NCBI RefSeq assembly: GCF_028289705.1
Contig: NZ_JANQOI010000034.1
Location: 1 to 64,000 of the forward strand
From: Pelagibius sp.
GTDB taxonomy: Bacteria; Pseudomonadota; Alphaproteobacteria; Kiloniellales; Kiloniellaceae
Length of the DNA: 64,000 nt
Reading direction: 5' to 3'
This document shows, piece after piece, positions 1-64,000 of the stretch. The notes under the pieces were generated by a model. It was given only the letters and a program-made list of their open reading frames with translations. It searched no databases and was not told the DNA's origin. Made by a program: the position numbers and the translations under genes. Each line of letters opens with the position of its first letter. Position 1 is the stretch's first letter.

Positions 1-474
1 CCCGTCCGCAAAGGGCAGGTTCTGGCTGTTTCCCTGAATCAGACGATCCGAGTGCTTGGCGGCGGACTCCAGCATGGCGCTCGAGATGTCGAGGCCAACG
101 ATGTCGGCGGAGGGCAGGCGCTCGAACAAGGGGCCGATGCCGCAGCCATTGTCGAGGATGCGGCCCTCAACCTTCACCGCCTTCAGCATCAGATCGGTCC
201 ACCAGCGATGATAGCGAAGCGCGTATTCGTTGCTGTAGCGCGCAGCTTCGTATTCCAGGGCGACCCGGTCTTGGACCGCTATCTCCTGGGCGAAGCGAAC
301 CATGTCACCGGCGAGCATGACCGGCCGCCCCTTGTCGATCTGATAGACCGCCTGGCAGGACTGGCAGGACAGGGTCTGGTCCCGCTCCACCAAGTCGCTC
401 GACCGGCACTGAGGGCACACCAGACCGGGGAACCGGTCCAGGGTCGCTACTGTTTCTTCTTCATGAAGAGACAT
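1..474 (-). CDS. SAM-dependent methyltransferase with N-terminal zinc ribbon (3' end cut by window)
   Basis: The reading frame is open from an ATG at 474 to the window edge, giving 158 residues. The N-terminus carries two Cys pairs (C20-x2-C23 and C37-x2-C40), a zinc-ribbon arrangement often found before small-molecule or RNA methyltransferases. From about residue 106 a class I SAM-binding motif follows (ILDNGCGIGP, then VGLDIS about 20 residues later). A GGAG-like ribosome site precedes the ATG. It diverges from the polysaccharide operon starting at 789. The substrate cannot be told; a sugar or lipid-linked intermediate would fit the neighbourhood. The C-terminal half is missing only because the window ends. 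Confidence 0.8.
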   Translation of the reverse strand, partial: MSLHEEETVATLDRFPGLVCPQCRSSDLVERDQTLSCQSCQAVYQIDKGRPVMLAGDMVRFAQEIAVQDRVALEYEAARYSNEYALRYHRWWTDLMLKAVKVEGRILDNGCGIGPLFERLPSADIVGLDISSAMLESAAKHSDRLIQGNSQNLPFADG

Positions 475-788
475 GCTTGGCTCGCTCCATCCTCGCCGAC
501 GCGTCGACATTAGCAGCCAGGTCTTTACCAATCATGGTCAAGAATATCCAGTTCTCGTGGCAGCTCGTTTGCCCTGAAGACCCAAGTACTGGCCGGTCTT
601 GGTTAATCTGCCTGACAGCGCTTTGCGCGCCCGGCACAATAAGAATAGTTAACAGTTCCAAAGGGGTAGTTGCTTTTCGGACGGACAAGGCAGCGATTTG
701 TGCTATGCAATCTGCGCTGCGACGGGCGCTAACCGATACGGCGCGCGTGGCCCGTTCCCAACCCACGACGTCGGGGGATAGAAGCGAG
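475..788. other. Divergent intergenic region
   Basis: This gap separates the minus-strand methyltransferase from the plus-strand GT39 gene. It is more AT-rich than the flanking genes and contains the sigma-54-like site listed at 558-573. In-frame TTG (477) and ATG (708) codons could extend the GT39 gene upstream, but I see no convincing ribosome site or conserved sequence for those extensions. Confidence 0.6.
558..573 (+). promoter_or_regulatory. Candidate sigma-54 (-24/-12) promoter before the GT39 operon
   Basis: The sequence reads TGGCAG-N5-TTGCC, with GG and GC separated by exactly 10 bases. The consensus is TGGCAC-N5-TTGCW. Transcription would start near 584, about 205 bases before the preferred ATG at 789. 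It is supported by the presence of a sigma-54 activator (PrsR) and a better site at 16502-16518 in the same window. The long leader makes it less certain. Confidence 0.45.
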
Positions 789-2336
789 ATGGCCATGAAG
801 GCGGAAGCGGAGAAGGGCCCGCTGGCTCGCCGCAAGCTCGACCATCGCCTCGTCGTCGTAATCGGACTGGCCCTGGCCGGGCTGATGGTATCGCTGGCCT
901 GGGTGGGCTGGATCGGCAGCGACGATGCGCGGCATATCTCAGGGGCCCTGGGGTGGTACGAGCAGTTTCCTTATCTGCCGCAACACCATGGCGAGTTCCG
1001 CCACTTCATCGCTCTTCCGGCAGCCCTGAGCTTCGCACTCTTCGGCATCAGCGACGTCAGCGCAGTGCTCCCGATCCTGGTTTACTTCTTTGCCCTGATC
1101 GCCGTTACCCTGCATGAGATGAACCGGCGGGTGGATGGTGCCACCGCGCTTCTCTCCGTCGTACTTCTGGTCAGCCTGTCGATCTTCGCGGTCCGTGCCA
1201 CCGTCGCCTACTCCGACATTGCCGAGGCGGCCTTCGTCCTGATTTCCCTCTGGTGCTTTCTGCGTTGCTGTGAGCGCCCTGAGGGGCGCGTCGCCTGGCT
1301 GCTGCTTGCTGGCGTCCTGGCCGGCGCCGGCTGGCTCACCCGCGAGACTACGGCTGCCCTCCTGCTCTTTTACGGCCTTCTCTTCCTTGCCGGCTTCGGC
1401 ATGCCCAGACGGCTCTACTGGATCATGGCCATCGGCTTTTTCATCCCGGTGTTCGCCGATGCCCTCTACTTCTGGATCGTGGCCGGCTCGCCGCTACACC
1501 GCTACACGGAGATCTTCCTGGCGCGGTCTGGCTTCTCCGGGATGCGGCCCCAGGCCGGGGAGCTGTTCAACGATATCGGCAACGTCCAATTGCATCCGCT
1601 TTTCGATCCTCTGCTGGCCCTGCTGGTCAATCATGAGGTGGGGCTGATCTTTTATCTCACGCCCCTGGTGGCCTGGGGTCTTTGGAAGGATAAGCAGTTA
1701 TCGCCTTCCGTCCGCAGCCTGGGTCTGCTGCTGCTTGGCTTCGCCGTCCTCTGGTTTCTTGTCACCTCCTTTGCGGTGACACGCTATCACCCGCGCTATT
1801 TCACGGTGTCGGGCTATGCAGTGGCGTTGGCCGCGGCCATCTGGTTCGCCCGAAGCCTCTACCCGCGCCGCCCTAGGATCTGTTTGGGTCTCGCTGCTCT
1901 GGTGATGGCAGTGGGAACGGCCGGAATCTACCTGGAAAACCGCAATCCGATCTTCGGTGCCCGGACCTTGAGCCAACTGGCGGCCGCCAGCGAGACGGCG
2001 ATTCACAGCGATCCGGAAACGTACCGCCGCGGCCATCTCCTCCTCTTGGGCGAAGGCGCGCTGTCGCAAGCCAGCCCGAAGGCCCCAGATCCAGGTGCGC
2101 TGTTCCTCTACAACCCCAACCGCGTTTCGAATAAACCGGACCACTGCGCCTTCCGACCGGCAAACGACTGGGATGTCATTGAGATCGTTCGGGAGGACCC
2201 GAAGCTGATTGGCTTGGTGGTCCGCGGTCTCGGGCTCGAAGGACTGCTACACCCCAGCATCGGGCGGCGCCTCTTGCAGCCGAATGCCCCGGTGACGCTT
2301 TATCGCGTTGGCGAGGAGAGCGCATGCCGCGACTGA
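789..2336 (+). CDS. GT-C family (GT39/ArnT-like) polyprenyl-phosphate-sugar glycosyltransferase
   Basis: This 515-residue multi-pass membrane protein has a first helix followed by a periplasmic-loop motif GSDDARH, the acidic pair expected in GT-C enzymes. About ten further hydrophobic helices follow, then a soluble tail of some 130 residues. Such enzymes transfer sugars from lipid-phosphate donors on the periplasmic side. I chose the ATG at 789 because GGGGGA lies about 8 bases upstream and the earlier codons look non-coding. It overlaps the next gene by 13 bases, so it heads an operon of five envelope-sugar genes. The sugar and acceptor are unknown. Confidence 0.75.
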   Translation: MAMKAEAEKGPLARRKLDHRLVVVIGLALAGLMVSLAWVGWIGSDDARHISGALGWYEQFPYLPQHHGEFRHFIALPAALSFALFGISDVSAVLPILVYFFALIAVTLHEMNRRVDGATALLSVVLLVSLSIFAVRATVAYSDIAEAAFVLISLWCFLRCCERPEGRVAWLLLAGVLAGAGWLTRETTAALLLFYGLLFLAGFGMPRRLYWIMAIGFFIPVFADALYFWIVAGSPLHRYTEIFLARSGFSGMRPQAGELFNDIGNVQLHPLFDPLLALLVNHEVGLIFYLTPLVAWGLWKDKQLSPSVRSLGLLLLGFAVLWFLVTSFAVTRYHPRYFTVSGYAVALAAAIWFARSLYPRRPRICLGLAALVMAVGTAGIYLENRNPIFGARTLSQLAAASETAIHSDPETYRRGHLLLLGEGALSQASPKAPDPGALFLYNPNRVSNKPDHCAFRPANDWDVIEIVREDPKLIGLVVRGLGLEGLLHPSIGRRLLQPNAPVTLYRVGEESACRD

Positions 2337-3277
2337 AGGCCTCTACCGCAAAGCTGGTCGGCCTGCTCCTGGTCTTCATTTGCCTGGGCTTCGTGGTCCA
2401 ACAGCTTCTCGGCCTCGACCTGCAACAGATCCCGAGCGAACGTTGGTTTGATCTGTCGCTCGTCGTGCTCGTCGGCGCCCTCCTCTATGGCCTGGTGAGC
2501 CTGAGCTTGTCTTACACTTGGCGGCACCTGCTCTCCTGGAGCGACGGGACACGGGCACCGGCCGGGCTTTGCCACGGCATCTACGGCCGCTCGCAGCTCG
2601 GCAAATATCTGCCGGGCAACATCTTCTCCATCGCCGGCCGCCACGTGCTCGGCCGCCGAAGTGGCATGGGCGACCGCGCGCTGCTCTGGGCGGCGGCCTT
2701 GGAAATCCTCGGCATGGCCTTCATCGCCGCCCTGCTCTTTGCCTTCGGCGCCGCCGATCTGGGGGGGACGTCGCAACTGGTCGAGGTGCCTCTGCTCGCG
2801 ATGGCACTGGTGGTTCCCCTGGTCCTGCCCTGGATCATGCGGGCGGTCTTGCAACGCATGCCGAAACTGCAGCCCTATGGCCTGCCGGCGCGCGGTTTTG
2901 GCGCCTACCTGCGGCTTTACGGCACCTTCTTTCTCTACCTGCCGTTCTTTCTCTGCACGGCGGCCCTACTGTGGTGGCTTCTCCACGAGGCGACGGACGG
3001 ACAGGCCCCGTCTTTTCTGATCGTCCTGTCGGTCTCCGCCGGAGCCTGGCTGGCCGGCTTCGTCACGCCAGGCGCTTCGGGCGGCATCGGCGTGCGCGAT
3101 GCTCTTCTGATTTTGGCCCTGAAGCCCTTCGCCGGCGACGCCATTGTCTTCGCTGCCCTGGCCTACCGCCTGCTCACCATCCTGGGCGATATCGTCTACT
3201 TTCTGGTCGCCCTGGCATTTCCCATTGAAGCCGCTAGCATGACCGACGACACCCGCGATACCGAACCGTCACGATGA
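2324..3277 (+). CDS. Flippase-like membrane protein (YbhN/AglD/LPG-synthase TM family)
   Basis: A 317-residue protein with about eight hydrophobic helices. The segment GRSQLGKYLPGNIFSIAGRH around residues 88-107 and the later GASGGIGVRDALL are hallmarks of the UPF0104 / lysylphosphatidylglycerol-synthase transmembrane family. Members neighbouring glycosyltransferases are thought to move or anchor lipid-linked intermediates, but the biochemical role is poorly defined. Its start codon lies inside the end of the GT39 gene, so translation is probably coupled. A GT2 gene follows after 14 bases. Confidence 0.75.
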   Translation: MPRLKASTAKLVGLLLVFICLGFVVQQLLGLDLQQIPSERWFDLSLVVLVGALLYGLVSLSLSYTWRHLLSWSDGTRAPAGLCHGIYGRSQLGKYLPGNIFSIAGRHVLGRRSGMGDRALLWAAALEILGMAFIAALLFAFGAADLGGTSQLVEVPLLAMALVVPLVLPWIMRAVLQRMPKLQPYGLPARGFGAYLRLYGTFFLYLPFFLCTAALLWWLLHEATDGQAPSFLIVLSVSAGAWLAGFVTPGASGGIGVRDALLILALKPFAGDAIVFAALAYRLLTILGDIVYFLVALAFPIEAASMTDDTRDTEPSR

Positions 3278-3291
3278 TCGAGTGAACCCTC

Positions 3292-4221
3292 ATGGCCGCT
3301 ACCTCCACCGAAGCCTCCTCTCCCGCCCCGGCGGTCAAGGACTATCAGAACCTCAGCATCGTCATTCCGGCGTTCAACGAGGAGGACGGGATCCTGGCGA
3401 CCCTGGAAACCCTGCGCGGCGCCTTCCCCGCGGCGGAGATCATCGTCGTGGACGACGGCAGCAATGATCAGACGGCCGAACGGGTCGCCGGGTTTCCCGA
3501 AGTGAAGCTCCTGGTGCACCGCTTCAACCGCGGCTACGGCGGGGCCCTGAAGACCGGGATGAGCCAGGCCTCCCGCGAGTTGATCGCCTGGTTCGATGCG
3601 GACAACGAGCACCGCGCCGAATTCCTGCAAGCCATGGTCGATCAGATCGAGCGGGAAAAGCTGGCCGCCGTCCTGGGCCAGCGGCCCAAGTCCGTCTCCG
3701 TCGTGCGCGGTGTCGGCAAATACGTCATTCGGCTTCTGGCCCGGCTCCTCAAGGTCAAGTCGGGCAGCGATCTGAACTGCGGCCTCCGGGTCTTCCGTCG
3801 CGAAGTGATCCTGCCCTACATCCCGGTCCTGCCCGACAGCTACAGCGCCAGCCTGACTTCAACCATCATCCTGATCGAACAACGCTATCCCTTCGCCTTT
3901 CACCCCATCGAGATCAACCAGCGCATCGGGCAATCAAAGGTGGCCCTGGCGGACGGCTTCAACACCATGCTGCTGGTGCTGCGGGTCATCACCCTCTTCG
4001 CCCCGATGCGGATCTTCCTCAGGGTCAGCTTCAACCTGCTGCTGCTGGGCCTGGCCTACAGCCTTTACATCGCCCTGACCAAGGGCGAGGGCATTCCGGT
4101 GCTGGGGGCCTTCGTGATGCTGGTCGGCCTGCTGGTCGGCGTTCTGGGCCTGGTTGCCGATCAGATCAGCCAACTGCGGCTGGTCGGCCTCACCTCCACC
4201 CCTCTCAACAACCGGGATTGA
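3292..4221 (+). CDS. GT2 glycosyltransferase, polyprenyl-phosphate sugar synthase type
   Basis: The 309-residue protein begins with a GT-A fold: SIVIPAFNEE near residues 22-31, VVDDGSND at 52-59 and the metal-binding DAD at 102-104. Two hydrophobic helices end the protein, as in dolichyl-phosphate-mannose/glucose synthases with a membrane tail. It would load a nucleotide sugar onto a lipid phosphate on the cytoplasmic face, supplying the donor for the GT39 enzyme two genes upstream. That pairing is inferred from family knowledge and operon order. Confidence 0.8.
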   Translation: MAATSTEASSPAPAVKDYQNLSIVIPAFNEEDGILATLETLRGAFPAAEIIVVDDGSNDQTAERVAGFPEVKLLVHRFNRGYGGALKTGMSQASRELIAWFDADNEHRAEFLQAMVDQIEREKLAAVLGQRPKSVSVVRGVGKYVIRLLARLLKVKSGSDLNCGLRVFRREVILPYIPVLPDSYSASLTSTIILIEQRYPFAFHPIEINQRIGQSKVALADGFNTMLLVLRVITLFAPMRIFLRVSFNLLLLGLAYSLYIALTKGEGIPVLGAFVMLVGLLVGVLGLVADQISQLRLVGLTSTPLNNRD

Positions 4222-4254
4222 GCGCCTGAGGCAGGTCATGGCCGGGCTTTCGCC

Positions 4255-5238
4255 ATGAAGACAAAGGTCGTCCTGACGGTCGATACCGAACCCTCCATCG
4301 CAGGGGCCTTCATCGATCCCAAGGCCAATCCGCCTTTGATCGACGAGCCTGTGGCCGGCGAGGTGGCGGGCAGGAGCGAGGCTCTGGGGTTCATGATCTC
4401 GACCCTGGGACGCCATGGCCTGCGGGCCACCTTTTTCGTCGAGACGCTGCATACCGCCTACTTCCCCCCCGCCAGCATGGGCCGCTATGTCGAACAGTTG
4501 CAGGCCGCCGGCCAGGACGTCCAACTGCACCTGCATCCGAGCTGGCTGTCGTTCGAGAACGGCCGCCTGGCGGTGGGCGAAAAGGTCACCGACCACTGCA
4601 GCGAGTTGGGCCGGGAACGGCTGGTGGAGGTGATCCGGCGCGGCTGCGAACAGATCGCGTCCTGGACGGGCCGGCGGCCGACCGGCATGCGCACCGGCAA
4701 CTTCTCCACCGCCTTCAGTGTTTTCGAGGCGATGAACGACGCCGGGCTGGAAAACGCTTCCAACATCTGCCTGGCCGTCTACCAGCCGCCGGAAGAGAAA
4801 CTCTGGCTCTCCGGTGGCAGCCACCGCCTGGCCGGCATCCGTGAACTCCCGGTAACCTGCTTCACCGACAGCGGCCCGGTGGGACGGGGCAGGCTGCGCC
4901 CCCTGCAGGTAACCGCCCTCAGCGCCGACGAAATGATCGCCCTGTTGCAACAGGCCCACGACGGACAGAGGGGGGTCGTCGTTATCGTCACCCACCCCTT
5001 CGAGTACCTGAAGAAAAGAGACTTTCGCTTCCGCGGGCTGAAGGCCAATCGCCTGGTCCAGGGAAGGCTGGAGCGGCTTTGCGCCTTTCTGGCGGCGAAC
5101 GACGACAGGTTCGACGTCGTCAGCCTGGAAGAGGCGGCGCAGGACACGGAGGCGGAGAACGCGCCACCATTGAAGGGCCATGCCCTGCGCGCGGCCCTGC
5201 GCGCCGCCGCCAACGTTGTGAACGACCGGCTCTTGTGA
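4255..5238 (+). CDS. Polysaccharide deacetylase family protein
   Basis: A 327-residue protein with the NodB-like metal site in variant form: TVDTE (D10, E12) near the N-terminus and LHLHPSW (H92, H94). It has no signal peptide, so it appears cytoplasmic. The family removes N-acetyl (or similar) groups from amino sugars using a divalent metal. The stop codon overlaps the GTG start of the ATP-grasp gene (GTGA), indicating translational coupling. Substrate unknown. Confidence 0.75.
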   Translation: MKTKVVLTVDTEPSIAGAFIDPKANPPLIDEPVAGEVAGRSEALGFMISTLGRHGLRATFFVETLHTAYFPPASMGRYVEQLQAAGQDVQLHLHPSWLSFENGRLAVGEKVTDHCSELGRERLVEVIRRGCEQIASWTGRRPTGMRTGNFSTAFSVFEAMNDAGLENASNICLAVYQPPEEKLWLSGGSHRLAGIRELPVTCFTDSGPVGRGRLRPLQVTALSADEMIALLQQAHDGQRGVVVIVTHPFEYLKKRDFRFRGLKANRLVQGRLERLCAFLAANDDRFDVVSLEEAAQDTEAENAPPLKGHALRAALRAAANVVNDRLL

Positions 5239-6491
5239 GCGGGCCCGGCGCAGCGCCAGGCAATCAGGAGCCAAACCAGCAGGAGACGGTGATCCTCCTG
5301 GGCACCGACACGCCAATCGGCCTGGCGGTAGTCCGCGACCTCGGCCGTCACGGCTATCGCACCATCGGCATCGGCCGCTCCAGGGAGGCCTTGGCCGGAT
5401 ACTCAAGGTTCTGCCATCACCATGCCGTTCGCCGAGACGACGAGGCCGGGTTGATCGAACAGATCAAAGATCTGGCCACAAAGTACGGGGCCGGCTACCT
5501 ACTGGCCATCGGCGAGAACGATCTGCTGTTGCTGAACCGCCATCGCGAAGCGCTTGAGACAGAGCTTCGCGTCCTGACACCGAGCGGCGACCGCCTGGCG
5601 CAGGTGCTCGACAAAGCCGCCTGCCAGGCGCACGCCGAAGCCGCCGGCATCGCGACCCCGCAAACCCACCGCTTCCGGTCGCTTGAGGACGTACGCTCAG
5701 CTGCGCCGGGTCTGAGCTATCCCCTAGTGCTCAAGTGGCCCGACCCCCATCAGGTGATCGATGCCCTGAAAGCCGCCGGCTTGGCGCTGATCAAGACGGA
5801 CTATGCACAGAACCCGGAGGATCTGGTGGCACGCCTGGCGCCCTACGACGCCATCGGCGCCTTCCCCCTCGTCCAGGCCTATTGTCCGGGCCACGGGCTC
5901 GGGCAGATGTTTCTGGCGCAGGACGGCGAGGTGCTCCTGGAGTTTCAGCACGAGCGACTGCACGAATGGCCACCGGAAGGGGGCTTCTCGACCCTCTGCC
6001 GCAGCGTCCCGCTCTCTGAGCACGGGGAAGCCAGAGAGAAAGCCCGCGCTCTACTGCGGCGCCTGAATTGGAGCGGCGTCGCCATGGTCGAGTATCGCTA
6101 CGACCCGGCGACGGAAGGCTACGTCTTCATGGAAATCAACGGGCGTTTCTGGGGCAGCCTGCCGCTGGCGATCGCCGCCGGTCTGCCCTTCGCCGCCGCG
6201 CTGGTGGCGCACTGCGGCGGTGGCACGCGCAGTCTCACGCTGCCACGCAGCTACGCCGCCCTGACCGCCTGCTATTGGATTCCGGAGACCAAGCGCCTGC
6301 TGCGCCTGTGGCTAGAGCGCCGAAAGATCCAGGACCCCTTCTACCGGCCCGATCCCTGGCGCTCCCTGATTTCCTATCTCAGCTTTCCCCTGCGCCTCTC
6401 GAGCCGCTGGTATGTCTTCCAGCTCTCAGATCCCAAACCCTTCTTCGCGGATCTGGCCGCGGTGCTGGTGAAGCTGGTGAAGCGACGTTGA
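5235..6491 (+). CDS. ATP-grasp carboxylate-amine ligase-like protein
   Basis: The preferred start is a GTG at 5235 that overlaps the preceding stop as GTGA, giving 418 residues. Upstream codons in this frame overlap the deacetylase gene and look non-coding. The N-terminus (VILLGTDTPIG) is a Rossmann-like pre-ATP-grasp domain. The central part contains ATP-grasp elements, including PLVLKWPDP and the metal-binding segment VFMEINGRFWG. Enzymes of this class join a carboxylate to an amine or thiol through an acyl-phosphate. In an EPS locus it could amidate or aminoacylate a uronic acid or lipid-sugar precursor, but that is inference. Last gene of the plus-strand operon. Confidence 0.75.
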   Translation: MSGPGAAPGNQEPNQQETVILLGTDTPIGLAVVRDLGRHGYRTIGIGRSREALAGYSRFCHHHAVRRDDEAGLIEQIKDLATKYGAGYLLAIGENDLLLLNRHREALETELRVLTPSGDRLAQVLDKAACQAHAEAAGIATPQTHRFRSLEDVRSAAPGLSYPLVLKWPDPHQVIDALKAAGLALIKTDYAQNPEDLVARLAPYDAIGAFPLVQAYCPGHGLGQMFLAQDGEVLLEFQHERLHEWPPEGGFSTLCRSVPLSEHGEAREKARALLRRLNWSGVAMVEYRYDPATEGYVFMEINGRFWGSLPLAIAAGLPFAAALVAHCGGGTRSLTLPRSYAALTACYWIPETKRLLRLWLERRKIQDPFYRPDPWRSLISYLSFPLRLSSRWYVFQLSDPKPFFADLAAVLVKLVKRR

Positions 6492-6518
6492 CGGAAGAGG
6501 GCGTTCCTGGCTTTTGGC

Positions 6519-8174
6519 CTACAGCTTTCTTGCACCGGGCGCGCCCATGGCATCCCGCAACGCCTCCACCGCCTGTTCGATACGGCCGAAACAGGTCCTG
6601 AAGTAGCTTCGCGACAGCCGATAGGGATCGTAGAGCAGGGCGAGAGGCGGGCGGCACCAGAGCCCCAGCAACGCCAACTGCACCTCGTGACCCTGTAGGT
6701 GCGGTGCCAGCGCCCGCAGATGCCGGTCCTCCATCACCAGGAAAAGATCGCCCTTCTGGATGGCGAAATCGGCCAGGGCGGTGGTCTTGTGCCGGGAGAG
6801 ATCGACGCCGAAGTCGCGCGCGACCTCGCTGGCGACACTGTCCGCCGGATGGCCGCTCCCTGCCCCCAGTCCCAATGAAGCGACCGGCAAATCCCCCATC
6901 AGTTTCTGCGCCAGATGGTGCCCGAAGGGACTGCGGCAGACATTGCCCTGGCAGACGAAGACCAATCGTCTGACCTTGGTGAATTCGACCCGGCCATAAC
7001 GCCGATAAGGGCCGAACATCCAAAGGATGTTGGCGATGACCAGCCGCACCAGCCCGCGGTGGGTGCCGAAGACCTCGGCCATGAACTGCCCGACCCAATC
7101 GAAGAGGGCGGTGATCCACCGCTTGACGATGTGCTTCTTCTGCTCGGTCACCAGGGAAATTCCATAGGCCGTCGCCACGATGAGCAGAATGTAGCCGACA
7201 TAGGCGCCCGGACCGACCCGCGTGTCGCCCACGCCCTCGGTTCCGAAGAGCGCGAAGTAGAACAGGATCATAGGGCCGTGCAGCAGATAGAGCGTAAAGG
7301 TGGAACCGGCCAGGGCCTGGATCGGCCTGGCCCAAAGGGCGGACACCTCTTGGTGGCGCTCACAGATGGCCCGCAAACCGACGAAATGGGTGGCAACGCA
7401 GAGCGCCAGGACGTAGTCCGCCGGAAAGCGCTGACTGGAGACGAACTCCCGGGTCCATTCCGGGCCGACCAACGCAAGCAGCAGACCCCGGCCCCAACCG
7501 GCGACGTTCCAATCAACATAGGCGGCAAGGCCCAGGATGGAGGCCAGCACCAGGACCCAGCCGAGGCCCGGAGAGATTCTGCGCAGGGTCTGGGACCGAT
7601 AGAGATAAACCCCGGCCCACCATAGCGGCATCAGGATGATGATCTTCGGGCCGAGCAAGAGGGCGAGCATGAGGAACAGCAGCCATCCCTTGCGGCCACC
7701 CAAATAGGTGACCAGGGCGAAGCCGGCGTAGTACCAGACCTCATAGCCCAGGCTCCAGTAGGGGACGTTGGAGAAGGGTTGAATGGAAAGGAACCAGACC
7801 TGGTTGAGGAACAGCAGGCTTGCGATCACCCGGATGGGGATCAGGTCCCAGGCTTGGTATCCGACCGGATAGGCGTTCGGGTCGACCGAGTAGCCGATGA
7901 AGTCGAAAGCGCCGGTGAGCAGGATGGCCGGCAGAACCACCGAGTAGATGCGCGCCAGGCGTGAGATCGAATAGGCCCTGAGCGTGCGCTCCTTGGTGTC
8001 GCTGACATAGGCGATGACATAGCCGGAGAGCAGAAAGAAAACGATGACCGCCTCGTGGCCCAGACCGACCAGGAAATGGCCGGGATTGTAGAGATAGCGG
8101 GCATGGTGCAGCAGCACCAGAAAGGCGGCGAGAAAGCGCACCAGATCGAGATAGACGGAAAAGCTCCCGGTCAT
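6519..8174 (-). CDS. Acyltransferase-3 membrane domain fused to low-molecular-weight protein tyrosine phosphatase
   Basis: 551 residues in one uninterrupted frame. Residues 1-390 are an OafA/YrhL-type acyltransferase: early FLAAFLVLLHHARY with its conserved His and about ten helices. Residues 403-551 are a complete LMW-PTP domain, with the CQGNVCRSP loop (C408, R414, S415; the C-x5-R-S signature) and the C-terminal general-acid motif DPY (D516). LMW-PTPs such as Wzb normally dephosphorylate the EPS tyrosine kinase as separate proteins. Here the phosphatase is tethered to an O-acyltransferase of the membrane. It starts 11 bases after the upstream GNAT gene and ends tail-to-tail with the ATP-grasp gene. 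Confidence 0.85.
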   Translation of the reverse strand: MTGSFSVYLDLVRFLAAFLVLLHHARYLYNPGHFLVGLGHEAVIVFFLLSGYVIAYVSDTKERTLRAYSISRLARIYSVVLPAILLTGAFDFIGYSVDPNAYPVGYQAWDLIPIRVIASLLFLNQVWFLSIQPFSNVPYWSLGYEVWYYAGFALVTYLGGRKGWLLFLMLALLLGPKIIILMPLWWAGVYLYRSQTLRRISPGLGWVLVLASILGLAAYVDWNVAGWGRGLLLALVGPEWTREFVSSQRFPADYVLALCVATHFVGLRAICERHQEVSALWARPIQALAGSTFTLYLLHGPMILFYFALFGTEGVGDTRVGPGAYVGYILLIVATAYGISLVTEQKKHIVKRWITALFDWVGQFMAEVFGTHRGLVRLVIANILWMFGPYRRYGRVEFTKVRRLVFVCQGNVCRSPFGHHLAQKLMGDLPVASLGLGAGSGHPADSVASEVARDFGVDLSRHKTTALADFAIQKGDLFLVMEDRHLRALAPHLQGHEVQLALLGLWCRPPLALLYDPYRLSRSYFRTCFGRIEQAVEALRDAMGAPGARKL

Positions 8175-8185
8175 GACCGGCGAGG

Positions 8186-9292
8186 CTACTGCGCAGCGCT
8201 GGGGCGCAAAACTGCTCGTGCCCGGCGCGCCCAGTTGCGGCCCTGCATCATGGCCGCGAGCATGGCTCCGCGCGGTGTCTGGCGATTATAGGCCATGATG
8301 CCCCAAAGTTCGCGGCGCGTGGTCAGCCACTGGGTTTTGTAGGCTTCGTCACCGATACCGAAATCGATTCGTGATACCTTCTCCTCATCGATGAGGTACT
8401 GCATGACGTTATAGGTAAGCACGCCACCCACTGAGAGATTGCTGGGCGCCATTGGGTCGTATGCTGTCTTAAATCCAATAGCCGTCGCATTGGAGACAAT
8501 GATGAGCCAGCTTGCCACTGGCGCACCGCTAAGAAACAGGTTGCCCAGCCGCAAGCATCCGCGCTCCGCACAACTGCGCATCAAGCCATCCATGAAATCG
8601 GGATGGAGTTCCGGCTCCTTCCAACTGGCTCCATAGACCGTCTTGAACGCAGTGATCGCCCGCTCAGCCCCCTCGCCGCCTTTGTAGATCTCGCAAGAAG
8701 CATCGGGCCGGCGGGCAAATCGCCGGGCCTTCCAAGCAAGAGTTTTTTTGACGCTCTTGCCGCGATCCGCGATGTAGTCGTCGAAAGAACGGCCGGCAAC
8801 ATCCTCATACCAGTTACCGAACTGAAAATAGGGTTCAGTAACCAGCCCACAGCTATCGAAGGCTTCCAACAGATAGTCGAACACCTCCGAATCACGGTCC
8901 AGCATGCGAAGCGAGACGGCATCCCAACGCGGCCTGTCACGCAAGAGAGCGCCAACGAGTTCATGAACGATTTTCCGGCGATCAGAGACATGCTCGCCAA
9001 CAAGAGGAGAGAAGCGCAAGGTATAGACGTTGTGGCAACCGCTCAGGAGGCGTGATCCGTATGGTCCGCGCTGTCGCGGCATGCCGATCGCCGGCAAAAG
9101 TGCCTGAGGACGTCCGCTGCCGCTCTCCTCCAGGCCGTAGAAACGCTGCTCCTCACCTGGCGATGCGGTGGTCGCCAAGAGGACGCGGTACCAGAGAGCG
9201 CTGTTGAAAAAACTCTCTTTTTCCGCCGTACGGAACAATGCCTCATAGCTCTCAGGAAGTGCCTCTAGACCGTCGTATCGTCTCACTTCCAT
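8186..9292 (-). CDS. GNAT / FemAB-like (BioF2-type) acyltransferase
   Basis: 368 residues, resembling the GNAT fold proteins related to CelD/FemAB often found in capsule and cellulose loci. Visible features are the substrate segment RGKSVKKTLAWKARRF near the middle and a C-terminal GNAT-like block (GAPVASWLIIV, then DFGIGDEAYKTQW). It probably adds an acyl or aminoacyl group to a sugar or lipid precursor. GAGGA about 8 bases before the ATG supports the start. Operon head for the acyltransferase-phosphatase fusion downstream. Confidence 0.7.
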   Translation of the reverse strand: MEVRRYDGLEALPESYEALFRTAEKESFFNSALWYRVLLATTASPGEEQRFYGLEESGSGRPQALLPAIGMPRQRGPYGSRLLSGCHNVYTLRFSPLVGEHVSDRRKIVHELVGALLRDRPRWDAVSLRMLDRDSEVFDYLLEAFDSCGLVTEPYFQFGNWYEDVAGRSFDDYIADRGKSVKKTLAWKARRFARRPDASCEIYKGGEGAERAITAFKTVYGASWKEPELHPDFMDGLMRSCAERGCLRLGNLFLSGAPVASWLIIVSNATAIGFKTAYDPMAPSNLSVGGVLTYNVMQYLIDEEKVSRIDFGIGDEAYKTQWLTTRRELWGIMAYNRQTPRGAMLAAMMQGRNWARRARAVLRPSAAQ

Positions 9293-9560
9293 GGGCAGTC
9301 CTCGTTTCCCTCAGACAACGTCCTGCAAGATCGCCTTGCGCCCCTCGATTGGCGTAGCCGCAGCTTACGGTCGCGGTGGCCGGACGGCGGCACCAGAAGA
9401 AGCTATCGGCGCAGGCGCGGCCCCTCAAGCAAGAAGCCGCACGGCCCGGACAGCAGCCGACGACCCGGTACTTACGCGCACGATAGAATCAAACAGTTAT
9501 TTTCGCGACCTTGTCGCCCATTGAGCCGACCGGCGATCATCATTTGTTTTTCTTACATTT

Positions 9561-10889
9561 TTGCTACTCTTCGCCGGCTTTTCCCAGGCCCCCCGGCCGT
9601 CCCGCTTCCCGGAGTTGTTCTTGCTGACCCGTCACCCTCCCCTCGGACTTCTGCCCCGCCGCCGGCCGCAGCAGACACGGTCGATCACAGTCGACGGCGA
9701 AGGGCCGAACCGGCCGCGGGAGGGCCGGCTCATCCCCAAGCCGGAGGTGCCCTGCTATCCCGTCCACAACGACCTTCGACTTCTGACAGCGGGCCGCGGC
9801 GCCGACAACGGTGACCAGGACAAGGGCCTCTTCGGCATCGGGCCCGCATTCTTCACCACCGCCGGCAAGACCGCCCTGGCCTGGGCCTTCCGGGCCTCTG
9901 GGCTGCAACCGGGCGCAGCAGTGCTGCTGCCGGCCTATCACTGCCTTGCCATGGTGGAGCCCCTGCCCTGGCTGGGGCTGAAACCCGTCTTCTATCGGCT
10001 GCACGAGGATCTCAGCATCGATTACGCCGCGCTGGAAGCCCGCCTGGATGAGCGCTGCAAGGCCCTGGTGGCCGTCCACTACTTCGGCTTTCCGCAGGAC
10101 GGCCCGCGGCTGAGAGAATTCTGCACGCAGCACGGGCTGTCGTTGATCGAAGACTGTGCCCACAGCTTCTTCGGGCACCGAGGCGAAGAACGCCTGGGAT
10201 CCTTCGGCGACTTTGCCATCGGCAGCCTGCCGAAGTTCTTTCCTGTAGGCAGCGGCGGCTGCCTGGTCTCGGCCCGCCGCCCGCTGCCCCCCGAACCGCT
10301 GGCCGCCCCCGGGTCTCTGGCCGACCTGCGCTCGCTGGTCCGCGATCTCCAGACCACCCACTACTACGGACGCCTGCGGCCTTTGGGGCCCATCACGACG
10401 GGCACGGCGGCGCTGCTCAAGGCGCTGTCGCTGCTGGGCCTTGGCCGCGACATGGCGGGGCTACGGGACACCCCCGCCAGCCTCGACTATGGCGCCGGCC
10501 GGATGGGTGGAACCATCCAGCGCGCCTGCAACCCCGGGGAGATCGCCGCGCGGCGCCGCGAGAACTACCGGACCATCTGTCAGGCCCTTGCCGGGCAGCC
10601 CGGCATCAACCCCGTGAAGCCTGAGCTGGAGGAAGGTATCGTGCCCTACATGGTTCCCCTGCGGATCCCCGCGCTGCGCCGCGTCTTCGCCCAGTTGGAG
10701 GACCGGGCCGTTCCGATGCAGCGCTTCGGCCAGTTTCTCTCGACGGAGCTGGACGACGCGCTCTGCCCGGTCAGCAGCGACCTGTCGCACCACGGCCTGC
10801 AACTCCCTTGTCATCAAAGCCTGCTGCCCGAGGAAATCCAGTGGATGATCGATCGGCTGTGCGAGATCTGCGCCGCTGGCCGGGGCTAG
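9561..10889 (+). CDS. DegT/DnrJ/EryC1/StrS-type PLP-dependent aminotransferase
   Basis: The core has the fold and motifs of sugar aminotransferases: TTAGKTALAWA near the phosphate-binding loop, LLPAYHCLAMVEPL, VHYFGFPQD, LIEDCAHSF (PLP-ring Asp) and SLPKFFPVGSGG, whose Lys should form the Schiff base. These enzymes make amino sugars from nucleotide-linked keto sugars. The start is uncertain: there is no ATG, the frame opens with TTG at 9561, and TTG 9615/9621 or GTG 9747 are alternatives. The first 60 or so residues are Pro/Arg-rich and may not be translated. Confidence 0.75.
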   Translation: MLLFAGFSQAPRPSRFPELFLLTRHPPLGLLPRRRPQQTRSITVDGEGPNRPREGRLIPKPEVPCYPVHNDLRLLTAGRGADNGDQDKGLFGIGPAFFTTAGKTALAWAFRASGLQPGAAVLLPAYHCLAMVEPLPWLGLKPVFYRLHEDLSIDYAALEARLDERCKALVAVHYFGFPQDGPRLREFCTQHGLSLIEDCAHSFFGHRGEERLGSFGDFAIGSLPKFFPVGSGGCLVSARRPLPPEPLAAPGSLADLRSLVRDLQTTHYYGRLRPLGPITTGTAALLKALSLLGLGRDMAGLRDTPASLDYGAGRMGGTIQRACNPGEIAARRRENYRTICQALAGQPGINPVKPELEEGIVPYMVPLRIPALRRVFAQLEDRAVPMQRFGQFLSTELDDALCPVSSDLSHHGLQLPCHQSLLPEEIQWMIDRLCEICAAGRG

Positions 10890-10978
10890 GGCGTGGGCCT
10901 TAACCAATTCGACGTAACTCGAACCTAGGCTGGCCCCGGCCCAAAGGTGTGTTGAACGCCTAGGGGAAGGACGGTAGC

Positions 10979-11119
10979 GTGCCAGCGGCGCGGGGGGCCG
11001 CTGCGGGCCTTGAGGTGCCAAGGGACGGATGCCGGATCGATGGCATAGCGGGCCCTCGAGCAGGGGTGCGGGTGCCCTGTAAGGCACGGCAGGATCAAGA
11101 GGATGCGGACAGGGTATGA
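10979..11119 (+). CDS. Possible 46-residue leader ORF before the asparagine-synthetase-like gene
   Basis: A GTG at 10979 is preceded by AAGGA with a 7-base spacer, and the 46-codon frame ends in ATGA overlapping the next gene's ATG at 11116. The peptide is rich in Arg, Ala, Gly and Val with two Cys. Only about two thirds of third codon positions are G or C, lower than real genes here. I recognise no family. It may be a coupled leader peptide or chance; low confidence. Confidence 0.25.
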   Translation: MPAARGAAAGLEVPRDGCRIDGIAGPRAGVRVPCKARQDQEDADRV

Positions 11120-13089
11120 GCGGCTTTTGCGGGTGGCTTGCGAAAGAGGGATGCCCGGAGTCAGCGCCTCTGCTGTTGGATCGAATGGCCGCGGCCCTCA
11201 CGCGCCCCTTGGCCGACCCTGCTGCGGAGCCCGCCGCTATCCGCTCGGCCTGCAGCGTACAGCCGGCCGCTGCCCTGGCGCTGCGCGGCGCCCCTGAGGA
11301 GACTGCCTGGCGGGAGGAGGACGGGCTCTGCGCCGCCATCATCGGCTATCCGCGCTGGGCCGACGCGACGCTCGATGCCCTGGCGCGCCGGCAGGGCCAG
11401 GGGGCAGCGCTGCTGGAGGCATACCGCCGCCACGGCCACGACCTTCTGGGGCGGCTGTTTGGGCATTTCACCTTTGCCGTGCTGGACCCAAAGCGGGATC
11501 GCCTGTTCAGCGCCATCGACCGCTTCGGAGTCTATCGCCTCTGCTATGCCAACCCTCGGCCCGGCGATCTGATCTTCGCAACCTCCGTCGACGCGATCCG
11601 GAGCTATCCCGGAATGACGGCTACGATCGCCCCGCAAACGCTCTATCAGTACCTCTACTTCATCGACCGCGTGGCCGCCCCCGGGACGATCTATGAAGAG
11701 CAGAGCAAGCTGCGCCCCGGCGAGGCGCTGCTTTTCGAGAACGGTGCGCTGCGCTGCTGGCGCTATTGGCAGATGGACTACCGCCACCCCTCCGGCGCCG
11801 GGCGGGACGACCAGCATCGGGCCCTGCGCGACCGGCTGGAACAGGCCGTGGCCCGCTGTCTGGAAGGGGAGACGGCGAACCAGACCGCGAGCTTCCTGAG
11901 CGGTGGCCTCGACAGCAGCACCGTCACGGGTTTTCTCGCCAAGGCCAATGAGGGCCAGGGGCGCTGCGTCACCATTGCTTTCGAACACGACGCCTTCGAC
12001 GAGACCCCCTACGCCGAGCGCGCCGCCAAGCACTTCGGGCTGAAGCACGAGGTCTTCATGGTGGGCCCGCAGGAGGTTCTGGCAGTGCTGCCGAAGCTCT
12101 CCCACGCCTTCGACGAGCCCTACTCCAACTCCTCGGTCGTGCCCTGCTACTACTGCGCCCTGGTGGGCCGGGAAAGCGGCAACACGGTGATGCTCGCCGG
12201 CGACGGCGGCGACGAGCTCTTCGGCGGCAACAGCCGCTACCTGAAGGACGACGTCTTCGACCTCTACGGCAAGCTGCCGGCCGCGCTACGCGGTGGCCTG
12301 CTGGAGCCGCTGCTGGCCCACCTGCCGGGGCGGGATCGGCTTTCCCTCCTGCGGCGCGCCAACAACTATATCGCGCTGGCCAAGCGGTCTGTCGCCGACC
12401 GCATGAACAGCCACAACGCCTTTGCCTTCACGCCGGTGGAGCGGGTCTTCAGCGCCGAGGCCTTCGCCAGCGTGGATCCGAAGGGTCCGATGCGCTTCGC
12501 CGATGCGATCTACGAGGCGGCCGACGGCGACGCCAAGATCCAGAAGATGATGCATTTCGATCTGCAGGTGACCCTTGCCGACAGCGACCTGCGCAAAGTG
12601 CTGACCAGTTGCACGCTGGCCGGCATGCGGGTCCGCTTTCCCATGCTGGACGACGATCTCGCCATCTTTTCCGCCACGCTTCCGGCGGCGCTGCTGACCG
12701 AGGGCGGCAAGATCCGGCACTTCTACAAGCAGGCGCTGGCCGGCTTTCTGCCTCAGGCGATCATCGACAAGCCCAAACAGGGCTTCGGTCTGCCGATGTT
12801 TCACTACATTGCCGACACCCCGGACCTCGCAACGTTTTTCTGCGACGCACTCAGCGATCTGAAGCGCCGCTTCTTCTTCGACACCGGGTTCCTCGACCGG
12901 ATGATCGCAGACGTCCGCCGCGGCGAGCCCGGCAGCCAAGCCGGGATCGTCTGGGACCTGGCGGTTCTGGAAACCTGGATGGCCTCCCGTGACATTGCTG
13001 CGGACGGCAGGACCGCAGGTCGGGGTCCGGAAACTGCCCCGGGAACGTCCCCGGGATCCGCCCCCGCCAAAGCGGCCCAGCAAGGATAG
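11116..13089 (+). CDS. Asparagine-synthetase-like ATP-dependent amide ligase lacking the glutaminase cysteine
   Basis: 657 residues. The synthetase half is intact: PP-loop FLSGGLDSSTVTG near residue 265 and AGDGGDELFGG near 360. The N-terminal glutaminase-like domain is degenerate: the protein starts MSGFCGW, so position 2 is Ser rather than the catalytic Cys. It should therefore be unable to release ammonia from glutamine in the usual way. Similar degenerate homologues form amide bonds with other amines, or act as lasso-peptide cyclases. No lasso precursor, protease or recognition element is visible nearby. A sulfotransferase follows after 8 bases in the same operon. Confidence 0.8.
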   Translation: MSGFCGWLAKEGCPESAPLLLDRMAAALTRPLADPAAEPAAIRSACSVQPAAALALRGAPEETAWREEDGLCAAIIGYPRWADATLDALARRQGQGAALLEAYRRHGHDLLGRLFGHFTFAVLDPKRDRLFSAIDRFGVYRLCYANPRPGDLIFATSVDAIRSYPGMTATIAPQTLYQYLYFIDRVAAPGTIYEEQSKLRPGEALLFENGALRCWRYWQMDYRHPSGAGRDDQHRALRDRLEQAVARCLEGETANQTASFLSGGLDSSTVTGFLAKANEGQGRCVTIAFEHDAFDETPYAERAAKHFGLKHEVFMVGPQEVLAVLPKLSHAFDEPYSNSSVVPCYYCALVGRESGNTVMLAGDGGDELFGGNSRYLKDDVFDLYGKLPAALRGGLLEPLLAHLPGRDRLSLLRRANNYIALAKRSVADRMNSHNAFAFTPVERVFSAEAFASVDPKGPMRFADAIYEAADGDAKIQKMMHFDLQVTLADSDLRKVLTSCTLAGMRVRFPMLDDDLAIFSATLPAALLTEGGKIRHFYKQALAGFLPQAIIDKPKQGFGLPMFHYIADTPDLATFFCDALSDLKRRFFFDTGFLDRMIADVRRGEPGSQAGIVWDLAVLETWMASRDIAADGRTAGRGPETAPGTSPGSAPAKAAQQG

Positions 13090-13097
13090 CCGGGACG

Positions 13098-14075
13098 ATG
13101 TCAGACCTTGCCGAAAAAGAGATCCTTTTCGTTCTGGGACCGGCGCGCAGCGGCACCACCTTCCTGAACAACCTGCTGGACCGTTGGTTCGACTATGGCA
13201 TGGGACCGGAGGGCACCTTCATCGAGCACTTCCATCGCCGCCTGGGGCGCTACGGTGACCTCTCGAAGACAGATAACCTCTCCCGCCTGGTGGAGGACAT
13301 CTCGAAGTGCCAGATGCTGGAGATCATGCGCCACCGCTATCGCGACGAGGCGCGCCTGGACGTGACCGCTGAGGAGATCCGGGCGCGGATCCTGGAGCCG
13401 AGCTATGCCGGCGTCGTCTATGCGGTCTTCCAGTGCCTCGCCGACCTGCAGTCCAAGACCCGGGTCGGCAACAAGAACCCCGGCTATTGGTCCCATCTCG
13501 ACTTGCTGGACGAGCTCTTTCCCCAGAAGGCCAAGTACATCGCGATCCTGCGCGACGGCCGCGACGTTTTCCTCTCCCTACAGGAGATGACCTGGGGTGG
13601 CCAATCGCCCTATGCGGCGGCCCGGCAGTGGTGCCGGGCGCTGACCGCCATCGAGGCTTTTCAGAAGCGCTGCGGGCCAGAGCGGTTTCTGCTGCTGCGA
13701 TATGAGGACCTGCTGGCCTCTCCCGCTGAGATCTTTACCAGGATCGAGGCCTTCCTCGGCATCGCACTGACGCCGGAGAAGCGCGCCGCGGCCCTTGCGG
13801 AGTCCCAAAGCAACCCCAGGAAAGACAACTTCAACAAGTGGCCGGACCGCCTGTCCGACGGCGACCGCCGGGTCTACGAGGCCCTCGCCGGCGACGTCCT
13901 GGCCAAGCATGGATACCCGGTGCTGCCTGAACGGCCGCGGGTTTCCGCGCTGCAGCGAAGCTGCTTTGAGATGATGGAGTTGAAGCGCCTGCTTCAGGTC
14001 AACCTCTACCACCTGCGCCACAAGCTGCCGGCCGACAGGCAGCGGAAGACACCGAGGACCTCTTCGCGTCGCTGA
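13098..14075 (+). CDS. PAPS-dependent sulfotransferase
   Basis: 325 residues. The 5'-phosphosulfate loop is GPARSGTTFLNNLL at about residue 13, and the 3'-phosphate site is ILRDGRDVFLSL near residue 150, both typical of cytosolic sulfotransferases. It would transfer sulfate from PAPS to a hydroxyl or amine, probably of a glycan, lipid or the product of the preceding amide ligase. It lies tail-to-tail with the minus-strand glycosyltransferase that follows. Confidence 0.8.
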   Translation: MSDLAEKEILFVLGPARSGTTFLNNLLDRWFDYGMGPEGTFIEHFHRRLGRYGDLSKTDNLSRLVEDISKCQMLEIMRHRYRDEARLDVTAEEIRARILEPSYAGVVYAVFQCLADLQSKTRVGNKNPGYWSHLDLLDELFPQKAKYIAILRDGRDVFLSLQEMTWGGQSPYAAARQWCRALTAIEAFQKRCGPERFLLLRYEDLLASPAEIFTRIEAFLGIALTPEKRAAALAESQSNPRKDNFNKWPDRLSDGDRRVYEALAGDVLAKHGYPVLPERPRVSALQRSCFEMMELKRLLQVNLYHLRHKLPADRQRKTPRTSSRR

Positions 14076-14113
14076 GGTCTCCCGTATTTCGACGGTCCGG
14101 CCCGCGCTACAGC

Positions 14114-15319
14114 CTACGGCTTAACGAGCCTTCGATAGAGCGGGTCGTAGTGGGCGGCACTGGCCTCCCAACTGCGCTGGCCCTCGACAAAGGCGCGCCC
14201 TGCCGCACAGATCTCGGGCCAGCGGGGGCGCCGGGCGAAGAGGTCGTGGAGCGCGCGGACCAGGCCGGCCTTGTCGTCGGCAGGAAAGAGGAAACCGGTC
14301 TTGCCGTCCTCGATCAGCTCCTGATGGCCGCCGACGTCGGAGGCGAAGACCAGCTTGCCCTGGGCCATGGCCTCCAGCGGCTTCAGGGGGGTCACCAGTT
14401 CGGTCAGGCGCATGCGGTGGCGGGGATAGACCAGCACGTCGAGCAGGCCGTAGTAGCGCTCCACCTCCTCGTGGGGCACGCGGCCGGTGAAGATGGCGCG
14501 GTCCTCCACCCCCAGATCGCGCGCCAGGGCCTTCAGACGGGCCTCCTGCGGGCCCCCGCCCACCAATAACAACTTCAACCCGGCAAGCTCTCCCCGCAGC
14601 TCCGCCAGGGCCTCGATCAGCAGGTCGAGCCCCTCGTAGGCATAGAAGGAGCCGATGAAGCCGATGGCCGCGCCCGGCTCCAGGCCCAGGCGGGCCAGCA
14701 GCGCGTGGTCACGCGGCGGCGCGTTCTGGAAGGTGGTCAGATCCACGGCGTTGGGCACCACGGTCACCTTGTCGGCGGCGATGCCGCGGTCCAGAACGTC
14801 GCGGCGCAGGCCCTGGCAGATGGTCACCACGCCATCGGCCCGGCGCAACAGGTAGCTCTCCAATCCACGGGTGGCGCGGTAGCGGAGCCCCCAGGGCCGG
14901 GCACCGTGGAGGTTGACGGCGGCGTCCTCCCAGAAGGCGCGGACCTCGTAGACCAGCGGCAAGCCCTCCCGCCGGGCGACGGAGAGCGCCGGCAGCCCGT
15001 TCAGGATCGGGGAATGGGCATGCAGGATATCCGGGCGGACCTCCCGCACCAGGCGTTGCAGGCGGGCACGGGTGGCGGCCATCTGGCGCCAATCCCCCGC
15101 CAGGGGGAGGGTGGCGATGGCGGAATTCGAAATCGGCGTCCGGTAGAAATGCCAGCCGTTCACCGACTCCTCGGGCCCGTGGGTTTCGGGATGGCGCGGG
15201 GTGGTGAGCTGAAAGGTCTCCCAGCCACGGGCGCGCTGGGCGCGCAGGATCCCCAAGGTTCGAAACACATAGCCGCTTTGCTGCGGCAAAGAGTGATCGA
15301 GAACGTGGAGGATGCGCAT
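14114..15319 (-). CDS. Exosortase A-associated GT4 glycosyltransferase (Daro_2409 family)
   Basis: About 401 residues from the ATG at 15319; the frame stays open a further 12 codons. The opening MRILHVLDHSLPQQSGYVFR is characteristic of the glycosyltransferase family found in PEP-CTERM/EPS loci. The GT-B C-terminal domain shows FIGSFYAYEGLD, LLLVGGGPQ and the donor-site stretch containing TPLKPLEAMAQGK. It builds the polysaccharide repeat on the cytoplasmic side. Donor sugar unknown. It is separated from the PEP-CTERM gene upstream by a strong terminator. Confidence 0.85.
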   Translation of the reverse strand: MRILHVLDHSLPQQSGYVFRTLGILRAQRARGWETFQLTTPRHPETHGPEESVNGWHFYRTPISNSAIATLPLAGDWRQMAATRARLQRLVREVRPDILHAHSPILNGLPALSVARREGLPLVYEVRAFWEDAAVNLHGARPWGLRYRATRGLESYLLRRADGVVTICQGLRRDVLDRGIAADKVTVVPNAVDLTTFQNAPPRDHALLARLGLEPGAAIGFIGSFYAYEGLDLLIEALAELRGELAGLKLLLVGGGPQEARLKALARDLGVEDRAIFTGRVPHEEVERYYGLLDVLVYPRHRMRLTELVTPLKPLEAMAQGKLVFASDVGGHQELIEDGKTGFLFPADDKAGLVRALHDLFARRPRWPEICAAGRAFVEGQRSWEASAAHYDPLYRRLVKP

Positions 15320-15444
15320 CACCGGGCCCTTAACCGATAGCGGAGATCGGATCAAGGTGTTTCAGGTTCGGGCTCGGCAGAGCCGAGGCACGCGCGTCAC
15401 TGGCGGAGCTTACGAGGGTCGCGGAGCGCCCCGGAAAAATGACC

Positions 15445-15481
15445 CAAAAGAAAGGGCCCGCGGGGATCTCCCCGCGGGCCC
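15445..15481 (-). terminator. Rho-independent terminator of the PEP-CTERM gene
   Basis: A perfect GC-rich inverted repeat (GGGCCCGCGGGG and its complement, 15454-15481, ATCT loop) lies 40 bases past the PEP-CTERM stop codon. On the minus strand it is followed by CTTTCTTTT. This is the clearest terminator in the window and insulates the gene from the glycosyltransferase downstream. Confidence 0.9.
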
Positions 15482-15521
15482 GTAACTATGGCGTTTGGAG
15501 CCTAGGCGGCGTGCTGTCCGG

Positions 15522-16442
15522 TCAGACCGCCGTGAGCCGCTTCCGCGAGAAGACACCCAAGACCAGCAGACCGATGCCGAAGAGCAGCAGGTTCACCGGT
15601 TCCGGAACGATGGAGAAGGTGTTGTTGCCGTCCACCTGGAACAAGATGTCGTTCGCCGCGACCGCAGTGTCAGGATAGAAGGCCGACCCGCCGACATGGA
15701 AGTCCGTTGTGTTGGCCGCAGGAGGCGTAGGAGGAAACTGCAGCGTGCCGAAGAACTCAAGATCGAACACAGTATCGATCAGGCCGAGAATGAACTCATC
15801 GAGCACAAAGTCCAATGCCGCCTGGACTTGAGCGTCGAGGGTCGCGACGCCAACCCCGCTGCTTCCGGTGGTTGCCGTGAAGGTCGAGGTCTGCGAAACG
15901 AGTGAGAAGCGCGCGACCTCGGTGCCGTCGTCATAACCGGTACCGGCAGCGATGCTGGCTTCCGTGCCGCCCCCGCCCAGTCCTACTTCGTCATAGAAGA
16001 TCGAGATCGTGCCGCCGGCACCGCCAAGACCAAAGATGGCGGACGTTCCACCGCCCAAGACCGCGGTCACGACTTCTTGGAAGCGGGCCACGATCGTGAA
16101 CTGATATTCCGTACCGGCAAGCGCACCACCAGTGCCGCTTGAGTTCAGCGTTGACGCGAAGGACACCGCACCACCGCCCGGATCCGTCGCACCGGTCAGA
16201 ATCGATTGGTAAACGAAGTCGAAGGTCTGGCCCACCGCCAGCGGTGCGCCGAAGGGCCCGATGCCAATGGCCAGGCCGGCGGAGCTGGAGGTCCAGTCCA
16301 TTTCCCTGACATTCGATGCAAGGGTGCCGCCACTGCCATCCAGCAGATCCACATCCGTCAGCGGGCCGGCGTCAGCCGTAACCGGGGCGAGCCCCAGCAT
16401 AGCAACCGCACCGGCGGCGAGGGTAAGCTGCTTCAAATTCAT
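15522..16442 (-). CDS. PEP-CTERM sorting-domain protein
   Basis: 306 residues from the ATG at 16442, chosen because it begins a clear signal peptide (MNLKQLTLAAGAVAMLGLAP, cleavage near ADA-G) and has an AAGGA ribosome site. The mature part is Gly/Ser/Thr-rich, beta-type and low in charge. The C-terminus has the sorting signal: VPEP, one hydrophobic helix, then the basic cluster RKR. An exosortase would cleave near VPEP during export, and the protein is likely surface- or matrix-associated. A sigma-54 promoter precedes it and a strong terminator follows, so it is monocistronic. Confidence 0.92.
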   Translation of the reverse strand: MNLKQLTLAAGAVAMLGLAPVTADAGPLTDVDLLDGSGGTLASNVREMDWTSSSAGLAIGIGPFGAPLAVGQTFDFVYQSILTGATDPGGGAVSFASTLNSSGTGGALAGTEYQFTIVARFQEVVTAVLGGGTSAIFGLGGAGGTISIFYDEVGLGGGGTEASIAAGTGYDDGTEVARFSLVSQTSTFTATTGSSGVGVATLDAQVQAALDFVLDEFILGLIDTVFDLEFFGTLQFPPTPPAANTTDFHVGGSAFYPDTAVAANDILFQVDGNNTFSIVPEPVNLLLFGIGLLVLGVFSRKRLTAV

Positions 16443-16501
16443 TGCCTTGATCCTTCTCCAAACTCCAGGCCCAAAGGAGCCCGCCATAGTTCGCTCTATA
16501 A

Positions 16502-16518
16502 ATGCAATCCCTATGCCA
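16502..16518 (-). promoter_or_regulatory. Sigma-54 (-24/-12) promoter of the PEP-CTERM gene
   Basis: On the minus strand the sequence reads TGGCATAGGGATTGCAT, that is TGGCAT-N5-TTGCA with GG and GC 10 bases apart. It differs from the consensus only at the last base of the -24 hexamer. Transcription would begin near 16492, giving a leader of about 50 bases before the ATG at 16442. The window also encodes PrsR, the sigma-54 activator linked to PEP-CTERM genes in other bacteria. Confidence 0.82.
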
Positions 16519-16686
16519 GATCGATACTTTCCCATAATTACAAAACCTTAACTGCCCATAGCTCGTTGACGGAGGGCACCATCGGGAAAATCTGTAAGAT
16601 ATTTTGACAATTTGACGCCGGCACGGTCAAAAATCCCGCAAAACATCCTCGAAGATCCGAGAACAGACAAGTCTTTCAATGTACTA

Positions 16687-16704
16687 CGATGGTTTACACC
16701 ATCG
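16687..16704. promoter_or_regulatory. Palindromic operator candidate CGATGGT-TTAC-ACCATCG
   Basis: Perfect 7-bp arms around a 4-base centre. The 8-mer CACCATCG recurs at 16577-16584, about 120 bases away and nearer the sigma-54 promoter. The position, roughly 180 bases upstream of that promoter, fits an upstream activator site, such as one for PrsR. This is inference from position and symmetry only. Confidence 0.4.
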
Positions 16705-16838
16705 AATCCGGAGCGCCATTCGACGGCCTCAGAACGACACTAGCAGCCTGTCGCCCACGATGAGATTTTTGTCCGGAGATGCTTTGGAACAGCCTTAGCC
16801 TAGTTCTTTGTTAACCATAAATTTGCTAGCAATGACCC

Positions 16839-18170
16839 ATGCAATCACCAGAGGTTCACCGGGCCAAACAGAGCCGGGCCGAGCATGGTCGTCGCGAGCA
16901 GGGCCGGACTATGCGTGGCGGGCCCGGGCAGAGCGAGCCTGGGCAGGGCGGGGCCGAGGAAAGCCGGCCCGGCCAAGGGGTGCGCCTCTTGTTCTTCTGC
17001 GAAGCCGTGACGCTGGCCCATGTCGCGCGGCCGCTGGCCCTTGCCCGCTCTCTGGACCCTGGGCCGTACGACGTCCATATCGCCTGCGACCCGCGCTATG
17101 ACGCGATCTTTCCGGACGGGAGCTATCGCCGGCACCCCTTGACGTCGATCTCGGGTCAGCAGTTTCTGCGGGCGCTGGCGAAGGGCAGCCCCCTCTACGA
17201 TGCCGAAACCCTTCGGACTTATGTCAAGGCGGATCTGGAACTCATTTCTGCGGTCGAGCCCGATGTGGTGATTGGCGATTTCCGGCTGTCGCTCGCCATC
17301 AGCGCGCGCCTCGCCAAGGTTCCCTACGCGACGATCACCAACGCCTATTGGAGCCCCTTTGCGGAACCGAGTTATCGGGTCCCCGACCTGCCGTTCGCGC
17401 GCGTCCTGGGCCCTGGCCTGGGCCAGTTGCTGTTCAATGCCGTACGGCCCCTGGCCTTCGCCCTTCATACCCGGCCCCTGAACCGGGTGAGACGCGAGCA
17501 CGGGCTGAAAGATCTCGGGTTCAATCTCGGCGAGACCTATACCAACGCCGACCTGACGCTTTACTCGGACGTTCCCGAACTGATTCCGACCCGCCCACTT
17601 CCGGCGCATCACCAATACATCGGCTCCCTTTCCTGGCAGCCGGAGATCCCCAAACCTCCGTGGTGGGACAACATTCCGCAAGACCGACCGGCGGTCTATG
17701 TGACCCTCGGCTCCACGGGCGCGGCCGAACTCCTGCCGCGAATACTGGAAATCCTGGCCCCCATGCCCGTCACCGTCCTGGCGGCGACCGCCGAACGGGT
17801 GAAGCTGGGGAGCGTGCCGGAAAACGCCTTCGTCGCGGATTTCCTGCCGGGCAGCGATGCCGCGCAGCGCGCCAGTCTGGTGATCTGCAACGGTGGCAGC
17901 CCGACCACGACCCAGGCCCTGCAGGCGGGCGTTCCGGTCATCGGGATCGCGAGTAACCTGGATCAGCACCTGAACATGTCCTACATCGAGCGGCGGGGGG
18001 CCGGGCTCACGCTGCGGGCCGAGCGCCACCGCGATTCGGCGCTCGTGGAAGCGGTGAACCGCCTGCTGAGGGAGCGCGCCTACCGGGAGCAGGCCGCGGC
18101 GGTCAAAGCGCAGATGGAGATTTACCGGCCCGAGCGGCTGTTCCCTGAACTCATCGCCAGCCTGATCTGA
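16839..18170 (+). CDS. GT1/UGT-like glycosyltransferase
   Basis: Up to 443 residues. The core begins around residue 47 (VRLLFFCEAVTLAHVARPLALA) and has a GT-B fold. The C-terminal donor-binding block contains VICNGGSPTTTQALQAGVPVIGI, close to the HCGG-type motif of macrolide/UDP-glycosyl transferases. The first 45 residues are low-complexity (Gly/Arg/Gln/Glu) and encoded by G-rich imperfect repeats, so the true start may be ATG 16911 or GTG 16980. GMC oxidoreductase and SDR genes follow within 13 and 40 bases, suggesting that a small hydrophobic or sugar acceptor is both oxidised and glycosylated. Confidence 0.75.
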   Translation: MQSPEVHRAKQSRAEHGRREQGRTMRGGPGQSEPGQGGAEESRPGQGVRLLFFCEAVTLAHVARPLALARSLDPGPYDVHIACDPRYDAIFPDGSYRRHPLTSISGQQFLRALAKGSPLYDAETLRTYVKADLELISAVEPDVVIGDFRLSLAISARLAKVPYATITNAYWSPFAEPSYRVPDLPFARVLGPGLGQLLFNAVRPLAFALHTRPLNRVRREHGLKDLGFNLGETYTNADLTLYSDVPELIPTRPLPAHHQYIGSLSWQPEIPKPPWWDNIPQDRPAVYVTLGSTGAAELLPRILEILAPMPVTVLAATAERVKLGSVPENAFVADFLPGSDAAQRASLVICNGGSPTTTQALQAGVPVIGIASNLDQHLNMSYIERRGAGLTLRAERHRDSALVEAVNRLLRERAYREQAAAVKAQMEIYRPERLFPELIASLI

Positions 18171-18182
18171 GACCGGCGCCCC

Positions 18183-19832
18183 ATGACCGACACGAGCGAC
18201 ATCGCGAACCGAGCCTGGGACGTCATCGTCATCGGCACCGGCATGGGCGGGGCGACCCTCGGACATGCTCTCGCAAAGGCCGGTAAGAGCGTTCTCTTCT
18301 GCGAGCAGGGCCGCGCGCATCTGGAAGATGAAGCGGCCCTGCGCGGCGACTATCCTGAGACCGGAATTGCGGACTTGTGCCTGCCCCACGCACAGAACCG
18401 CGATGCCCTGTCGAGGGCCGGGCGCTACGGCGATCTCATAGAGGATCGCTCGGGGCCGCGCCGGCGTCGCTTTGTGCCTTTCATCGGTGCGGGAACCGGC
18501 GGTTCCAGCGCCCTCTACGGCATGGCCCTGGAGCGCTTCCTGCCGGAAGACTTTCGCCCGCGCGAGAAGTTCGCCGGCATGCTGGAGGGGGCGGCCGAGA
18601 GCAGCCTGCCGGAACGCTGGCCCATCGCCTACGAGGAGCTGGCGCCCTACTACACCCAGGCCGAAAGCCTTTACAGGGTGCGCGGCGGCAAAGATCCCTT
18701 GCGCGGCGAGCAGCCAGGCGACGCCCTTCAATCGGCGCCGCCGCTCACCGCCGCAAACCAGGAGCTGTTCGATTTCCTCAGCGCCAAGGGCGTCCACCCC
18801 TACCGCCTGCCGAGCGCCTGCGAGTTCCTGCCGGACTGCAAGGAATGTCAGGGATTTCTCTGTACCAAGCCATGCAAGAACGACAGCGCGCGCATCTGCC
18901 TGGCACCGGCTCTTCGCGACCATGGCGCCGTCCTTCTGGATCAATGCCGTGCCCTGCGCCTCGAGGCAACGAAAGGGCGTGTCGATAGCGTCATCTGCCG
19001 TCATCGGGGCCGGGACCTGTCGCTCAAGGGCGCGACGATCGTGCTGGCGGCAGGGGCCTTGCAGAGCCCGCTTCTGCTCCTGCGCTCCCGTTCCCCGGAC
19101 TGGCCCCAGGGGATCGCCAACGAACACGATCTCGTCGGCCGCAATCTGATGCGCCATTGCGTCGATCTCTATGCCCTCAAGCCCAAGGCGGCGCCTGGCC
19201 CGGAGGAGAACCACAAGGAGATCGCCTTCAACGACTTTTACGGCGCCGAAAGCGCCAGGCTGGGATCGGTCCAGTCCTTCGGCCGTCTGCCACCGCCGGC
19301 CATGATCGTCGACACCATGGAGCAGGATCTGCGGGAAGGCCCCCTTCCCTGGCTCTCCGGATGCTTTCGCCTGGCCAAACCCTTCATTCGTTCGGCCCTC
19401 GGCAAGAAGCTCTCCCGGTCGGTGATTCTGGCCAGTCTGCTGGAAGACCTGCCCTACCGCGACAACCGAGTGCTTCCCATGGAAACGGCGGGCGGTGAGC
19501 AGCAGGGCGGCGACGCCATCCTGCACTACCGGCTGCATCCCTTCGAGAGAACGAGAATCGCGGAGTTTCGTAAGCGCATGACCGCGCTTTTGAAGCCCTA
19601 TGACGTCACAGTGATCAAACAGGCGGAAAACAACCAGCGGATCGCTCATGTCTGCGGTACCTGCCGGTTCGGCGACGATCCAGAGGACAGCGTGCTCGAC
19701 CGCAACAACCGGGCCCACGGCCTGGAGAATCTCTATGTCGTCGACAGCTCCTTTTTTCCTTCAAGCGGCGGCACCAATCCGAGTCTGACCATCGCCGCCA
19801 ACGCTCTTCGCGTCGCCGACATGCTCCAGTGA
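18183..19832 (+). CDS. GMC-family FAD oxidoreductase
   Basis: 549 residues. The N-terminal Rossmann motif is VIVIGTGMGGATLGHAL (residues 14-30). FIGAGTGGSSALYG follows, and the C-terminal block has HVCGTCRFG, NLYVVDSSFFP and GGTNPSLTIAANA, matching glucose-methanol-choline oxidoreductases. A six-cysteine stretch near residues 213-240 (CEF...CKEC...C...C...C) is a variant of the Cys-rich segment seen in many bacterial GMC proteins and could bind metal. The enzyme would oxidise an alcohol. It sits between a glycosyltransferase and an SDR in one operon. Confidence 0.82.
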   Translation: MTDTSDIANRAWDVIVIGTGMGGATLGHALAKAGKSVLFCEQGRAHLEDEAALRGDYPETGIADLCLPHAQNRDALSRAGRYGDLIEDRSGPRRRRFVPFIGAGTGGSSALYGMALERFLPEDFRPREKFAGMLEGAAESSLPERWPIAYEELAPYYTQAESLYRVRGGKDPLRGEQPGDALQSAPPLTAANQELFDFLSAKGVHPYRLPSACEFLPDCKECQGFLCTKPCKNDSARICLAPALRDHGAVLLDQCRALRLEATKGRVDSVICRHRGRDLSLKGATIVLAAGALQSPLLLLRSRSPDWPQGIANEHDLVGRNLMRHCVDLYALKPKAAPGPEENHKEIAFNDFYGAESARLGSVQSFGRLPPPAMIVDTMEQDLREGPLPWLSGCFRLAKPFIRSALGKKLSRSVILASLLEDLPYRDNRVLPMETAGGEQQGGDAILHYRLHPFERTRIAEFRKRMTALLKPYDVTVIKQAENNQRIAHVCGTCRFGDDPEDSVLDRNNRAHGLENLYVVDSSFFPSSGGTNPSLTIAANALRVADMLQ

Positions 19833-19872
19833 GACCGGAGCGGCTAGAAAGACTGAAGCGAAAGGAACAGCC

Positions 19873-20667
19873 ATGGACGAGTTCAGAGGCCACTGGGCCC
19901 TGGTGACGGGAGCGTCATCCGGGATCGGAAAGGAGTTCGCCCGGCAGCTCTCCGCGCGCGGGCTCAATCTCGCCCTGACGGCACGGGACCAGGCTGCCCT
20001 CGATCAACTGGCCAAGGACCTTGCCGCCGAGCAGGGAATCGAAGCCAAAGCCTTCGCCATCGACCTCTCTCAGCCCCGTGCCGCCGCTGCCTTACGCGCC
20101 AGGCTGGCCGAAGCGGAGATTCCGATACGGCTGTTGATCAACAACGCCGCCTTCGGCCGCTGGGGCCGCTTCGAAGACTCCGAGGCCGACACCTACGAGG
20201 CCATGATCGGCCTCAACGCGACCGCCTTGGTTTCGCTTTGCCATCACTTTCTGCCCGATCTGGCGCGCTTTCCGACCAGCGCGGTAATCAACGTCTCCTC
20301 GCCGGCGGCGCTCCAGCCGGTGCCCTACATGGCGGTCTATGCCGCCTCCAAGGCCTTCGTCCACAGCTTCAGCCAGGCGCTGCACGGCGAATGGCAAGAC
20401 AAAGGCGTGACAGTTCACACCCTCGTCCCGGGGCCCACCCAGAGCGCGTTCGACGAACGGGCGGGAGCCTACGGGAGTGCGTTGAGCGAAAAGCGCGACC
20501 CACCCGCCCTGGCGGTCAAAGCGGCAATCGGACAACTGGGCGGCAAGAAGCCCTTGATCACCAGTGCCAAGGGCACCGGCAAGCAGCGTCTCTTTGCCAG
20601 TCTCGCGCCGCCATCGATGGTCATCAAGCAGGTGGCCAAGATGTTCCGCCCGCCACAACCGACATAA
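19873..20667 (+). CDS. Short-chain dehydrogenase/reductase
   Basis: 264 residues with all classical SDR motifs: cofactor loop TGASSGIGKEFA near residue 13, NNAAFGRWG, catalytic Ser in INVSSPAALQ and YAASK (Tyr-x3-Lys) near residues 157-161. It should use NAD(P)(H) to reduce or oxidise a hydroxyl/carbonyl. It is the last gene of the glycosyltransferase-GMC-SDR operon and lies tail-to-tail with prsT. Substrate unknown. Confidence 0.88.
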   Translation: MDEFRGHWALVTGASSGIGKEFARQLSARGLNLALTARDQAALDQLAKDLAAEQGIEAKAFAIDLSQPRAAAALRARLAEAEIPIRLLINNAAFGRWGRFEDSEADTYEAMIGLNATALVSLCHHFLPDLARFPTSAVINVSSPAALQPVPYMAVYAASKAFVHSFSQALHGEWQDKGVTVHTLVPGPTQSAFDERAGAYGSALSEKRDPPALAVKAAIGQLGGKKPLITSAKGTGKQRLFASLAPPSMVIKQVAKMFRPPQPT

Positions 20668-20738
20668 GGCACGACCAGGCAGTCAGGCGTCGATTCGGTC
20701 GGGCGTTGATCCAGTGCGGCGTCGACGCTGTCAGACGG

Positions 20739-23576
20739 TCATCGAGTCAGGGCGGCGAGAAGGGCTTCAGCATCCTCGCGCTCGCGGAACGCTTCGGGAT
20801 CGCTCAGAATCCGCTCCAGTTCGATAACGGCCTGGCTGATATCGCCGGCCGCGCTCAGCGCTTGCGCAAGATGAAATCGGAAGGTCCGGTCATCCGGAGC
20901 GTCTTCGGTGATGGTCTTCAACAGTTCGATCGCGTCTAGTTCCTGGCCGGCATGCAGCAATGCCATGGCCAGGGTATCGGAGACGCTGATACTCTGCGGC
21001 ACCAAGTCGGCGGCCCTGCGCGCCGCGGCGAGGGCGCTCTGGGAATCGCCCAATTCAATCTTGACCCATGCAAGATTGTTCAGAGCCCGCGCATCGTTGG
21101 GCTGCCGCGCCAAGACAGCTTCGTATGATTCGGCTGCTTCTTCCCAGCGGCCCAGCGCCATCAGGTACTCTGCCTGGCGATGCCGGACCACCGCATCTTG
21201 CGGATTCTCTGCGACCCAGTCCGCCATCGAAGCCAAGCCCCTTTCGCCCTGACCGGCTTGAAATCTGGCATGCACAAGATCCAGAAAAATCAGGCTGTTT
21301 GCGTCTTTCGCCAGAGCGGCCTCGAAGGCCGCTGCCGCCTGTTCCGGTCTTCCTTCTTCCAGAGCGATCTTGCCCTCGATTACCAGGAGCCTTTCGTCCT
21401 CCGGCGCGTCCTGCTTCAGAGCACTGACGAGTTCCTGGCTCTCGTCCAAGCGCCCCAACAAGAATAGCAGGTTCGCCTGTGCCAGCTTGATGGCTGCATT
21501 GTCGGGCTCCAGCCGTGCAGCCTTTTCGATGGCGGTCCAGGCCTCTTCTGTTCGCCCGAGCTGTATCAGGGCCAGGCTGCGATACTCATGGGCGCGCGCG
21601 TCGGTGGGGGTCTTCGAGACCAGCCGGTCCAGGAGGGTCAGAGCCTCCGACACTTCGCCGCTCTTCAGCAAGGCCAGGCCTACGGTCTTCGTCAATTGAG
21701 GATTGTTCGGGTTGGCATCCAATGCCGACTCGCCGACTGCGACGGCCTCGGCGAAATCGCCGGTCTCGGACAAACTGCGGGCCAAGAGCGCGCGCGCCTG
21801 CCACGCATCGGGATTGTTATCCAAGATGCGGCGCAATAGGGACTGGGCTTTGGCCTCGTCGCCGGCACTTCTTGCCAAGGTCGCATACACAAGAAGCAAG
21901 GCCGGATCTTCGGGGCTCTGCTTTAGGGCTTCTTCGATCACAGAGACCGCCTCATCGGCCCGGTCTGCAGCCCGCAGAAGTTGGGCGAGATTGCCAACCG
22001 CCTCGGGGTTGTCGGGCTCCTTTTCCAATGCGAGCCGCAGTGCCGCTTCCGCGCCGGCCACATCGCCCTGAGCGAAGAGGGCCATAGCTTCAAGGGTAAA
22101 GCCGGCGGCCTGCTCCGGCAGGCTTTGCTGCATCTGTTTGGTCAACAGGATGGCACTAGAGTAATTGCGGTTTTGAACATGCACGCCGAACAGATGTGAG
22201 TAGGCCTTTTCTGAACGTGGGTTGAGCGCCAGTGCTTTGTTCAGGGTCTCCACGCCTTGCTCGATTTCCCCTGCAGCAATCTGGGAAAGCCCGAGATCCT
22301 CCTGAATCTCGGGATCCTCCGGCGCGCTCGCGGCCAGCCTTTTCAGGTATTTGAGGGTTGCGCTCTGGTCCTCCATTCTGGCAGCCGCCGATGTCAGAAC
22401 ACCCAGATAGGCGGTGGTATCCGGAATGTCCTCACCAGGCTCCGCCATCAAACCGTAAGCTTCCTTCGTGTATCCCAGTTTCAGCAGCGTCGCCCCCAGC
22501 ACCGCGCGAGCCGCGTCGTCTTGGGGTCGTTGAGTCAGATAGACGGCGAGATTGCGCCTGGCTTGTTCGAATTCCAGAAGCTGATAGGAGCTATAGCCCG
22601 CGATCAAAGCGGCTTGCGGCTGCGTTTGGTAAAACGCCAAGACGCGGTCGGCCGCAACCTTGGCGGCCCGATAGTCGTGCTGCAGAAACAGGACAATGGC
22701 CTCCTGCAGAACCACAAGGATGCTGTCAGGCTGGGTAGATTTGAGGGTCCGGACAATCCGGGCGGCCTCGTCCAGTTCGCCGAGGCCGATATGGGCTTCG
22801 ATCAGGCCGACATAGGGTATTGGACTCGTGGGATCCAGCTTGATGCTGCGGGTGTAACTGGTCTTTGCGCTTTCGAACTGCCGGGCCCTTAGAGACCACG
22901 CAGCATCGGTCGTCGTCACCAGGGGATTGTCGGGATCTGCGGCCAGAGCCTGATCGAGCATTTCCCTCGCCGCCGCCATATCGCCGAGCGAAACCGTGAT
23001 GCGTGCCTTGTTGGCCAGGGCTGCGCCGTGGGGGCCGTCCTGCAGCACCCGGTCAAAGATCGCCAGAGCTTCGTCGAACTGGCCAAGGTTCAAAAGCGCT
23101 TCGCCACGGGCCACATAGAGATCCCGCTGCAGATCGCTTTCGATGACGATATCGTCGGGCACCTCGCTGACGACATCTTGGAACCGCCTGAGCTTGAGCC
23201 GCGTCTGCGCCAGTAGAAGGTTGAGTTCTTCGCCGCCGTAACCCAGCTCCTCTGCCCGCTGGAGTTCCTTTTCCGCCGCCGAAACGTCGTTCAACTGCCA
23301 CAGCACCTTGCCGAGGAGGAACCGCGCCTCGGCGTTGTCGGGCTCGCGCTGCAGGGCGTTCTTCAGCTCTACCGCTGCGGAAGCGAGGTCACCTTCCTCG
23401 TAATACTGCTGCGCGCGCTCCAGGAAGCTTGTGCTCCAGGCGGGCATGGGCCCCAGGATGAGCGCCGCGGCCAGCAGCCAGCTCGCCACCAGGACCATCA
23501 GCGGGGGCCGGGCAGAGCGTTCAACCATGGTTGCGCAGGCTGCCTTGCCGATTGCGGAAACTGCATGGATCTTCAT
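20739..23576 (-). CDS. prsT: PEP-CTERM system TPR protein PrsT
   Basis: 945 residues: an N-terminal export signal (hydrophobic LMVLVASWLLAAALILGPMP, then AWS) followed by about 25 TPR-type helical repeats with the W/LG/Y/A/F/A/P spacing, e.g. ELKNALQREPDNAEARFLLG. This matches the PrsT family encoded beside PrsK/PrsR in PEP-CTERM/EPS loci. No lipobox Cys is visible at the signal end, although many relatives are described as lipoproteins. It is probably a periplasmic scaffold for EPS assembly or export. It is divergent from prsK, and a close relative is encoded at 53843-56713. Confidence 0.88.
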   Translation of the reverse strand: MKIHAVSAIGKAACATMVERSARPPLMVLVASWLLAAALILGPMPAWSTSFLERAQQYYEEGDLASAAVELKNALQREPDNAEARFLLGKVLWQLNDVSAAEKELQRAEELGYGGEELNLLLAQTRLKLRRFQDVVSEVPDDIVIESDLQRDLYVARGEALLNLGQFDEALAIFDRVLQDGPHGAALANKARITVSLGDMAAAREMLDQALAADPDNPLVTTTDAAWSLRARQFESAKTSYTRSIKLDPTSPIPYVGLIEAHIGLGELDEAARIVRTLKSTQPDSILVVLQEAIVLFLQHDYRAAKVAADRVLAFYQTQPQAALIAGYSSYQLLEFEQARRNLAVYLTQRPQDDAARAVLGATLLKLGYTKEAYGLMAEPGEDIPDTTAYLGVLTSAAARMEDQSATLKYLKRLAASAPEDPEIQEDLGLSQIAAGEIEQGVETLNKALALNPRSEKAYSHLFGVHVQNRNYSSAILLTKQMQQSLPEQAAGFTLEAMALFAQGDVAGAEAALRLALEKEPDNPEAVGNLAQLLRAADRADEAVSVIEEALKQSPEDPALLLVYATLARSAGDEAKAQSLLRRILDNNPDAWQARALLARSLSETGDFAEAVAVGESALDANPNNPQLTKTVGLALLKSGEVSEALTLLDRLVSKTPTDARAHEYRSLALIQLGRTEEAWTAIEKAARLEPDNAAIKLAQANLLFLLGRLDESQELVSALKQDAPEDERLLVIEGKIALEEGRPEQAAAAFEAALAKDANSLIFLDLVHARFQAGQGERGLASMADWVAENPQDAVVRHRQAEYLMALGRWEEAAESYEAVLARQPNDARALNNLAWVKIELGDSQSALAAARRAADLVPQSISVSDTLAMALLHAGQELDAIELLKTITEDAPDDRTFRFHLAQALSAAGDISQAVIELERILSDPEAFREREDAEALLAALTR

Positions 23577-24073
23577 GGTGGTTTCCCTATCTGGGCCGCT
23601 CGAGGCCGCTCCAAGTCAATTGGCCGCCAGTATAGGTCAGCGGCGCACTTCGAGGAAGGCCGCGACCGGGACCAAAAAGCACTATAAGGGGCTCTGCTTC
23701 AAGCATTTAGGCAGGCCGTCGGGCGGGCGCGCTGCCAACCGTCCCGGCCGTTATCGCCCATCGCGGCGCCCTGCCCAAGGCCCCGGATCCCGCGCTTAAC
23801 CATAGTGTGTAAGATGGAGCGCGGCTGTTCGCCCTTGCCGCGCCTCGACGATCTATCCTGCCCCGACCGGGAAAGCCGGACTGTCCGCAATGCGGCCCTG
23901 GCCGGCGACCTCCGCAGGCCGCCCGGAGAACGCTGCATCTCAGACCTCCGCCGCATTTCTTGACAGGCGCTTAGGGAGGATTGATCTAGTATCCTGGTTC
24001 TTGCATAGAAGGCGCGCAGCCCGGGGCGGATCGATACGCCTCAGGCGGGTTTGGCCAGGGGAGTTTACAACCC
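23577..24073. other. Divergent prsT-prsK intergenic region
   Basis: About 500 bases. On the minus strand TATACT at 23629-23634 would be a good -10 element about 55 bases before the prsT ATG, but no matching -35 is obvious. On the plus strand TTGACA at 23960-23965 could be a -35 element for prsK, with only a poor -10 match 17 bases on. No good -24/-12 site was found. Confidence 0.45.
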
Positions 24074-26236
24074 TTGCAGGGACTGACCATTGGATACCTG
24101 AGCTACGGGACGGCGGCCCTCGCCTACCTCGTCCTGGCCGGCTTCTATCTCTGGCGCGGTCGCTGGGGCAGCCACGGGCCCTTTTTCCTGACCGCCGTCG
24201 CAGCCACCGTGCTCTGGGCGCTGGTCGCGTTCTCCGGCCACGACGTCATTCCGCGGTTCGCCGCCTGGACCCTGCTTCTCAAGCAGTTCGCGATGCTCGC
24301 CTGGGCTTGGTTTCTCTGGCACTTCATCGCGTCCCTTGAGCCCTACAAGGCCCGCTTTCCCCAGCGCCTGCTCCTGGGCTGGATATTCATCTCCCTGCTC
24401 AGCGTCACCACTCTGGTTATCCTGGGCGTGAACCTTCTGCTTGGGCTGCCCTGGGTCAATCTGGGCTTCTTTGGGTTCAATTCCGCCTTGCTGCCTCTGC
24501 TCATGGGGCTGGCCATCGCGCTCTTTGGATTGTCCCTCACCGAAACGCTCTACCGCGGCTACCGCTCCGCCGAGCGCTGGGGGGTCAAATATCTCTGCCT
24601 CGCCACCGGCGGCCTCTTCGCCTACGACATCTTTCTCTATGGCGAAGGCCTGATCTTCCGCGCCATCGACCCGGCCTTCATGGACATCCGCGGCCTAGCC
24701 CAGGCCTTGGTGGTTCCCTTCCTGATCATCAACATCCGTCGCAGCCAGGTGCGCCATTTCGCCCTTGGGCTCTCCCAGCGGCTGGTCTTCGGCTCCACCG
24801 TTGTCTTCGGCGCCGGGATCTATCTGGTCATCATGGCGGTCGCCGCTTTTTACGTGAGGATCATGGGCGGCGCCTGGGGCAGTGCGGTGCAGATCATTTT
24901 CCTCTTCGCTGCCTTGCTGCTGCTGGTGACCTTCCTGATGTCAGGGTCGTTCCGCGCCCAGGTCCGCTACTTCCTGTCGCATCATGTGCTGGCGGACAAG
25001 TACGACTACCGCGGCGAATGGCTGCGCTTCAGCGGGCGCCTGGCAGCCGCCGAAAGCGACGAAAGCTTCGAGCGGCGGGTGATCCGGGCGCTGGCCGACA
25101 TCGTCGACAGCCCGGCGGGCGCGCTGTGGAGCGTGGGCGACAATCACCTGCCCATCGCGGCAGCCTGGAACCTCTCGCCGACCAGCCTCAGCGCCGTCGA
25201 AATGGCGAGCGTCGAAGACTACCTGAAGTCCCGCGATCAGGTCTTGGACCTCGCTGACGACGAAGACGACATCGCGGACGCGCCGGAGGCCTGCGCGCGC
25301 CTTCTGGAGGCCCTGAAGGCGATCCCGGATGCCTGGGTTCTGATCCCACTGTTGCATCAGGACCGCCTCGTCGCCCTGCTGCTGCTGACGCGCTCGCGCT
25401 CGCCCCGCGACCTGACGCCGGAGGACGGGGAACTGCTCGCCGCGGCCGCGCGCCAGGCAGCCGGCTTGCTCGCCGAACAGCGGCTGGCCCGCGACCTTGC
25501 GGAAGCGCGCCAGTTCGAGCGCTTCAACCAGCGCTATGCCTTCGTGGCCCACGACCTGAAGAACCTGGTGAGCCAGCTTTCCTTGATGGTGAAAAATCAC
25601 GAGCGCTTCGGAGAAAGGCCCGAGTTTCAGGAGGACATGATCGAAACCATCAAGTCGGCGGTGGCCCGCATGGAGAACGTCATGGCGCGCCTGAGCGGCG
25701 GCAACCTCGGCGCGCGGGAGAACGAAGCGGGGAAAAGCGAGACCGGGCCGGCAAAGGGCAAGAACGGCGCAGAGCCCGAGGCCGGCCTCGTTCCCCTCCT
25801 ACAGCGGCTGGTCACCAAGTACGAAGACAGCGTCGATACCCTCGACCTTTCCCTGTCCGGCCAGTCCGCGCAGTGCGGTCCCAGGACCGATTGCGCGCGC
25901 ATCGAGACCATGCTCAACCACCTGCTGCAGAACGCCATCGAGGCCGCCGGCGCCCACGGCCGCATCACCGTGACGCTGCGCGACCAGGACCACCAGATGG
26001 TGATCGAGGTGCGCGACAACGGACCCGGCATGGAGGCGCGCTTTATCGAGGAAGAGCTGTTCAAGCCCTTTCGCAGCACCAAGAGCGGCGGCTTCGGAAT
26101 CGGTGCCTATCAATGTAGAGTTCTGGCCCGGGAGTTGGGCGGCGAGTTGGAAGCCATTTCCGCGCCCGGCGCCGGCACCACGATGCGTCTGATCCTGCCC
26201 CGTGAACCGGCGGAAAAAACTGTATCGCGGGCCTAG
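24074..26236 (+). CDS. prsK: PEP-CTERM system sensor histidine kinase PrsK
   Basis: 720 residues starting at a TTG preceded by AGGGGAG. About eight membrane helices occupy residues 1-300. A GAF-like sensory domain follows, then the phosphoacceptor box FVAHDLKNLVSQLSLM (His493) and an ATPase domain with NHLLQNAIEAA, DNGPGM and GGFGIGAYQC. This architecture is that of PrsK, the kinase paired with PrsR in exosortase/EPS loci. prsR follows after 73 bases, so the two are probably cotranscribed. The stimulus is unknown. Confidence 0.9.
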   Translation: MQGLTIGYLSYGTAALAYLVLAGFYLWRGRWGSHGPFFLTAVAATVLWALVAFSGHDVIPRFAAWTLLLKQFAMLAWAWFLWHFIASLEPYKARFPQRLLLGWIFISLLSVTTLVILGVNLLLGLPWVNLGFFGFNSALLPLLMGLAIALFGLSLTETLYRGYRSAERWGVKYLCLATGGLFAYDIFLYGEGLIFRAIDPAFMDIRGLAQALVVPFLIINIRRSQVRHFALGLSQRLVFGSTVVFGAGIYLVIMAVAAFYVRIMGGAWGSAVQIIFLFAALLLLVTFLMSGSFRAQVRYFLSHHVLADKYDYRGEWLRFSGRLAAAESDESFERRVIRALADIVDSPAGALWSVGDNHLPIAAAWNLSPTSLSAVEMASVEDYLKSRDQVLDLADDEDDIADAPEACARLLEALKAIPDAWVLIPLLHQDRLVALLLLTRSRSPRDLTPEDGELLAAAARQAAGLLAEQRLARDLAEARQFERFNQRYAFVAHDLKNLVSQLSLMVKNHERFGERPEFQEDMIETIKSAVARMENVMARLSGGNLGARENEAGKSETGPAKGKNGAEPEAGLVPLLQRLVTKYEDSVDTLDLSLSGQSAQCGPRTDCARIETMLNHLLQNAIEAAGAHGRITVTLRDQDHQMVIEVRDNGPGMEARFIEEELFKPFRSTKSGGFGIGAYQCRVLARELGGELEAISAPGAGTTMRLILPREPAEKTVSRA

Positions 26237-26309
26237 TGCCAAACATAAAGTGTGCAGGATCCTGAAAGTACCTTTTTCCCAGCGAAACGATTTCATTAGC
26301 GAATAGGTT

Positions 26310-27707
<1,398 letters not shown>

Positions 27708-27766
27708 TGCCGGGGCGACGCCCCGATTTCCGCGCATGAGCTGAATTCTCCTCCGCGCGCCCGCCC

Positions 27767-29026
27767 ATGCGTATTCTCTTTCTCTGCCACCGCTTTCCCT
27801 ACCCGCCCAACTCCGGCGGCAACATCCGTTCCTTCAACATGATCCGCCATCTGAGCGAAGACCACAGCGTGGTCGTGGCCTCCCTCACCCGCAGCGAGGC
27901 GGAGCGCGCCGCCATCACGGACCTCGGTCAACACTGTGCCGCGGTCGTCACCGCGCCCATCGGGCCGGCAAGCGCCTGGATGAAGACGATTCTCGCGCTG
28001 CCGACCCCGCAGCCGTCGTCCTTCGGATACTTCGCGTCCCAGGCCCTGGCTCGGCAGTTGCGGATCCTGGCGGCGGAGCAGCACTTCGACCTGCTGATCG
28101 CCCACAGCTCCTCGGTGGGGCCCTATGCCGCCCCTTTCGCCGCCGTGCCGAAGATCATCGACTTCTGCGACATGGACTCGCAGAAGTGGCTGGTCTATCG
28201 GGACCACCGGTCCTTCCCCTTGTCCCTGGGTTATGGGCTGGAAGGGAACAAGCTGAGCCGGGTCGAGCGACGCCTGGCAGCGGACTTCGACTGCGCCACC
28301 TGCGCAACGCCGGCCGAACTGGAGAGCCTCCAGGCCATCGCGCCGGGTGCCACCGGCGATTGGTTTCCCAACGGCGTCGACCTCGCGTTCTTCCAACCCC
28401 AGAACGGCGACTACGACCCCGACCAACTTTGTTTCTTGGGACGCATGGACTACTTCCCCAACGTCCAGGCGATGACCACCTTCGTGCGGGAGGTCTTGCC
28501 GCTGGTCCGCGCCCGGCGGCCCAATGCCCGGCTGGTCATCGTCGGCTCGTCGCCCGCCCCGGCGGTCCGCGCCCTGGCCCAGGTCGAGGGCGTGACGGTC
28601 ACCGGGCGGGTGCCGGACGTCCGCTCCTTTCTCACCGCTTCGGCCTGCTCCCTCGCCCCCCTCCTCATCGCCCGCGGCACCCAGAACAAGATCCTGGAGA
28701 GCCTGGCCATGGGAGTGCCGGTGGTGGCCAGCACCCTGGCGGCGCGGGGCCTCGATGCGGTGCCCGGCGAGCACCTGCTAGCGGCAGAGGAACCGGCGGC
28801 CATGGCCTCGGCGCTGCTCTCGGTGATGACCGACCCGCAGGAGCGCCGGCGCCTCGCGCTGGCCGGTCGGGCGCGCATGGAAAGCCACCACAGTTGGGCC
28901 GGCGCCATGGAAAAGTTCGACCGCATCATCGACCGGACGCTGGCGGCAAGCGGCGAGGAATCAGCGGCCAGAGTCCCCGCCGGCGCCGAAGCCCCCGGGG
29001 ATCAGCGCTCTGTCGCGCCGTCCTGA
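27767..29026 (+). CDS. Exosortase A-associated sugar transferase (GT4)
   Basis: 419 residues. The N-terminus MRILFLCHRFPYPPNSGGNI is typical of the glycosyltransferase family restricted to PEP-CTERM/EpsH1 EPS loci. The C-terminal GT-B domain includes CFLGRMDYFPN, RLVIVGSSPA and NKILESLAMGVPVVAS. It probably adds one sugar of the EPS repeat. The last 25 bases overlap convergently with the hydrolase-1 gene, so the two 3' ends are antisense to each other. Confidence 0.85.
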   Translation: MRILFLCHRFPYPPNSGGNIRSFNMIRHLSEDHSVVVASLTRSEAERAAITDLGQHCAAVVTAPIGPASAWMKTILALPTPQPSSFGYFASQALARQLRILAAEQHFDLLIAHSSSVGPYAAPFAAVPKIIDFCDMDSQKWLVYRDHRSFPLSLGYGLEGNKLSRVERRLAADFDCATCATPAELESLQAIAPGATGDWFPNGVDLAFFQPQNGDYDPDQLCFLGRMDYFPNVQAMTTFVREVLPLVRARRPNARLVIVGSSPAPAVRALAQVEGVTVTGRVPDVRSFLTASACSLAPLLIARGTQNKILESLAMGVPVVASTLAARGLDAVPGEHLLAAEEPAAMASALLSVMTDPQERRRLALAGRARMESHHSWAGAMEKFDRIIDRTLAASGEESAARVPAGAEAPGDQRSVAPS

Positions 29027-29907
29027 TTGATCCTCTTCAGCCAGGAAAGCGTCCAGTCGGCCACCGCCTCGCGCCAGACCCGCCGCGAGAAGGTGTGGTC
29101 CGCTGTCGGCAGGTCGTGGCGCGCGACCCGCGGGTCCGCGAGCAGGCGCCGCCAGTGCGGCTCGCCAGCCGCGTCCTCGAACTCCCGGGCCGTCAGGTCG
29201 CGCCCGGAGATGATCAGCCCGACCGGTCCCTGAAAGGCGGCCAGGCCTTCGGCCATGCGGTCCGGCAGCGAAAGCGCCGCGTCCTGGCCTTGACTGGATC
29301 GGGCCGGACTCGCAGTCCGCAGCCAGCCGGCGAGGCTGCCGCCGAAGTCCCGCAACGAGGCGAGGAGAGCCACCTCGCCGGAGGCCAGCTTGCGCCAGAA
29401 GGCCGGGTCCAACAGCCGCCGCCCGTAATAGTGCTTCACCATGGCCCGGGCTTCCCCCTCCTCCTCCCGGACCCAGGGGTTGACCAGCACCAGCCCGGCG
29501 ACCCGCGGATCGCGGTGGGCGTAAAAGAGAATGGCCGAAGCGGCATCGCAGATGCCCCAGAGCACGACCCGCTCAAGCCCGGGCACGCGTTCGACGAAGG
29601 CATCGATCGCGGCGGCGATGTCATCGTCGATCTGCTCGAAGCCGAGAAAGGGGCCTTCGCTGTCGCCGCTGCCCCGGTGATCGAAGCGGAAGGCCGGGAC
29701 CCCCGCGGCGGCAAAGGCGCGGGCGAGAAGCAGGAACTGGCGGTGGCTGCCGATCCGGTACTGCGGCCCGCCGGTGACGATCAGGATGCCGAGCTTCGAT
29801 GCGCTTTCGCCATGATGCAGGATACCCAGGAGCTGGCGGCCGCCGCAGGGGAAGGCAACCGCTTCCTCGCCCAGGGCCGAACGCGGCTGATCAGGCAAAG
29901 AGGGCAT
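29002..29907 (-). CDS. Exosortase A-associated alpha/beta hydrolase 1
   Basis: 301 residues from the ATG at 29907 (29916 is an alternative). Alpha/beta-hydrolase landmarks include ILIVTGGPQYRIGSHRQ, FDHRGSGDS and the nucleophile elbow LWGICDAAS, where Cys occupies the usual Ser position. A C-terminal His is available (TADHTFSR). It matches the small hydrolase family found only in exosortase-type EPS loci; the substrate is unknown, with acyl or thioester transfer likely. It overlaps hydrolase 2 by 17 bases in the ACP-hydrolase operon. Confidence 0.83.
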   Translation of the reverse strand: MPSLPDQPRSALGEEAVAFPCGGRQLLGILHHGESASKLGILIVTGGPQYRIGSHRQFLLLARAFAAAGVPAFRFDHRGSGDSEGPFLGFEQIDDDIAAAIDAFVERVPGLERVVLWGICDAASAILFYAHRDPRVAGLVLVNPWVREEEGEARAMVKHYYGRRLLDPAFWRKLASGEVALLASLRDFGGSLAGWLRTASPARSSQGQDAALSLPDRMAEGLAAFQGPVGLIISGRDLTAREFEDAAGEPHWRRLLADPRVARHDLPTADHTFSRRVWREAVADWTLSWLKRINQDGATER

Positions 29908-30772
29908 CGGTGGCATCGAGCAGCGCCGGGGCCAGGGTGATCTCCTGGATGGTCCAGAAGGGCTCGCCCGAAACCGCCTGGCTGGTGACTTCGGGGCCGC
30001 CCTCGGCGGGCAAGGACTCCAAAACGCGCCGGCTGGCCGGGGACAGGGCGGATTCGCTTCCCGGCGAGGAGAGCTCCAGCCAGTCGACGCGACAGCCGGG
30101 CAAGCCCGCCAGCAGGCCCTCCAGACGCAGGGCTTCGATTCCCGCCACCAACTCCGGGGCCAACTCATAGCCTGCGACCTCCAGGATTTCGCCCTCCGCC
30201 AGACGGGCTTTCAGATCCTGGCCGCTTTCCTTTTCCCCCGCCGCCATGGCCGCGGCGACGCGCAGGCGCAGGAACTGGGTCACGAACTGATCGCCCCGGA
30301 CCACCGGCTGCCAGAGCAAAAGCCGCGCAAAGCGGCGCGGCGCGGTGGCTGCCAGGCTGCAGGCCAGGAGCGCGCCGAGCCGGAGGCCCCAGAGGCTCAC
30401 CGGCCGCCCGGGCCAGCGCTCCGCCAGCCAGTCCGCCCCGCGCCCGGCGTCGGCCAGCCAGATCTCCCAGCGCGCCTCATGGAACGACCCCGCGCTGTCG
30501 CCGGTACCGAAGGGGTCGAGCAGCAACACTGCCCAGCCTCGCCCAGCCAGGCGCCGCGCCTGCAGGAAAGCCATGCGGCGTGATCGGTTAGCCTCCTCCG
30601 CAAAAGGCGGCAGGTAAAGCAGAGCGCCCTTCGGATCTGTTCCGTCAGCCGGTGGGTGAAGCAGACCGAAGAGCGGACCGGCATCGCCGGTGAGATAGAG
30701 GGGTTGAGGCGGCGGCGCCTCGGCAAGGTCTGTCTGGGCTTGCGATGCGGTCACGACCAGGGGGGTGGTCAA
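29891..30772 (-). CDS. Exosortase A-associated alpha/beta hydrolase 2
   Basis: 293 residues. It shares the fold of the partner hydrolase (LLYLPPFAEEANRSRR, LLDPFGTGDS), but the elbow reads LWGLRLGA with neither Ser nor Cys, so the classical catalytic triad is absent. This agrees with the companion hydrolase of exosortase loci, which may act as a non-catalytic partner. The start is a TTG that overlaps the ACP stop codon (TTGA), a sign of coupled translation. Confidence 0.8.
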   Translation of the reverse strand: MTTPLVVTASQAQTDLAEAPPPQPLYLTGDAGPLFGLLHPPADGTDPKGALLYLPPFAEEANRSRRMAFLQARRLAGRGWAVLLLDPFGTGDSAGSFHEARWEIWLADAGRGADWLAERWPGRPVSLWGLRLGALLACSLAATAPRRFARLLLWQPVVRGDQFVTQFLRLRVAAAMAAGEKESGQDLKARLAEGEILEVAGYELAPELVAGIEALRLEGLLAGLPGCRVDWLELSSPGSESALSPASRRVLESLPAEGGPEVTSQAVSGEPFWTIQEITLAPALLDATDALFA

Positions 30773-31020
30773 GAAGTGAGTTTCTGGTTCACAAAATCGG
30801 CGAGGCTGCCGACCGTTGCGAAGACCTCGGCTTCGATCTCGTCGTCCTCGACGTAGATCCCGAAGCGCTCCTCAAGGGCGGTTACCACCGTCACCACGGC
30901 CATGGAGTCGAATTCCGCGACGGCACCGAACAGTTTGGTCTCCTCTGAGAAGCCGTCGGCGCGCGCGCCAAGCTGAAGCGTTTCGCCGAGCACCTGCTTG
31001 ACCTCGTCGATGACCGCCAT
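30769..31020 (-). CDS. Acyl carrier protein, exosortase-locus type
   Basis: 83 residues from the ATG at 31020, which has GAGAAGGA upstream. It has the four-helix ACP pattern and the phosphopantetheine site in EFDSMAVVTV (Ser39). It is cotranscribed with hydrolases 2 and 1, as in many PEP-CTERM/EPS loci where ACP, hydrolases and an acyl-CoA ligase form a module. The ligase is missing here. The PPTase at 47139-47954 is a candidate activator. Confidence 0.88.
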   Translation of the reverse strand: MAVIDEVKQVLGETLQLGARADGFSEETKLFGAVAEFDSMAVVTVVTALEERFGIYVEDDEIEAEVFATVGSLADFVNQKLTS

Positions 31021-31183
31021 GGACTGTCCTTCTCTCATACCGGCTTGGCTATGGCCGCCCCCAGGGAGCGGAGACCATAGGGCAAAACCTGTTTGTCTGG
31101 AAAGAGCCATTAACCTACTGATTTATTGTTAAAAAATTCGGATCGGCCAAGGACGGGACCGGTACTCGCTGAAAGGCTGTCGG

Positions 31184-32920
31184 CTAGAGCGGCTTGGCCT
31201 GATAGCGCTGGGCCAGGAACTCCAGGGTGGCGATGCGGTTGAAGACCTCCTCGTCGGCAACCCGGTCCACCGCGAAGAGGGCACGCATGTTGGGAAAGCC
31301 GGGCTCCATGACGGCGGCCAGATGCGCGGGCGACAGATAGGCCGGCTTCGGCCCCGGCGTGCCTTGCTGGAGGCGATAGCTGCGGCGGCGCAGCCAGATC
31401 GGACGCCGGTAGCTCGCCAGGGCGCGCAGACGCTCCAGCCAGCCCGGCGGCTGGTCGAAGGGCCGGCCATAGACCGAGGGATAGGCCGCCAGACGCGGTG
31501 AGAGCTGGCGGATCATCTCGGCCTCGATGAGGCCGTGGCTCTTCCAGGCAATCTTCCAGTCCGGCGTTCCCTTGATGACGGCGGGTTCCATGAAGGGCGT
31601 GAGATAGAGCCCGAAGCCCTGGTTCAGGGGCACCTCACGCGCGCTCCAATAGCGGCCGCGATAGAGCGGGTAGGCCAGCTCCACCTGGCGCCGGGTCAGC
31701 CGCGGCCCGGCCGCGCCGAGGGCGGCCATCAGCGCTTCGGCCACCCCCTCTTCGTAAGCCACGGCATCGAAACGTGCCGTCGTCACCCGGGGGTCGTAGC
31801 GTGCATAGAAGGCCTGGACCACTTGGCGGGCGGTGAAGGGCCGGTCGGGGAGATAGAAGAAGTTGCGGTGTATCTCGCCCAGGGAGCCGTTCATCTTGGC
31901 CCAGCCGCCGGCGGCCTGGGCTTCGCGGTCGAGGCGGTCGGCACCGCTGTCGAAGAGCCCGGTCACGCGCCAGCCGTCGAAAGCGGCATAGTCGGCAAGC
32001 ACGACATCCCCGAAGGCCTCGGGCGGCGGTGTCGCCACCTGCGACTTGTCCACCGGATTGAAGTCGAGCCCCTCGCCTCCGGCCACCAGCGCGGCGATCT
32101 CCCGGTCGCGGTCGCCCTCCGGCCCATAGACCGTCAGCCGCGGGCGGATGCCGGCCGCGAGCAGCAGCGCCAGCAGCAGGCGGGAATCGTAGCCGCCGGA
32201 GAACAGCAGGTTGACCCGCTCCCCGAACGCCCTGCCTGTCTCTTCCGTCAGCGCGGTCAGCCGGTCGCACTGGCGCCGGGCGGCCACGGCCATGGACTCG
32301 CCGGGGACCGCCTCAGTCTCGTCCAGATCGAGCGGCGGCAGAAAGACCTGGCTCGGCGTTCCCTCCGCCGGGATCACCGCCATGCGGCCGGCAGGCAGGC
32401 TACTCAGCTCTTGAAAGAAGCTGCGCTCCCCCGAGGGCACGCCGTTCCAGACGTATTCGTAGCAGCCCTGCGCATCGAGGTGCGGGGTCTCCAGGCCTTC
32501 GGCCACGCCGACGAAAAGATTGGAGAAAACCCGCTGATCCCCGTCATGGTAGATCTTGTTGGTCCCCAGCGGATCGCCGAGCAGGTACAGGCGTGCGGCT
32601 TTGCGGATCAGCAGAGTGAATTGGCCGCGCGTTTCCGTCAGGTCCGGATCGGCCGGATCGAAGGCCGCGAGAAAGCTTCGAAGGCCATCCGCGCCGGCCC
32701 TTCCCCGATGGCTGAACAGACCGGACCGCAGAATCCAGTTGTCCTCCGCCGTCTGCCAAAATGCATCGTCCGGCGCTTCAGACCCACTGCGCCAGAGCAG
32801 GCTGCTGCCGGGACCGGCCATCAGGGGCGCAAATGTCAGCCCGGCCCGCTCCAGCCGCCCCTGCAGCCGCTGCGCCGCCGTCTCGGGGTCCCGGCCCCGA
32901 CAGAGAATGAAATCAGCCAT
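31184..32920 (-). CDS. Divergent asparagine-synthetase-related ligase without glutaminase cysteine
   Basis: 578 residues. The synthetase part has the PP-loop LLFSGGYDSRLLLAL near residue 240. The N-terminal region starts MADFILCRG and keeps only fragments of the glutaminase fold, with no Cys at position 2. It lacks the DGGDELFGG block of true AsnB, so it is the most divergent of the four relatives here. It probably adenylates a carboxylate and joins it to an amine. It lies 163 bases upstream of the ACP operon on the same strand. Confidence 0.75.
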   Translation of the reverse strand: MADFILCRGRDPETAAQRLQGRLERAGLTFAPLMAGPGSSLLWRSGSEAPDDAFWQTAEDNWILRSGLFSHRGRAGADGLRSFLAAFDPADPDLTETRGQFTLLIRKAARLYLLGDPLGTNKIYHDGDQRVFSNLFVGVAEGLETPHLDAQGCYEYVWNGVPSGERSFFQELSSLPAGRMAVIPAEGTPSQVFLPPLDLDETEAVPGESMAVAARRQCDRLTALTEETGRAFGERVNLLFSGGYDSRLLLALLLAAGIRPRLTVYGPEGDRDREIAALVAGGEGLDFNPVDKSQVATPPPEAFGDVVLADYAAFDGWRVTGLFDSGADRLDREAQAAGGWAKMNGSLGEIHRNFFYLPDRPFTARQVVQAFYARYDPRVTTARFDAVAYEEGVAEALMAALGAAGPRLTRRQVELAYPLYRGRYWSAREVPLNQGFGLYLTPFMEPAVIKGTPDWKIAWKSHGLIEAEMIRQLSPRLAAYPSVYGRPFDQPPGWLERLRALASYRRPIWLRRRSYRLQQGTPGPKPAYLSPAHLAAVMEPGFPNMRALFAVDRVADEEVFNRIATLEFLAQRYQAKPL

Positions 32921-33006
32921 GCGGCGTGCTCAAGCCGGCCGGAATGCCCATGGAAAGTCTTCATTAAACTGTGTTAGCAAACCAGCATCCTGGGGTTGGA
33001 GCCGCC

Positions 33007-33135
33007 ATGGAAGAAACCGTGGACGCCGCCGCCATCCCGCCCGACAGCGTGGAGATACATGGCATGTTTGCCGCCGTGAAAGAATCCCTTTTTGCGCCCA
33101 GGCGGCCCCTGCGGGCATCCAAAAGGCCCTCATGA
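33007..33135 (+). CDS. Possible 42-residue small protein coupled to wecB
   Basis: An ATG at 33007 follows TTGGAG with an acceptable spacer. The 42-codon frame ends in ATGA, overlapping the wecB ATG at 33132. The first half uses GC-ending codons like neighbouring genes (about 71% over the whole frame). The peptide begins MEETVDAAAIPPDSVEIHG and has a basic tail. I recognise no family. It could be a coupled leader peptide that sets wecB translation. Confidence 0.4.
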   Translation: MEETVDAAAIPPDSVEIHGMFAAVKESLFAPRRPLRASKRPS

Positions 33136-34265
33136 GCGCAGCGATAAAAGTTCATCTGATCGCCGCCGCGCGCCCGAACTTCATGAAGGTCGCGCCGCTC
33201 TACCACGTCTTGAAGCGGGCGCCCTGGTGCGATCCGCTGTTGATCCACACCGGCCAGCACTACGACCACAACATGTCCGGCGCCTTCCTGGCCGATCTGG
33301 GCCTGCCCGATCCGGACCATCACCTCGGTGTCGGCAGCGGCAGCCATGCCGAGCAGACCGCCGGAGTCATGACCGCCTACGAGCAGGTCTGTCTCAGCGA
33401 CCGCCCCGACTGGACGATTGTCGTCGGCGACGTCAACTCCACCCTGGCCTGCAGTCTGGTGGCCGCCAAGCTGCTGATCCCCATCGCCCACCTGGAAGCG
33501 GGGCTGCGCAGCGGCGACCGCACCATGCCGGAGGAGATCAACCGCATCGTCACCGACCGGCTGGCGGACTTGCTCTGGACCCCCTCGCCCGACGGCGACG
33601 AGAACCTCCGGAGCGAAGGGGTCGCGGCGGAGAAGATCGACCGCATCGGCAACATCATGATCGATTCCTTCGAGCTGCAGCGTCCCCAGATCGAGGCTCT
33701 GGCCATGGCCGACGGCCTGGGCCTCGCGCCCGGCGGTTACAGCGTCGTGACTCTGCACCGGCCCTCCAACGTCGATCAGCCTGCCGTGCTGACGACCATC
33801 GTCGAGGCGCTTCTGGCAATCGCCCAGCGGCTGCCCCTGGTCTTCCCGATCCATCCGCGCAGCAAGGCGCGGCTCACCGAGTTCGGCCTCTTTGACCGGC
33901 TGGCTGCGCATCCGGCGGTTCATTTGACCGAGCCGCAGACCTACAACGCCTTCATGAGTCTGGTGATGACCGCGCGGCTGGCGATCACCGATTCCGGTGG
34001 CCTGCAGGAAGAGACCACCTACCTCGGCATTCCCTGTCTGACCCTCAGGGACAATACCGAACGGCCCATCACCATCACCCAGGGCACCAACCGCCTGGTC
34101 AAGGCCGGAACCCTGGCCGCGGAGGTGCAGGCGATCCTGGATGGCCGCGGCAAGTCCGGCCGCCGCCCCGAGCTCTGGGACGGGCGGACCGCAGAGCGCG
34201 CCGCCGAAAGCCTGAAGCGCCACGCGCGCATCAAGGCACAGGCCCTGGAAGGCGCAGCGCCGTGA
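33132..34265 (+). CDS. wecB: UDP-N-acetylglucosamine 2-epimerase (non-hydrolysing)
   Basis: 377 residues from the ATG at 33132 (AAAAGG upstream). Family motifs are RPNFMKVAPL at the N-terminus, HTGQHYDHNMS, HLEAGLRSGD, EEINR, HRPSNVD and DSGGLQEE. The enzyme interconverts UDP-GlcNAc and UDP-ManNAc, supplying ManNAc for surface polysaccharide. It lies between two divergent/convergent minus-strand genes. The EPS repeat therefore probably contains ManNAc or a derivative such as ManNAcA. Confidence 0.93.
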   Translation: MSAAIKVHLIAAARPNFMKVAPLYHVLKRAPWCDPLLIHTGQHYDHNMSGAFLADLGLPDPDHHLGVGSGSHAEQTAGVMTAYEQVCLSDRPDWTIVVGDVNSTLACSLVAAKLLIPIAHLEAGLRSGDRTMPEEINRIVTDRLADLLWTPSPDGDENLRSEGVAAEKIDRIGNIMIDSFELQRPQIEALAMADGLGLAPGGYSVVTLHRPSNVDQPAVLTTIVEALLAIAQRLPLVFPIHPRSKARLTEFGLFDRLAAHPAVHLTEPQTYNAFMSLVMTARLAITDSGGLQEETTYLGIPCLTLRDNTERPITITQGTNRLVKAGTLAAEVQAILDGRGKSGRRPELWDGRTAERAAESLKRHARIKAQALEGAAP

Positions 34266-34275
34266 TTCGGCCGGG

Positions 34276-35346
34276 TCAGCCGGCTCCCTGATCGGCGGGA
34301 GCCGGCACAGCGCCCGCGCCCCGGCGTGGGCGAAAGGCCCGCCGCAGGCGCCGCGTCAGCTCGACGAAGCCGCACAGCTCAGCCTCGAACTCGATCAGTT
34401 CCACCTCTTGACCATCCAGCAACCGCTTGAGCGCCAGCGGCGGCGCCCCGGCGAAATTGATCCCTTGCTCGATGGTCGTCGCGCTGTCGATTTCCAGGGC
34501 CTCGAGGTGCGGCCAGACGCTTTGCTCGTAGATCCCGCTGGGATAGCAGAAGTGGCGCAGACGCCGTTTCGCGACGGGTTCCAGCCGCGCGCGGTTGTCG
34601 GCGATCTCCCGCGCCAGGCCATCGAAGTCGTCGAGCGGAATGCTGTGCCGATGGCTGTGAAGCTGAATGTCGTAGCCGCGGCGGACCGCATCTTCGATTT
34701 CCGAGGGCGCCATCAGGTGAAAGACCTTCTGCTCCAAAAGCACCTGGTAGTCGAGTTCCAGCGCATCGGCGAGTTGCGCACCGAAGGCGTCGCGTCCGGG
34801 ACCGTCGAGCCGCTCGCGGCCATGGGCCATGATCGTCGCCCCGGCTTCGGCCCGCGCCTCGGCCTCGCCCAGCGCGACGCGGCCGCCGCCGGCAACGCCC
34901 AGCGCCGCCAGGTCCAGCTCCCGCGGTCCCGCCCGATCCAGCAGATAGCGGACAACGAGATCGAAGACCGGGGACTGACGCTCGGCAAAGTAGGTCGTCA
35001 CATAGACTGTCGCCGGCAGGCGGTGGGCCTCCAGCGCCGGCAGCATGTGGCGATAGGTGCCGTGCCAGCCGTCGTCGATGGTGATGGCCGTGGCACCGGG
35101 TGGCAGCGTTCCGTCCTTCAAACCCGCGACCGCATCCTCCAGGGAGAGGACCGGGTAGCCGGAACGGGCGAGAAAGGCCATGCGCGCGGCAAACTTCTCC
35201 GCCGTCATGAACAGGAAGTTGCCGTAATGACCCTCCCCCAACCAGATGCCGTGGTAGCAGAGAATCCGCAAGCCCCGGCGGGTCAGCCAGCGGCTGAGAG
35301 CAAAGAGGCCGCAAGCCTTGGCGAAGCGGAAAACCAGAAGTTTCAT
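34276..35346 (-). CDS. Polysaccharide deacetylase (NodB domain)
   Basis: 356 residues from the ATG at 35346. The metal and catalytic site is standard: YHGIW, TIDDGWHGTY (D91, D92) and HSHRH (H230, H234). A hydrophobic N-terminus (FRFAKACGLFALSRW) may be a membrane anchor, but no clear signal cleavage site is seen. It would N-deacetylate an amino sugar of the EPS. This is the second deacetylase of the locus, of a different subfamily from the one at 4255. A strong hairpin overlaps its last codons at the junction with wecB. Confidence 0.85.
   Translation of the reverse strand: MKLLVFRFAKACGLFALSRWLTRRGLRILCYHGIWLGEGHYGNFLFMTAEKFAARMAFLARSGYPVLSLEDAVAGLKDGTLPPGATAITIDDGWHGTYRHMLPALEAHRLPATVYVTTYFAERQSPVFDLVVRYLLDRAGPRELDLAALGVAGGGRVALGEAEARAEAGATIMAHGRERLDGPGRDAFGAQLADALELDYQVLLEQKVFHLMAPSEIEDAVRRGYDIQLHSHRHSIPLDDFDGLAREIADNRARLEPVAKRRLRHFCYPSGIYEQSVWPHLEALEIDSATTIEQGINFAGAPPLALKRLLDGQEVELIEFEAELCGFVELTRRLRRAFRPRRGAGAVPAPADQGAG
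34279..34306. terminator. Bidirectional hairpin between wecB and the deacetylase gene
   Basis: Perfect 10-bp arms GCCGGCTCCC / GGGAGCCGGC with an 8-base loop sit at the tail-to-tail junction, 13 bases past the wecB stop and inside the final codons of the deacetylase gene. There is no U-tract on either strand, so it may be a weak or factor-dependent stop, or a 3'-end stabiliser. Confidence 0.5.
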
Positions 35347-35698
35347 TGGGGAAGCCGGACCCTCGTGAATGACCTGGCGCCGTTCTCGCGCGCGCCGCGC
35401 TGCACTGATAACAGACAGTGGTCTTATCAGGTCCGGCACCCAATCTGAAGGATATCCGGCCCAGGGCCAAAGGTGCCCGTTCGGCCTTCATTTGCCGGGA
35501 GAATTGTATTGCACGCAGAAAACGCTATCTTTAAGTGCTATCTGTTCCCAATAACAACCACTAGTAAGCGATACAAATAAGAAGCGAAGAAATTCAATCG
35601 ATGACTTTACCCGATTTTCACCACAGGTTTGTTCCAATAGCAGAACCTATAATTCTTGGTCGAGAAAACTCGACGAATATTTAGGCGAATCAAATCTA
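35347..35698. other. Divergent AT-rich intergenic region
   Basis: About 350 bases between the deacetylase and the unknown gene at 35699, clearly AT-richer than the genes. It contains the -10/palindrome pair listed at 35648-35674. I see no small gene or RNA I can support. Confidence 0.5.
35648..35674 (+). promoter_or_regulatory. TATAAT -10 element followed by operator-like palindrome
   Basis: TATAAT at 35648-35653 is a perfect -10 hexamer; the -35 region is poor (TTTGTT-like). Just after it lies GTCGAGAAAACTCGAC (35659-35674), a perfect inverted repeat covering the expected start point, 24 bases before the ATG at 35699. A repressor bound there would block transcription; an RNA hairpin at the leader is the alternative. 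Confidence 0.4.
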
Positions 35699-36637
35699 AT
35701 GGATAGTCTTGCCAACCTGAAACGCGCGGCAAAGGAGGAGATGGCTCGCCTGGAGGCGCGTCTGGGGGAAGCCGTGCCGCAAGACTGGGTCGCCCTGGGG
35801 CCGGATGCGGAGGGGGGCAGCGAGAAATACACCTGGGTGCCGGAGAACATCGAAAAGATCAATCGGCGCCTGCGAGACTCACGGCCGGCCCGGCTGCACG
35901 ACTTCAACAGATATGTCCTTCTGCACTACATCGCCTGCTTTTCCCGGGAGCAGAGCCGCTACCGCCTGCCACATTCCATCAAGGCCCTCTACGTCGGCCA
36001 GATCGAGCGGATCCTGCGCCAGATCGAGAGTTTCGAAGACGGCTTTTTCGACATCGCCGACGATGGTTTTCTCAAGGACCTGGCGATCCTGACACACCGC
36101 TTGATTCCCGTTGGTGCGGAATTCGCCGAGGGCGGCGCCGGCATTCCCCGGCGGCTGATCATCGCGGGCGGGCCGAAGCAGATGTTTGCCGCCCTTTGGC
36201 TCCTCCTCTTTCGCTGTCGCGGCCTCGCGCCGTTCTTTGCCCTCCATGCCCACACGCTGTCCCTGGAGGACTTCAACCTCGAGGGCTGGCGCAGGACCTA
36301 TCACCGGCTCGCCGAACTGTTGGATCTGAACCCGCAAATGAAGGGCTGGCTGAGTGCGAGCTGGTTTCTCGACCCGGCGCTGGAGACCATCAGCCCCCAC
36401 CTGGTGCATCTTCGCGAAGTTCCGACCGAGAACGGTGCGGCCCTGCTCTTCGTGAGCCGCGACCAAGAGGGCAAATCGGGGGCGCTGTCGAACTCCGCCA
36501 CCCGGCGTCGGCTCTTCGCCGAGGGGACCTACATCCCGGCCATCTACATGCGCGTCTGGCCACGCAAGGCGCTGATCGCCTGGAGCCGGGGGCACCGGAA
36601 CGAGCCCAAGCGGCTCGTCGGCCATCAGGAAACGTAG
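35699..36637 (+). CDS. Uncharacterised 312-residue protein
   Basis: I do not recognise this protein. It has no signal peptide or clear transmembrane helix apart from a mildly hydrophobic stretch (MFAALWLLLFRCRGLAPFFA, residues 162-181). Residues 1-25 are helical and charged. The sequence is rich in Arg, Leu and aromatic residues, and codon use is like its neighbours, so it is very likely real. It is monocistronic, flanked by a deacetylase and an asparagine synthetase, both on the minus strand, and has its own promoter/operator candidate. A role in EPS modification is only a guess from position. Confidence 0.7.
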   Translation: MDSLANLKRAAKEEMARLEARLGEAVPQDWVALGPDAEGGSEKYTWVPENIEKINRRLRDSRPARLHDFNRYVLLHYIACFSREQSRYRLPHSIKALYVGQIERILRQIESFEDGFFDIADDGFLKDLAILTHRLIPVGAEFAEGGAGIPRRLIIAGGPKQMFAALWLLLFRCRGLAPFFALHAHTLSLEDFNLEGWRRTYHRLAELLDLNPQMKGWLSASWFLDPALETISPHLVHLREVPTENGAALLFVSRDQEGKSGALSNSATRRRLFAEGTYIPAIYMRVWPRKALIAWSRGHRNEPKRLVGHQET

Positions 36638-36714
36638 CGCAAGAAGCACGCGCCAGGGCAGCGCCGTTGCCGACGATCAGAGACGCGCAACAGCCATTAA
36701 GGGGACGCCGGTCC

Positions 36715-38598
36715 TCATTTTTGCACCGATCGAAAAGAGACATGCTGTCGGAGCTTGTCGCTGATGGCCCCCAAAGACTGGCCACTGAAGAAAACCTGTC
36801 CCCAAGTTTCCAGCATCACAAGGCGTGTCTTCAGGCGCTGGTCGGCCTCGCCCAAGAGGAACTCGAGGTCACTCTCGGTCAAATCAAACCAGTCTGCGAC
36901 GAGCGCGTCCTTGAAGTAGTCACAGGCGATGTCCATGCGTCGATAGGCAGAGACCGGAAAGCCAAGCTTCTTTCTTTGGCTCAGCGACTTCGGCAGGTAG
37001 CGGTCGGCAACGCGGCGCAGGATCCACTTGTCGCGGACGAAGGGGTGCTCCTTTTCCCAGACACCCGAATCCCATCGGATCTTATGCCGGAACGGCAGAT
37101 TGATCGCAGTCTCCACCAGTCTCTCGTCGAGGAAGGGAAAGCGCGCTTCGATGGAGGCGGTCATGCCCATGGTGTCGTTTCGATGCAGGAGGGTGCGGAG
37201 GTGAAAACCGAGTTGCTCGAGCGTCTGGATATTGCGGTCGGGTTCTTTGCCGGTGAGTTCCCGATATCGGGCCCAGACCCGCCGCTGGCGCCTGGGACCC
37301 TCGAACTGTCCGAGCATTTGGCCGATAAGCGCGTGCATCTTGTCATGCGCGGGCCAGAGCTGGTCGCCTATCATCGGCACCCGCCGAACCAGGCCGGCCA
37401 GACGATCCATCTGGCGGCCATAAAAATCCCAGAAGGGCTTCTGTGCGAGGCGGCTGTAGCCTAGGAAGCATTCGTCCGATCCTTCGCCGGTCAAGACGGC
37501 CTTCACCCGGTGCTCTTGAACCAGCTTCGAGACCAGGAGGAAAGGGATGCTGTGCGGATGGTAGGAAAAGGGCTGCTCATAGTGGAGTAGCACCTCGGCC
37601 ATCCGGTCGACAAAATCGCTGTCGTGCACCTCGACGGTCACGAGATCGAGCTTCAGGTGTTTGGCCAGGGCCGCCGCAGCGTCATACTCGCTGAGCGGGC
37701 CGACCACGTTGGCGTGAAAGATCGCCAGGTTGTTGTGCCGCTTGGCCGCCATCGCCATAAGCAACGAGGAATCGACGCCGCCACTGCACAGGGCGCCCAC
37801 CGGCGTGTCCGCGAAGAGCATTTGCTCAACCGAGCTCTGTAGCAGCTCATCGGCGCGATCGATAACTTGCTCGTCGCTCAGCCGCGCCAGTTCCTCGGCC
37901 TTGCCGGGGTCGATCATTTCGGTCAGATCGCAGTGGTTGGAGAAGCGCGGCGTTTCCCCCACCTTAATGCGGATCAATGCTCCTGGCGGCACGATGGTGA
38001 CATTCTCGAAAAGGCACTTGTCGCGCACCGGTTGGCCGAACTGCATGAGGTAGCGGATCATGTAGGGACCATTCGGTCGCAAGTTCACCCAGGGCTGGAA
38101 GGCCTTGACCTCCGATGCAAAGAGAAGCTGTTGATCGTCCTGGTAAAGGACCAGCGGTTTGATGCCGAAACGGTCTCGCGACAGAACAAGGCTGCGTTCC
38201 TGCCTGTCGAAGAAGGCGAAGGCATACATGCCCTGCAGGCGGGGCAGAGTGGCTTCCGCGCCGTCGGTGATCAGGGACAGCAGCAGCACCTCGGTGTCGC
38301 TCGTGGTGCGAAAGCGCAGGCCTCGGGCCTCCAGATCCTGGCGAAGCTCCTTGAAGTTGTAGATCTCGCCATTGTAGACGAGCCCGTAGCGCCCTTCCGG
38401 GTCCCACAGAGGCTGATTGCTGCGTTCGTCGAGGTCCAGAAGGGAAAGCCGGGTGTGGCCGAGCCCCACGCCCGCCTCCCGATAGGTGCCCCTGCCGTCG
38501 GGTCCGCGGTGCCCCAACAAGGCGATCGTGCGTTGCAGCCGGGCGTCGTCAGGCTCGCGACTGCCGTCGGCGTAGACAATCCCAAAGATCCCGCACAC
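36715..38598 (-). CDS. asnB: Asparagine synthetase (glutamine-hydrolysing) homologue
   Basis: 627 residues with the complete two-domain layout. The N-terminus MCGIFGIVYADGS has the nucleophilic Cys2, and YNGEIYNFKELR binds glutamine. The PP-loop CSGGVDSSLLMAMA and GEGSDECFLGY belong to the synthetase domain. It can use glutamine-derived ammonia to amidate an aspartate-like or uronic carboxylate. In EPS loci such proteins are often sugar amidotransferases rather than housekeeping AsnB. It is divergent from a second, full-length homologue at 39091. Confidence 0.87.
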   Translation of the reverse strand: MCGIFGIVYADGSREPDDARLQRTIALLGHRGPDGRGTYREAGVGLGHTRLSLLDLDERSNQPLWDPEGRYGLVYNGEIYNFKELRQDLEARGLRFRTTSDTEVLLLSLITDGAEATLPRLQGMYAFAFFDRQERSLVLSRDRFGIKPLVLYQDDQQLLFASEVKAFQPWVNLRPNGPYMIRYLMQFGQPVRDKCLFENVTIVPPGALIRIKVGETPRFSNHCDLTEMIDPGKAEELARLSDEQVIDRADELLQSSVEQMLFADTPVGALCSGGVDSSLLMAMAAKRHNNLAIFHANVVGPLSEYDAAAALAKHLKLDLVTVEVHDSDFVDRMAEVLLHYEQPFSYHPHSIPFLLVSKLVQEHRVKAVLTGEGSDECFLGYSRLAQKPFWDFYGRQMDRLAGLVRRVPMIGDQLWPAHDKMHALIGQMLGQFEGPRRQRRVWARYRELTGKEPDRNIQTLEQLGFHLRTLLHRNDTMGMTASIEARFPFLDERLVETAINLPFRHKIRWDSGVWEKEHPFVRDKWILRRVADRYLPKSLSQRKKLGFPVSAYRRMDIACDYFKDALVADWFDLTESDLEFLLGEADQRLKTRLVMLETWGQVFFSGQSLGAISDKLRQHVSFRSVQK

Positions 38599-39090
38599 TG
38601 ACCTCTCCCCCCCAACGGCCGCGTCGCTCGCTCAGCGCACTAGGTTGTGCGACAAGGCACCGCCCTAGTAACGTCATTTAATTGGCCTCTCAGTCAATTA
38701 ACAATCCGTGAAACTGCCCGAAAGTGCGTAACTCGGAAGAACCGGAACCTCGGCTTCGAGAATGATTGACGATCACCGTTCGCTGCCGTGTAAGATGCGG
38801 TTCAGCGGGCCTGGCTGGCCTGGACGCCAGTGGCATGGCGCCGTGACCGGGTTCCCTTTGAGACACCAGCGCTGCCGGGAAACCGCAGATCGCGGTTATG
38901 TTGTGAACGCGGGCATGACGGCTCCAGGGTCTGCTTGCGATGTCGCAGCGGCATCGACCCGGGGAGCGCAACAGGTGTGTGAACTGTGGGACGGCGGCGC
39001 CATGCGATATGCTGAATGCCTTAATCCAACGAAAACCACTGCGTTCCCGGGACCCGCGGCTCGATTGGGAAAAGGACCGGCCTGAGCACG
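38599..39090. other. Divergent intergenic region between two asnB-type genes
   Basis: About 490 bases with no supported gene. It contains the inverted repeat at 38678-38701. TTGACG and TAAGAT occur in promoter order near 38765-38795 but with a 19-base spacer, so a plus-strand promoter there is only possible. Confidence 0.45.
38678..38701. promoter_or_regulatory. Operator-like inverted repeat TTAATTG-N10-CAATTAA
   Basis: Perfect 7-bp AT-rich arms separated by 10 bases lie about 80 bases upstream of the minus-strand asnB start, within a GC-rich context. The spacing suits a dimeric regulator binding two successive major grooves. The regulator is unknown. Confidence 0.4.
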
Positions 39091-41043
39091 ATGTGCGGAC
39101 TGATCGCTTACTACAAAGCGTCTGAAAGGCCGTTGGATCCTCAACTGATCGAGGACATGACCCACGCGCTGGCCCATCGTGGGCCTGACGACTACGGCTT
39201 CTGTTTCGCCGGCGACAACGGCCCGGTCCTCTGGCGCAATGCGCACAACACCCCGCCGCTGCGTGAGCGCGGCGTGGCCATGGGCCACCGCCGAATCAGC
39301 ATCTTCGACCTCTCGACAGCCGGCCGGCAGCCCTTCGTGAGCGCGGACAAGCGGTACGCGATCCTGTTCAACGGGGAGATCTACAACTACGTGGAGCTGC
39401 GCGAGGAGCTGGTTCAGCGGGGCCATCGCTTCTCCACCGACTGCGACACGGAGGTCTTGCTCGCCGCTTATCAGGACTGGGGGCCGGACTGCTTCAATCG
39501 CCTGAACGGCGTCTTCGGCATTGTCGTCTGGGACCACCAGACAAAGGAACTGGTCGTGGCCCGCGACCGCCTGGGTGAAAAGCCAATGCTCTACACCTGC
39601 CTGGACGGGGATTGGATCTTCACCTCCGAGGTGAAGGCCCTTCTCAAACATCCCGGCATCGCCCTGCGGCCCAACGAACAGTCCCTCTTGCAGTTTCTGG
39701 CCAACGGCTGGTCACCGATCGGCGAGGAATGCTACTTCGCGGACATCAAGGCGGTGGAGCCGGGAACCTATCTGACCCTCAGTAACGGCAGCGTCACAAA
39801 GACCCGCTTCTGGGACATTGCCACCATGGACAAACGCTCGCCCCGCAGTGACGCGGCTGCAGCGGAGGAGCTGGACGAGCTGCTGACCGATGCGGTGCGC
39901 ATTCGCCTGCGCGGCGACCTGCGGGTCGGCGCCATGCTGAGCGGCGGCCTTGATTCGACCAGCGTGATCTCATCCATCGGGACTGTCCTGGAATCCCGCC
40001 CCAGCGACGGGCGCATGATCGGTGACCGACTGCAGGCCTTCACCGCCAGTTTCCCTGGCATGCCGATCGACGAGACCGACAAGGTCGAGGAACTCTGCCG
40101 CTCCATCGACATCGCCGTGCACAAGATCTTTCCATCGGAACAATCCAACGTCGAGGAGCGATTGAACGCGGTCGCCTTCAGCATGGAGGGGCCCTTTTGG
40201 AACCCCGCTATCTTGGTAAATGACAGTTTGATGAAGCTGGTCAGCGGCAGCGATGCCCAAATCGTCCTGGACGGCCTCGGCGGCGACGAGCTCTTTGCCG
40301 GCTACGGCCGGCACCTGCCATTGGCCCTGCGCGACAGCCTGCACGGTCTGCGCTTCGGCGAGGCAATGGGCAATCTCACAGGAATGAAACGCTGGCACGG
40401 CTGTTCGGTGCCAAAGGAGCTGGTGCGCGCGATGCTGCCCCGCCGGTGGCATGACGGTCTACAGGGTTCCCTTGAAGCCCTGCGTGGCGAACGCAAGTCA
40501 CCCGATGCCGAGCTGTTTCGCAGCCCACTGCGTGACCAGGGTAGGGGACGCGCCGGCTTCGGCGGGTCGAGCGAGCTCGACCGCGCACTCAGAAGCGACC
40601 TGGTGGAAAGCAATGTGCCACGCTGGCTCGAGATGGGCGATCGCATCAGCATGGCTCATACAGTGGTCAGCCGATCACCGTTTTTCGACCACCGTTTGAT
40701 CGAATTTGCCTTCGGACTGGACAATGGCCTCAAGATCCGCAAGGGAAAGACCAAGCACCTTCTGCGCGAGGCGAAACGCCGTCAACTTCCCCCCATCATC
40801 GTTAACGACTTCCGGAAGCTGCCCTTCTCCGGCCCCGGCTCCATCTGGCTGAACGGTCCTCTCAAGTCCCTTGCCCTGTCGCTGAAGGATGAGAAGGCAT
40901 CAAGGCTCGCGGCCTTCCTGCATCCAAAACCTCTCGGCGCCATCGTCGACGACTTTTTCGCGAACAGCGGCGCCCAGGGTGGCGCCATGTGGCGGCTCTG
41001 GCGGCTGTTGAGTGCCGAGGCTTGGTTGCGCGCGTATTTCTGA
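39091..41043 (+). CDS. asnB: Asparagine synthetase (glutamine-hydrolysing) homologue 2
   Basis: 650 residues starting MCGLIAYYKAS with catalytic Cys2. Other landmarks are HRGPDDYGF, FNGEIYNYVELREEL, the PP-loop MLSGGLDSTSVIS and GLGGDELFAGYG. It is a full-length glutamine-dependent amidotransferase. It differs from the divergent neighbour in many positions, so this is not a recent duplication. It ends 264 bases upstream of the NRPS gene and may amidate an NRPS or sugar substrate; that link is inference. Confidence 0.87.
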   Translation: MCGLIAYYKASERPLDPQLIEDMTHALAHRGPDDYGFCFAGDNGPVLWRNAHNTPPLRERGVAMGHRRISIFDLSTAGRQPFVSADKRYAILFNGEIYNYVELREELVQRGHRFSTDCDTEVLLAAYQDWGPDCFNRLNGVFGIVVWDHQTKELVVARDRLGEKPMLYTCLDGDWIFTSEVKALLKHPGIALRPNEQSLLQFLANGWSPIGEECYFADIKAVEPGTYLTLSNGSVTKTRFWDIATMDKRSPRSDAAAAEELDELLTDAVRIRLRGDLRVGAMLSGGLDSTSVISSIGTVLESRPSDGRMIGDRLQAFTASFPGMPIDETDKVEELCRSIDIAVHKIFPSEQSNVEERLNAVAFSMEGPFWNPAILVNDSLMKLVSGSDAQIVLDGLGGDELFAGYGRHLPLALRDSLHGLRFGEAMGNLTGMKRWHGCSVPKELVRAMLPRRWHDGLQGSLEALRGERKSPDAELFRSPLRDQGRGRAGFGGSSELDRALRSDLVESNVPRWLEMGDRISMAHTVVSRSPFFDHRLIEFAFGLDNGLKIRKGKTKHLLREAKRRQLPPIIVNDFRKLPFSGPGSIWLNGPLKSLALSLKDEKASRLAAFLHPKPLGAIVDDFFANSGAQGGAMWRLWRLLSAEAWLRAYF

Positions 41044-41263
41044 GGCGCAAGCAGCCGAGCCGTACCGCTCCGTCCGCCTCCTGCCGTGCAGCTACGCAGC
41101 GCTGAGTCACAAAGCAATCAAAGTCTTATGGTTAATTTCCGCTCCGATGGTTGTGCTCCATCTGTGAGTTCGACTGAAGGGTTGCCGCCGCGCCCTTAGC
41201 ACCCCTTCTTTGGGGGTTCGGAGGGCATCGGAGGGTGAACAACCGCTAGGCGTTATGCTAAGA

Positions 41264-41284
41264 ATGCCCGGCGATACGGGGCAT
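41264..41284 (+). promoter_or_regulatory. Leader hairpin before the NRPS gene
   Basis: ATGCCC and GGGCAT form a stem around a 9-base loop, ending 23 bases before the NRPS ATG at 41308. A second possible stem (ACCCC / GGGGT) lies about 60 bases further upstream. The two could be leader structures affecting NRPS translation; no riboswitch class is recognised. Confidence 0.3.
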
Positions 41285-41307
41285 CAATCAAACTGGGCCG
41301 AGGCATC

Positions 41308-44300
41308 ATGAACGACTCCGCTGTGACCGCAGGCGAGACCGCGTTGAGCGACACTGTCCGGCAAGTGAGCGGTCCGCTCGAAGGCGACCCGCGCAGCGCC
41401 ACATTTCCTGACCTGTTCATGGAGCAGGCGGCGCGGACACCGGCGGCGACGGCCCTGGTGTTCGGGGAGACGAGCCTCTCCTATCAGGAGCTGGATCGGC
41501 GCTCGAACCAGCTGGCCCACAAACTTCAATCCCTCGGCGTGCAGCCCAACCAGCCGGTCGCCCTGGCGATCGAGCGCTCGGCGGACATGGTGGTTGGCCT
41601 ACTGGGTGTCTTGAAGGCCGGCGGCGCCTACATTCCCCTCGATCCGGCCTACCCCGGCGAGCGCATCGCCTTCATGCTGGAGGACTCGCAAAGCAAGCTG
41701 ATCCTCACCCAGGAAGGCCTGCTCGGCAGCCTTCCGGCCGGCGACGCAGAGCTGCTCTGTCTCGACCGCGACTGGCCGCAGATCGCCGAACACCCCGAGA
41801 CGGCTCCCGAGAGCGCGGCGACGGCCGATGACCTGGCCTACATCATCTACACCTCCGGCTCGACGGGGCGGCCCAAGGGGGTGGAGATCCAGCACCGCGC
41901 CCTGGCCAACTTCCTCGCCAGCCTGCGCGAGGAGCCGGGGCTGAATGCCGATGACCGGCTTCTGGCCGTCACCACCTTGTCCTTCGACATCGCCGGCCTG
42001 GAGCTCTACCTGCCGCTGACGGTGGGCGCCCGCGTCGTCCTCGCCAGCCGAACCCTTGCCGGCGACGGCCGTCTGCTGGCGGAGGCCATCGAGAAAGAGG
42101 CAGTCACCGTCATGCAGGCGACGCCGGCGACCTGGCGCCTGCTTCTGGAGGCGGGCTGGGCCGGCAAGGCGAGCCTGCGCATCTTCTGCGGCGGCGAGAC
42201 CCTGCCGCGCGATCTGGCCGAACAGCTGCTGCCGCGCTGTGCCGAACTCTGGAACCTCTATGGCCCGACCGAAGCCACCATCTGGTCAACACTGCAGCGC
42301 GTCGAGAGCGGCGACGGGCCGGTGCCCATCGGCCATCCCATCGCCAACACGGAAATCCAGATCCTTGACGAGGCCCTGAAGCCGGTGGCGGCTGGCGAAG
42401 CGGGCGAGCTCTTCATCGGCGGCGAGGGTCTGGCGCGGGGCTACTTCAAGCGACCCGAGCTCACCGCCGAACGCTTCCTCGACCATCCCCTTGAGACGGC
42501 GAGCGGCAAGCGTCTCTACCGGACTGGAGACCTGGCGCGCCTCCGCCCGGACGGCACGCTGGACCACCTGGGCCGCGTGGACTTCCAGGTCAAGGTCCGC
42601 GGCTTCCGTATCGAGCTCGGCGAGATCGAGGCCAATCTGGAGCAGCAAGAGGCCGTCAATCAGGCCGTCGTGATGGCCCGCGAGGACCGTCCCGGCGACA
42701 AGCAACTCGTGGCTTACCTCACAGCGAAGCAGGGGCAGCAACCCACCAGCCGCGACCTGCGCGAGGCCCTGGCGGCCCGCCTGCCCGACTACATGGTCCC
42801 GGGCCTCTTCGTCACCCTCGATGCCTTCCCCCTGACCCCCAACGGCAAGGTGGACCGCAACGCCCTGCCGGCGCCCAGCATCGACCGCGGTTCCTTGGCC
42901 GAAGACTACCTGGCCCCGCGCAACGAGGGCGAAACGCGCCTGGCCGCGCTGTGGTCGGAGGTGCTGCGGGTCGAAACCATCGGCGTCAACGACAACTTCT
43001 TCGAGCTTGGCGGCGACTCCCTGAAGGTGGCCCAGATCGCCACGCGCGTTCGCGAGACCTTCAAGGTCAACATGCCCCTGCGCCTGCTCTTCGAGAACCC
43101 TACGGTGGCGGACCTGCTGCCGCGGGTCGAGGCCCTGCCGCCCAGCGCCGAGGGCTTGGAGGAGTTGCCGCTTGTAGAGGTCAAGCGGGGAGAGCACATC
43201 CCGCTGACCTTCGCCCAGGAGCGGATCTGGTTCATCCACACGCTTAATCCCGACAATCTGGCCTACAACTTCCATTCCTGGATTGCCTTCCGCGGCAAGC
43301 TCAACTTCGCCGCCTTGCAACAGGCACTGGACGAGATTCTCCGGCGTCACGAGAGCTACCGTTCGTCCTTTCCGATGATCGAAGGCCGGCCGCAACAGGT
43401 GATCCATCCGGCCGAGCCCTATTCGCTCACCCTGATCGACTTTTCGGTACAGCCCGAAGACCGGCGCGAGGCCGCGCTCAAGGCCTGGTGTGCCGAGGAG
43501 TTCGACCGCCGTTTCGATCTGGGTGCGATCCCCCTGGTCCACTGGAACCTGGTCAAGATGGGCGAGGATGACCACCGCCTGATGCACTCGGAGCATCACC
43601 TGGTCCACGACGGCTGGTCGTTCAATGTCTTCCTCCGCGAGCTGGTGGATCTCTACCGCGCCTATGCCAAGGGCGAGCCCTCGCCGCTGCCCGAGCTGCC
43701 GGTCCAGTTCGCCGAGTTCGGCACCTGGCAGCACCAGTGGATGCAGGGGGCCGTATCGGACCACCAGCTGGCCTATTGGAAGGAGCGCTTCAAGACCATT
43801 CCGCCGGTTCTGGATATGCCGCACAAGGGCCCGCGCCCGGCCAGCCAGACCTTCCGCGGCACCTCGCTGCGCCCGGAGATTCCGCTCGATCTCTGTAACG
43901 ACCTGCGCGCGCTCAGCCGGCAGGAAGGCAGCAGCTTCTTCATGACCATGCTGGCCGGCTTCATGGCGCTGCTGCATCGCTACAGCGGCGAGGACGACGT
44001 GGCGATCGGCACCTTCTTCGCCAACCGGCGCCAGCAGGCCTCCGAAGGCCTGATCGGCATGATCCTGAACAACGTGGTGATCCGCGCCTCCCTGGAGGCC
44101 AATCCCACGGTGCGCGAATTCATCGCCCAGATACGCGACCTGCTGCTCGAAGGCGCCGAACACCAGGATGTGCCCTTCGACCGGGTGGTGGAGGCGGTGC
44201 AGCCGAAGCGCGACCTCAGCTACAACCCGCTGTTCCAGGTGATGTTCAGCTTCCACGACGAGCCCATGCCGGAAGAGACCCTGGAGGGGCTGGACGTCAA

Positions 44301-47142
44301 GCTGACCCCGGTGCTCAGCAACGGCTCGGCGAAATTCGATCTCGGCGTGATCGGCATCCCCCATTCCGCCCAGAACGTGGGCCTGAAGCAGGGCAGCGAT
44401 CAGGATGCGCTCACCATGATCTGGGAGCACAACACCGATCTCTTCGAGACCTCGACCATTGCCCGCATGATCGAGCACTACAAGATCCTGCTGGCGGCCA
44501 TGGTCGCCGATCCCGAGCAGCGCATCTCCGAGCTGCCGATCGGCAGCCCGGAGGAGCGCCGCCAGCAGCTCGTCGAGTGGAACGCCACGGCGGCCGAACT
44601 GCCGGGCGACCGATGCCTGCCGGACCTGATCCAGGCCCAGGCGGCGCGCAGCCCCGACGCCGTCGCCGTGGTCTTCGAGAACCGGCAGCTCACCTATGGC
44701 GAGTTGGAACTGAGCGCCAACCAGTTGGCCAACCACCTGCGCGGTTTGGGGGTCGGCCCCGGCACGCTGGTCGGCCTCTGCCTCGAGCGCTCGCCGGCCA
44801 TGCTGATCGGCCTGCTGGGCATTATGAAGGCCGGCGGTGCCTACGTGCCCATCGATCCGACCTTCCCGCGCGAACGCCAGAGCTTCATGATCGAGGACGC
44901 CAAGATCGGGCTGCTGGTGAGCGAAGGCGATCTTTGCCGGGACCTGGTGGGCGAAACGGTGACCCTGGTGCGCCTCGATGCCGACAGCGCGGCCTTGGCG
45001 GAACAGCCGAAGACACCGCCAGAGGGAGTCGGCCTCGGCCCGGAGGACCTCGCCTACGTCATCTATACCTCCGGCTCCACCGGCCTGCCCAAGGGCGTGC
45101 GGTTGCCGCATCGCGCCCTGGTCAATTTCCTCACGACAATGGCCGAGAAACCTGGGCTAACGGCAGAGGACCGGCTCTTCGCGGTGACCACCCTCTCCTT
45201 CGACATCGCCGGCCTGGAACTCTATTTACCGCTGACCGTCGGCGCGCGGGTCATCATCGCCAGCCGCGCGGTGGCGACCAACGGCGAGCTGCTGGCCGAG
45301 CAGCTTCGCGAAACCGGCGCCACAGTCATGCAGGCGACGCCGACGACCTGGCAGATGATGATCGACAGCGGCTGGCAGGGCGATCCGCAATTCACCGCAC
45401 TCTGCGGTGGTGAGGCACTGCCGCGGACGCTGGCGGAGCAGTTGCTGCCGCGGGTCAAGCGCCTGTGGAACATGTACGGCCCGACCGAGACGACCATCTG
45501 GTCGGCGGTGCACCCGGTGGAGAGCGGTGAAGGACCGGTGCCGATCGGCCGGCCCATCGCAAACACCCAGATCTATCTGATCGATGCCTACGGCAAGATC
45601 GTCCCGCCGGGGGTCATCGGCGAACTCTGCATCGGCGGCACCGGCGTGGCCCTCGGCTATCTCGACCGCCCGCAGCTCACCGCCGAACGTTTCATCGAGA
45701 ATCCCGTGGCCGACGCGCCGGATGGCGTCATCTACCGCACCGGCGATCTGGCGCGCTATCAAGCCAACGGAACGCTGGTCTGCCTGGGCCGGACCGACCA
45801 CCAGGTCAAGATGCGGGGCTTTCGCATCGAACTGGGCGAGATCGAAACGCTGCTGGAACGCCAGGACGCCGTGCGTCAGGCCGTGGTGCTGCTGCGTGAG
45901 GACGTACCGGGCGACCAGCGCCTTGTGGCCTATCTGGTTCTGGCCGGTGAGGGCGGCGACGGGACCACGGGAGAGATCCTTTCCCGTCTGCGCGATCATC
46001 TGCCGGACTACATGACACCGAGCATCGCCGTGGTGCTGGACAGCCTGCCGTTGACGCCCAACGGCAAGATCGACCGCAAGGCCCTGCCGGAGCCGCAGGG
46101 CATTCGCGACGAAGCAGCGGCCAGCTACCTGGCCCCGCGCAATGCGGTGGAGCAGGAGCTGCAGGAGATCTGGCAGGAGGTGATCGGCGTCTCGCCGCTT
46201 GGCGTGCACGACGACTTCTTCGAGGTTGGGGGGCATTCCCTCCTCGCCATCCGCTTGGTCGCGGCGATCGAGAAACGCATGGGCCAGCGCATTACCCTGG
46301 CCGCCCTGCTGCAGGGCCGGACCATCGAGGCAATCGCCCGCATGCTGGGAGCGACAGAGGTGGAAGCACCGGCGCCCAGCGCTGTCCAGGTGGACCAGCT
46401 CACCGGCGAGGAGAGCTTCCTTGCCGTACAGAGCGCCGGATCGCGCACGCCCTTCTTCGCCGGCGGCAGCCATCCGCGCTACCGCGAGCTGGCGCGGCGG
46501 CTGGGTACCGACCAGCCCTTCTACCAGCTCGACATCTATGCGCTGCAAAGCCAGCGGATGTCTCAGGGTCTGAAGCCCTTTGACCGGATTGAGGACATGG
46601 CGACCACTTATGTGCGCCACCTCCAGTCGGTGCAGCCTGAGGGACCCTATAAGCTGGGCGGCGGCTGCGAGGGCGCCTATGTCGCCTTCGAAGCGGCCCT
46701 GCAACTGCAGCAAAAAGGCCAGGAGGTGAGCTGCCTGGTTCTCTGGATCCCGCCGGCCATGCGTGAAGCGCCGGGCTTCGTGCTGGGCAGAACCTTCCCC
46801 TTCCGGGTGGCCAAGCAGCTGCATCAATTCGTCAGCAGCGGCGCCTACAGCAACCTGCGCAGGGCCACGCTGTCCCATCAGCTGCGCCACGAATACATCG
46901 ACTACAAGATCTTCCGGGCAATCGATGGCTACCTTCCGGCCCGGCGCTTCGACGGTGAGGTCGTGATCGTGCGCACTGAAACCAGTCCGCGCAATTCCCG
47001 GGATCTGAACCAGCAATGGTATGACAACACCACGAAGGGCGGGTCGGTCCAGGTCATGCCGGGCGACCACGGCAACTGGCTGGACGACGACCACATCGCC
47101 AACTTCAGCGATTTGCTGAAGAAGACCCTCGGCGGGGACTAG
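41308..47142 (+). CDS. Dimodular non-ribosomal peptide synthetase, A-T-C-A-T-TE
   Basis: 1944 residues. A1 (about 25-535) has YIIYTSGSTGRPKG at 178 and a C-terminal NGKVDRNAL. T1 has LGGDSL with Ser571. C (about 625-1075) has the intact HHLVHDG motif at 763-769. A2 has YVIYTSGSTGLPKG at 1250. T2 has VGGHSL with Ser1644. The C-terminal thioesterase-like domain has the elbow GGGCEGA with Cys1787 in place of Ser, and His1921. My reading of the specificity pockets, by alignment to GrsA, is DILQ-IC-LIWK for A1 and DILQ-AC-MIWK for A2. Both resemble the published glycine code DILQLGLIWK. A dipeptide of small residues, released by the Cys-TE, is inferred. Its TAG stop shares the palindrome CTAG with the PPTase stop. 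Confidence 0.92.
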   Translation: MNDSAVTAGETALSDTVRQVSGPLEGDPRSATFPDLFMEQAARTPAATALVFGETSLSYQELDRRSNQLAHKLQSLGVQPNQPVALAIERSADMVVGLLGVLKAGGAYIPLDPAYPGERIAFMLEDSQSKLILTQEGLLGSLPAGDAELLCLDRDWPQIAEHPETAPESAATADDLAYIIYTSGSTGRPKGVEIQHRALANFLASLREEPGLNADDRLLAVTTLSFDIAGLELYLPLTVGARVVLASRTLAGDGRLLAEAIEKEAVTVMQATPATWRLLLEAGWAGKASLRIFCGGETLPRDLAEQLLPRCAELWNLYGPTEATIWSTLQRVESGDGPVPIGHPIANTEIQILDEALKPVAAGEAGELFIGGEGLARGYFKRPELTAERFLDHPLETASGKRLYRTGDLARLRPDGTLDHLGRVDFQVKVRGFRIELGEIEANLEQQEAVNQAVVMAREDRPGDKQLVAYLTAKQGQQPTSRDLREALAARLPDYMVPGLFVTLDAFPLTPNGKVDRNALPAPSIDRGSLAEDYLAPRNEGETRLAALWSEVLRVETIGVNDNFFELGGDSLKVAQIATRVRETFKVNMPLRLLFENPTVADLLPRVEALPPSAEGLEELPLVEVKRGEHIPLTFAQERIWFIHTLNPDNLAYNFHSWIAFRGKLNFAALQQALDEILRRHESYRSSFPMIEGRPQQVIHPAEPYSLTLIDFSVQPEDRREAALKAWCAEEFDRRFDLGAIPLVHWNLVKMGEDDHRLMHSEHHLVHDGWSFNVFLRELVDLYRAYAKGEPSPLPELPVQFAEFGTWQHQWMQGAVSDHQLAYWKERFKTIPPVLDMPHKGPRPASQTFRGTSLRPEIPLDLCNDLRALSRQEGSSFFMTMLAGFMALLHRYSGEDDVAIGTFFANRRQQASEGLIGMILNNVVIRASLEANPTVREFIAQIRDLLLEGAEHQDVPFDRVVEAVQPKRDLSYNPLFQVMFSFHDEPMPEETLEGLDVKLTPVLSNGSAKFDLGVIGIPHSAQNVGLKQGSDQDALTMIWEHNTDLFETSTIARMIEHYKILLAAMVADPEQRISELPIGSPEERRQQLVEWNATAAELPGDRCLPDLIQAQAARSPDAVAVVFENRQLTYGELELSANQLANHLRGLGVGPGTLVGLCLERSPAMLIGLLGIMKAGGAYVPIDPTFPRERQSFMIEDAKIGLLVSEGDLCRDLVGETVTLVRLDADSAALAEQPKTPPEGVGLGPEDLAYVIYTSGSTGLPKGVRLPHRALVNFLTTMAEKPGLTAEDRLFAVTTLSFDIAGLELYLPLTVGARVIIASRAVATNGELLAEQLRETGATVMQATPTTWQMMIDSGWQGDPQFTALCGGEALPRTLAEQLLPRVKRLWNMYGPTETTIWSAVHPVESGEGPVPIGRPIANTQIYLIDAYGKIVPPGVIGELCIGGTGVALGYLDRPQLTAERFIENPVADAPDGVIYRTGDLARYQANGTLVCLGRTDHQVKMRGFRIELGEIETLLERQDAVRQAVVLLREDVPGDQRLVAYLVLAGEGGDGTTGEILSRLRDHLPDYMTPSIAVVLDSLPLTPNGKIDRKALPEPQGIRDEAAASYLAPRNAVEQELQEIWQEVIGVSPLGVHDDFFEVGGHSLLAIRLVAAIEKRMGQRITLAALLQGRTIEAIARMLGATEVEAPAPSAVQVDQLTGEESFLAVQSAGSRTPFFAGGSHPRYRELARRLGTDQPFYQLDIYALQSQRMSQGLKPFDRIEDMATTYVRHLQSVQPEGPYKLGGGCEGAYVAFEAALQLQQKGQEVSCLVLWIPPAMREAPGFVLGRTFPFRVAKQLHQFVSSGAYSNLRRATLSHQLRHEYIDYKIFRAIDGYLPARRFDGEVVIVRTETSPRNSRDLNQQWYDNTTKGGSVQVMPGDHGNWLDDDHIANFSDLLKKTLGGD

Positions 47143-47954
47143 CGGTCCAGGCTGCGGAAGCGGCAGAGCGGCGGCGGCCCCTCGATCGCCAGCGCGGCCC
47201 TGAAGCGTTGGTCGAGGGGTGTCTCGAGGGCTAGATCCATCAGCGACCATCGCCCCGCCGCACCGGGGTCGAAGTCGGTGGAGATCAGCCGCGCCGGCGC
47301 CCTTGGATCCACCGATACGCAAAACCCGTCAAGCGGCAGGCTGAGGCCACCGCCATAGGCTTTCAAGAGGGCCTCTTTGCGCGTCCAGCAGGCAAAGAAG
47401 GCCTGCGCATAGAGCGCCTGCGGGATGGCCGCCAGGGCGGAGAGCTCGCCGCGGGCGAAGAAACGTTTGGCCACGGCTGGCAGATCGTCGCTCGGGCGCA
47501 GCGCCTCAAGATCGACACCCAACGCACGCCCGCGCGCCACCGCCAGCAGGGCTTGGCCGGCGCTGTGGGAGAGGTTGAATTGGATATCCTCGCCCTGCGG
47601 CGGTCCGCCCAGCGCCGGCTTTCCGGCCGAGCCATAGGCAAAGCGCAGGGCCGCAGGATCCCTGTCCAGATAGCGGGCCAGGATCCGCCGCAGGGCCGCC
47701 CGGCCGGCAATGAAATGCTGCCGGTCCCGGTCAAAGCGGAAGCGCGCAGCCCGTGCGGTCTCGTCCGCGCTGAGCAGTGCCGCCTCGCCCTGCCCCGCGA
47801 CCTCATCCAGAGCGATCGGCCAGAGATCGACCGCGCCGTTCAGCCCCGCCGGCTTCCGCGGCGACCGCTCGTTCTGCCGATGGGGCCCACCGCGCTCCGG
47901 CCCCTCGCCGCTCGCGCCTCTGCCCAGCGGCCGCTCGGACCCTCGGATTTCCAT
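47139..47954 (-). CDS. Sfp-type 4'-phosphopantetheinyl transferase
   Basis: About 271 residues from the ATG at 47954; an ATG at 48023 would add 23 residues, and neither has a good ribosome site. The first 35-40 residues are Arg/Gly-rich and not conserved-looking. The magnesium/catalytic motifs are GVDLEAL and FFACWTRKEALLKAYGGGL. It would attach phosphopantetheine to Ser571 and Ser1644 of the NRPS and possibly the ACP at 30769. It is convergent with the NRPS gene, the two stop codons overlapping in one CTAG. Confidence 0.88.
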   Translation of the reverse strand: MEIRGSERPLGRGASGEGPERGGPHRQNERSPRKPAGLNGAVDLWPIALDEVAGQGEAALLSADETARAARFRFDRDRQHFIAGRAALRRILARYLDRDPAALRFAYGSAGKPALGGPPQGEDIQFNLSHSAGQALLAVARGRALGVDLEALRPSDDLPAVAKRFFARGELSALAAIPQALYAQAFFACWTRKEALLKAYGGGLSLPLDGFCVSVDPRAPARLISTDFDPGAAGRWSLMDLALETPLDQRFRAALAIEGPPPLCRFRSLDR

Positions 47955-48625
47955 GACGCTGGAGGGTAGAGGGCGCGCTGGGACGCAACAAGGCTGCTTC
48001 GCCGTGTGCGAGCCTTCGGTCATTCACGCATCGCGCTTGCCCGCACAGACCTGGAAAGAGCGGCGACTCGACCCATAGCTGTATTCCACTAGAAAATAAA
48101 ACTCGGAATAAATTGAACCCTTCATGGGACAATTGATTGAAGACAGCAACCAAAGTGATGCCCAGCAACCAACCTGTTTCAATTAGCGAAACAAGAAATA
48201 AAGACTAACCGCGGAGTTTGCTGAATAGAAACAACAAGAACCAAAAATGTCATTGGTCAGGGGATGGGCTCCCGATATATATGGTTAACACTTTCGAATA
48301 GGGAAATCCCTTCCGATTCGCCGCTGAAAGGAGTCGGCTCTGAAGCCCCGCAAAAACGCCGACCTCACCTCACGTCCAGCGGCCCTCATCCCCAGAGTCT
48401 TGATTCTAAACGAAAAATTCAAGGCGTTTTGTAATCGCTTGAGTTCAATAGGGGCTCTTGCAAGACGCCGTGAAGTAAAAACCGGGGATCTGTGTCAAAT
48501 CGGAGACTTCTGTTCATTCAGGCGTTTCGGCCCGACCGCGTTAACTTTTTTTTCTTGGCTCTTTGAGAGTCTTAAACCCGCCAGGACGGCCGTTTCGACC
48601 AACCTCCTAACGTGAACGGAAAGTA
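47955..48625. other. Long AT-rich intergenic region before the acyltransferase genes
   Basis: More than 600 bases without a supported gene, much AT-richer than its surroundings. TTGGTC (48253-48258) and TATATA (48276-48281) are 17 bases apart and may be a promoter, leaving a leader of about 340 bases. A short palindrome AGGGA-AA-TCCCT is at 48300-48311. A small RNA or a long regulatory leader is possible but nothing is decisive. Confidence 0.4.
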
Positions 48626-49474
48626 ATGGGATACTACCCTTCGTCCGAAGACCTGCACCCTTCACTGCCAGCGACTTCCCTCGCTCTCGGAAGCAGCACG
48701 AATCCACCGGTGCCGTCGCCTCCGAACGCCAGGGCCGAGGCCCTGCGCCGTTTCGATGAGGTGTTCAAGGAAGCCACGGCGAGTGAACCCCACGAGATCA
48801 CCGAGGCCTTTCGGTTGCGTTATCAGGTCTATTGCCTGGAGCGCGGCTTCGAGGAGGCCGAGGCCTTCGCCGGCGGCATGGAGCGCGACCAATACGACGA
48901 CGACGCTTTCCACACGCTGCTGACGGATCGGAAAAGCGGTCATGCCCTAGGCACTGTCAGGCTCATCAAACCAGAGGCCGCGTCCGATTGGCTGTCCGAG
49001 CTGCCCCTGGCCGCCTATGCTCCTCCGGAGAGCGTCGAGGAGTTGCTCCGGCTGCCCGCCGGCGCGACTGCAGAAGTCTCCCGCTTCGCCATCGCGCGCT
49101 CGGCGCGCAAGCTGCTGCGGTTGGTTCCCAGGCAGGACGGTACCGAGCTGGAGGAGCAGCCGCGCTTGCGCGAAAGGCTGCTGCCCTATATGTCCCTCGG
49201 CCTGATCCGCGGCCTGGTGCGGCTCAGCATCGAGCAGGGCATCACCCATTGGTGCCTGGCAGCCGAGCCCAGCCTGCTGCGGCGTCTGCGCGGCTTTGGC
49301 CTGCACTTCAAGGATGCCGGCCCCCTGGTCGACCACCGGGGATTGCGCCAGGTCTGCTATGCCGAACTGAAGAGCCTCCTGGAGCGGGCCGAGAAGGAGC
49401 GCCCGGAGTTCTGGAGCGTGATCACGCAGGGCGGATTTCTGACCCCCGCCAACCGCGTCATGAAGGCCGCCTAG
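48626..49474 (+). CDS. PEP-CTERM/exosortase system-associated acyltransferase 1
   Basis: 282 residues. The core ITEAFRLRYQVYCLERGFEEAE, then GTVRLIKP and AEVSRFAI, is typical of the exosortase-associated acyltransferase family, which shares the GNAT-like fold of acyl-homoserine-lactone and N-acyl amino acid synthases. It probably transfers an acyl chain from ACP or CoA to an amine. The first 35 residues are Pro/Ser-rich and variable. It is followed after 355 bases by a paralogue; both could act on the NRPS or amide-ligase products. Confidence 0.85.
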   Translation: MGYYPSSEDLHPSLPATSLALGSSTNPPVPSPPNARAEALRRFDEVFKEATASEPHEITEAFRLRYQVYCLERGFEEAEAFAGGMERDQYDDDAFHTLLTDRKSGHALGTVRLIKPEAASDWLSELPLAAYAPPESVEELLRLPAGATAEVSRFAIARSARKLLRLVPRQDGTELEEQPRLRERLLPYMSLGLIRGLVRLSIEQGITHWCLAAEPSLLRRLRGFGLHFKDAGPLVDHRGLRQVCYAELKSLLERAEKERPEFWSVITQGGFLTPANRVMKAA

Positions 49475-49829
49475 CCGCCGCGACCCTGTCAGTGCGAATG
49501 GGCCGCGCTGCGCCTCCGGCTCGCGCCGGACGAAGTCTTGCCTGCCGTCAACAAGTCATACGAGTAAACAACTAAAACGTAAAACTCCTCGTAGGCTTCA
49601 GTTAACTCAAAATCGAACGGGTGTTCCGCCGGTGCCGGCATTTACCGAGCATTAACGGCGGCAAGGTATTTTTGTGTCACAGAGACAACAAATTAGATGT
49701 ATCGGTCGTCTCGGTGATTTAACAGCGCTCAGGAAGTCTTGCTGTAGCAGTGACCGGGCATAGGTGACGAGGACGGTGGTTGAGTGGGTCGGCTTTCGTC
49801 TGAAAACTGCGTCACAAGGACAAGAATCC
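49475..49829. other. Intergenic region between the two acyltransferase genes
   Basis: About 355 bases, AT-rich in the middle (49550-49750). I see no good -24/-12 site, no clear sigma-70 promoter and no terminator. The size suggests that the second acyltransferase has its own promoter. Confidence 0.4.
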
Positions 49830-50675
49830 ATGTCCATCATCGTTGAAAACCCGGGTCTCACGAAGGCACAGCCTCCGGCCGTCGCCCGCTCTTCGAAGAG
49901 CGGACCGAACCCCGCAGTCGCCTCGCGAGTCGCCCGCGATCTCTATCGGCAGTACTTCGATACCCTGGTGGTCACAGACGACGACAAGGAGCTGCGCGAC
50001 GAGGCCCTTCGCCTGCGCTATCAGGTCTACTGCGTCGAGAACCCCTTTGAGGATCCGGGCGACAACCCCGAGGGTCTTGAAAGCGATCCCTTCGACGCGC
50101 GTGCCGTTCACTGCCTTCTGCAGCACAAGCGCAGCCGCGCCATGGCCGGCACGGTTCGCCTTGTCCTGCCCAACCAAGACGATCCGGCCCGTAGCTTCGC
50201 GCTCCAGGAAGTTTGCCAGGACCCGCTGATCTCCGACCGCGAGCGCTTTCCCATTGCGAAGATGGCGGAGGTGTCGCGGTTCTGCATCTCGAAGGACTTC
50301 CGACGCCGCCAGGGCGACTGGCTCTATCCCCAGAGCAATGAGCCGGAGGACAACAGCGACGAGCGCCGGGTGATCCCCAATATGACCCTGGGGCTGATCG
50401 AAGGCCTGGTGCGCATGAGCCTGGAGAACGGCATCACCTATTGGTGCGCTGTGATGGAGCGACCCCTGCTGCGTCTGCTCTCGCGCCTGGGCATTCACTT
50501 CAACGACATCGGACCGCTGGTGGACTACCACGGCCGACGCCAGCCCTGTTTCATTCCCCTCGAGACCCTGCTGCGCCGCGTTCACGAGGAACGTCCCGAC
50601 GTCTGGCAAATTCTGACCGATGGCGGACGGCACTGGGATCAACTAGAGTGTGCCCTGGCAGCCGACTCTCAGTAG
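49830..50675 (+). CDS. PEP-CTERM/exosortase system-associated acyltransferase 2
   Basis: 281 residues from the ATG at 49830, preceded by AAGGA. It shares with its neighbour the blocks ALRLRYQVYCVENPFE, AGTVRLVLP, MAEVSRFCISK and LGLIEGLVRMSLENGITYW. The two proteins are clearly paralogous but far from identical. It ends 12 bases before the ThiF-nitroreductase gene, so these two are probably cotranslated and may act on the same product. Confidence 0.87.
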   Translation: MSIIVENPGLTKAQPPAVARSSKSGPNPAVASRVARDLYRQYFDTLVVTDDDKELRDEALRLRYQVYCVENPFEDPGDNPEGLESDPFDARAVHCLLQHKRSRAMAGTVRLVLPNQDDPARSFALQEVCQDPLISDRERFPIAKMAEVSRFCISKDFRRRQGDWLYPQSNEPEDNSDERRVIPNMTLGLIEGLVRMSLENGITYWCAVMERPLLRLLSRLGIHFNDIGPLVDYHGRRQPCFIPLETLLRRVHEERPDVWQILTDGGRHWDQLECALAADSQ

Positions 50676-50687
50676 GGTAAGTCGGCA

Positions 50688-52763
50688 ATGAGACAGCTTC
50701 GGACGGCGCACCCCATGGCCGACGCCGGCTTCGACTACGATGAAGCCTTCGACCGCAACATCGGCTGGGTAACCCAGGACGAGCAGCGCAGCCTGCAGTA
50801 CAAGCGTGTGGCGATTGCCGGCATGGGCGGCGTCGGCGGCGTGCATCTGCTTACTCTGACCCGCATGGGTGTCGGCGCCTTCAACATCGCCGATCTCGAC
50901 AGTTTCGAGCTGGCGAACTTCAACCGCCAGGCCGGGGCAGCCCTCTCGACCATCGGCAAATCCAAGGTCGAGGTGATGGCCGGGATGGCGAAGGACATCA
51001 ATCCCGCCCTCGACCTCCAGACCTTCGGCGACGGCGTGACCGAGGCCAACATCGACGCCTTTCTGGACGGCGTCGACCTCTTCGTCGACGGCTTCGACTT
51101 CTTCGTGCCGGACATCCGGGCCAAGGTCTTCCGGCGTTGCGCGGAACGCGGCATTCCGGCGATCACCGCCGGCCCCATCGGTTTCGGCACCAGCTACATC
51201 GTGTTCCTGCCGGGGCGCATGACCTTCGAGGAATACTTCCGCATCGAAGGCCTGCCCAAGGAACGCCAGTACGCGCGCTTCCTCCTGGGCCTGACGCCCA
51301 AGGGCCTGCACCGCAGCTATCTGGTGGACCCCAGCCGCCTGAACCTGGTGGAAAAGCGCGGTCCCTCCTCGGCGGCGGCGGTCCAGCTCTGTGCCGGGGT
51401 GGTCGGCGGCGAAGCGGTGAAGATCCTGCTCGGCCGCGGCAAGGTCCGCGCCGCCCCCTACTACCACCAGTTCGACGCTTTTCAAGGCCGGTTCGTTTGC
51501 GGTCGGCTGTTCATGGGCAACAGAAACCCCCTGCAGCGGCTGAAGCTCAAGATCGTCGAGCAGAACATTGCCATGACCTTGGCTCTGGCGGAGGCACAGC
51601 GCAGCGACCTGTCGGCAGACGCCCCGGAGATCGAGAAGATCCTCGATCTCGCCCGCTGGGCGCCCAGCGGCGACAACTCACAACCCTGGCGGTTCGAGAT
51701 CCTCGACGAAGACTCGCTGATCGTGCATTTGCGCGCTCAGTCGGACTGGGATCTTTACGATTACAAGGACGGCCAGCCAACGCACTTCTCCGGCGGCATG
51801 CTGCTTGAGACGCTCCGGATCGCCGCCTCTCAGTTCGGCCGCATTATGCTTTGGTCCCATGCCGGCGGGAGCGGACTGACTCAACAGGTCCGCGTGGAAC
51901 TGCCCAAATCTCCCGGCACCGTCGAAGACCCCTTGGTCCCAACCATCAAGACCCGTTCCGTCGACCGAACCCCCTACGCCCGGCGCAAGCTCGGCGAGGC
52001 CGACAAGGCCGCACTTGCCGAAGCGCTGGGCGAGGAGTTGGCCATCGAATGGCACGAGCCGCTGGGTGACCGGCTGAAGCTGGCGCGGCTCAACGCCATG
52101 GCGACCGACATTCGCCTGCGCATCGAGGAAGCCTTTCGCGTCCACAGGGCAATGCTGGACTGGGATCGCGATTTCAGCCCGACCGGCATTCCGGCCAAGG
52201 CCGTCGGGCTCGATGCCGGGACCTTGAAGGTTATGCGCTGGGGCTTCAAGGATTGGCGGCGCCTGCAAAGGATGAACGGCATGCCCGGGGGCCTTCTGCC
52301 GACGATCCTGCAGATGGACTATCTGCCGGCAATCTTCTCAGCGGCACTGTTCACCATACGCCGCGTAGGGCCGGCAGACGCCAATGGGTCTGAGAGCGAG
52401 GCTCTGCTGCGCATCGGCATCGCGTTGCAGCGCTTCTGGCTCGTTGCCGAACACCGCGGGCTGGTCCTTCAACCGGCCTTGGCGACCGCCATCTTCGCCC
52501 ACTACGGGCGCCACGACGAGTCCTTCACCGAAGATGACAAGGTTCGGAAACGGGCCAAAGACCTGGCCGGAGCCCTGCAGCAGGGCGGCTACGGCGGCGA
52601 CGATCTTGTTTTCCTCGGACGTATCGGAACGCCGAAACGCAAGGGGCCGAAGCCGCGCTCGGTGCGCCGCCCGCTCTCCGAGTTGATCCTCCGGAAAGAG
52701 GAAGAGGCTGTCACCGCAGCCCCGGCAGCCGAACATCCGATCCCTCTGCAGAACGAAGCCTGA
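50688..52763 (+). CDS. ThiF/E1-like adenylyltransferase fused to a nitroreductase domain
   Basis: 691 residues. The N-terminal E1-like domain has GMGGVGG (45-51), ADLDSFELANFNRQ (68-81) and a conserved-looking PIGFGTSYIVF. No CxxC zinc pairs are visible, unlike MoeB/ThiF. From about residue 310 a nitroreductase domain starts (ILDLARWAPSGDNSQPWRF, APSGDNSQPW at 325-334), which should bind FMN. E1 domains adenylate a carboxyl end; nitroreductase-fold proteins can oxidise peptide-derived rings. The pairing suggests activation plus redox chemistry on a peptide, tag or acyl-amino acid. It is cotranscribed with acyltransferase 2. Confidence 0.85.
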   Translation: MRQLRTAHPMADAGFDYDEAFDRNIGWVTQDEQRSLQYKRVAIAGMGGVGGVHLLTLTRMGVGAFNIADLDSFELANFNRQAGAALSTIGKSKVEVMAGMAKDINPALDLQTFGDGVTEANIDAFLDGVDLFVDGFDFFVPDIRAKVFRRCAERGIPAITAGPIGFGTSYIVFLPGRMTFEEYFRIEGLPKERQYARFLLGLTPKGLHRSYLVDPSRLNLVEKRGPSSAAAVQLCAGVVGGEAVKILLGRGKVRAAPYYHQFDAFQGRFVCGRLFMGNRNPLQRLKLKIVEQNIAMTLALAEAQRSDLSADAPEIEKILDLARWAPSGDNSQPWRFEILDEDSLIVHLRAQSDWDLYDYKDGQPTHFSGGMLLETLRIAASQFGRIMLWSHAGGSGLTQQVRVELPKSPGTVEDPLVPTIKTRSVDRTPYARRKLGEADKAALAEALGEELAIEWHEPLGDRLKLARLNAMATDIRLRIEEAFRVHRAMLDWDRDFSPTGIPAKAVGLDAGTLKVMRWGFKDWRRLQRMNGMPGGLLPTILQMDYLPAIFSAALFTIRRVGPADANGSESEALLRIGIALQRFWLVAEHRGLVLQPALATAIFAHYGRHDESFTEDDKVRKRAKDLAGALQQGGYGGDDLVFLGRIGTPKRKGPKPRSVRRPLSELILRKEEEAVTAAPAAEHPIPLQNEA

Positions 52764-52778
52764 AGCCCGGTCCGCAGG

Positions 52779-53732
52779 TCAGTCGAAGTAGCCGGCCTGC
52801 ACTGCCTTGCCGATCAGGTTGAGCATCAGGTTGCCTGCGGTGATTGCCGTGATCTGGTTGACGTCGCGCTTGGGGGTGATCTCGACGATGTCCATCCCGA
52901 CGACGCGCCCTTTGGCGACGAGCCCCTGGATCAGCTTGCGGGCCTGCGGATAGGTAACGCCCCCCGGGGCCGGGCCGGCCACCGCCGGCATCACCGAGGG
53001 GTCGAGGCCGTCGGCATCGATGGTGAGGTAATAGGAACCGCCGTCGGGAATCCGGTCGAGCACGTCATCCATGCCGCAGTCCTGCAGCTCCAGATCGGTG
53101 ATCAGGTGGGACCCATAGGCCATCGCCGCCTCCACCTCCGCGCGCCGGGCACTGCCCTGGCAGCGCAGGCCGATCTGAAAGATCTCGCCAACATGCTCCA
53201 TCTCCGCGGCGCGGCGTATCGGGCTGGAGTAGCCCTCGCGCACGCCGAACTTGTCGTCGACCCAATCGAGATGGGCGTCGATCTGCACCAGAGTGATGGG
53301 CCCGCGCCCCTGGAAGGCCCGCAGCACAGGGATCGAGACGCCGTGGTCGCCGCCCATGACGATCGGCAGGGCGCCGGCCTTCAGGATCAGCGCCGCAGCG
53401 TCCTCGGCCCGGCGCGAGTGGCCGCGCAAATCCCGGGGATCGCCCAGCACGTCGCCGCAGTCGACGACGCGGACCGCTTTGCCGTCGAGCAGCGGAGCCC
53501 CGAGATCGAAGTCCCAGCGTTCCAGGCCGCCGCTGACCCGCCGCGAGGCACGCCGGATGGCCGTCGGCGCGTTGGTCTGGTCGTTGGTGACCTCGTCGAT
53601 GTTGTAGGCATCGCCGTAAGGGATACCCAAGATTGCAACATCGGCGTCCAGCGATTCGAGGTCGAGAGCCAGATCGAAGCCTAGAAAAGTCTGGTGCAAT
53701 TGCCGTGGACTGACGGTCAAAGGCGATGCCAT
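52779..53732 (-). CDS. Ureohydrolase (agmatinase/arginase family)
   Basis: 317 residues with the full binuclear manganese signature: MGGDHGVSIP, IDAHLDWVD and TIDADGLDPSVMPAVAGPAPGG. Ureohydrolases split guanidino compounds (agmatine, arginine, guanidinobutyrate) into an amine and urea. The exact substrate is not readable from sequence. It is tail-to-tail with the E1-nitroreductase gene. It could provide putrescine or another amine for amide formation in this locus, which is inference. Confidence 0.87.
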   Translation of the reverse strand: MASPLTVSPRQLHQTFLGFDLALDLESLDADVAILGIPYGDAYNIDEVTNDQTNAPTAIRRASRRVSGGLERWDFDLGAPLLDGKAVRVVDCGDVLGDPRDLRGHSRRAEDAAALILKAGALPIVMGGDHGVSIPVLRAFQGRGPITLVQIDAHLDWVDDKFGVREGYSSPIRRAAEMEHVGEIFQIGLRCQGSARRAEVEAAMAYGSHLITDLELQDCGMDDVLDRIPDGGSYYLTIDADGLDPSVMPAVAGPAPGGVTYPQARKLIQGLVAKGRVVGMDIVEITPKRDVNQITAITAGNLMLNLIGKAVQAGYFD

Positions 53733-53796
53733 GGTTCTTGTTCCTCCCCCATTGTCGAAGCGGACAGCGCGGATCGCGCCGCCGCCGTCCGCGCAT

Positions 53797-53826
53797 AAAA
53801 AACGACGGCCCGAATACGGGGCCGTC
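53797..53826 (-). terminator. Rho-independent terminator of the second prsT-like gene
   Basis: GACGGCCC (53804-53811) and GGGCCGTC (53819-53826) form an 8-bp stem, followed on the minus strand by a run of six T. It lies 17 bases past the stop codon of the TPR gene and separates it from the ureohydrolase gene downstream. Confidence 0.88.
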
Positions 53827-53842
53827 CCTGAACCGGAGTGCC

Positions 53843-56713
53843 TTACTGCGAGATCCTGTTCAGAAGATCCTCGGCCTCGGCGCTGCCCGGAAAGCTCTTC
53901 CCGTTTGCCAGCAGGGACTGCAGCAGGCTCTTGGCCGCCGCGCCCTGACCGTCACGGTGGAGGCCGACGGCGTAGTGGAAAGCGATCTCCGCGTTGTCCG
54001 GAATGGCCTCATGGGCCTCGCGCAGCAGGGGCAGAGCACGCGCGGTCTCCCCTTGCTCCAGCAGGATCCAGCCCAGCGTATCCTTGATCGCAGGACTGTC
54101 CGGCGCCAGCGCCAGGGCGCGTTCGCCATGGGCGACGGCGCGCGCATCGCCCGCCTGGCTGTAGAGCCAGGCGAGGTTGTTCCAGACGATGGGATTGCCG
54201 CCCTGTCTCTCCTTCAGCGCTTCGTATTCCTTCTGCGCTTCCTCCAGACGGCCTAGGCCCAGCAGGGCTTCAGCCAGGACCATGCGCACACCGTCGTCGC
54301 CGGGCTCCTTGGCAAGCCAGTCTTGCAGGGAAACCAGCGCCGGCACCTCGTCCACCGGCGTGAAGGGCGTATCGCTGGCCACCGGCGGAGAACGGTCCCG
54401 CTGCAGTCTCGCCCGATAGAGGCCGATGGCGATCCGCCCCGTCGGTTGATCGCGCCAGCCTCTTTTGTAGGCGGCCATGGCTTCGCCCAGCCGATTGGCT
54501 TGCAGGTGCAGGTCGCCCACCATCTGGTTGCCCCAGGTGGCGTTGGGGTGTCGCCGCCAGATGCGTTCGGCATAGCTCAGCGCCTGCTCCGATCCTTCGG
54601 TGCGAAGCACGAGTTGGATCAGGGTTTCCAGGGTTGGCAGGTGTTCCGGATCGGCATCGAAGGAGCGTTCGAGAATGCCACGTGCCTTTTCGGTCTCACC
54701 CTGGGCCATGTGAGCGCGCGCCAGCAGCAGGTTCGCCGGGCTGGCATTCTCTGTTGCGTCCACCAGACGTTCGTAGGTTCTGACGGCCTCTTTGGTGCGG
54801 CCCGTCTGGATCTGAATACGGCCCAGTTCGGAGAGCATCTGGGCGCTGTCGGGATTGCGGCGTACGGCGTCGGCAAGGACCTGCATTGCCTGTTCCGCCT
54901 CGCCTGCCGCCATATGGTCCTCGACCAGGGCGCGCAGCGGCCTGAAGGCCTGAGGATCGGCCTTCACCGCAGTTTCCAGCACGCGGCGGGATCCCGCCGT
55001 GTCGCCGCCGCGCCGGAGCACCGCGGCCAGCCCGACAAGGGCGGTGATATTGTTCTGGTTGGCTTCGAGGATCGTCTTGTACTCGATCTCCGCTTGTTTC
55101 AGATCGCCGGTGCGGCCCATCAGCGCGGCCAGGTTGGCCCTGGCCTCGTGGAAGTCCGGATCGATGTCCAAGGCCGCAGTGAAGGCGGCCTGGGCCTCTT
55201 CGAAGCGGCCGAGGCCGACGTAGGCGCCGCCCTGCAGGTTCGGCGCCAGTGGGCTCTCCGGAAAGCTCTCCTGCAGGCGCTGGGCGACCTTCAGGGCTTC
55301 GTCGAAGGCGCCGGAGCGGAGATGAACGAAGGCCAGGACAAAACCGAGACCGGCGTTGTCGGTTCCCAGCTCCAGGGTCGTGTCGAGAACCGCCAGCGCC
55401 TCCTCATTTCTGCCCATGGCCAACTGGCTGATGGCGAGCTGGCCCAGAACCTGCGGATCGCCCGGGGAGTGGTCGGCAGCGCTGTGCAGGAATTCCGAGG
55501 CCTTGTCCGGCTGATTGTTCCGCAGATGCGCATTGCCCATCAGCAAGAGCATCTGGGGGTCTTCCGGTGCCTGCTCGAGGCCGCTCTCCAGGACGTTGAT
55601 CGCTTCGGTGGCCGCGCCAAGGCCGAGCAGCGTGGAGGCGAGCAGCTTGCGCGCCTGCAGATTGCCGGGATGGGCGGCCAGGTGCTTGTAAAACCAGGTG
55701 CGCGCGGTCTGTAGCCTGCCCTGATTATAATAGACGAAGCCGAAGAGGAACTGAGCCGGCGCGAAGGATTCCAGCGTCGGCGCTGCCCCGTCCAGGATCT
55801 CCTTGGCGGCCTCGTAGTCGCCACCACGGACCTTGACCAGGGCGTGAACATAGGAGGTCAGAGGATAGAAGGGCGCCAGCGCGCGGGCGGCCAGCACCTC
55901 CGCCTCGGCCTCCTCGTCATTGCCGAGCGACAGAAGTGCAGCGGCCAGGCCGAGGTGAGCGCGAACCGACGCCACCGCCTCCTGCTGCTCGGCGTCCAGA
56001 ATACTTCGGTAGACCGGAACCGAGGCTTCCGGGTCGCCTTTCAGGCGCAGGGCCTCAGCGCGCAGAACCGAGGCCTCCACCATGTTCGGGTCCAGTGCCA
56101 GGGCGGCCACCACGCGTTCTTCCACCAGCTCGAACTTGCGCTCGGCCATGTCCAGACCGGCGAGCCCAACATAGACCCGCGGGTCATCGGGGTTCTGCTC
56201 GAAGGCCTCCTGATAGGCAGCCCGCGCCCTTTCGGTCTGCTCCAGGCCGGCAAAGGCCTCGGCGCGGATCAGCAGCAGCTCATAAACGATCTCGGGCTTC
56301 TGATCTCTCGGGACCGGCGCTTTCAAAAACTCCTCGAAGCGCCGTTGCAGCAGCATGGCACGGCCCATGTGGACCAGAGTTTCTTCCGGGGGACTGCCGT
56401 AGCGCTCCGCCGCCTTCAGTTCCTTCTCCGCCGAGTCACCGTCGCCGAGAAGCAGGTGCATGCGGCCGAGCAGCAGGCGCGCTTCGGCATTCTCGGGATC
56501 GCGCTGAAGGGCGTTCTTCAGTTCGATCATGGCCGAGCGAATGTCGCCCTGATCCGCGTAGTCCACCGCCTTGTCGTAGAAGACCCGGGACTCCTCGGTG
56601 GGCGTGTTCGCCCAAAGCGGTGCGGCGCCGAGCCACCAACATGCAAGAGCGAGGGCGAGCGCCCTGGCCCCCTTGGTCAGTCTCTGCGAGTCTCTCTGGA
56701 CGGTCCTGCGCAT
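53843..56713 (-). CDS. Second PrsT-like TPR protein
   Basis: 956 residues: an export signal (ALALALACWWLGAAPLWA, cleavage after the last Ala) then TPR repeats to the C-terminus. The opening repeat (SAMIELKNALQRDPENAEARLLLG) is nearly identical to that of the prsT at 20739-23576, but the rest diverges, so it is an old paralogue. The Cys in the signal is too far upstream to be a lipobox. It is probably a periplasmic scaffold for EPS or PEP-CTERM export. Monocistronic, with its own terminator. Confidence 0.85.
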   Translation of the reverse strand: MRRTVQRDSQRLTKGARALALALACWWLGAAPLWANTPTEESRVFYDKAVDYADQGDIRSAMIELKNALQRDPENAEARLLLGRMHLLLGDGDSAEKELKAAERYGSPPEETLVHMGRAMLLQRRFEEFLKAPVPRDQKPEIVYELLLIRAEAFAGLEQTERARAAYQEAFEQNPDDPRVYVGLAGLDMAERKFELVEERVVAALALDPNMVEASVLRAEALRLKGDPEASVPVYRSILDAEQQEAVASVRAHLGLAAALLSLGNDEEAEAEVLAARALAPFYPLTSYVHALVKVRGGDYEAAKEILDGAAPTLESFAPAQFLFGFVYYNQGRLQTARTWFYKHLAAHPGNLQARKLLASTLLGLGAATEAINVLESGLEQAPEDPQMLLLMGNAHLRNNQPDKASEFLHSAADHSPGDPQVLGQLAISQLAMGRNEEALAVLDTTLELGTDNAGLGFVLAFVHLRSGAFDEALKVAQRLQESFPESPLAPNLQGGAYVGLGRFEEAQAAFTAALDIDPDFHEARANLAALMGRTGDLKQAEIEYKTILEANQNNITALVGLAAVLRRGGDTAGSRRVLETAVKADPQAFRPLRALVEDHMAAGEAEQAMQVLADAVRRNPDSAQMLSELGRIQIQTGRTKEAVRTYERLVDATENASPANLLLARAHMAQGETEKARGILERSFDADPEHLPTLETLIQLVLRTEGSEQALSYAERIWRRHPNATWGNQMVGDLHLQANRLGEAMAAYKRGWRDQPTGRIAIGLYRARLQRDRSPPVASDTPFTPVDEVPALVSLQDWLAKEPGDDGVRMVLAEALLGLGRLEEAQKEYEALKERQGGNPIVWNNLAWLYSQAGDARAVAHGERALALAPDSPAIKDTLGWILLEQGETARALPLLREAHEAIPDNAEIAFHYAVGLHRDGQGAAAKSLLQSLLANGKSFPGSAEAEDLLNRISQ

Positions 56714-56869
56714 CTGTTGGTCCTACCTGATACGGCCCGGTTTCGGAGCGCTCCCTTGCCTCGGCGTTGCGGCAGGGTTTGCCCGCTGTTCCTGCCATCG
56801 CCGGTTCTCCGCCGGGCGCATTCTAGCCAACTCGCCGGTTCGGCGACAGTCCAACCAGCGACCATCCCA

Positions 56870-56884
56870 GCCAAGGGGCTGCCA
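56870..56884 (-). promoter_or_regulatory. Weaker sigma-54-like site before the second prsT-like gene
   Basis: On the minus strand TGGCAG-N5-TGGC with GG and GC 10 bases apart; the -12 half deviates (TGGC instead of TTGC). Transcription would start near 56859, leaving a leader of about 145 bases. It is plausible because of the PrsR link, but a chance match in GC-rich DNA is possible. Confidence 0.3.
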
Positions 56885-56984
56885 TTGGCCGTCCCGCCGG
56901 ACCAGCAGCGGCGGGCTGCGGAGAACACCGACGGCTGGCATACTCGCAGGCACACCGCGGGTCCCTGCAGCCAAGGGAGGGTCG

Positions 56985-58331
56985 ATGCCGGCTCGGCAAA
57001 GGTTGGATAAGGTGCGGGCCGGAGTGATCGGCTTCGCCGGACTGGTCGGCTTGACGGCAGGCTTCGGCGTCCCCGTCCAGGCCGGCGCGGCCACTTTCGC
57101 CGCCGACCCGGCCACCTACCGGTCGGTGGTGAGGGACCTCAGGCCGGGCGACCGCCTGCGGTTGAAACCGGGCCTCTACCGCCAGGGCCTGGCTCTGATC
57201 GACCTGCACGGGAGCCCGGGCCGACCCATCGTGATCAGCGGCCCACCCGACGGCTCGGCGGTGTTCCTCGGCCGCGTTAACCACAATACCGTGGAACTGC
57301 GCCGCGCCTCCCACCTCGTCCTTCGCCACCTCACTCTCGATGGCCGCAACATCCCCTTCATCGATGCCGTGAAGGCCCAGGATGTCACCCATCATATCAC
57401 CCTGGAAAACCTGGAGATCCGGAACCACGCTTCCCACCAGCAGAACGTCGCCATCAGCACCAAGGCGCCGGCCTGGGACTGGGTGATCCGCAACAACCGC
57501 ATCCGCAACGTCGGAACCGGCCTCTACCTGGGCGATTCCGACGGCAGTGCTCCCTTCGTCCGCGGCCTGATCGAGCACAATCTGATCGGCGACACCGTCG
57601 GTTACGGGCTGCAGATCAAGCACCAGCGCCCCCGCCCGGCGATCGCCGGGATGCCGGAAGGGCCCAGTTCGACCATCATCCGCCACAACGTCATCAGCAA
57701 GGCACGCCAGCCGCAGCGCGGCTTCGCAGGCGCGCGTCCCAACCTGCTGGTCGGCCACCTCCCGCGCAGCGGGCCGGGCAGCGAAGACACCTACGAGATC
57801 TACGGCAACCTGCTCTATCAGAACCGGGTCGGCGAGCCGCTGTTTCAGGGTGAAGGCAACATCGCCTTTCACAACAACCTGCTGGTCAACCACCAGGGCA
57901 ACGGCATCGAGATCCGGCCGCATAGGGGCCGGCCGCGCCGCATTGCGGTCTTTCACAACACCGTGGTGGCCCGCAGGCTGGGGATCGAGCTCCGAAGCGC
58001 AGACCGCAACTTCGGCCAATGGGTCGCCGGCAATGCCGTTTTCGCCGAGCTGCCCATCCGCGCGCCCGGCGAGGCCCTGGAGCCCGGCAACAACTTCACT
58101 GCCGATTATGGCGCCGCCGGCGACCACCTGCGCCAGCCATTCGCCACCTGGCCGGCGCTCGACCTGCGCCCCCGCGGCGAGGGCCTGCTGGGCCCGCCGG
58201 TCGACCTGGGGCGCTTCGATGCCCTAGCCGACGGCGACCGGGATATCCTCGGCCGCCCCCGCCAGGGGCATTGGCGCGGGGCCTATGCCGGCCCCGGGCC
58301 GCAGTGGCTGCCCGGCCTCAAGGTTCGCTGA
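56985..58331 (+). CDS. Secreted right-handed beta-helix protein
   Basis: 448 residues from the ATG at 56985, which follows AAGGGAGG. A signal peptide (VIGFAGLVGLTAGFGVPVQA) leads into a parallel beta-helix with repeated short strands and turns such as NLEIRNHAS, NNRIRNVGTGLYLGDSDG, HNLIGDTVGYGLQIKH and HNTVVARRLGIEL. Proteins of this fold include polysaccharide lyases, epimerases and O-acetylation helpers (AlgG/AlgK-type loci). No catalytic set can be named with certainty. It could trim or modify the EPS in the periplasm. Divergent from the TPR gene. Confidence 0.8.
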   Translation: MPARQRLDKVRAGVIGFAGLVGLTAGFGVPVQAGAATFAADPATYRSVVRDLRPGDRLRLKPGLYRQGLALIDLHGSPGRPIVISGPPDGSAVFLGRVNHNTVELRRASHLVLRHLTLDGRNIPFIDAVKAQDVTHHITLENLEIRNHASHQQNVAISTKAPAWDWVIRNNRIRNVGTGLYLGDSDGSAPFVRGLIEHNLIGDTVGYGLQIKHQRPRPAIAGMPEGPSSTIIRHNVISKARQPQRGFAGARPNLLVGHLPRSGPGSEDTYEIYGNLLYQNRVGEPLFQGEGNIAFHNNLLVNHQGNGIEIRPHRGRPRRIAVFHNTVVARRLGIELRSADRNFGQWVAGNAVFAELPIRAPGEALEPGNNFTADYGAAGDHLRQPFATWPALDLRPRGEGLLGPPVDLGRFDALADGDRDILGRPRQGHWRGAYAGPGPQWLPGLKVR

Positions 58332-58426
58332 CCCTCGCCCTGAAGGCGGCCAGGCGAAAACCCTTCTAATCTGCCGAATTCCGGCCTTTTTCGGCACTGT
58401 CCGGGTGCCGTCCGGGACCCCTTTCG

Positions 58427-58462
58427 AGTGACGTGTCACATGTTACGTCACCGTGTGTCACT
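58427..58462 (+). promoter_or_regulatory. Operator-like array of GTGAC/GTCAC half sites
   Basis: The region has GTGAC-GT-GTCAC (58428-58439) and then two further GTCAC copies at 58447 and 58457, so three direct GTCAC repeats lie 10-12 bases apart, about one helical turn each. The outermost six bases AGTGAC and GTCACT are also inverted. It lies 110 bases upstream of the peroxidase operon and looks like a multi-dimer regulator site. Regulator unknown. Confidence 0.5.
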
Positions 58463-58571
58463 TAAGACTGGGCCGGCGCAGATGCCATATCAGGGTCACT
58501 TCCCAAGCCAAGAGAAGCTTCAAATACGGGCCGCCACGGCCACACGTCAGACAGCGACGAGGAGACTTGAA

Positions 58572-59108
58572 ATGAGCACCAACGGGACCCTGAAGTACGG
58601 TCTCAATCCTACCGTGCAGCTCTGCGGAAACATCTCACCTTTTTCCGCGATCTATAAGCTGAAGCAAGACGACCCCGATGCGCATGCCAAGGCCATCGCC
58701 GAGCTGATCGGCAGCGACGATTTCGGTGAGGCGGTCTCGGAGATGGCGATGATCCACATCTTCAGCCTCTCGCGCATGGACCACAATCATCTCTTCTTCC
58801 AGACCAACTTCGACGGCGACGTGGTCGCATATTTCGAGGGCTTCAAGCCCCTCGAAGCGCCGCTGCGCGAGGTGCTCTCGCACTTCGAAGGCGCGCCGGC
58901 GGCCGATGCCGCATTCACCGACCTGCTGGAGTTCATCGCCGCCGGCCAGGTCGAGGTCATCGGCTACTTCTGCGGCTATCCGGAACTGACGGTCAACCAG
59001 ATCCGCCGCGACGCCGACTGGCGCAGCAAGCTGATCGACATGCAGAAGTCTCTCGCACAGCCCGCCGGCAAGGTGGCCTGGGGCCAGTCCGCCTCGGGGC
59101 TCGCCTGA
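58572..59108 (+). CDS. Uncharacterised protein of the peroxidase operon
   Basis: 178 residues from the ATG at 58572 (GGAGA upstream). I cannot name the family. The segment IFSLSRMDHNHLFFQTNFDGD near residues 59-79 resembles the 'LLF-x-(S/T)-NFDG' motif of proteins found beside DyP/peroxidase-like genes. No signal peptide or membrane helix. It precedes the DyP-like gene by 110 bases. The stop codon lies in a tandem 18-bp duplication. Probably a cytosolic partner or ferredoxin-fold relative of the peroxidase; low certainty. Confidence 0.65.
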   Translation: MSTNGTLKYGLNPTVQLCGNISPFSAIYKLKQDDPDAHAKAIAELIGSDDFGEAVSEMAMIHIFSLSRMDHNHLFFQTNFDGDVVAYFEGFKPLEAPLREVLSHFEGAPAADAAFTDLLEFIAAGQVEVIGYFCGYPELTVNQIRRDADWRSKLIDMQKSLAQPAGKVAWGQSASGLA

Positions 59109-59128
59109 ATCTCGGGGCTCGCCTGAGT
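59093..59128 (+). repeat. Tandem 18-bp duplication over the stop codon
   Basis: Two copies of an 18-base unit (CTCGGGGCTCGCCTGAAT, the second ending GT) lie head to tail. The first contains the TGA stop of the gene at 58572, the second an untranslated copy of the same end. It looks like a recent replication slippage. Confidence 0.85.
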
Positions 59129-59218
59129 TCGGCACCCCGCTGAATGGCCGGGAGGCGCCCGCCGCCTCCCGCCAGCGAGACAGACTTTCTTCAACACCAA
59201 GAGACGCGGAGCCTCCCG

Positions 59219-60637
59219 ATGCTGAGCCCGGCCCCCAAACAGATGCGGACCTCAGACGACCTGAAGCGCAATCTCGATGACATTCAAGGCGGCCTGCTAC
59301 GCGAATACGACACCCTGGCCTGCCGCTATGTCTTCTATCGCTTCGACGATGCGGCCAAGGGCCGGGCCTGGCTGGGGGCACTGATGGACCGCGTGACCAG
59401 CCATGCGGGTTACGCCGCCGGCAAGACCAAGGACGGCACCCTGAACATCGCGCTCAGCGCCCGCGGCCTGGCAGCGCTGGGTCTCTCGGAGGCAACGCTC
59501 GCCAGCTTCCCCGGGGCCTTCCGCGAGGGCATGCGCGCCCGCGCCACCGCGCTCGGCGACATCGGCCCCAGCGCCCCGGAACACTGGGAGGGCGGCCTCG
59601 GCAGCGACGCCATTCATGTACTGGCCGCGGTGTCCCACAACAGCGCCGAGGACTGCGAAGAGCAACATCGCTGGCTGTCGTCGGTGGCTGAGCAGAGCGG
59701 CGGCATCACCGAGGTTCACAGCGTCGCCGCCGAGGTGGTCTTCGAACAGCGCTCCGGCTGCCCTTCTGCCCACTTCGGCTATGTCGACCCGATCTCCCAG
59801 CCGGCCATCGAAGGCCTCGACGGCGACGCCAATCCCGGCGACGGCGCCCTCAAAGACGGCGGCGGCTGGCGTTCCATCAAGCCGGGCGAGTTCGTGCTGG
59901 GGTATGAGAACGAGCTGGGCGAACGCACAGACACACCGGGTCCCGAGGGGCTCTGCGACAACGGCTCCTTCGTCGTGTTCCGCAAGGCCGCGCAGGACGT
60001 CGCCGGGTTCCGCGACTACCTGAAGCAGGGCGCCATGACGCTCTGGGGCTCGGACGACGCCGCCCATCAGGAGAAGATGGCGGCGAAGATCGTCGGGCGC
60101 TGGCGCTCCGGCTGCCCGCTGGCGCTCTCGCCGGACCAGGACGATCCGGCCATTGCAGCCGACCCCAAGAGGGTCAACGATTTCGACTACGCGGACGACC
60201 TGGACGGCAGCAAATGCCCGCTGGGCGCCCATCTGCGGCGCACCAATCCCCGCGCCTCCAAGATCACCACCACCACGAACATCAACCGCAAGCGGATCCT
60301 GCGCCGCGGCCTGGAGTACGGCAAGCCACTGCCGGAGGGCGCGGCCGACGACGGCGTCGACCGCGGCCAGGCCGGCGTCTTCGTGGTCGCCGACATCGAA
60401 CTGCAGTTCGAGTTCATCCAGGCCCAGTGGATCTGCAAGGGCGATTTCATCGGCCTGCCCAGCGACGAAAAGGACCCGCTGGTCGGGCCCAACGGCCAGG
60501 GCGGCCAGTTCACCGTGCCCGGCGCCGATATGCCGTTTCTGTTCGACCTGAAGCAATTCGTCACCGTCAGAGGCGGCGAGTACTTCTTCGCCCCCGGCAT
60601 CGCGGCCCTGAAGGCCATCGCCGACGGCAAGTTTTAG
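59219..60637 (+). CDS. DyP-type peroxidase-like protein
   Basis: 472 residues from the ATG at 59219. Family features are LDDIQGGLLREYD at the start, HFGYVDPISQPAIEG (residues 185-199), VGRWRSGCPLALSP and CPLGAHLRRTNPRA (333-346, with the expected distal heme Arg340). The normally invariant GxxDG motif is GYVDP here, with catalytic Asp190 kept. The stretch NDFDYADD, where fungal DyP has its heme-ligand His, has no His, as far as I can align it by eye. Its TAG stop is the first three bases of the palindromic element that follows. Confidence 0.8.
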   Translation: MLSPAPKQMRTSDDLKRNLDDIQGGLLREYDTLACRYVFYRFDDAAKGRAWLGALMDRVTSHAGYAAGKTKDGTLNIALSARGLAALGLSEATLASFPGAFREGMRARATALGDIGPSAPEHWEGGLGSDAIHVLAAVSHNSAEDCEEQHRWLSSVAEQSGGITEVHSVAAEVVFEQRSGCPSAHFGYVDPISQPAIEGLDGDANPGDGALKDGGGWRSIKPGEFVLGYENELGERTDTPGPEGLCDNGSFVVFRKAAQDVAGFRDYLKQGAMTLWGSDDAAHQEKMAAKIVGRWRSGCPLALSPDQDDPAIAADPKRVNDFDYADDLDGSKCPLGAHLRRTNPRASKITTTTNINRKRILRRGLEYGKPLPEGAADDGVDRGQAGVFVVADIELQFEFIQAQWICKGDFIGLPSDEKDPLVGPNGQGGQFTVPGADMPFLFDLKQFVTVRGGEYFFAPGIAALKAIADGKF

Positions 60638-60904
60638 GGCCTGTTGACATTCATTTCGCCGTTGTGGTCCGAGCGAATTTGGCCCGCGGTTAGGAGCGAC
60701 GAGGAAGGACATGCCCAAGCATATTCGACGAGGAGCGACGCGGCCGCGGGCCAAATCCGCCGGATCCCTTCGGGACGGGGCAGATCTTCGCCAGGGCCGC
60801 GTCGCGGACGCCTTGTGGGGGACCACCCCACGGCGCCGCCCGCTCCTAGCCCTGGCGAAGATCTGCTCCCGCCACGACGGCGAAATGAATCTCAACAGGC
60901 CCTA
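60635..60904. repeat. 270-bp composite palindromic element (MITE-like)
   Basis: The outer 28 bases at 60635-60662 and 60877-60904 are inverted copies with one mismatch; inside the flanking TA they begin GGGCCTGTTGA. Within lie two further hairpins: ATTTGGCCCGCGG / CCGCGGGCCAAAT in the left half, and CAGATCTTCGCCAGGGC / GCCCTGGCGAAGATCTG in the right half. There is no coding potential. TA at both ends fits a TA target duplication as made by IS630/mariner-type (or a TNA-type IS5) transposases. It lies between the DyP-like and catalase-like genes. Confidence 0.8.
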
Positions 60905-60923
60905 GATCAGGAGGAGACCAATC

Positions 60924-61916
60924 ATGCATCAGATGCTTTCCCATCCGCTGGAAATCGTCCCGCCGGGCGAGGCGGAGATGATCGAGCGCGTCACGGCGCT
61001 GCAGACCGAGATGATGAAGGGCCGGGACCCGCACAAGCGAGGCCAGCATCCCAAACAGCAGGCCCTGCTGCGCGGCTTCTTCGAAGTCGGGCGCACGGTG
61101 CCGGAGCCCTTCCGTGCCGGCGTGTTCGCCAAACCCAAGCAGTTCGATGCCCTGGTGCGGGTGTCCACCGGCCCGATGCCGAAGGAATCCGACCCCAATC
61201 CGCACGCCATGGCCATCAAGCTGATCGACGTTCCCGGCGCGCCGCACGGCACGCAGGACTTCATCATGCTCGATCAGCCCACCTTCTTCATCAGTGACAT
61301 TGCCGACTACGTCGCCTTCTTCGAAGCGGCGCAGAAGGACCCCGGCGCCGACGCGTTTTTCAAGAGCCGTCCGCGGGAGTTCGGGCTGAACCTCACCTTC
61401 AACGTCGTCATTGCCAGCCAGCTCGAGCGCCAATACTGGTCCGAGGTGCCCATCGCCATGGGCGGCGGGGCCGCCCGCCTGACCCTGATCCCGGATCTGG
61501 GGAACACCTCCGGCCGGGGCCCCGTGACCGAGGAAAACGGCCTGCGCGTGGCGCTGGAGGAGCACTTCGTCACCAACCGCAAGGCCGCCAAGTTCTACTT
61601 CGGCGCCCAGCGCTACATCGACGAAGCGACGACGCCCATCGAGGACGCGACGGCGGTCTGGCCGACGCCCTTCGAGATCATCGCCACCCTCACCCTGCCG
61701 GCCCAGGACTTCACCGCGCCGGAGCAGTTCGCGTTCTGCGAAAACCTCTCCTACACCCCCTGGCACTGCATGCCCGACCACCAGCCCCTCGGCGGCATCC
61801 AGCGCTGCCGCAAGCGTGTCTACGAGGAGAGCCAGCGCCTGCGCCACAGCCTCAACCAGGTCACCGACCGCGAACCGGAGAAGGCCGACTTCAACAGTCT
61901 CGGCAAGTTCCTCTGA
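60924..61916 (+). CDS. Catalase-family heme protein (y4iL-like)
   Basis: 330 residues, start supported by AGGAGG. It resembles the short 'catalase-related' branch: RGQHPKQQALLRG (possible distal His42), AKPKQFDALVRVSTG, PHAMAIKLIDVPG and FISDIADYVAFFEA. It is much shorter than true catalases (about 480 residues) and keeps only the heme-binding core; activity may be weak peroxidase or lipid-hydroperoxide related. It sits in the operon between the DyP-like protein and a flavoprotein. Confidence 0.8.
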   Translation: MHQMLSHPLEIVPPGEAEMIERVTALQTEMMKGRDPHKRGQHPKQQALLRGFFEVGRTVPEPFRAGVFAKPKQFDALVRVSTGPMPKESDPNPHAMAIKLIDVPGAPHGTQDFIMLDQPTFFISDIADYVAFFEAAQKDPGADAFFKSRPREFGLNLTFNVVIASQLERQYWSEVPIAMGGGAARLTLIPDLGNTSGRGPVTEENGLRVALEEHFVTNRKAAKFYFGAQRYIDEATTPIEDATAVWPTPFEIIATLTLPAQDFTAPEQFAFCENLSYTPWHCMPDHQPLGGIQRCRKRVYEESQRLRHSLNQVTDREPEKADFNSLGKFL

Positions 61917-61956
61917 CCTGGCCACCGACCAACACACAAACCCAAGGGAGCGTGAC

Positions 61957-62289
61957 ATGAACGCGCAGCAGAAGACCACTTACCCCGAAATGGAAGTCTC
62001 CGGCCGGATGAACCGGATCATGTACCGGGTGACCGGATTGCTGGGGCTGACCACCGGCATCGGCGTCATCGCCTGGGGCATCTGGAGCCTCGTCACCACC
62101 GCCGCGACCTTCGTCTACGAGGAGACCGGCGTCTCTACGGTGGAGGTCCTGATCAACAACGGCCTGAACGAGGGCCTGTTGCTCAGCTCCATCGTCATCG
62201 CCCTCGGCGTCATCATCCTGGAGCTGAAGAAGATCCAGCACATCCTGGTGCAGGCAGCCGATCCCTCGGCGGACGACAGCAGCGACTAG
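61957..62289 (+). CDS. Small two-helix membrane protein
   Basis: 110 residues from the ATG at 61957 (AAGGGAG upstream). It has two hydrophobic helices (residues about 24-46 and 69-90), a short periplasmic loop between them and a charged cytoplasmic tail. I know no function for it. Close spacing with the catalase-like (41 bases) and flavoprotein (31 bases) genes suggests a membrane partner of this redox operon. Confidence 0.75.
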   Translation: MNAQQKTTYPEMEVSGRMNRIMYRVTGLLGLTTGIGVIAWGIWSLVTTAATFVYEETGVSTVEVLINNGLNEGLLLSSIVIALGVIILELKKIQHILVQAADPSADDSSD

Positions 62290-62320
62290 ATCCCAGGGCG
62301 TAGGATGAAGGAGCCAGCCG

Positions 62321-63802
62321 ATGTATGACGTCCTGGTCATGGGAGCCGGCCCCGCCGGCATTGCGGCGGCCGAACGCGCCGCCCGTCTGGGTGCCAAGGT
62401 CTGCCTGCTGGACGCGCGGCGGGCTGGCGGCACCGACGCGGTCAGCGGCGTGGTGCCCGCCCGCACCCTCGCCCAGATCGCGCAGCTCAAGCGGACCGCC
62501 GACGATCTGGGGCGCTACGGCATCAAGGTGGGGATCCCGGAACTCGATTTCGGCCGCGCCCTCGGCCGTTGCCGCGAGGTGATCGAGGAAGTGCATGCCA
62601 GCAAGGAAGTGCTGGCCCGGGACCTGGGCAAGGGCCAGGCGCTCGACGTCTTCGAATGCGTCGGCGAAGCCCGCTTTGTCGATCCGCAGCGCGTGGTCCT
62701 GCCCAACGGCCGGGTGCTGGAGGCGGACGCCTACATCCTCTGCACCGGCGGCCATCCGCGGCGTCCCGACTTTCCGGGCAGCGCACTCTCCCTGGTGCCC
62801 AGCGACCTCTGGCAGCCCGGGGCGAAGCTGCCGTCCTCGACCGTCATCCTGGGCACCGGCCATACCGGCGTCCAGGTAGCTTCGATCCTGGCGGACTTCG
62901 GCTGCAAGGTTCACCTTCTGGAGCGTGGCCCGCAGATCCTCTCCCACGAGGATCACGACCTGGCCGAAGCGGTGCGCGCCGCCTTCGTGGAGCGGGGCAT
63001 TGACGTAGTCACCGGCGTCGGCGACGACAGATCGATCGCAAAGGACGGCGATGAGCTGCTGTTCCGTTACTCCACGGAAGATGGGAACCAGGAAATCCGC
63101 TGCGAGGCGGTGGTCGTTTCCCTGGGTTGGACGCCCAACACCATAGCGCTCGGCCTCGATGTCGCCGGCGTTGATGTCGACGACCGCGGCTTCATCCAGG
63201 TCACCGATTCGCTGCAGACCTCCCAACCGCACATCTTTGCCGCCGGCGACGTGACCGGCCGCAGGATGCTGGTCCCCGCGGCCATGCAGGAAGGCTATGT
63301 CGCCGCCGGGAATGCCGTTGTCGGAACCCGCGATCCGGTGCGCCATCAGGTCGTCTCCGCCGGCGGCTACCCCTTTCCCGAACACGGATCGGTCGGCCTG
63401 ACCGAGGCCGAGGCCCGCTGCCAACACGAGGTCGAGGTTGCGACGGTTCCCTACAGCGAGAACCCGAGAGCCATCATCGACGGCAGGACCTATGGGTTCT
63501 GCAAGCTGGTCGTCGACCGTCGAAGTCATCGGATTCTCGGCGCCCATGTGGTGGGCGAGCGCGCCGTCGAGGTGGTGCAGCTCGTGGCCACGGGGATGGC
63601 CACCGGCCTCAGGGTCGAACAGCTCGCGGCGGTGGATCTGGCCTATCCCACCTATGTGCAGATCGTCGGCGAGGCCGCCTACCGGATCTGCCTCGCCCTC
63701 GGGATCGAACTTCATGAAACCCTTGTCCCCAGCACCCAGGGCGCCACGGTGGCATCGCCGAAAATCGCCCTGCGGGGGAGCAACATGCCATGTTTCATCT
63801 AG
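62321..63802 (+). CDS. FAD/NAD(P)-dependent oxidoreductase lacking the disulfide cysteines
   Basis: 493 residues in the dihydrolipoamide dehydrogenase/mercuric reductase layout: FAD motif GAGPAG (8-13), NAD(P) motif GTGHTG (178-183), FAAGDVTG and a C-terminal dimerisation domain. The redox-active site that normally reads GGTCLNxGCxPS is GGTDAVSGVVPAR (36-48), with both Cys missing. The C-terminal HPT-x-E base is replaced by YPTY. It cannot be a classical disulfide reductase; an electron-transfer or transhydrogenase-like role is more likely. The next gene starts within its last codons. Confidence 0.85.
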   Translation: MYDVLVMGAGPAGIAAAERAARLGAKVCLLDARRAGGTDAVSGVVPARTLAQIAQLKRTADDLGRYGIKVGIPELDFGRALGRCREVIEEVHASKEVLARDLGKGQALDVFECVGEARFVDPQRVVLPNGRVLEADAYILCTGGHPRRPDFPGSALSLVPSDLWQPGAKLPSSTVILGTGHTGVQVASILADFGCKVHLLERGPQILSHEDHDLAEAVRAAFVERGIDVVTGVGDDRSIAKDGDELLFRYSTEDGNQEIRCEAVVVSLGWTPNTIALGLDVAGVDVDDRGFIQVTDSLQTSQPHIFAAGDVTGRRMLVPAAMQEGYVAAGNAVVGTRDPVRHQVVSAGGYPFPEHGSVGLTEAEARCQHEVEVATVPYSENPRAIIDGRTYGFCKLVVDRRSHRILGAHVVGERAVEVVQLVATGMATGLRVEQLAAVDLAYPTYVQIVGEAAYRICLALGIELHETLVPSTQGATVASPKIALRGSNMPCFI

Positions 63803-64000
63803 ACCCGCCCGACAGCTCGTCGTCACCCCTGGCGACCTTTGGCCGGCACAAGCACAGCCTGCTGCTCGGCACCCTGGTGGCCCTGCTGCTGGTCTCGCCG
63901 CTGATCGAGGGCGGCGGCTCCGGCAGCTTCGCCCTTTCGGGGCTGTTCTCCCTGGTGGTGGTGGTCGGCACCCTGGCCGTCAGCCGCGTGCAGCGCGACC
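63790..64000 (+). CDS. Membrane protein, N-terminal part (cut by window end)
   Basis: Open frame from the ATG at 63790 to the end (70 residues). Two hydrophobic helices are visible (LLLGTLVALLLVSPLI and LSGLFSLVVVVGTLAV) separated by a Gly/Ser loop. This is the pattern of the first part of small ion-channel-like proteins, but the diagnostic part is outside the window. It overlaps the flavoprotein gene by 13 bases. Confidence 0.6.
   Translation, partial: MFHLDPPDSSSSPLATFGRHKHSLLLGTLVALLLVSPLIEGGGSGSFALSGLFSLVVVVGTLAVSRVQRD

Follow-up and report, generated by a model that had tools for sequence, protein, structure and literature searches.

A rare predicted AT3-LMW-PTP fusion within an XrtA-type polysaccharide system of Pelagibius sp.

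Does a single gene of this Pelagibius sp. join a membrane acyltransferase to a low-molecular-weight tyrosine phosphatase (LMW-PTP) and, if so, on what would the phosphatase act? The gene lies in the window, by which we mean the whole stretch of 64,000 nucleotides that was analyzed. The first-pass annotation had reported one uninterrupted frame joining the two enzymes, and a single open frame of 551 codons was confirmed, although on the minus strand, from 8174 down to 6519. The plus-strand reading of 6519-8174 was ruled out because it contains several stops. Since homology spans both halves within one frame, a chance fusion is excluded. Judged from its sequence, the gene is a real, rare AT3-LMW-PTP fusion within an XrtA-type polysaccharide system. 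Its parts are as follows.

6519..8174 (minus strand): AT3-LMW-PTP fusion gene, 551 aa, stop codon included, by ORF call and Pfam
7158..8156 (minus strand): Acyltransferase-3 (PF01757) domain, residues 7-339, by Pfam, with R13-X10-H24 and R72-XX-R75
7080..7121 (minus strand): fusion seam, residues ~352-365, from the ends of free AT3 homologues and the starts of free LMW-PTP homologues
6966..7088 (minus strand): residues 363-403 (QFMAEVFGTHRGLVR...GPYRRYG), an N-terminal extension of the LMW-PTP subfamily that free relatives have conserved
6558..6962 (minus strand): LMW-PTP (PF01451) domain, residues 405-539, with C408, R414, S415 and D516-P-Y, and a Wzb fold match at Z 22.5

The first-pass annotation had placed the seam at residues 390-403 and had considered an error that removed a stop codon between them. 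Neither suggestion held when the free homologues were aligned. Free AT3 homologues extend to about residue 352 of the fusion and a little beyond it in a short tail; free LMW-PTP relatives begin at about residue 357-363, already carrying GTHRGLxR...GPYRxYG. Residues 363-403 thus belong to the phosphatase: they form an N-terminal extension seen in a distinct subfamily of LMW-PTPs, and the free relatives have them as their own N-terminus. The seam accordingly lies at about 352-365. As far as these alignments tell, two nearly whole proteins are fused with almost no linker. We explored whether a substitution error might instead have erased the stop codon of a separate acyltransferase gene. The fusion is a singleton from a draft assembly of 193 contigs, and a single change would turn some codons of the seam (TGG, CAG) into a stop. 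However, the frame is continuous across the seam, codon-position GC is similar on either side of it, and two genes so close together would need a chance match of phase. An insertion or deletion error over two normal genes is likewise implausible because, in the other frames through the seam, the next downstream stop is at codon 425 in frame +1 and there is none in frame +2; a single-base frameshift artefact was ruled out since these frames give no plausible two-gene reading. We consider a stop codon erased by substitution very improbable.

The acyltransferase half is complete by profile and motifs. The Acyl_transf_3 match at residues 7-339 scored 89.9 bits against a cut-off of 31 (E 2e-25), and the R-X10-H and RXXR motifs that define AT3 proteins (PMC9833829) are both intact, as they are in stand-alone AT3 enzymes such as Oac and WbaK, which also lack an SGNH domain. 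The fusion differs from these in that a cytoplasmic-type phosphatase comes after the AT3 domain. AT3 proteins move an acyl group from cytoplasmic acyl-CoA onto an external sugar (PMC9833829). The AT3-only architecture comprises 10 TM helices; in SGNH fusions an 11th is required for the added domain to reach the outside (PMC9558356, PMC9833829). A simple hydropathy scan of the AT3 part gave nine TM segments rather than ten, together with a weak one at 368-386. The AF2 model had a mean pLDDT of 83 overall and of about 95 in the LMW-PTP part, with values mostly below 50 at residues 280-342; the LMW-PTP domain dominated the PDB fold search with this model, and the matches therefore concern the phosphatase and not the AT3 fold. 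Since there is no SGNH-type periplasmic linker between the two domains and basic residues come after the last AT3 helix, the phosphatase is placed in the cytoplasm, a location that follows from predicted topology only. The protein falls outside the AT3-SGNH group, its C-terminal domain being LMWPc and not SGNH. It resembles AT3-SGNH proteins (OafA, OafB, OatA) and the AT3-alanine racemase VanT in carrying a second enzyme C-terminal to AT3, whereas its partner is a regulatory-type phosphatase. The fusion partners described for AT3 are SGNH, alanine racemase and, in eukaryotes, others (PMC9558356, PMC9833829); no phosphatase was among those named in the AT3 literature that we examined.

The phosphatase half is also complete. 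Pfam and the alignment agreed with the first-pass reading of a complete LMW-PTP domain with C408-x5-R414-S and D516. The LMWPc match at residues 405-539 scored 66.2 bits against a cut-off of 23.2 (E 5e-18). The active-site loop C408-QGNVC-R414-S415 and D516-P-Y are both present, and C408, R414, S415 and D516-P517 are invariant in the phosphatase alignment. The genome has four LMWPc matches besides this one, of which one is partial. The best PDB matches of the modelled domain were EPS phosphatases, namely Wzb of E. coli K30, at Z 22.5 with 1.8 A over 143 residues, followed by AmsI at Z 22.0. The sequence and the predicted fold thus support a phosphatase of the Wzb/AmsI kind. It shares with Wzb, AmsI and VpsU the fold, the C-X5-R-S loop, the D-P-Y and a setting in a polysaccharide cluster, but it belongs to a separate clade (100/99), most members of which have an N-terminal extension of about 45 residues, it is associated with XrtA-type kinases, and it is fused to a membrane enzyme. 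With the Wzb equivalog model PRK10126 (NCBIfam) it scored 69.7 bits, below the cut-off of 243, and in the tree it lies outside the classical Wzb-like group. By analogy, the domain would work like Wzb though it is not classed as a Wzb equivalog. The fold is common to LMW-PTP, ArsC and YwlE, and weak matches to ArsC models were seen, as might be expected of an enzyme acting on a small molecule (sugar phosphate), on arginine or on arsenate rather than on protein tyrosine. Wzb-type models were nevertheless far ahead of ArsC (2e-19 versus 2e-4), D516-P-Y is retained, and the top structural matches were Wzb and AmsI. In the arginine phosphatases YwlE and PtpB, specificity is set by a Thr (PMC8001253), and the matching position in the fusion is V412. 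An activity other than tyrosine dephosphorylation is for these reasons highly unlikely.

The nearest phosphatase relative is a free protein of 196 aa (genome G434), with 55% identity over residues 363-541. Its genome has the same gene order as the window: a deacetylase, an ATP-grasp gene and a convergent LMW-PTP. In a maximum-likelihood tree, the phosphatase of the fusion fell within a clade of ten sampled phosphatases (support 100/99). This clade consists of six free proteins, three that are C-terminal to polysaccharide deacetylases (G1111, G1014, G892) and the AT3 fusion; classical Wzb-like proteins lie outside it. Also outside it are ATP-grasp-LMW-PTP fusions in four genomes (G046, G051, G397, G061), which form a clade of their own (98/96). 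Both sets resemble the present fusion in having an EPS-type LMW-PTP C-terminal to a tailoring-type enzyme and differ in the partner enzyme, the ATP-grasp group also in its clade. The first-pass annotation was therefore correct in assigning the phosphatase to an EPS cluster and went too far in describing such phosphatases as normally free. In G059, G060 and G1013 a free phosphatase gene adjoins a deacetylase-like gene, a layout from which the deacetylase fusions could have originated. A separate AT3 gene is retained in the same cluster of G1014, and G892 has a very similar AT3 gene. The joining of EPS phosphatases to tailoring enzymes of several kinds is, in our opinion, a more interesting result than the single fusion.

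The deacetylase-LMW-PTP genes are at L141:8246-9796(-), L142:6761-8347(+) and L143:7798-9387(-); near the latter two, the genes for the chain-length determinant and the kinase of an XrtA-type system lie only a few genes away. The ATP-grasp-LMW-PTP genes are at L065:3568-5382(-), L066:9144-11042(+), L067:5951-7675(+) and L133:6623-8599(+) in four alphaproteobacterial genomes. Two of these four loci have a deacetylase-like and a sulfotransferase-like gene alongside. A gene of about 390-400 aa with no assigned function, alike by eye at both places, is found near the fusions at L065:7474-8652(-) and L133:8676-9881(+).

With the fusion protein as query, no second AT3-LMW-PTP fusion was found in about 820 genomes, taken from relatives, from the order (all 61 sampled genomes), from the class (385), from the phylum (398) and from the order to which G434 belongs (27); for the class and the phylum, scoring was confined to the three best candidates of each genome. 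A search of 72,556 plasmid records gave none either. The search covered one phylum and plasmids. A scan of genome contigs returned separate acyltransferases only. Two candidates were rejected. The acyltransferase of G728 lies in a long ORF (569 aa) with no second Pfam domain, and the 594-aa LMW-PTP ORF of G737 has an N-terminal part devoid of a Pfam domain and is probably a read-through frame. In the literature, we found no paper on AT3 or ATP-grasp fused to LMW-PTP. Together, these searches bear out the earlier remark that the architecture is not standard.

Such rarity raises the possibility that two adjacent genes were fused by a near-neutral accident, so that both domains work and their joining adds nothing. 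Among the genomes searched, the AT3-LMW-PTP fusion was seen in one only; there is hardly any linker at its seam, and an internal ATG (M365), from which the LMW-PTP may also be made alone, is near the start of the free relatives. Yet EPS LMW-PTPs are joined to different tailoring enzymes in several lineages, which suggests some benefit. The internal ATG lacks a persuasive ribosome-binding site, its score being -4.5 kcal/mol where the background is -3.4 (sd 2.9); this comparison is weak, since the annotated start of the fusion, at -2.9, scores no better. We regard a neutral accident as unlikely, though well worth keeping in mind.

The genes around the fusion place it in a polysaccharide cluster with components of an XrtA system.

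4255..5238 (plus strand): polysaccharide-deacetylase-like gene, 57% identical to its G434 neighbour
5265..6491 (plus strand): ATP-grasp ligase gene, start codon approximate, convergent with the fusion, 53% identical to its G434 neighbour
8186..9292 (minus strand): Acetyltransf_6 (GNAT/FemAB-like) gene, ending 11 bases before the start codon of the fusion
14114-15355: TIGR04063 glycosyltransferase (XrtA system)
20739-23576: prsT (XrtA system)
24074-26236: prsK (XrtA system)

The Acetyltransf_6 gene is probably in the same operon as the fusion. A promoter and terminator scan gave nothing above chance. A secreted-looking protein at 15522-16535 on the minus strand ends in VPEPVNLLLFGIGLLVLGVFSRKRL, which resembles the PEP-CTERM tail that serves XrtA systems as a sorting signal.

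Which kinase would such a phosphatase serve? The first-pass annotation had proposed an EPS phosphatase for Wzc. The EPS setting was upheld, while Wzc is the less likely partner compared with the XrtA-type split autokinase (TIGR03018), which is enriched in the genomes that host the clade. A TIGR03018 match over the cut-off was present in 8 of the 10 genomes hosting the clade, compared with 4 of 36 controls (Fisher p = 7e-5). This p value is optimistic, since the controls followed the order of earlier samples and were matched neither in genome size nor in EPS content, and since the hosts include related genomes. An XrtA-type kinase was on the contig of the phosphatase, 5-27 kb away, in six clade hosts (G1014, G892, G498, G1013, G1111, G690), a count that includes the kinases of G498 and G1013, which score under the curated TIGR03018 cut-off. 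The XrtA kinase of the fusion's own genome scored 247.8 against the cut-off of 230.65 and has a tyrosine-rich tail, YYSAYYYGYDEKKK. In this draft genome, however, it lies with its chain-length partner (TIGR03007) on contig C22, separate from the contig of the fusion, and this counts against the pairing. Also against an XrtA kinase as the partner are a Wzc-like kinase on contig C91 of the same genome, which is a second candidate substrate, the four further LMWPc matches of that genome, and the deacetylase and ATP-grasp genes, which are the closest recurrent neighbours and either of which could be the true partner. Considered by function as a Wzb-type enzyme, the phosphatase is set in a polysaccharide cluster, with a BY-kinase on another contig of its genome and close linkage to one in relatives. 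We found no paper naming a phosphatase for the XrtA autokinase (TIGR03018). The clade can thus be put forward as a candidate cognate phosphatase subfamily for this kinase.

Considering these observations, a narrow balance of probability favours the reading that an acyltransferase of the cluster anchors to the membrane a Wzb/VpsU-like phosphatase, which would serve the XrtA polysaccharide kinase. The AT3 part would take acyl groups from acyl-CoA in the cytoplasm and pass them to the exopolysaccharide across the membrane, and its cytoplasmic C-terminal end would keep the phosphatase at the membrane. The substrate of the phosphatase would, by analogy, be the XrtA kinase, from whose tyrosine-rich tail it may strip phosphate as Wzb does on Wzc and VpsU on VpsO. 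Dephosphorylation of the VpsO tail by VpsU raises polysaccharide output (PMC7485978). On this precedent, tail dephosphorylation could set the cycle of polymerization and export and keep the kinase productive at the site of polymerization. Other membrane-side enzymes of the cluster may be dephosphorylated as well. Two adjacent genes probably merged to give the fusion, a route that the deacetylase-LMW-PTP fusions also seem to have taken, and the main effect of the joining may be to hold both activities at one place and in a fixed ratio.

An alternative is that the phosphatase acts mainly on tailoring enzymes phosphorylated by the BY-kinase (the ATP-grasp ligase, the deacetylase or the AT3 domain itself) and that the fusions mark its substrates. 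The recurrent neighbours are deacetylase and ATP-grasp genes, the fusions are to exactly such enzymes, and Wzb lowers the activity of Ugd (UDP-glucose dehydrogenase) through dephosphorylation (PMC2516531). On the other hand, autokinases are the best-documented substrates of EPS LMW-PTPs, and it is the XrtA kinase itself that is enriched in the clade hosts. We know of no phosphotyrosine site on ATP-grasp ligase, deacetylase or AT3 enzymes, which also counts against this alternative. We judge it rather unlikely and retain the XrtA kinase as the preferred substrate.

The BY-kinase cycle sets polymer length and export. The first-pass annotation had envisaged a coupling of acylation to this cycle, to which the fusion itself is the only pointer. 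In a broader and quite doubtful proposal, the EPS phosphatase of XrtA-type systems would be a module that swaps its fusion partner between lineages (acyltransferase, deacetylase, ATP-grasp) and through which decoration and phosphorylation of the export kinase become interdependent, with acyl transfer and dephosphorylation mechanically coupled in the present case. The fusion and its parallels name concrete partners for how polymer decoration meets the BY-kinase cycle and make this question testable.

Other genes were also recorded in the window. Three asparagine-synthase-like genes lie within 31184-47142, besides one at 11116-13089. An NRPS-like gene (41308-47142) and a phosphopantetheinyl-transferase-like gene (47139-48023) are also inside this polysaccharide-type cluster. 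Finally, a 691-aa ORF at 50688-52763 on the plus strand, adjoined by two GNAT-like genes at 48626-50675, seemingly combines a ThiF/E1-type adenylylating domain with a nitroreductase-like part.
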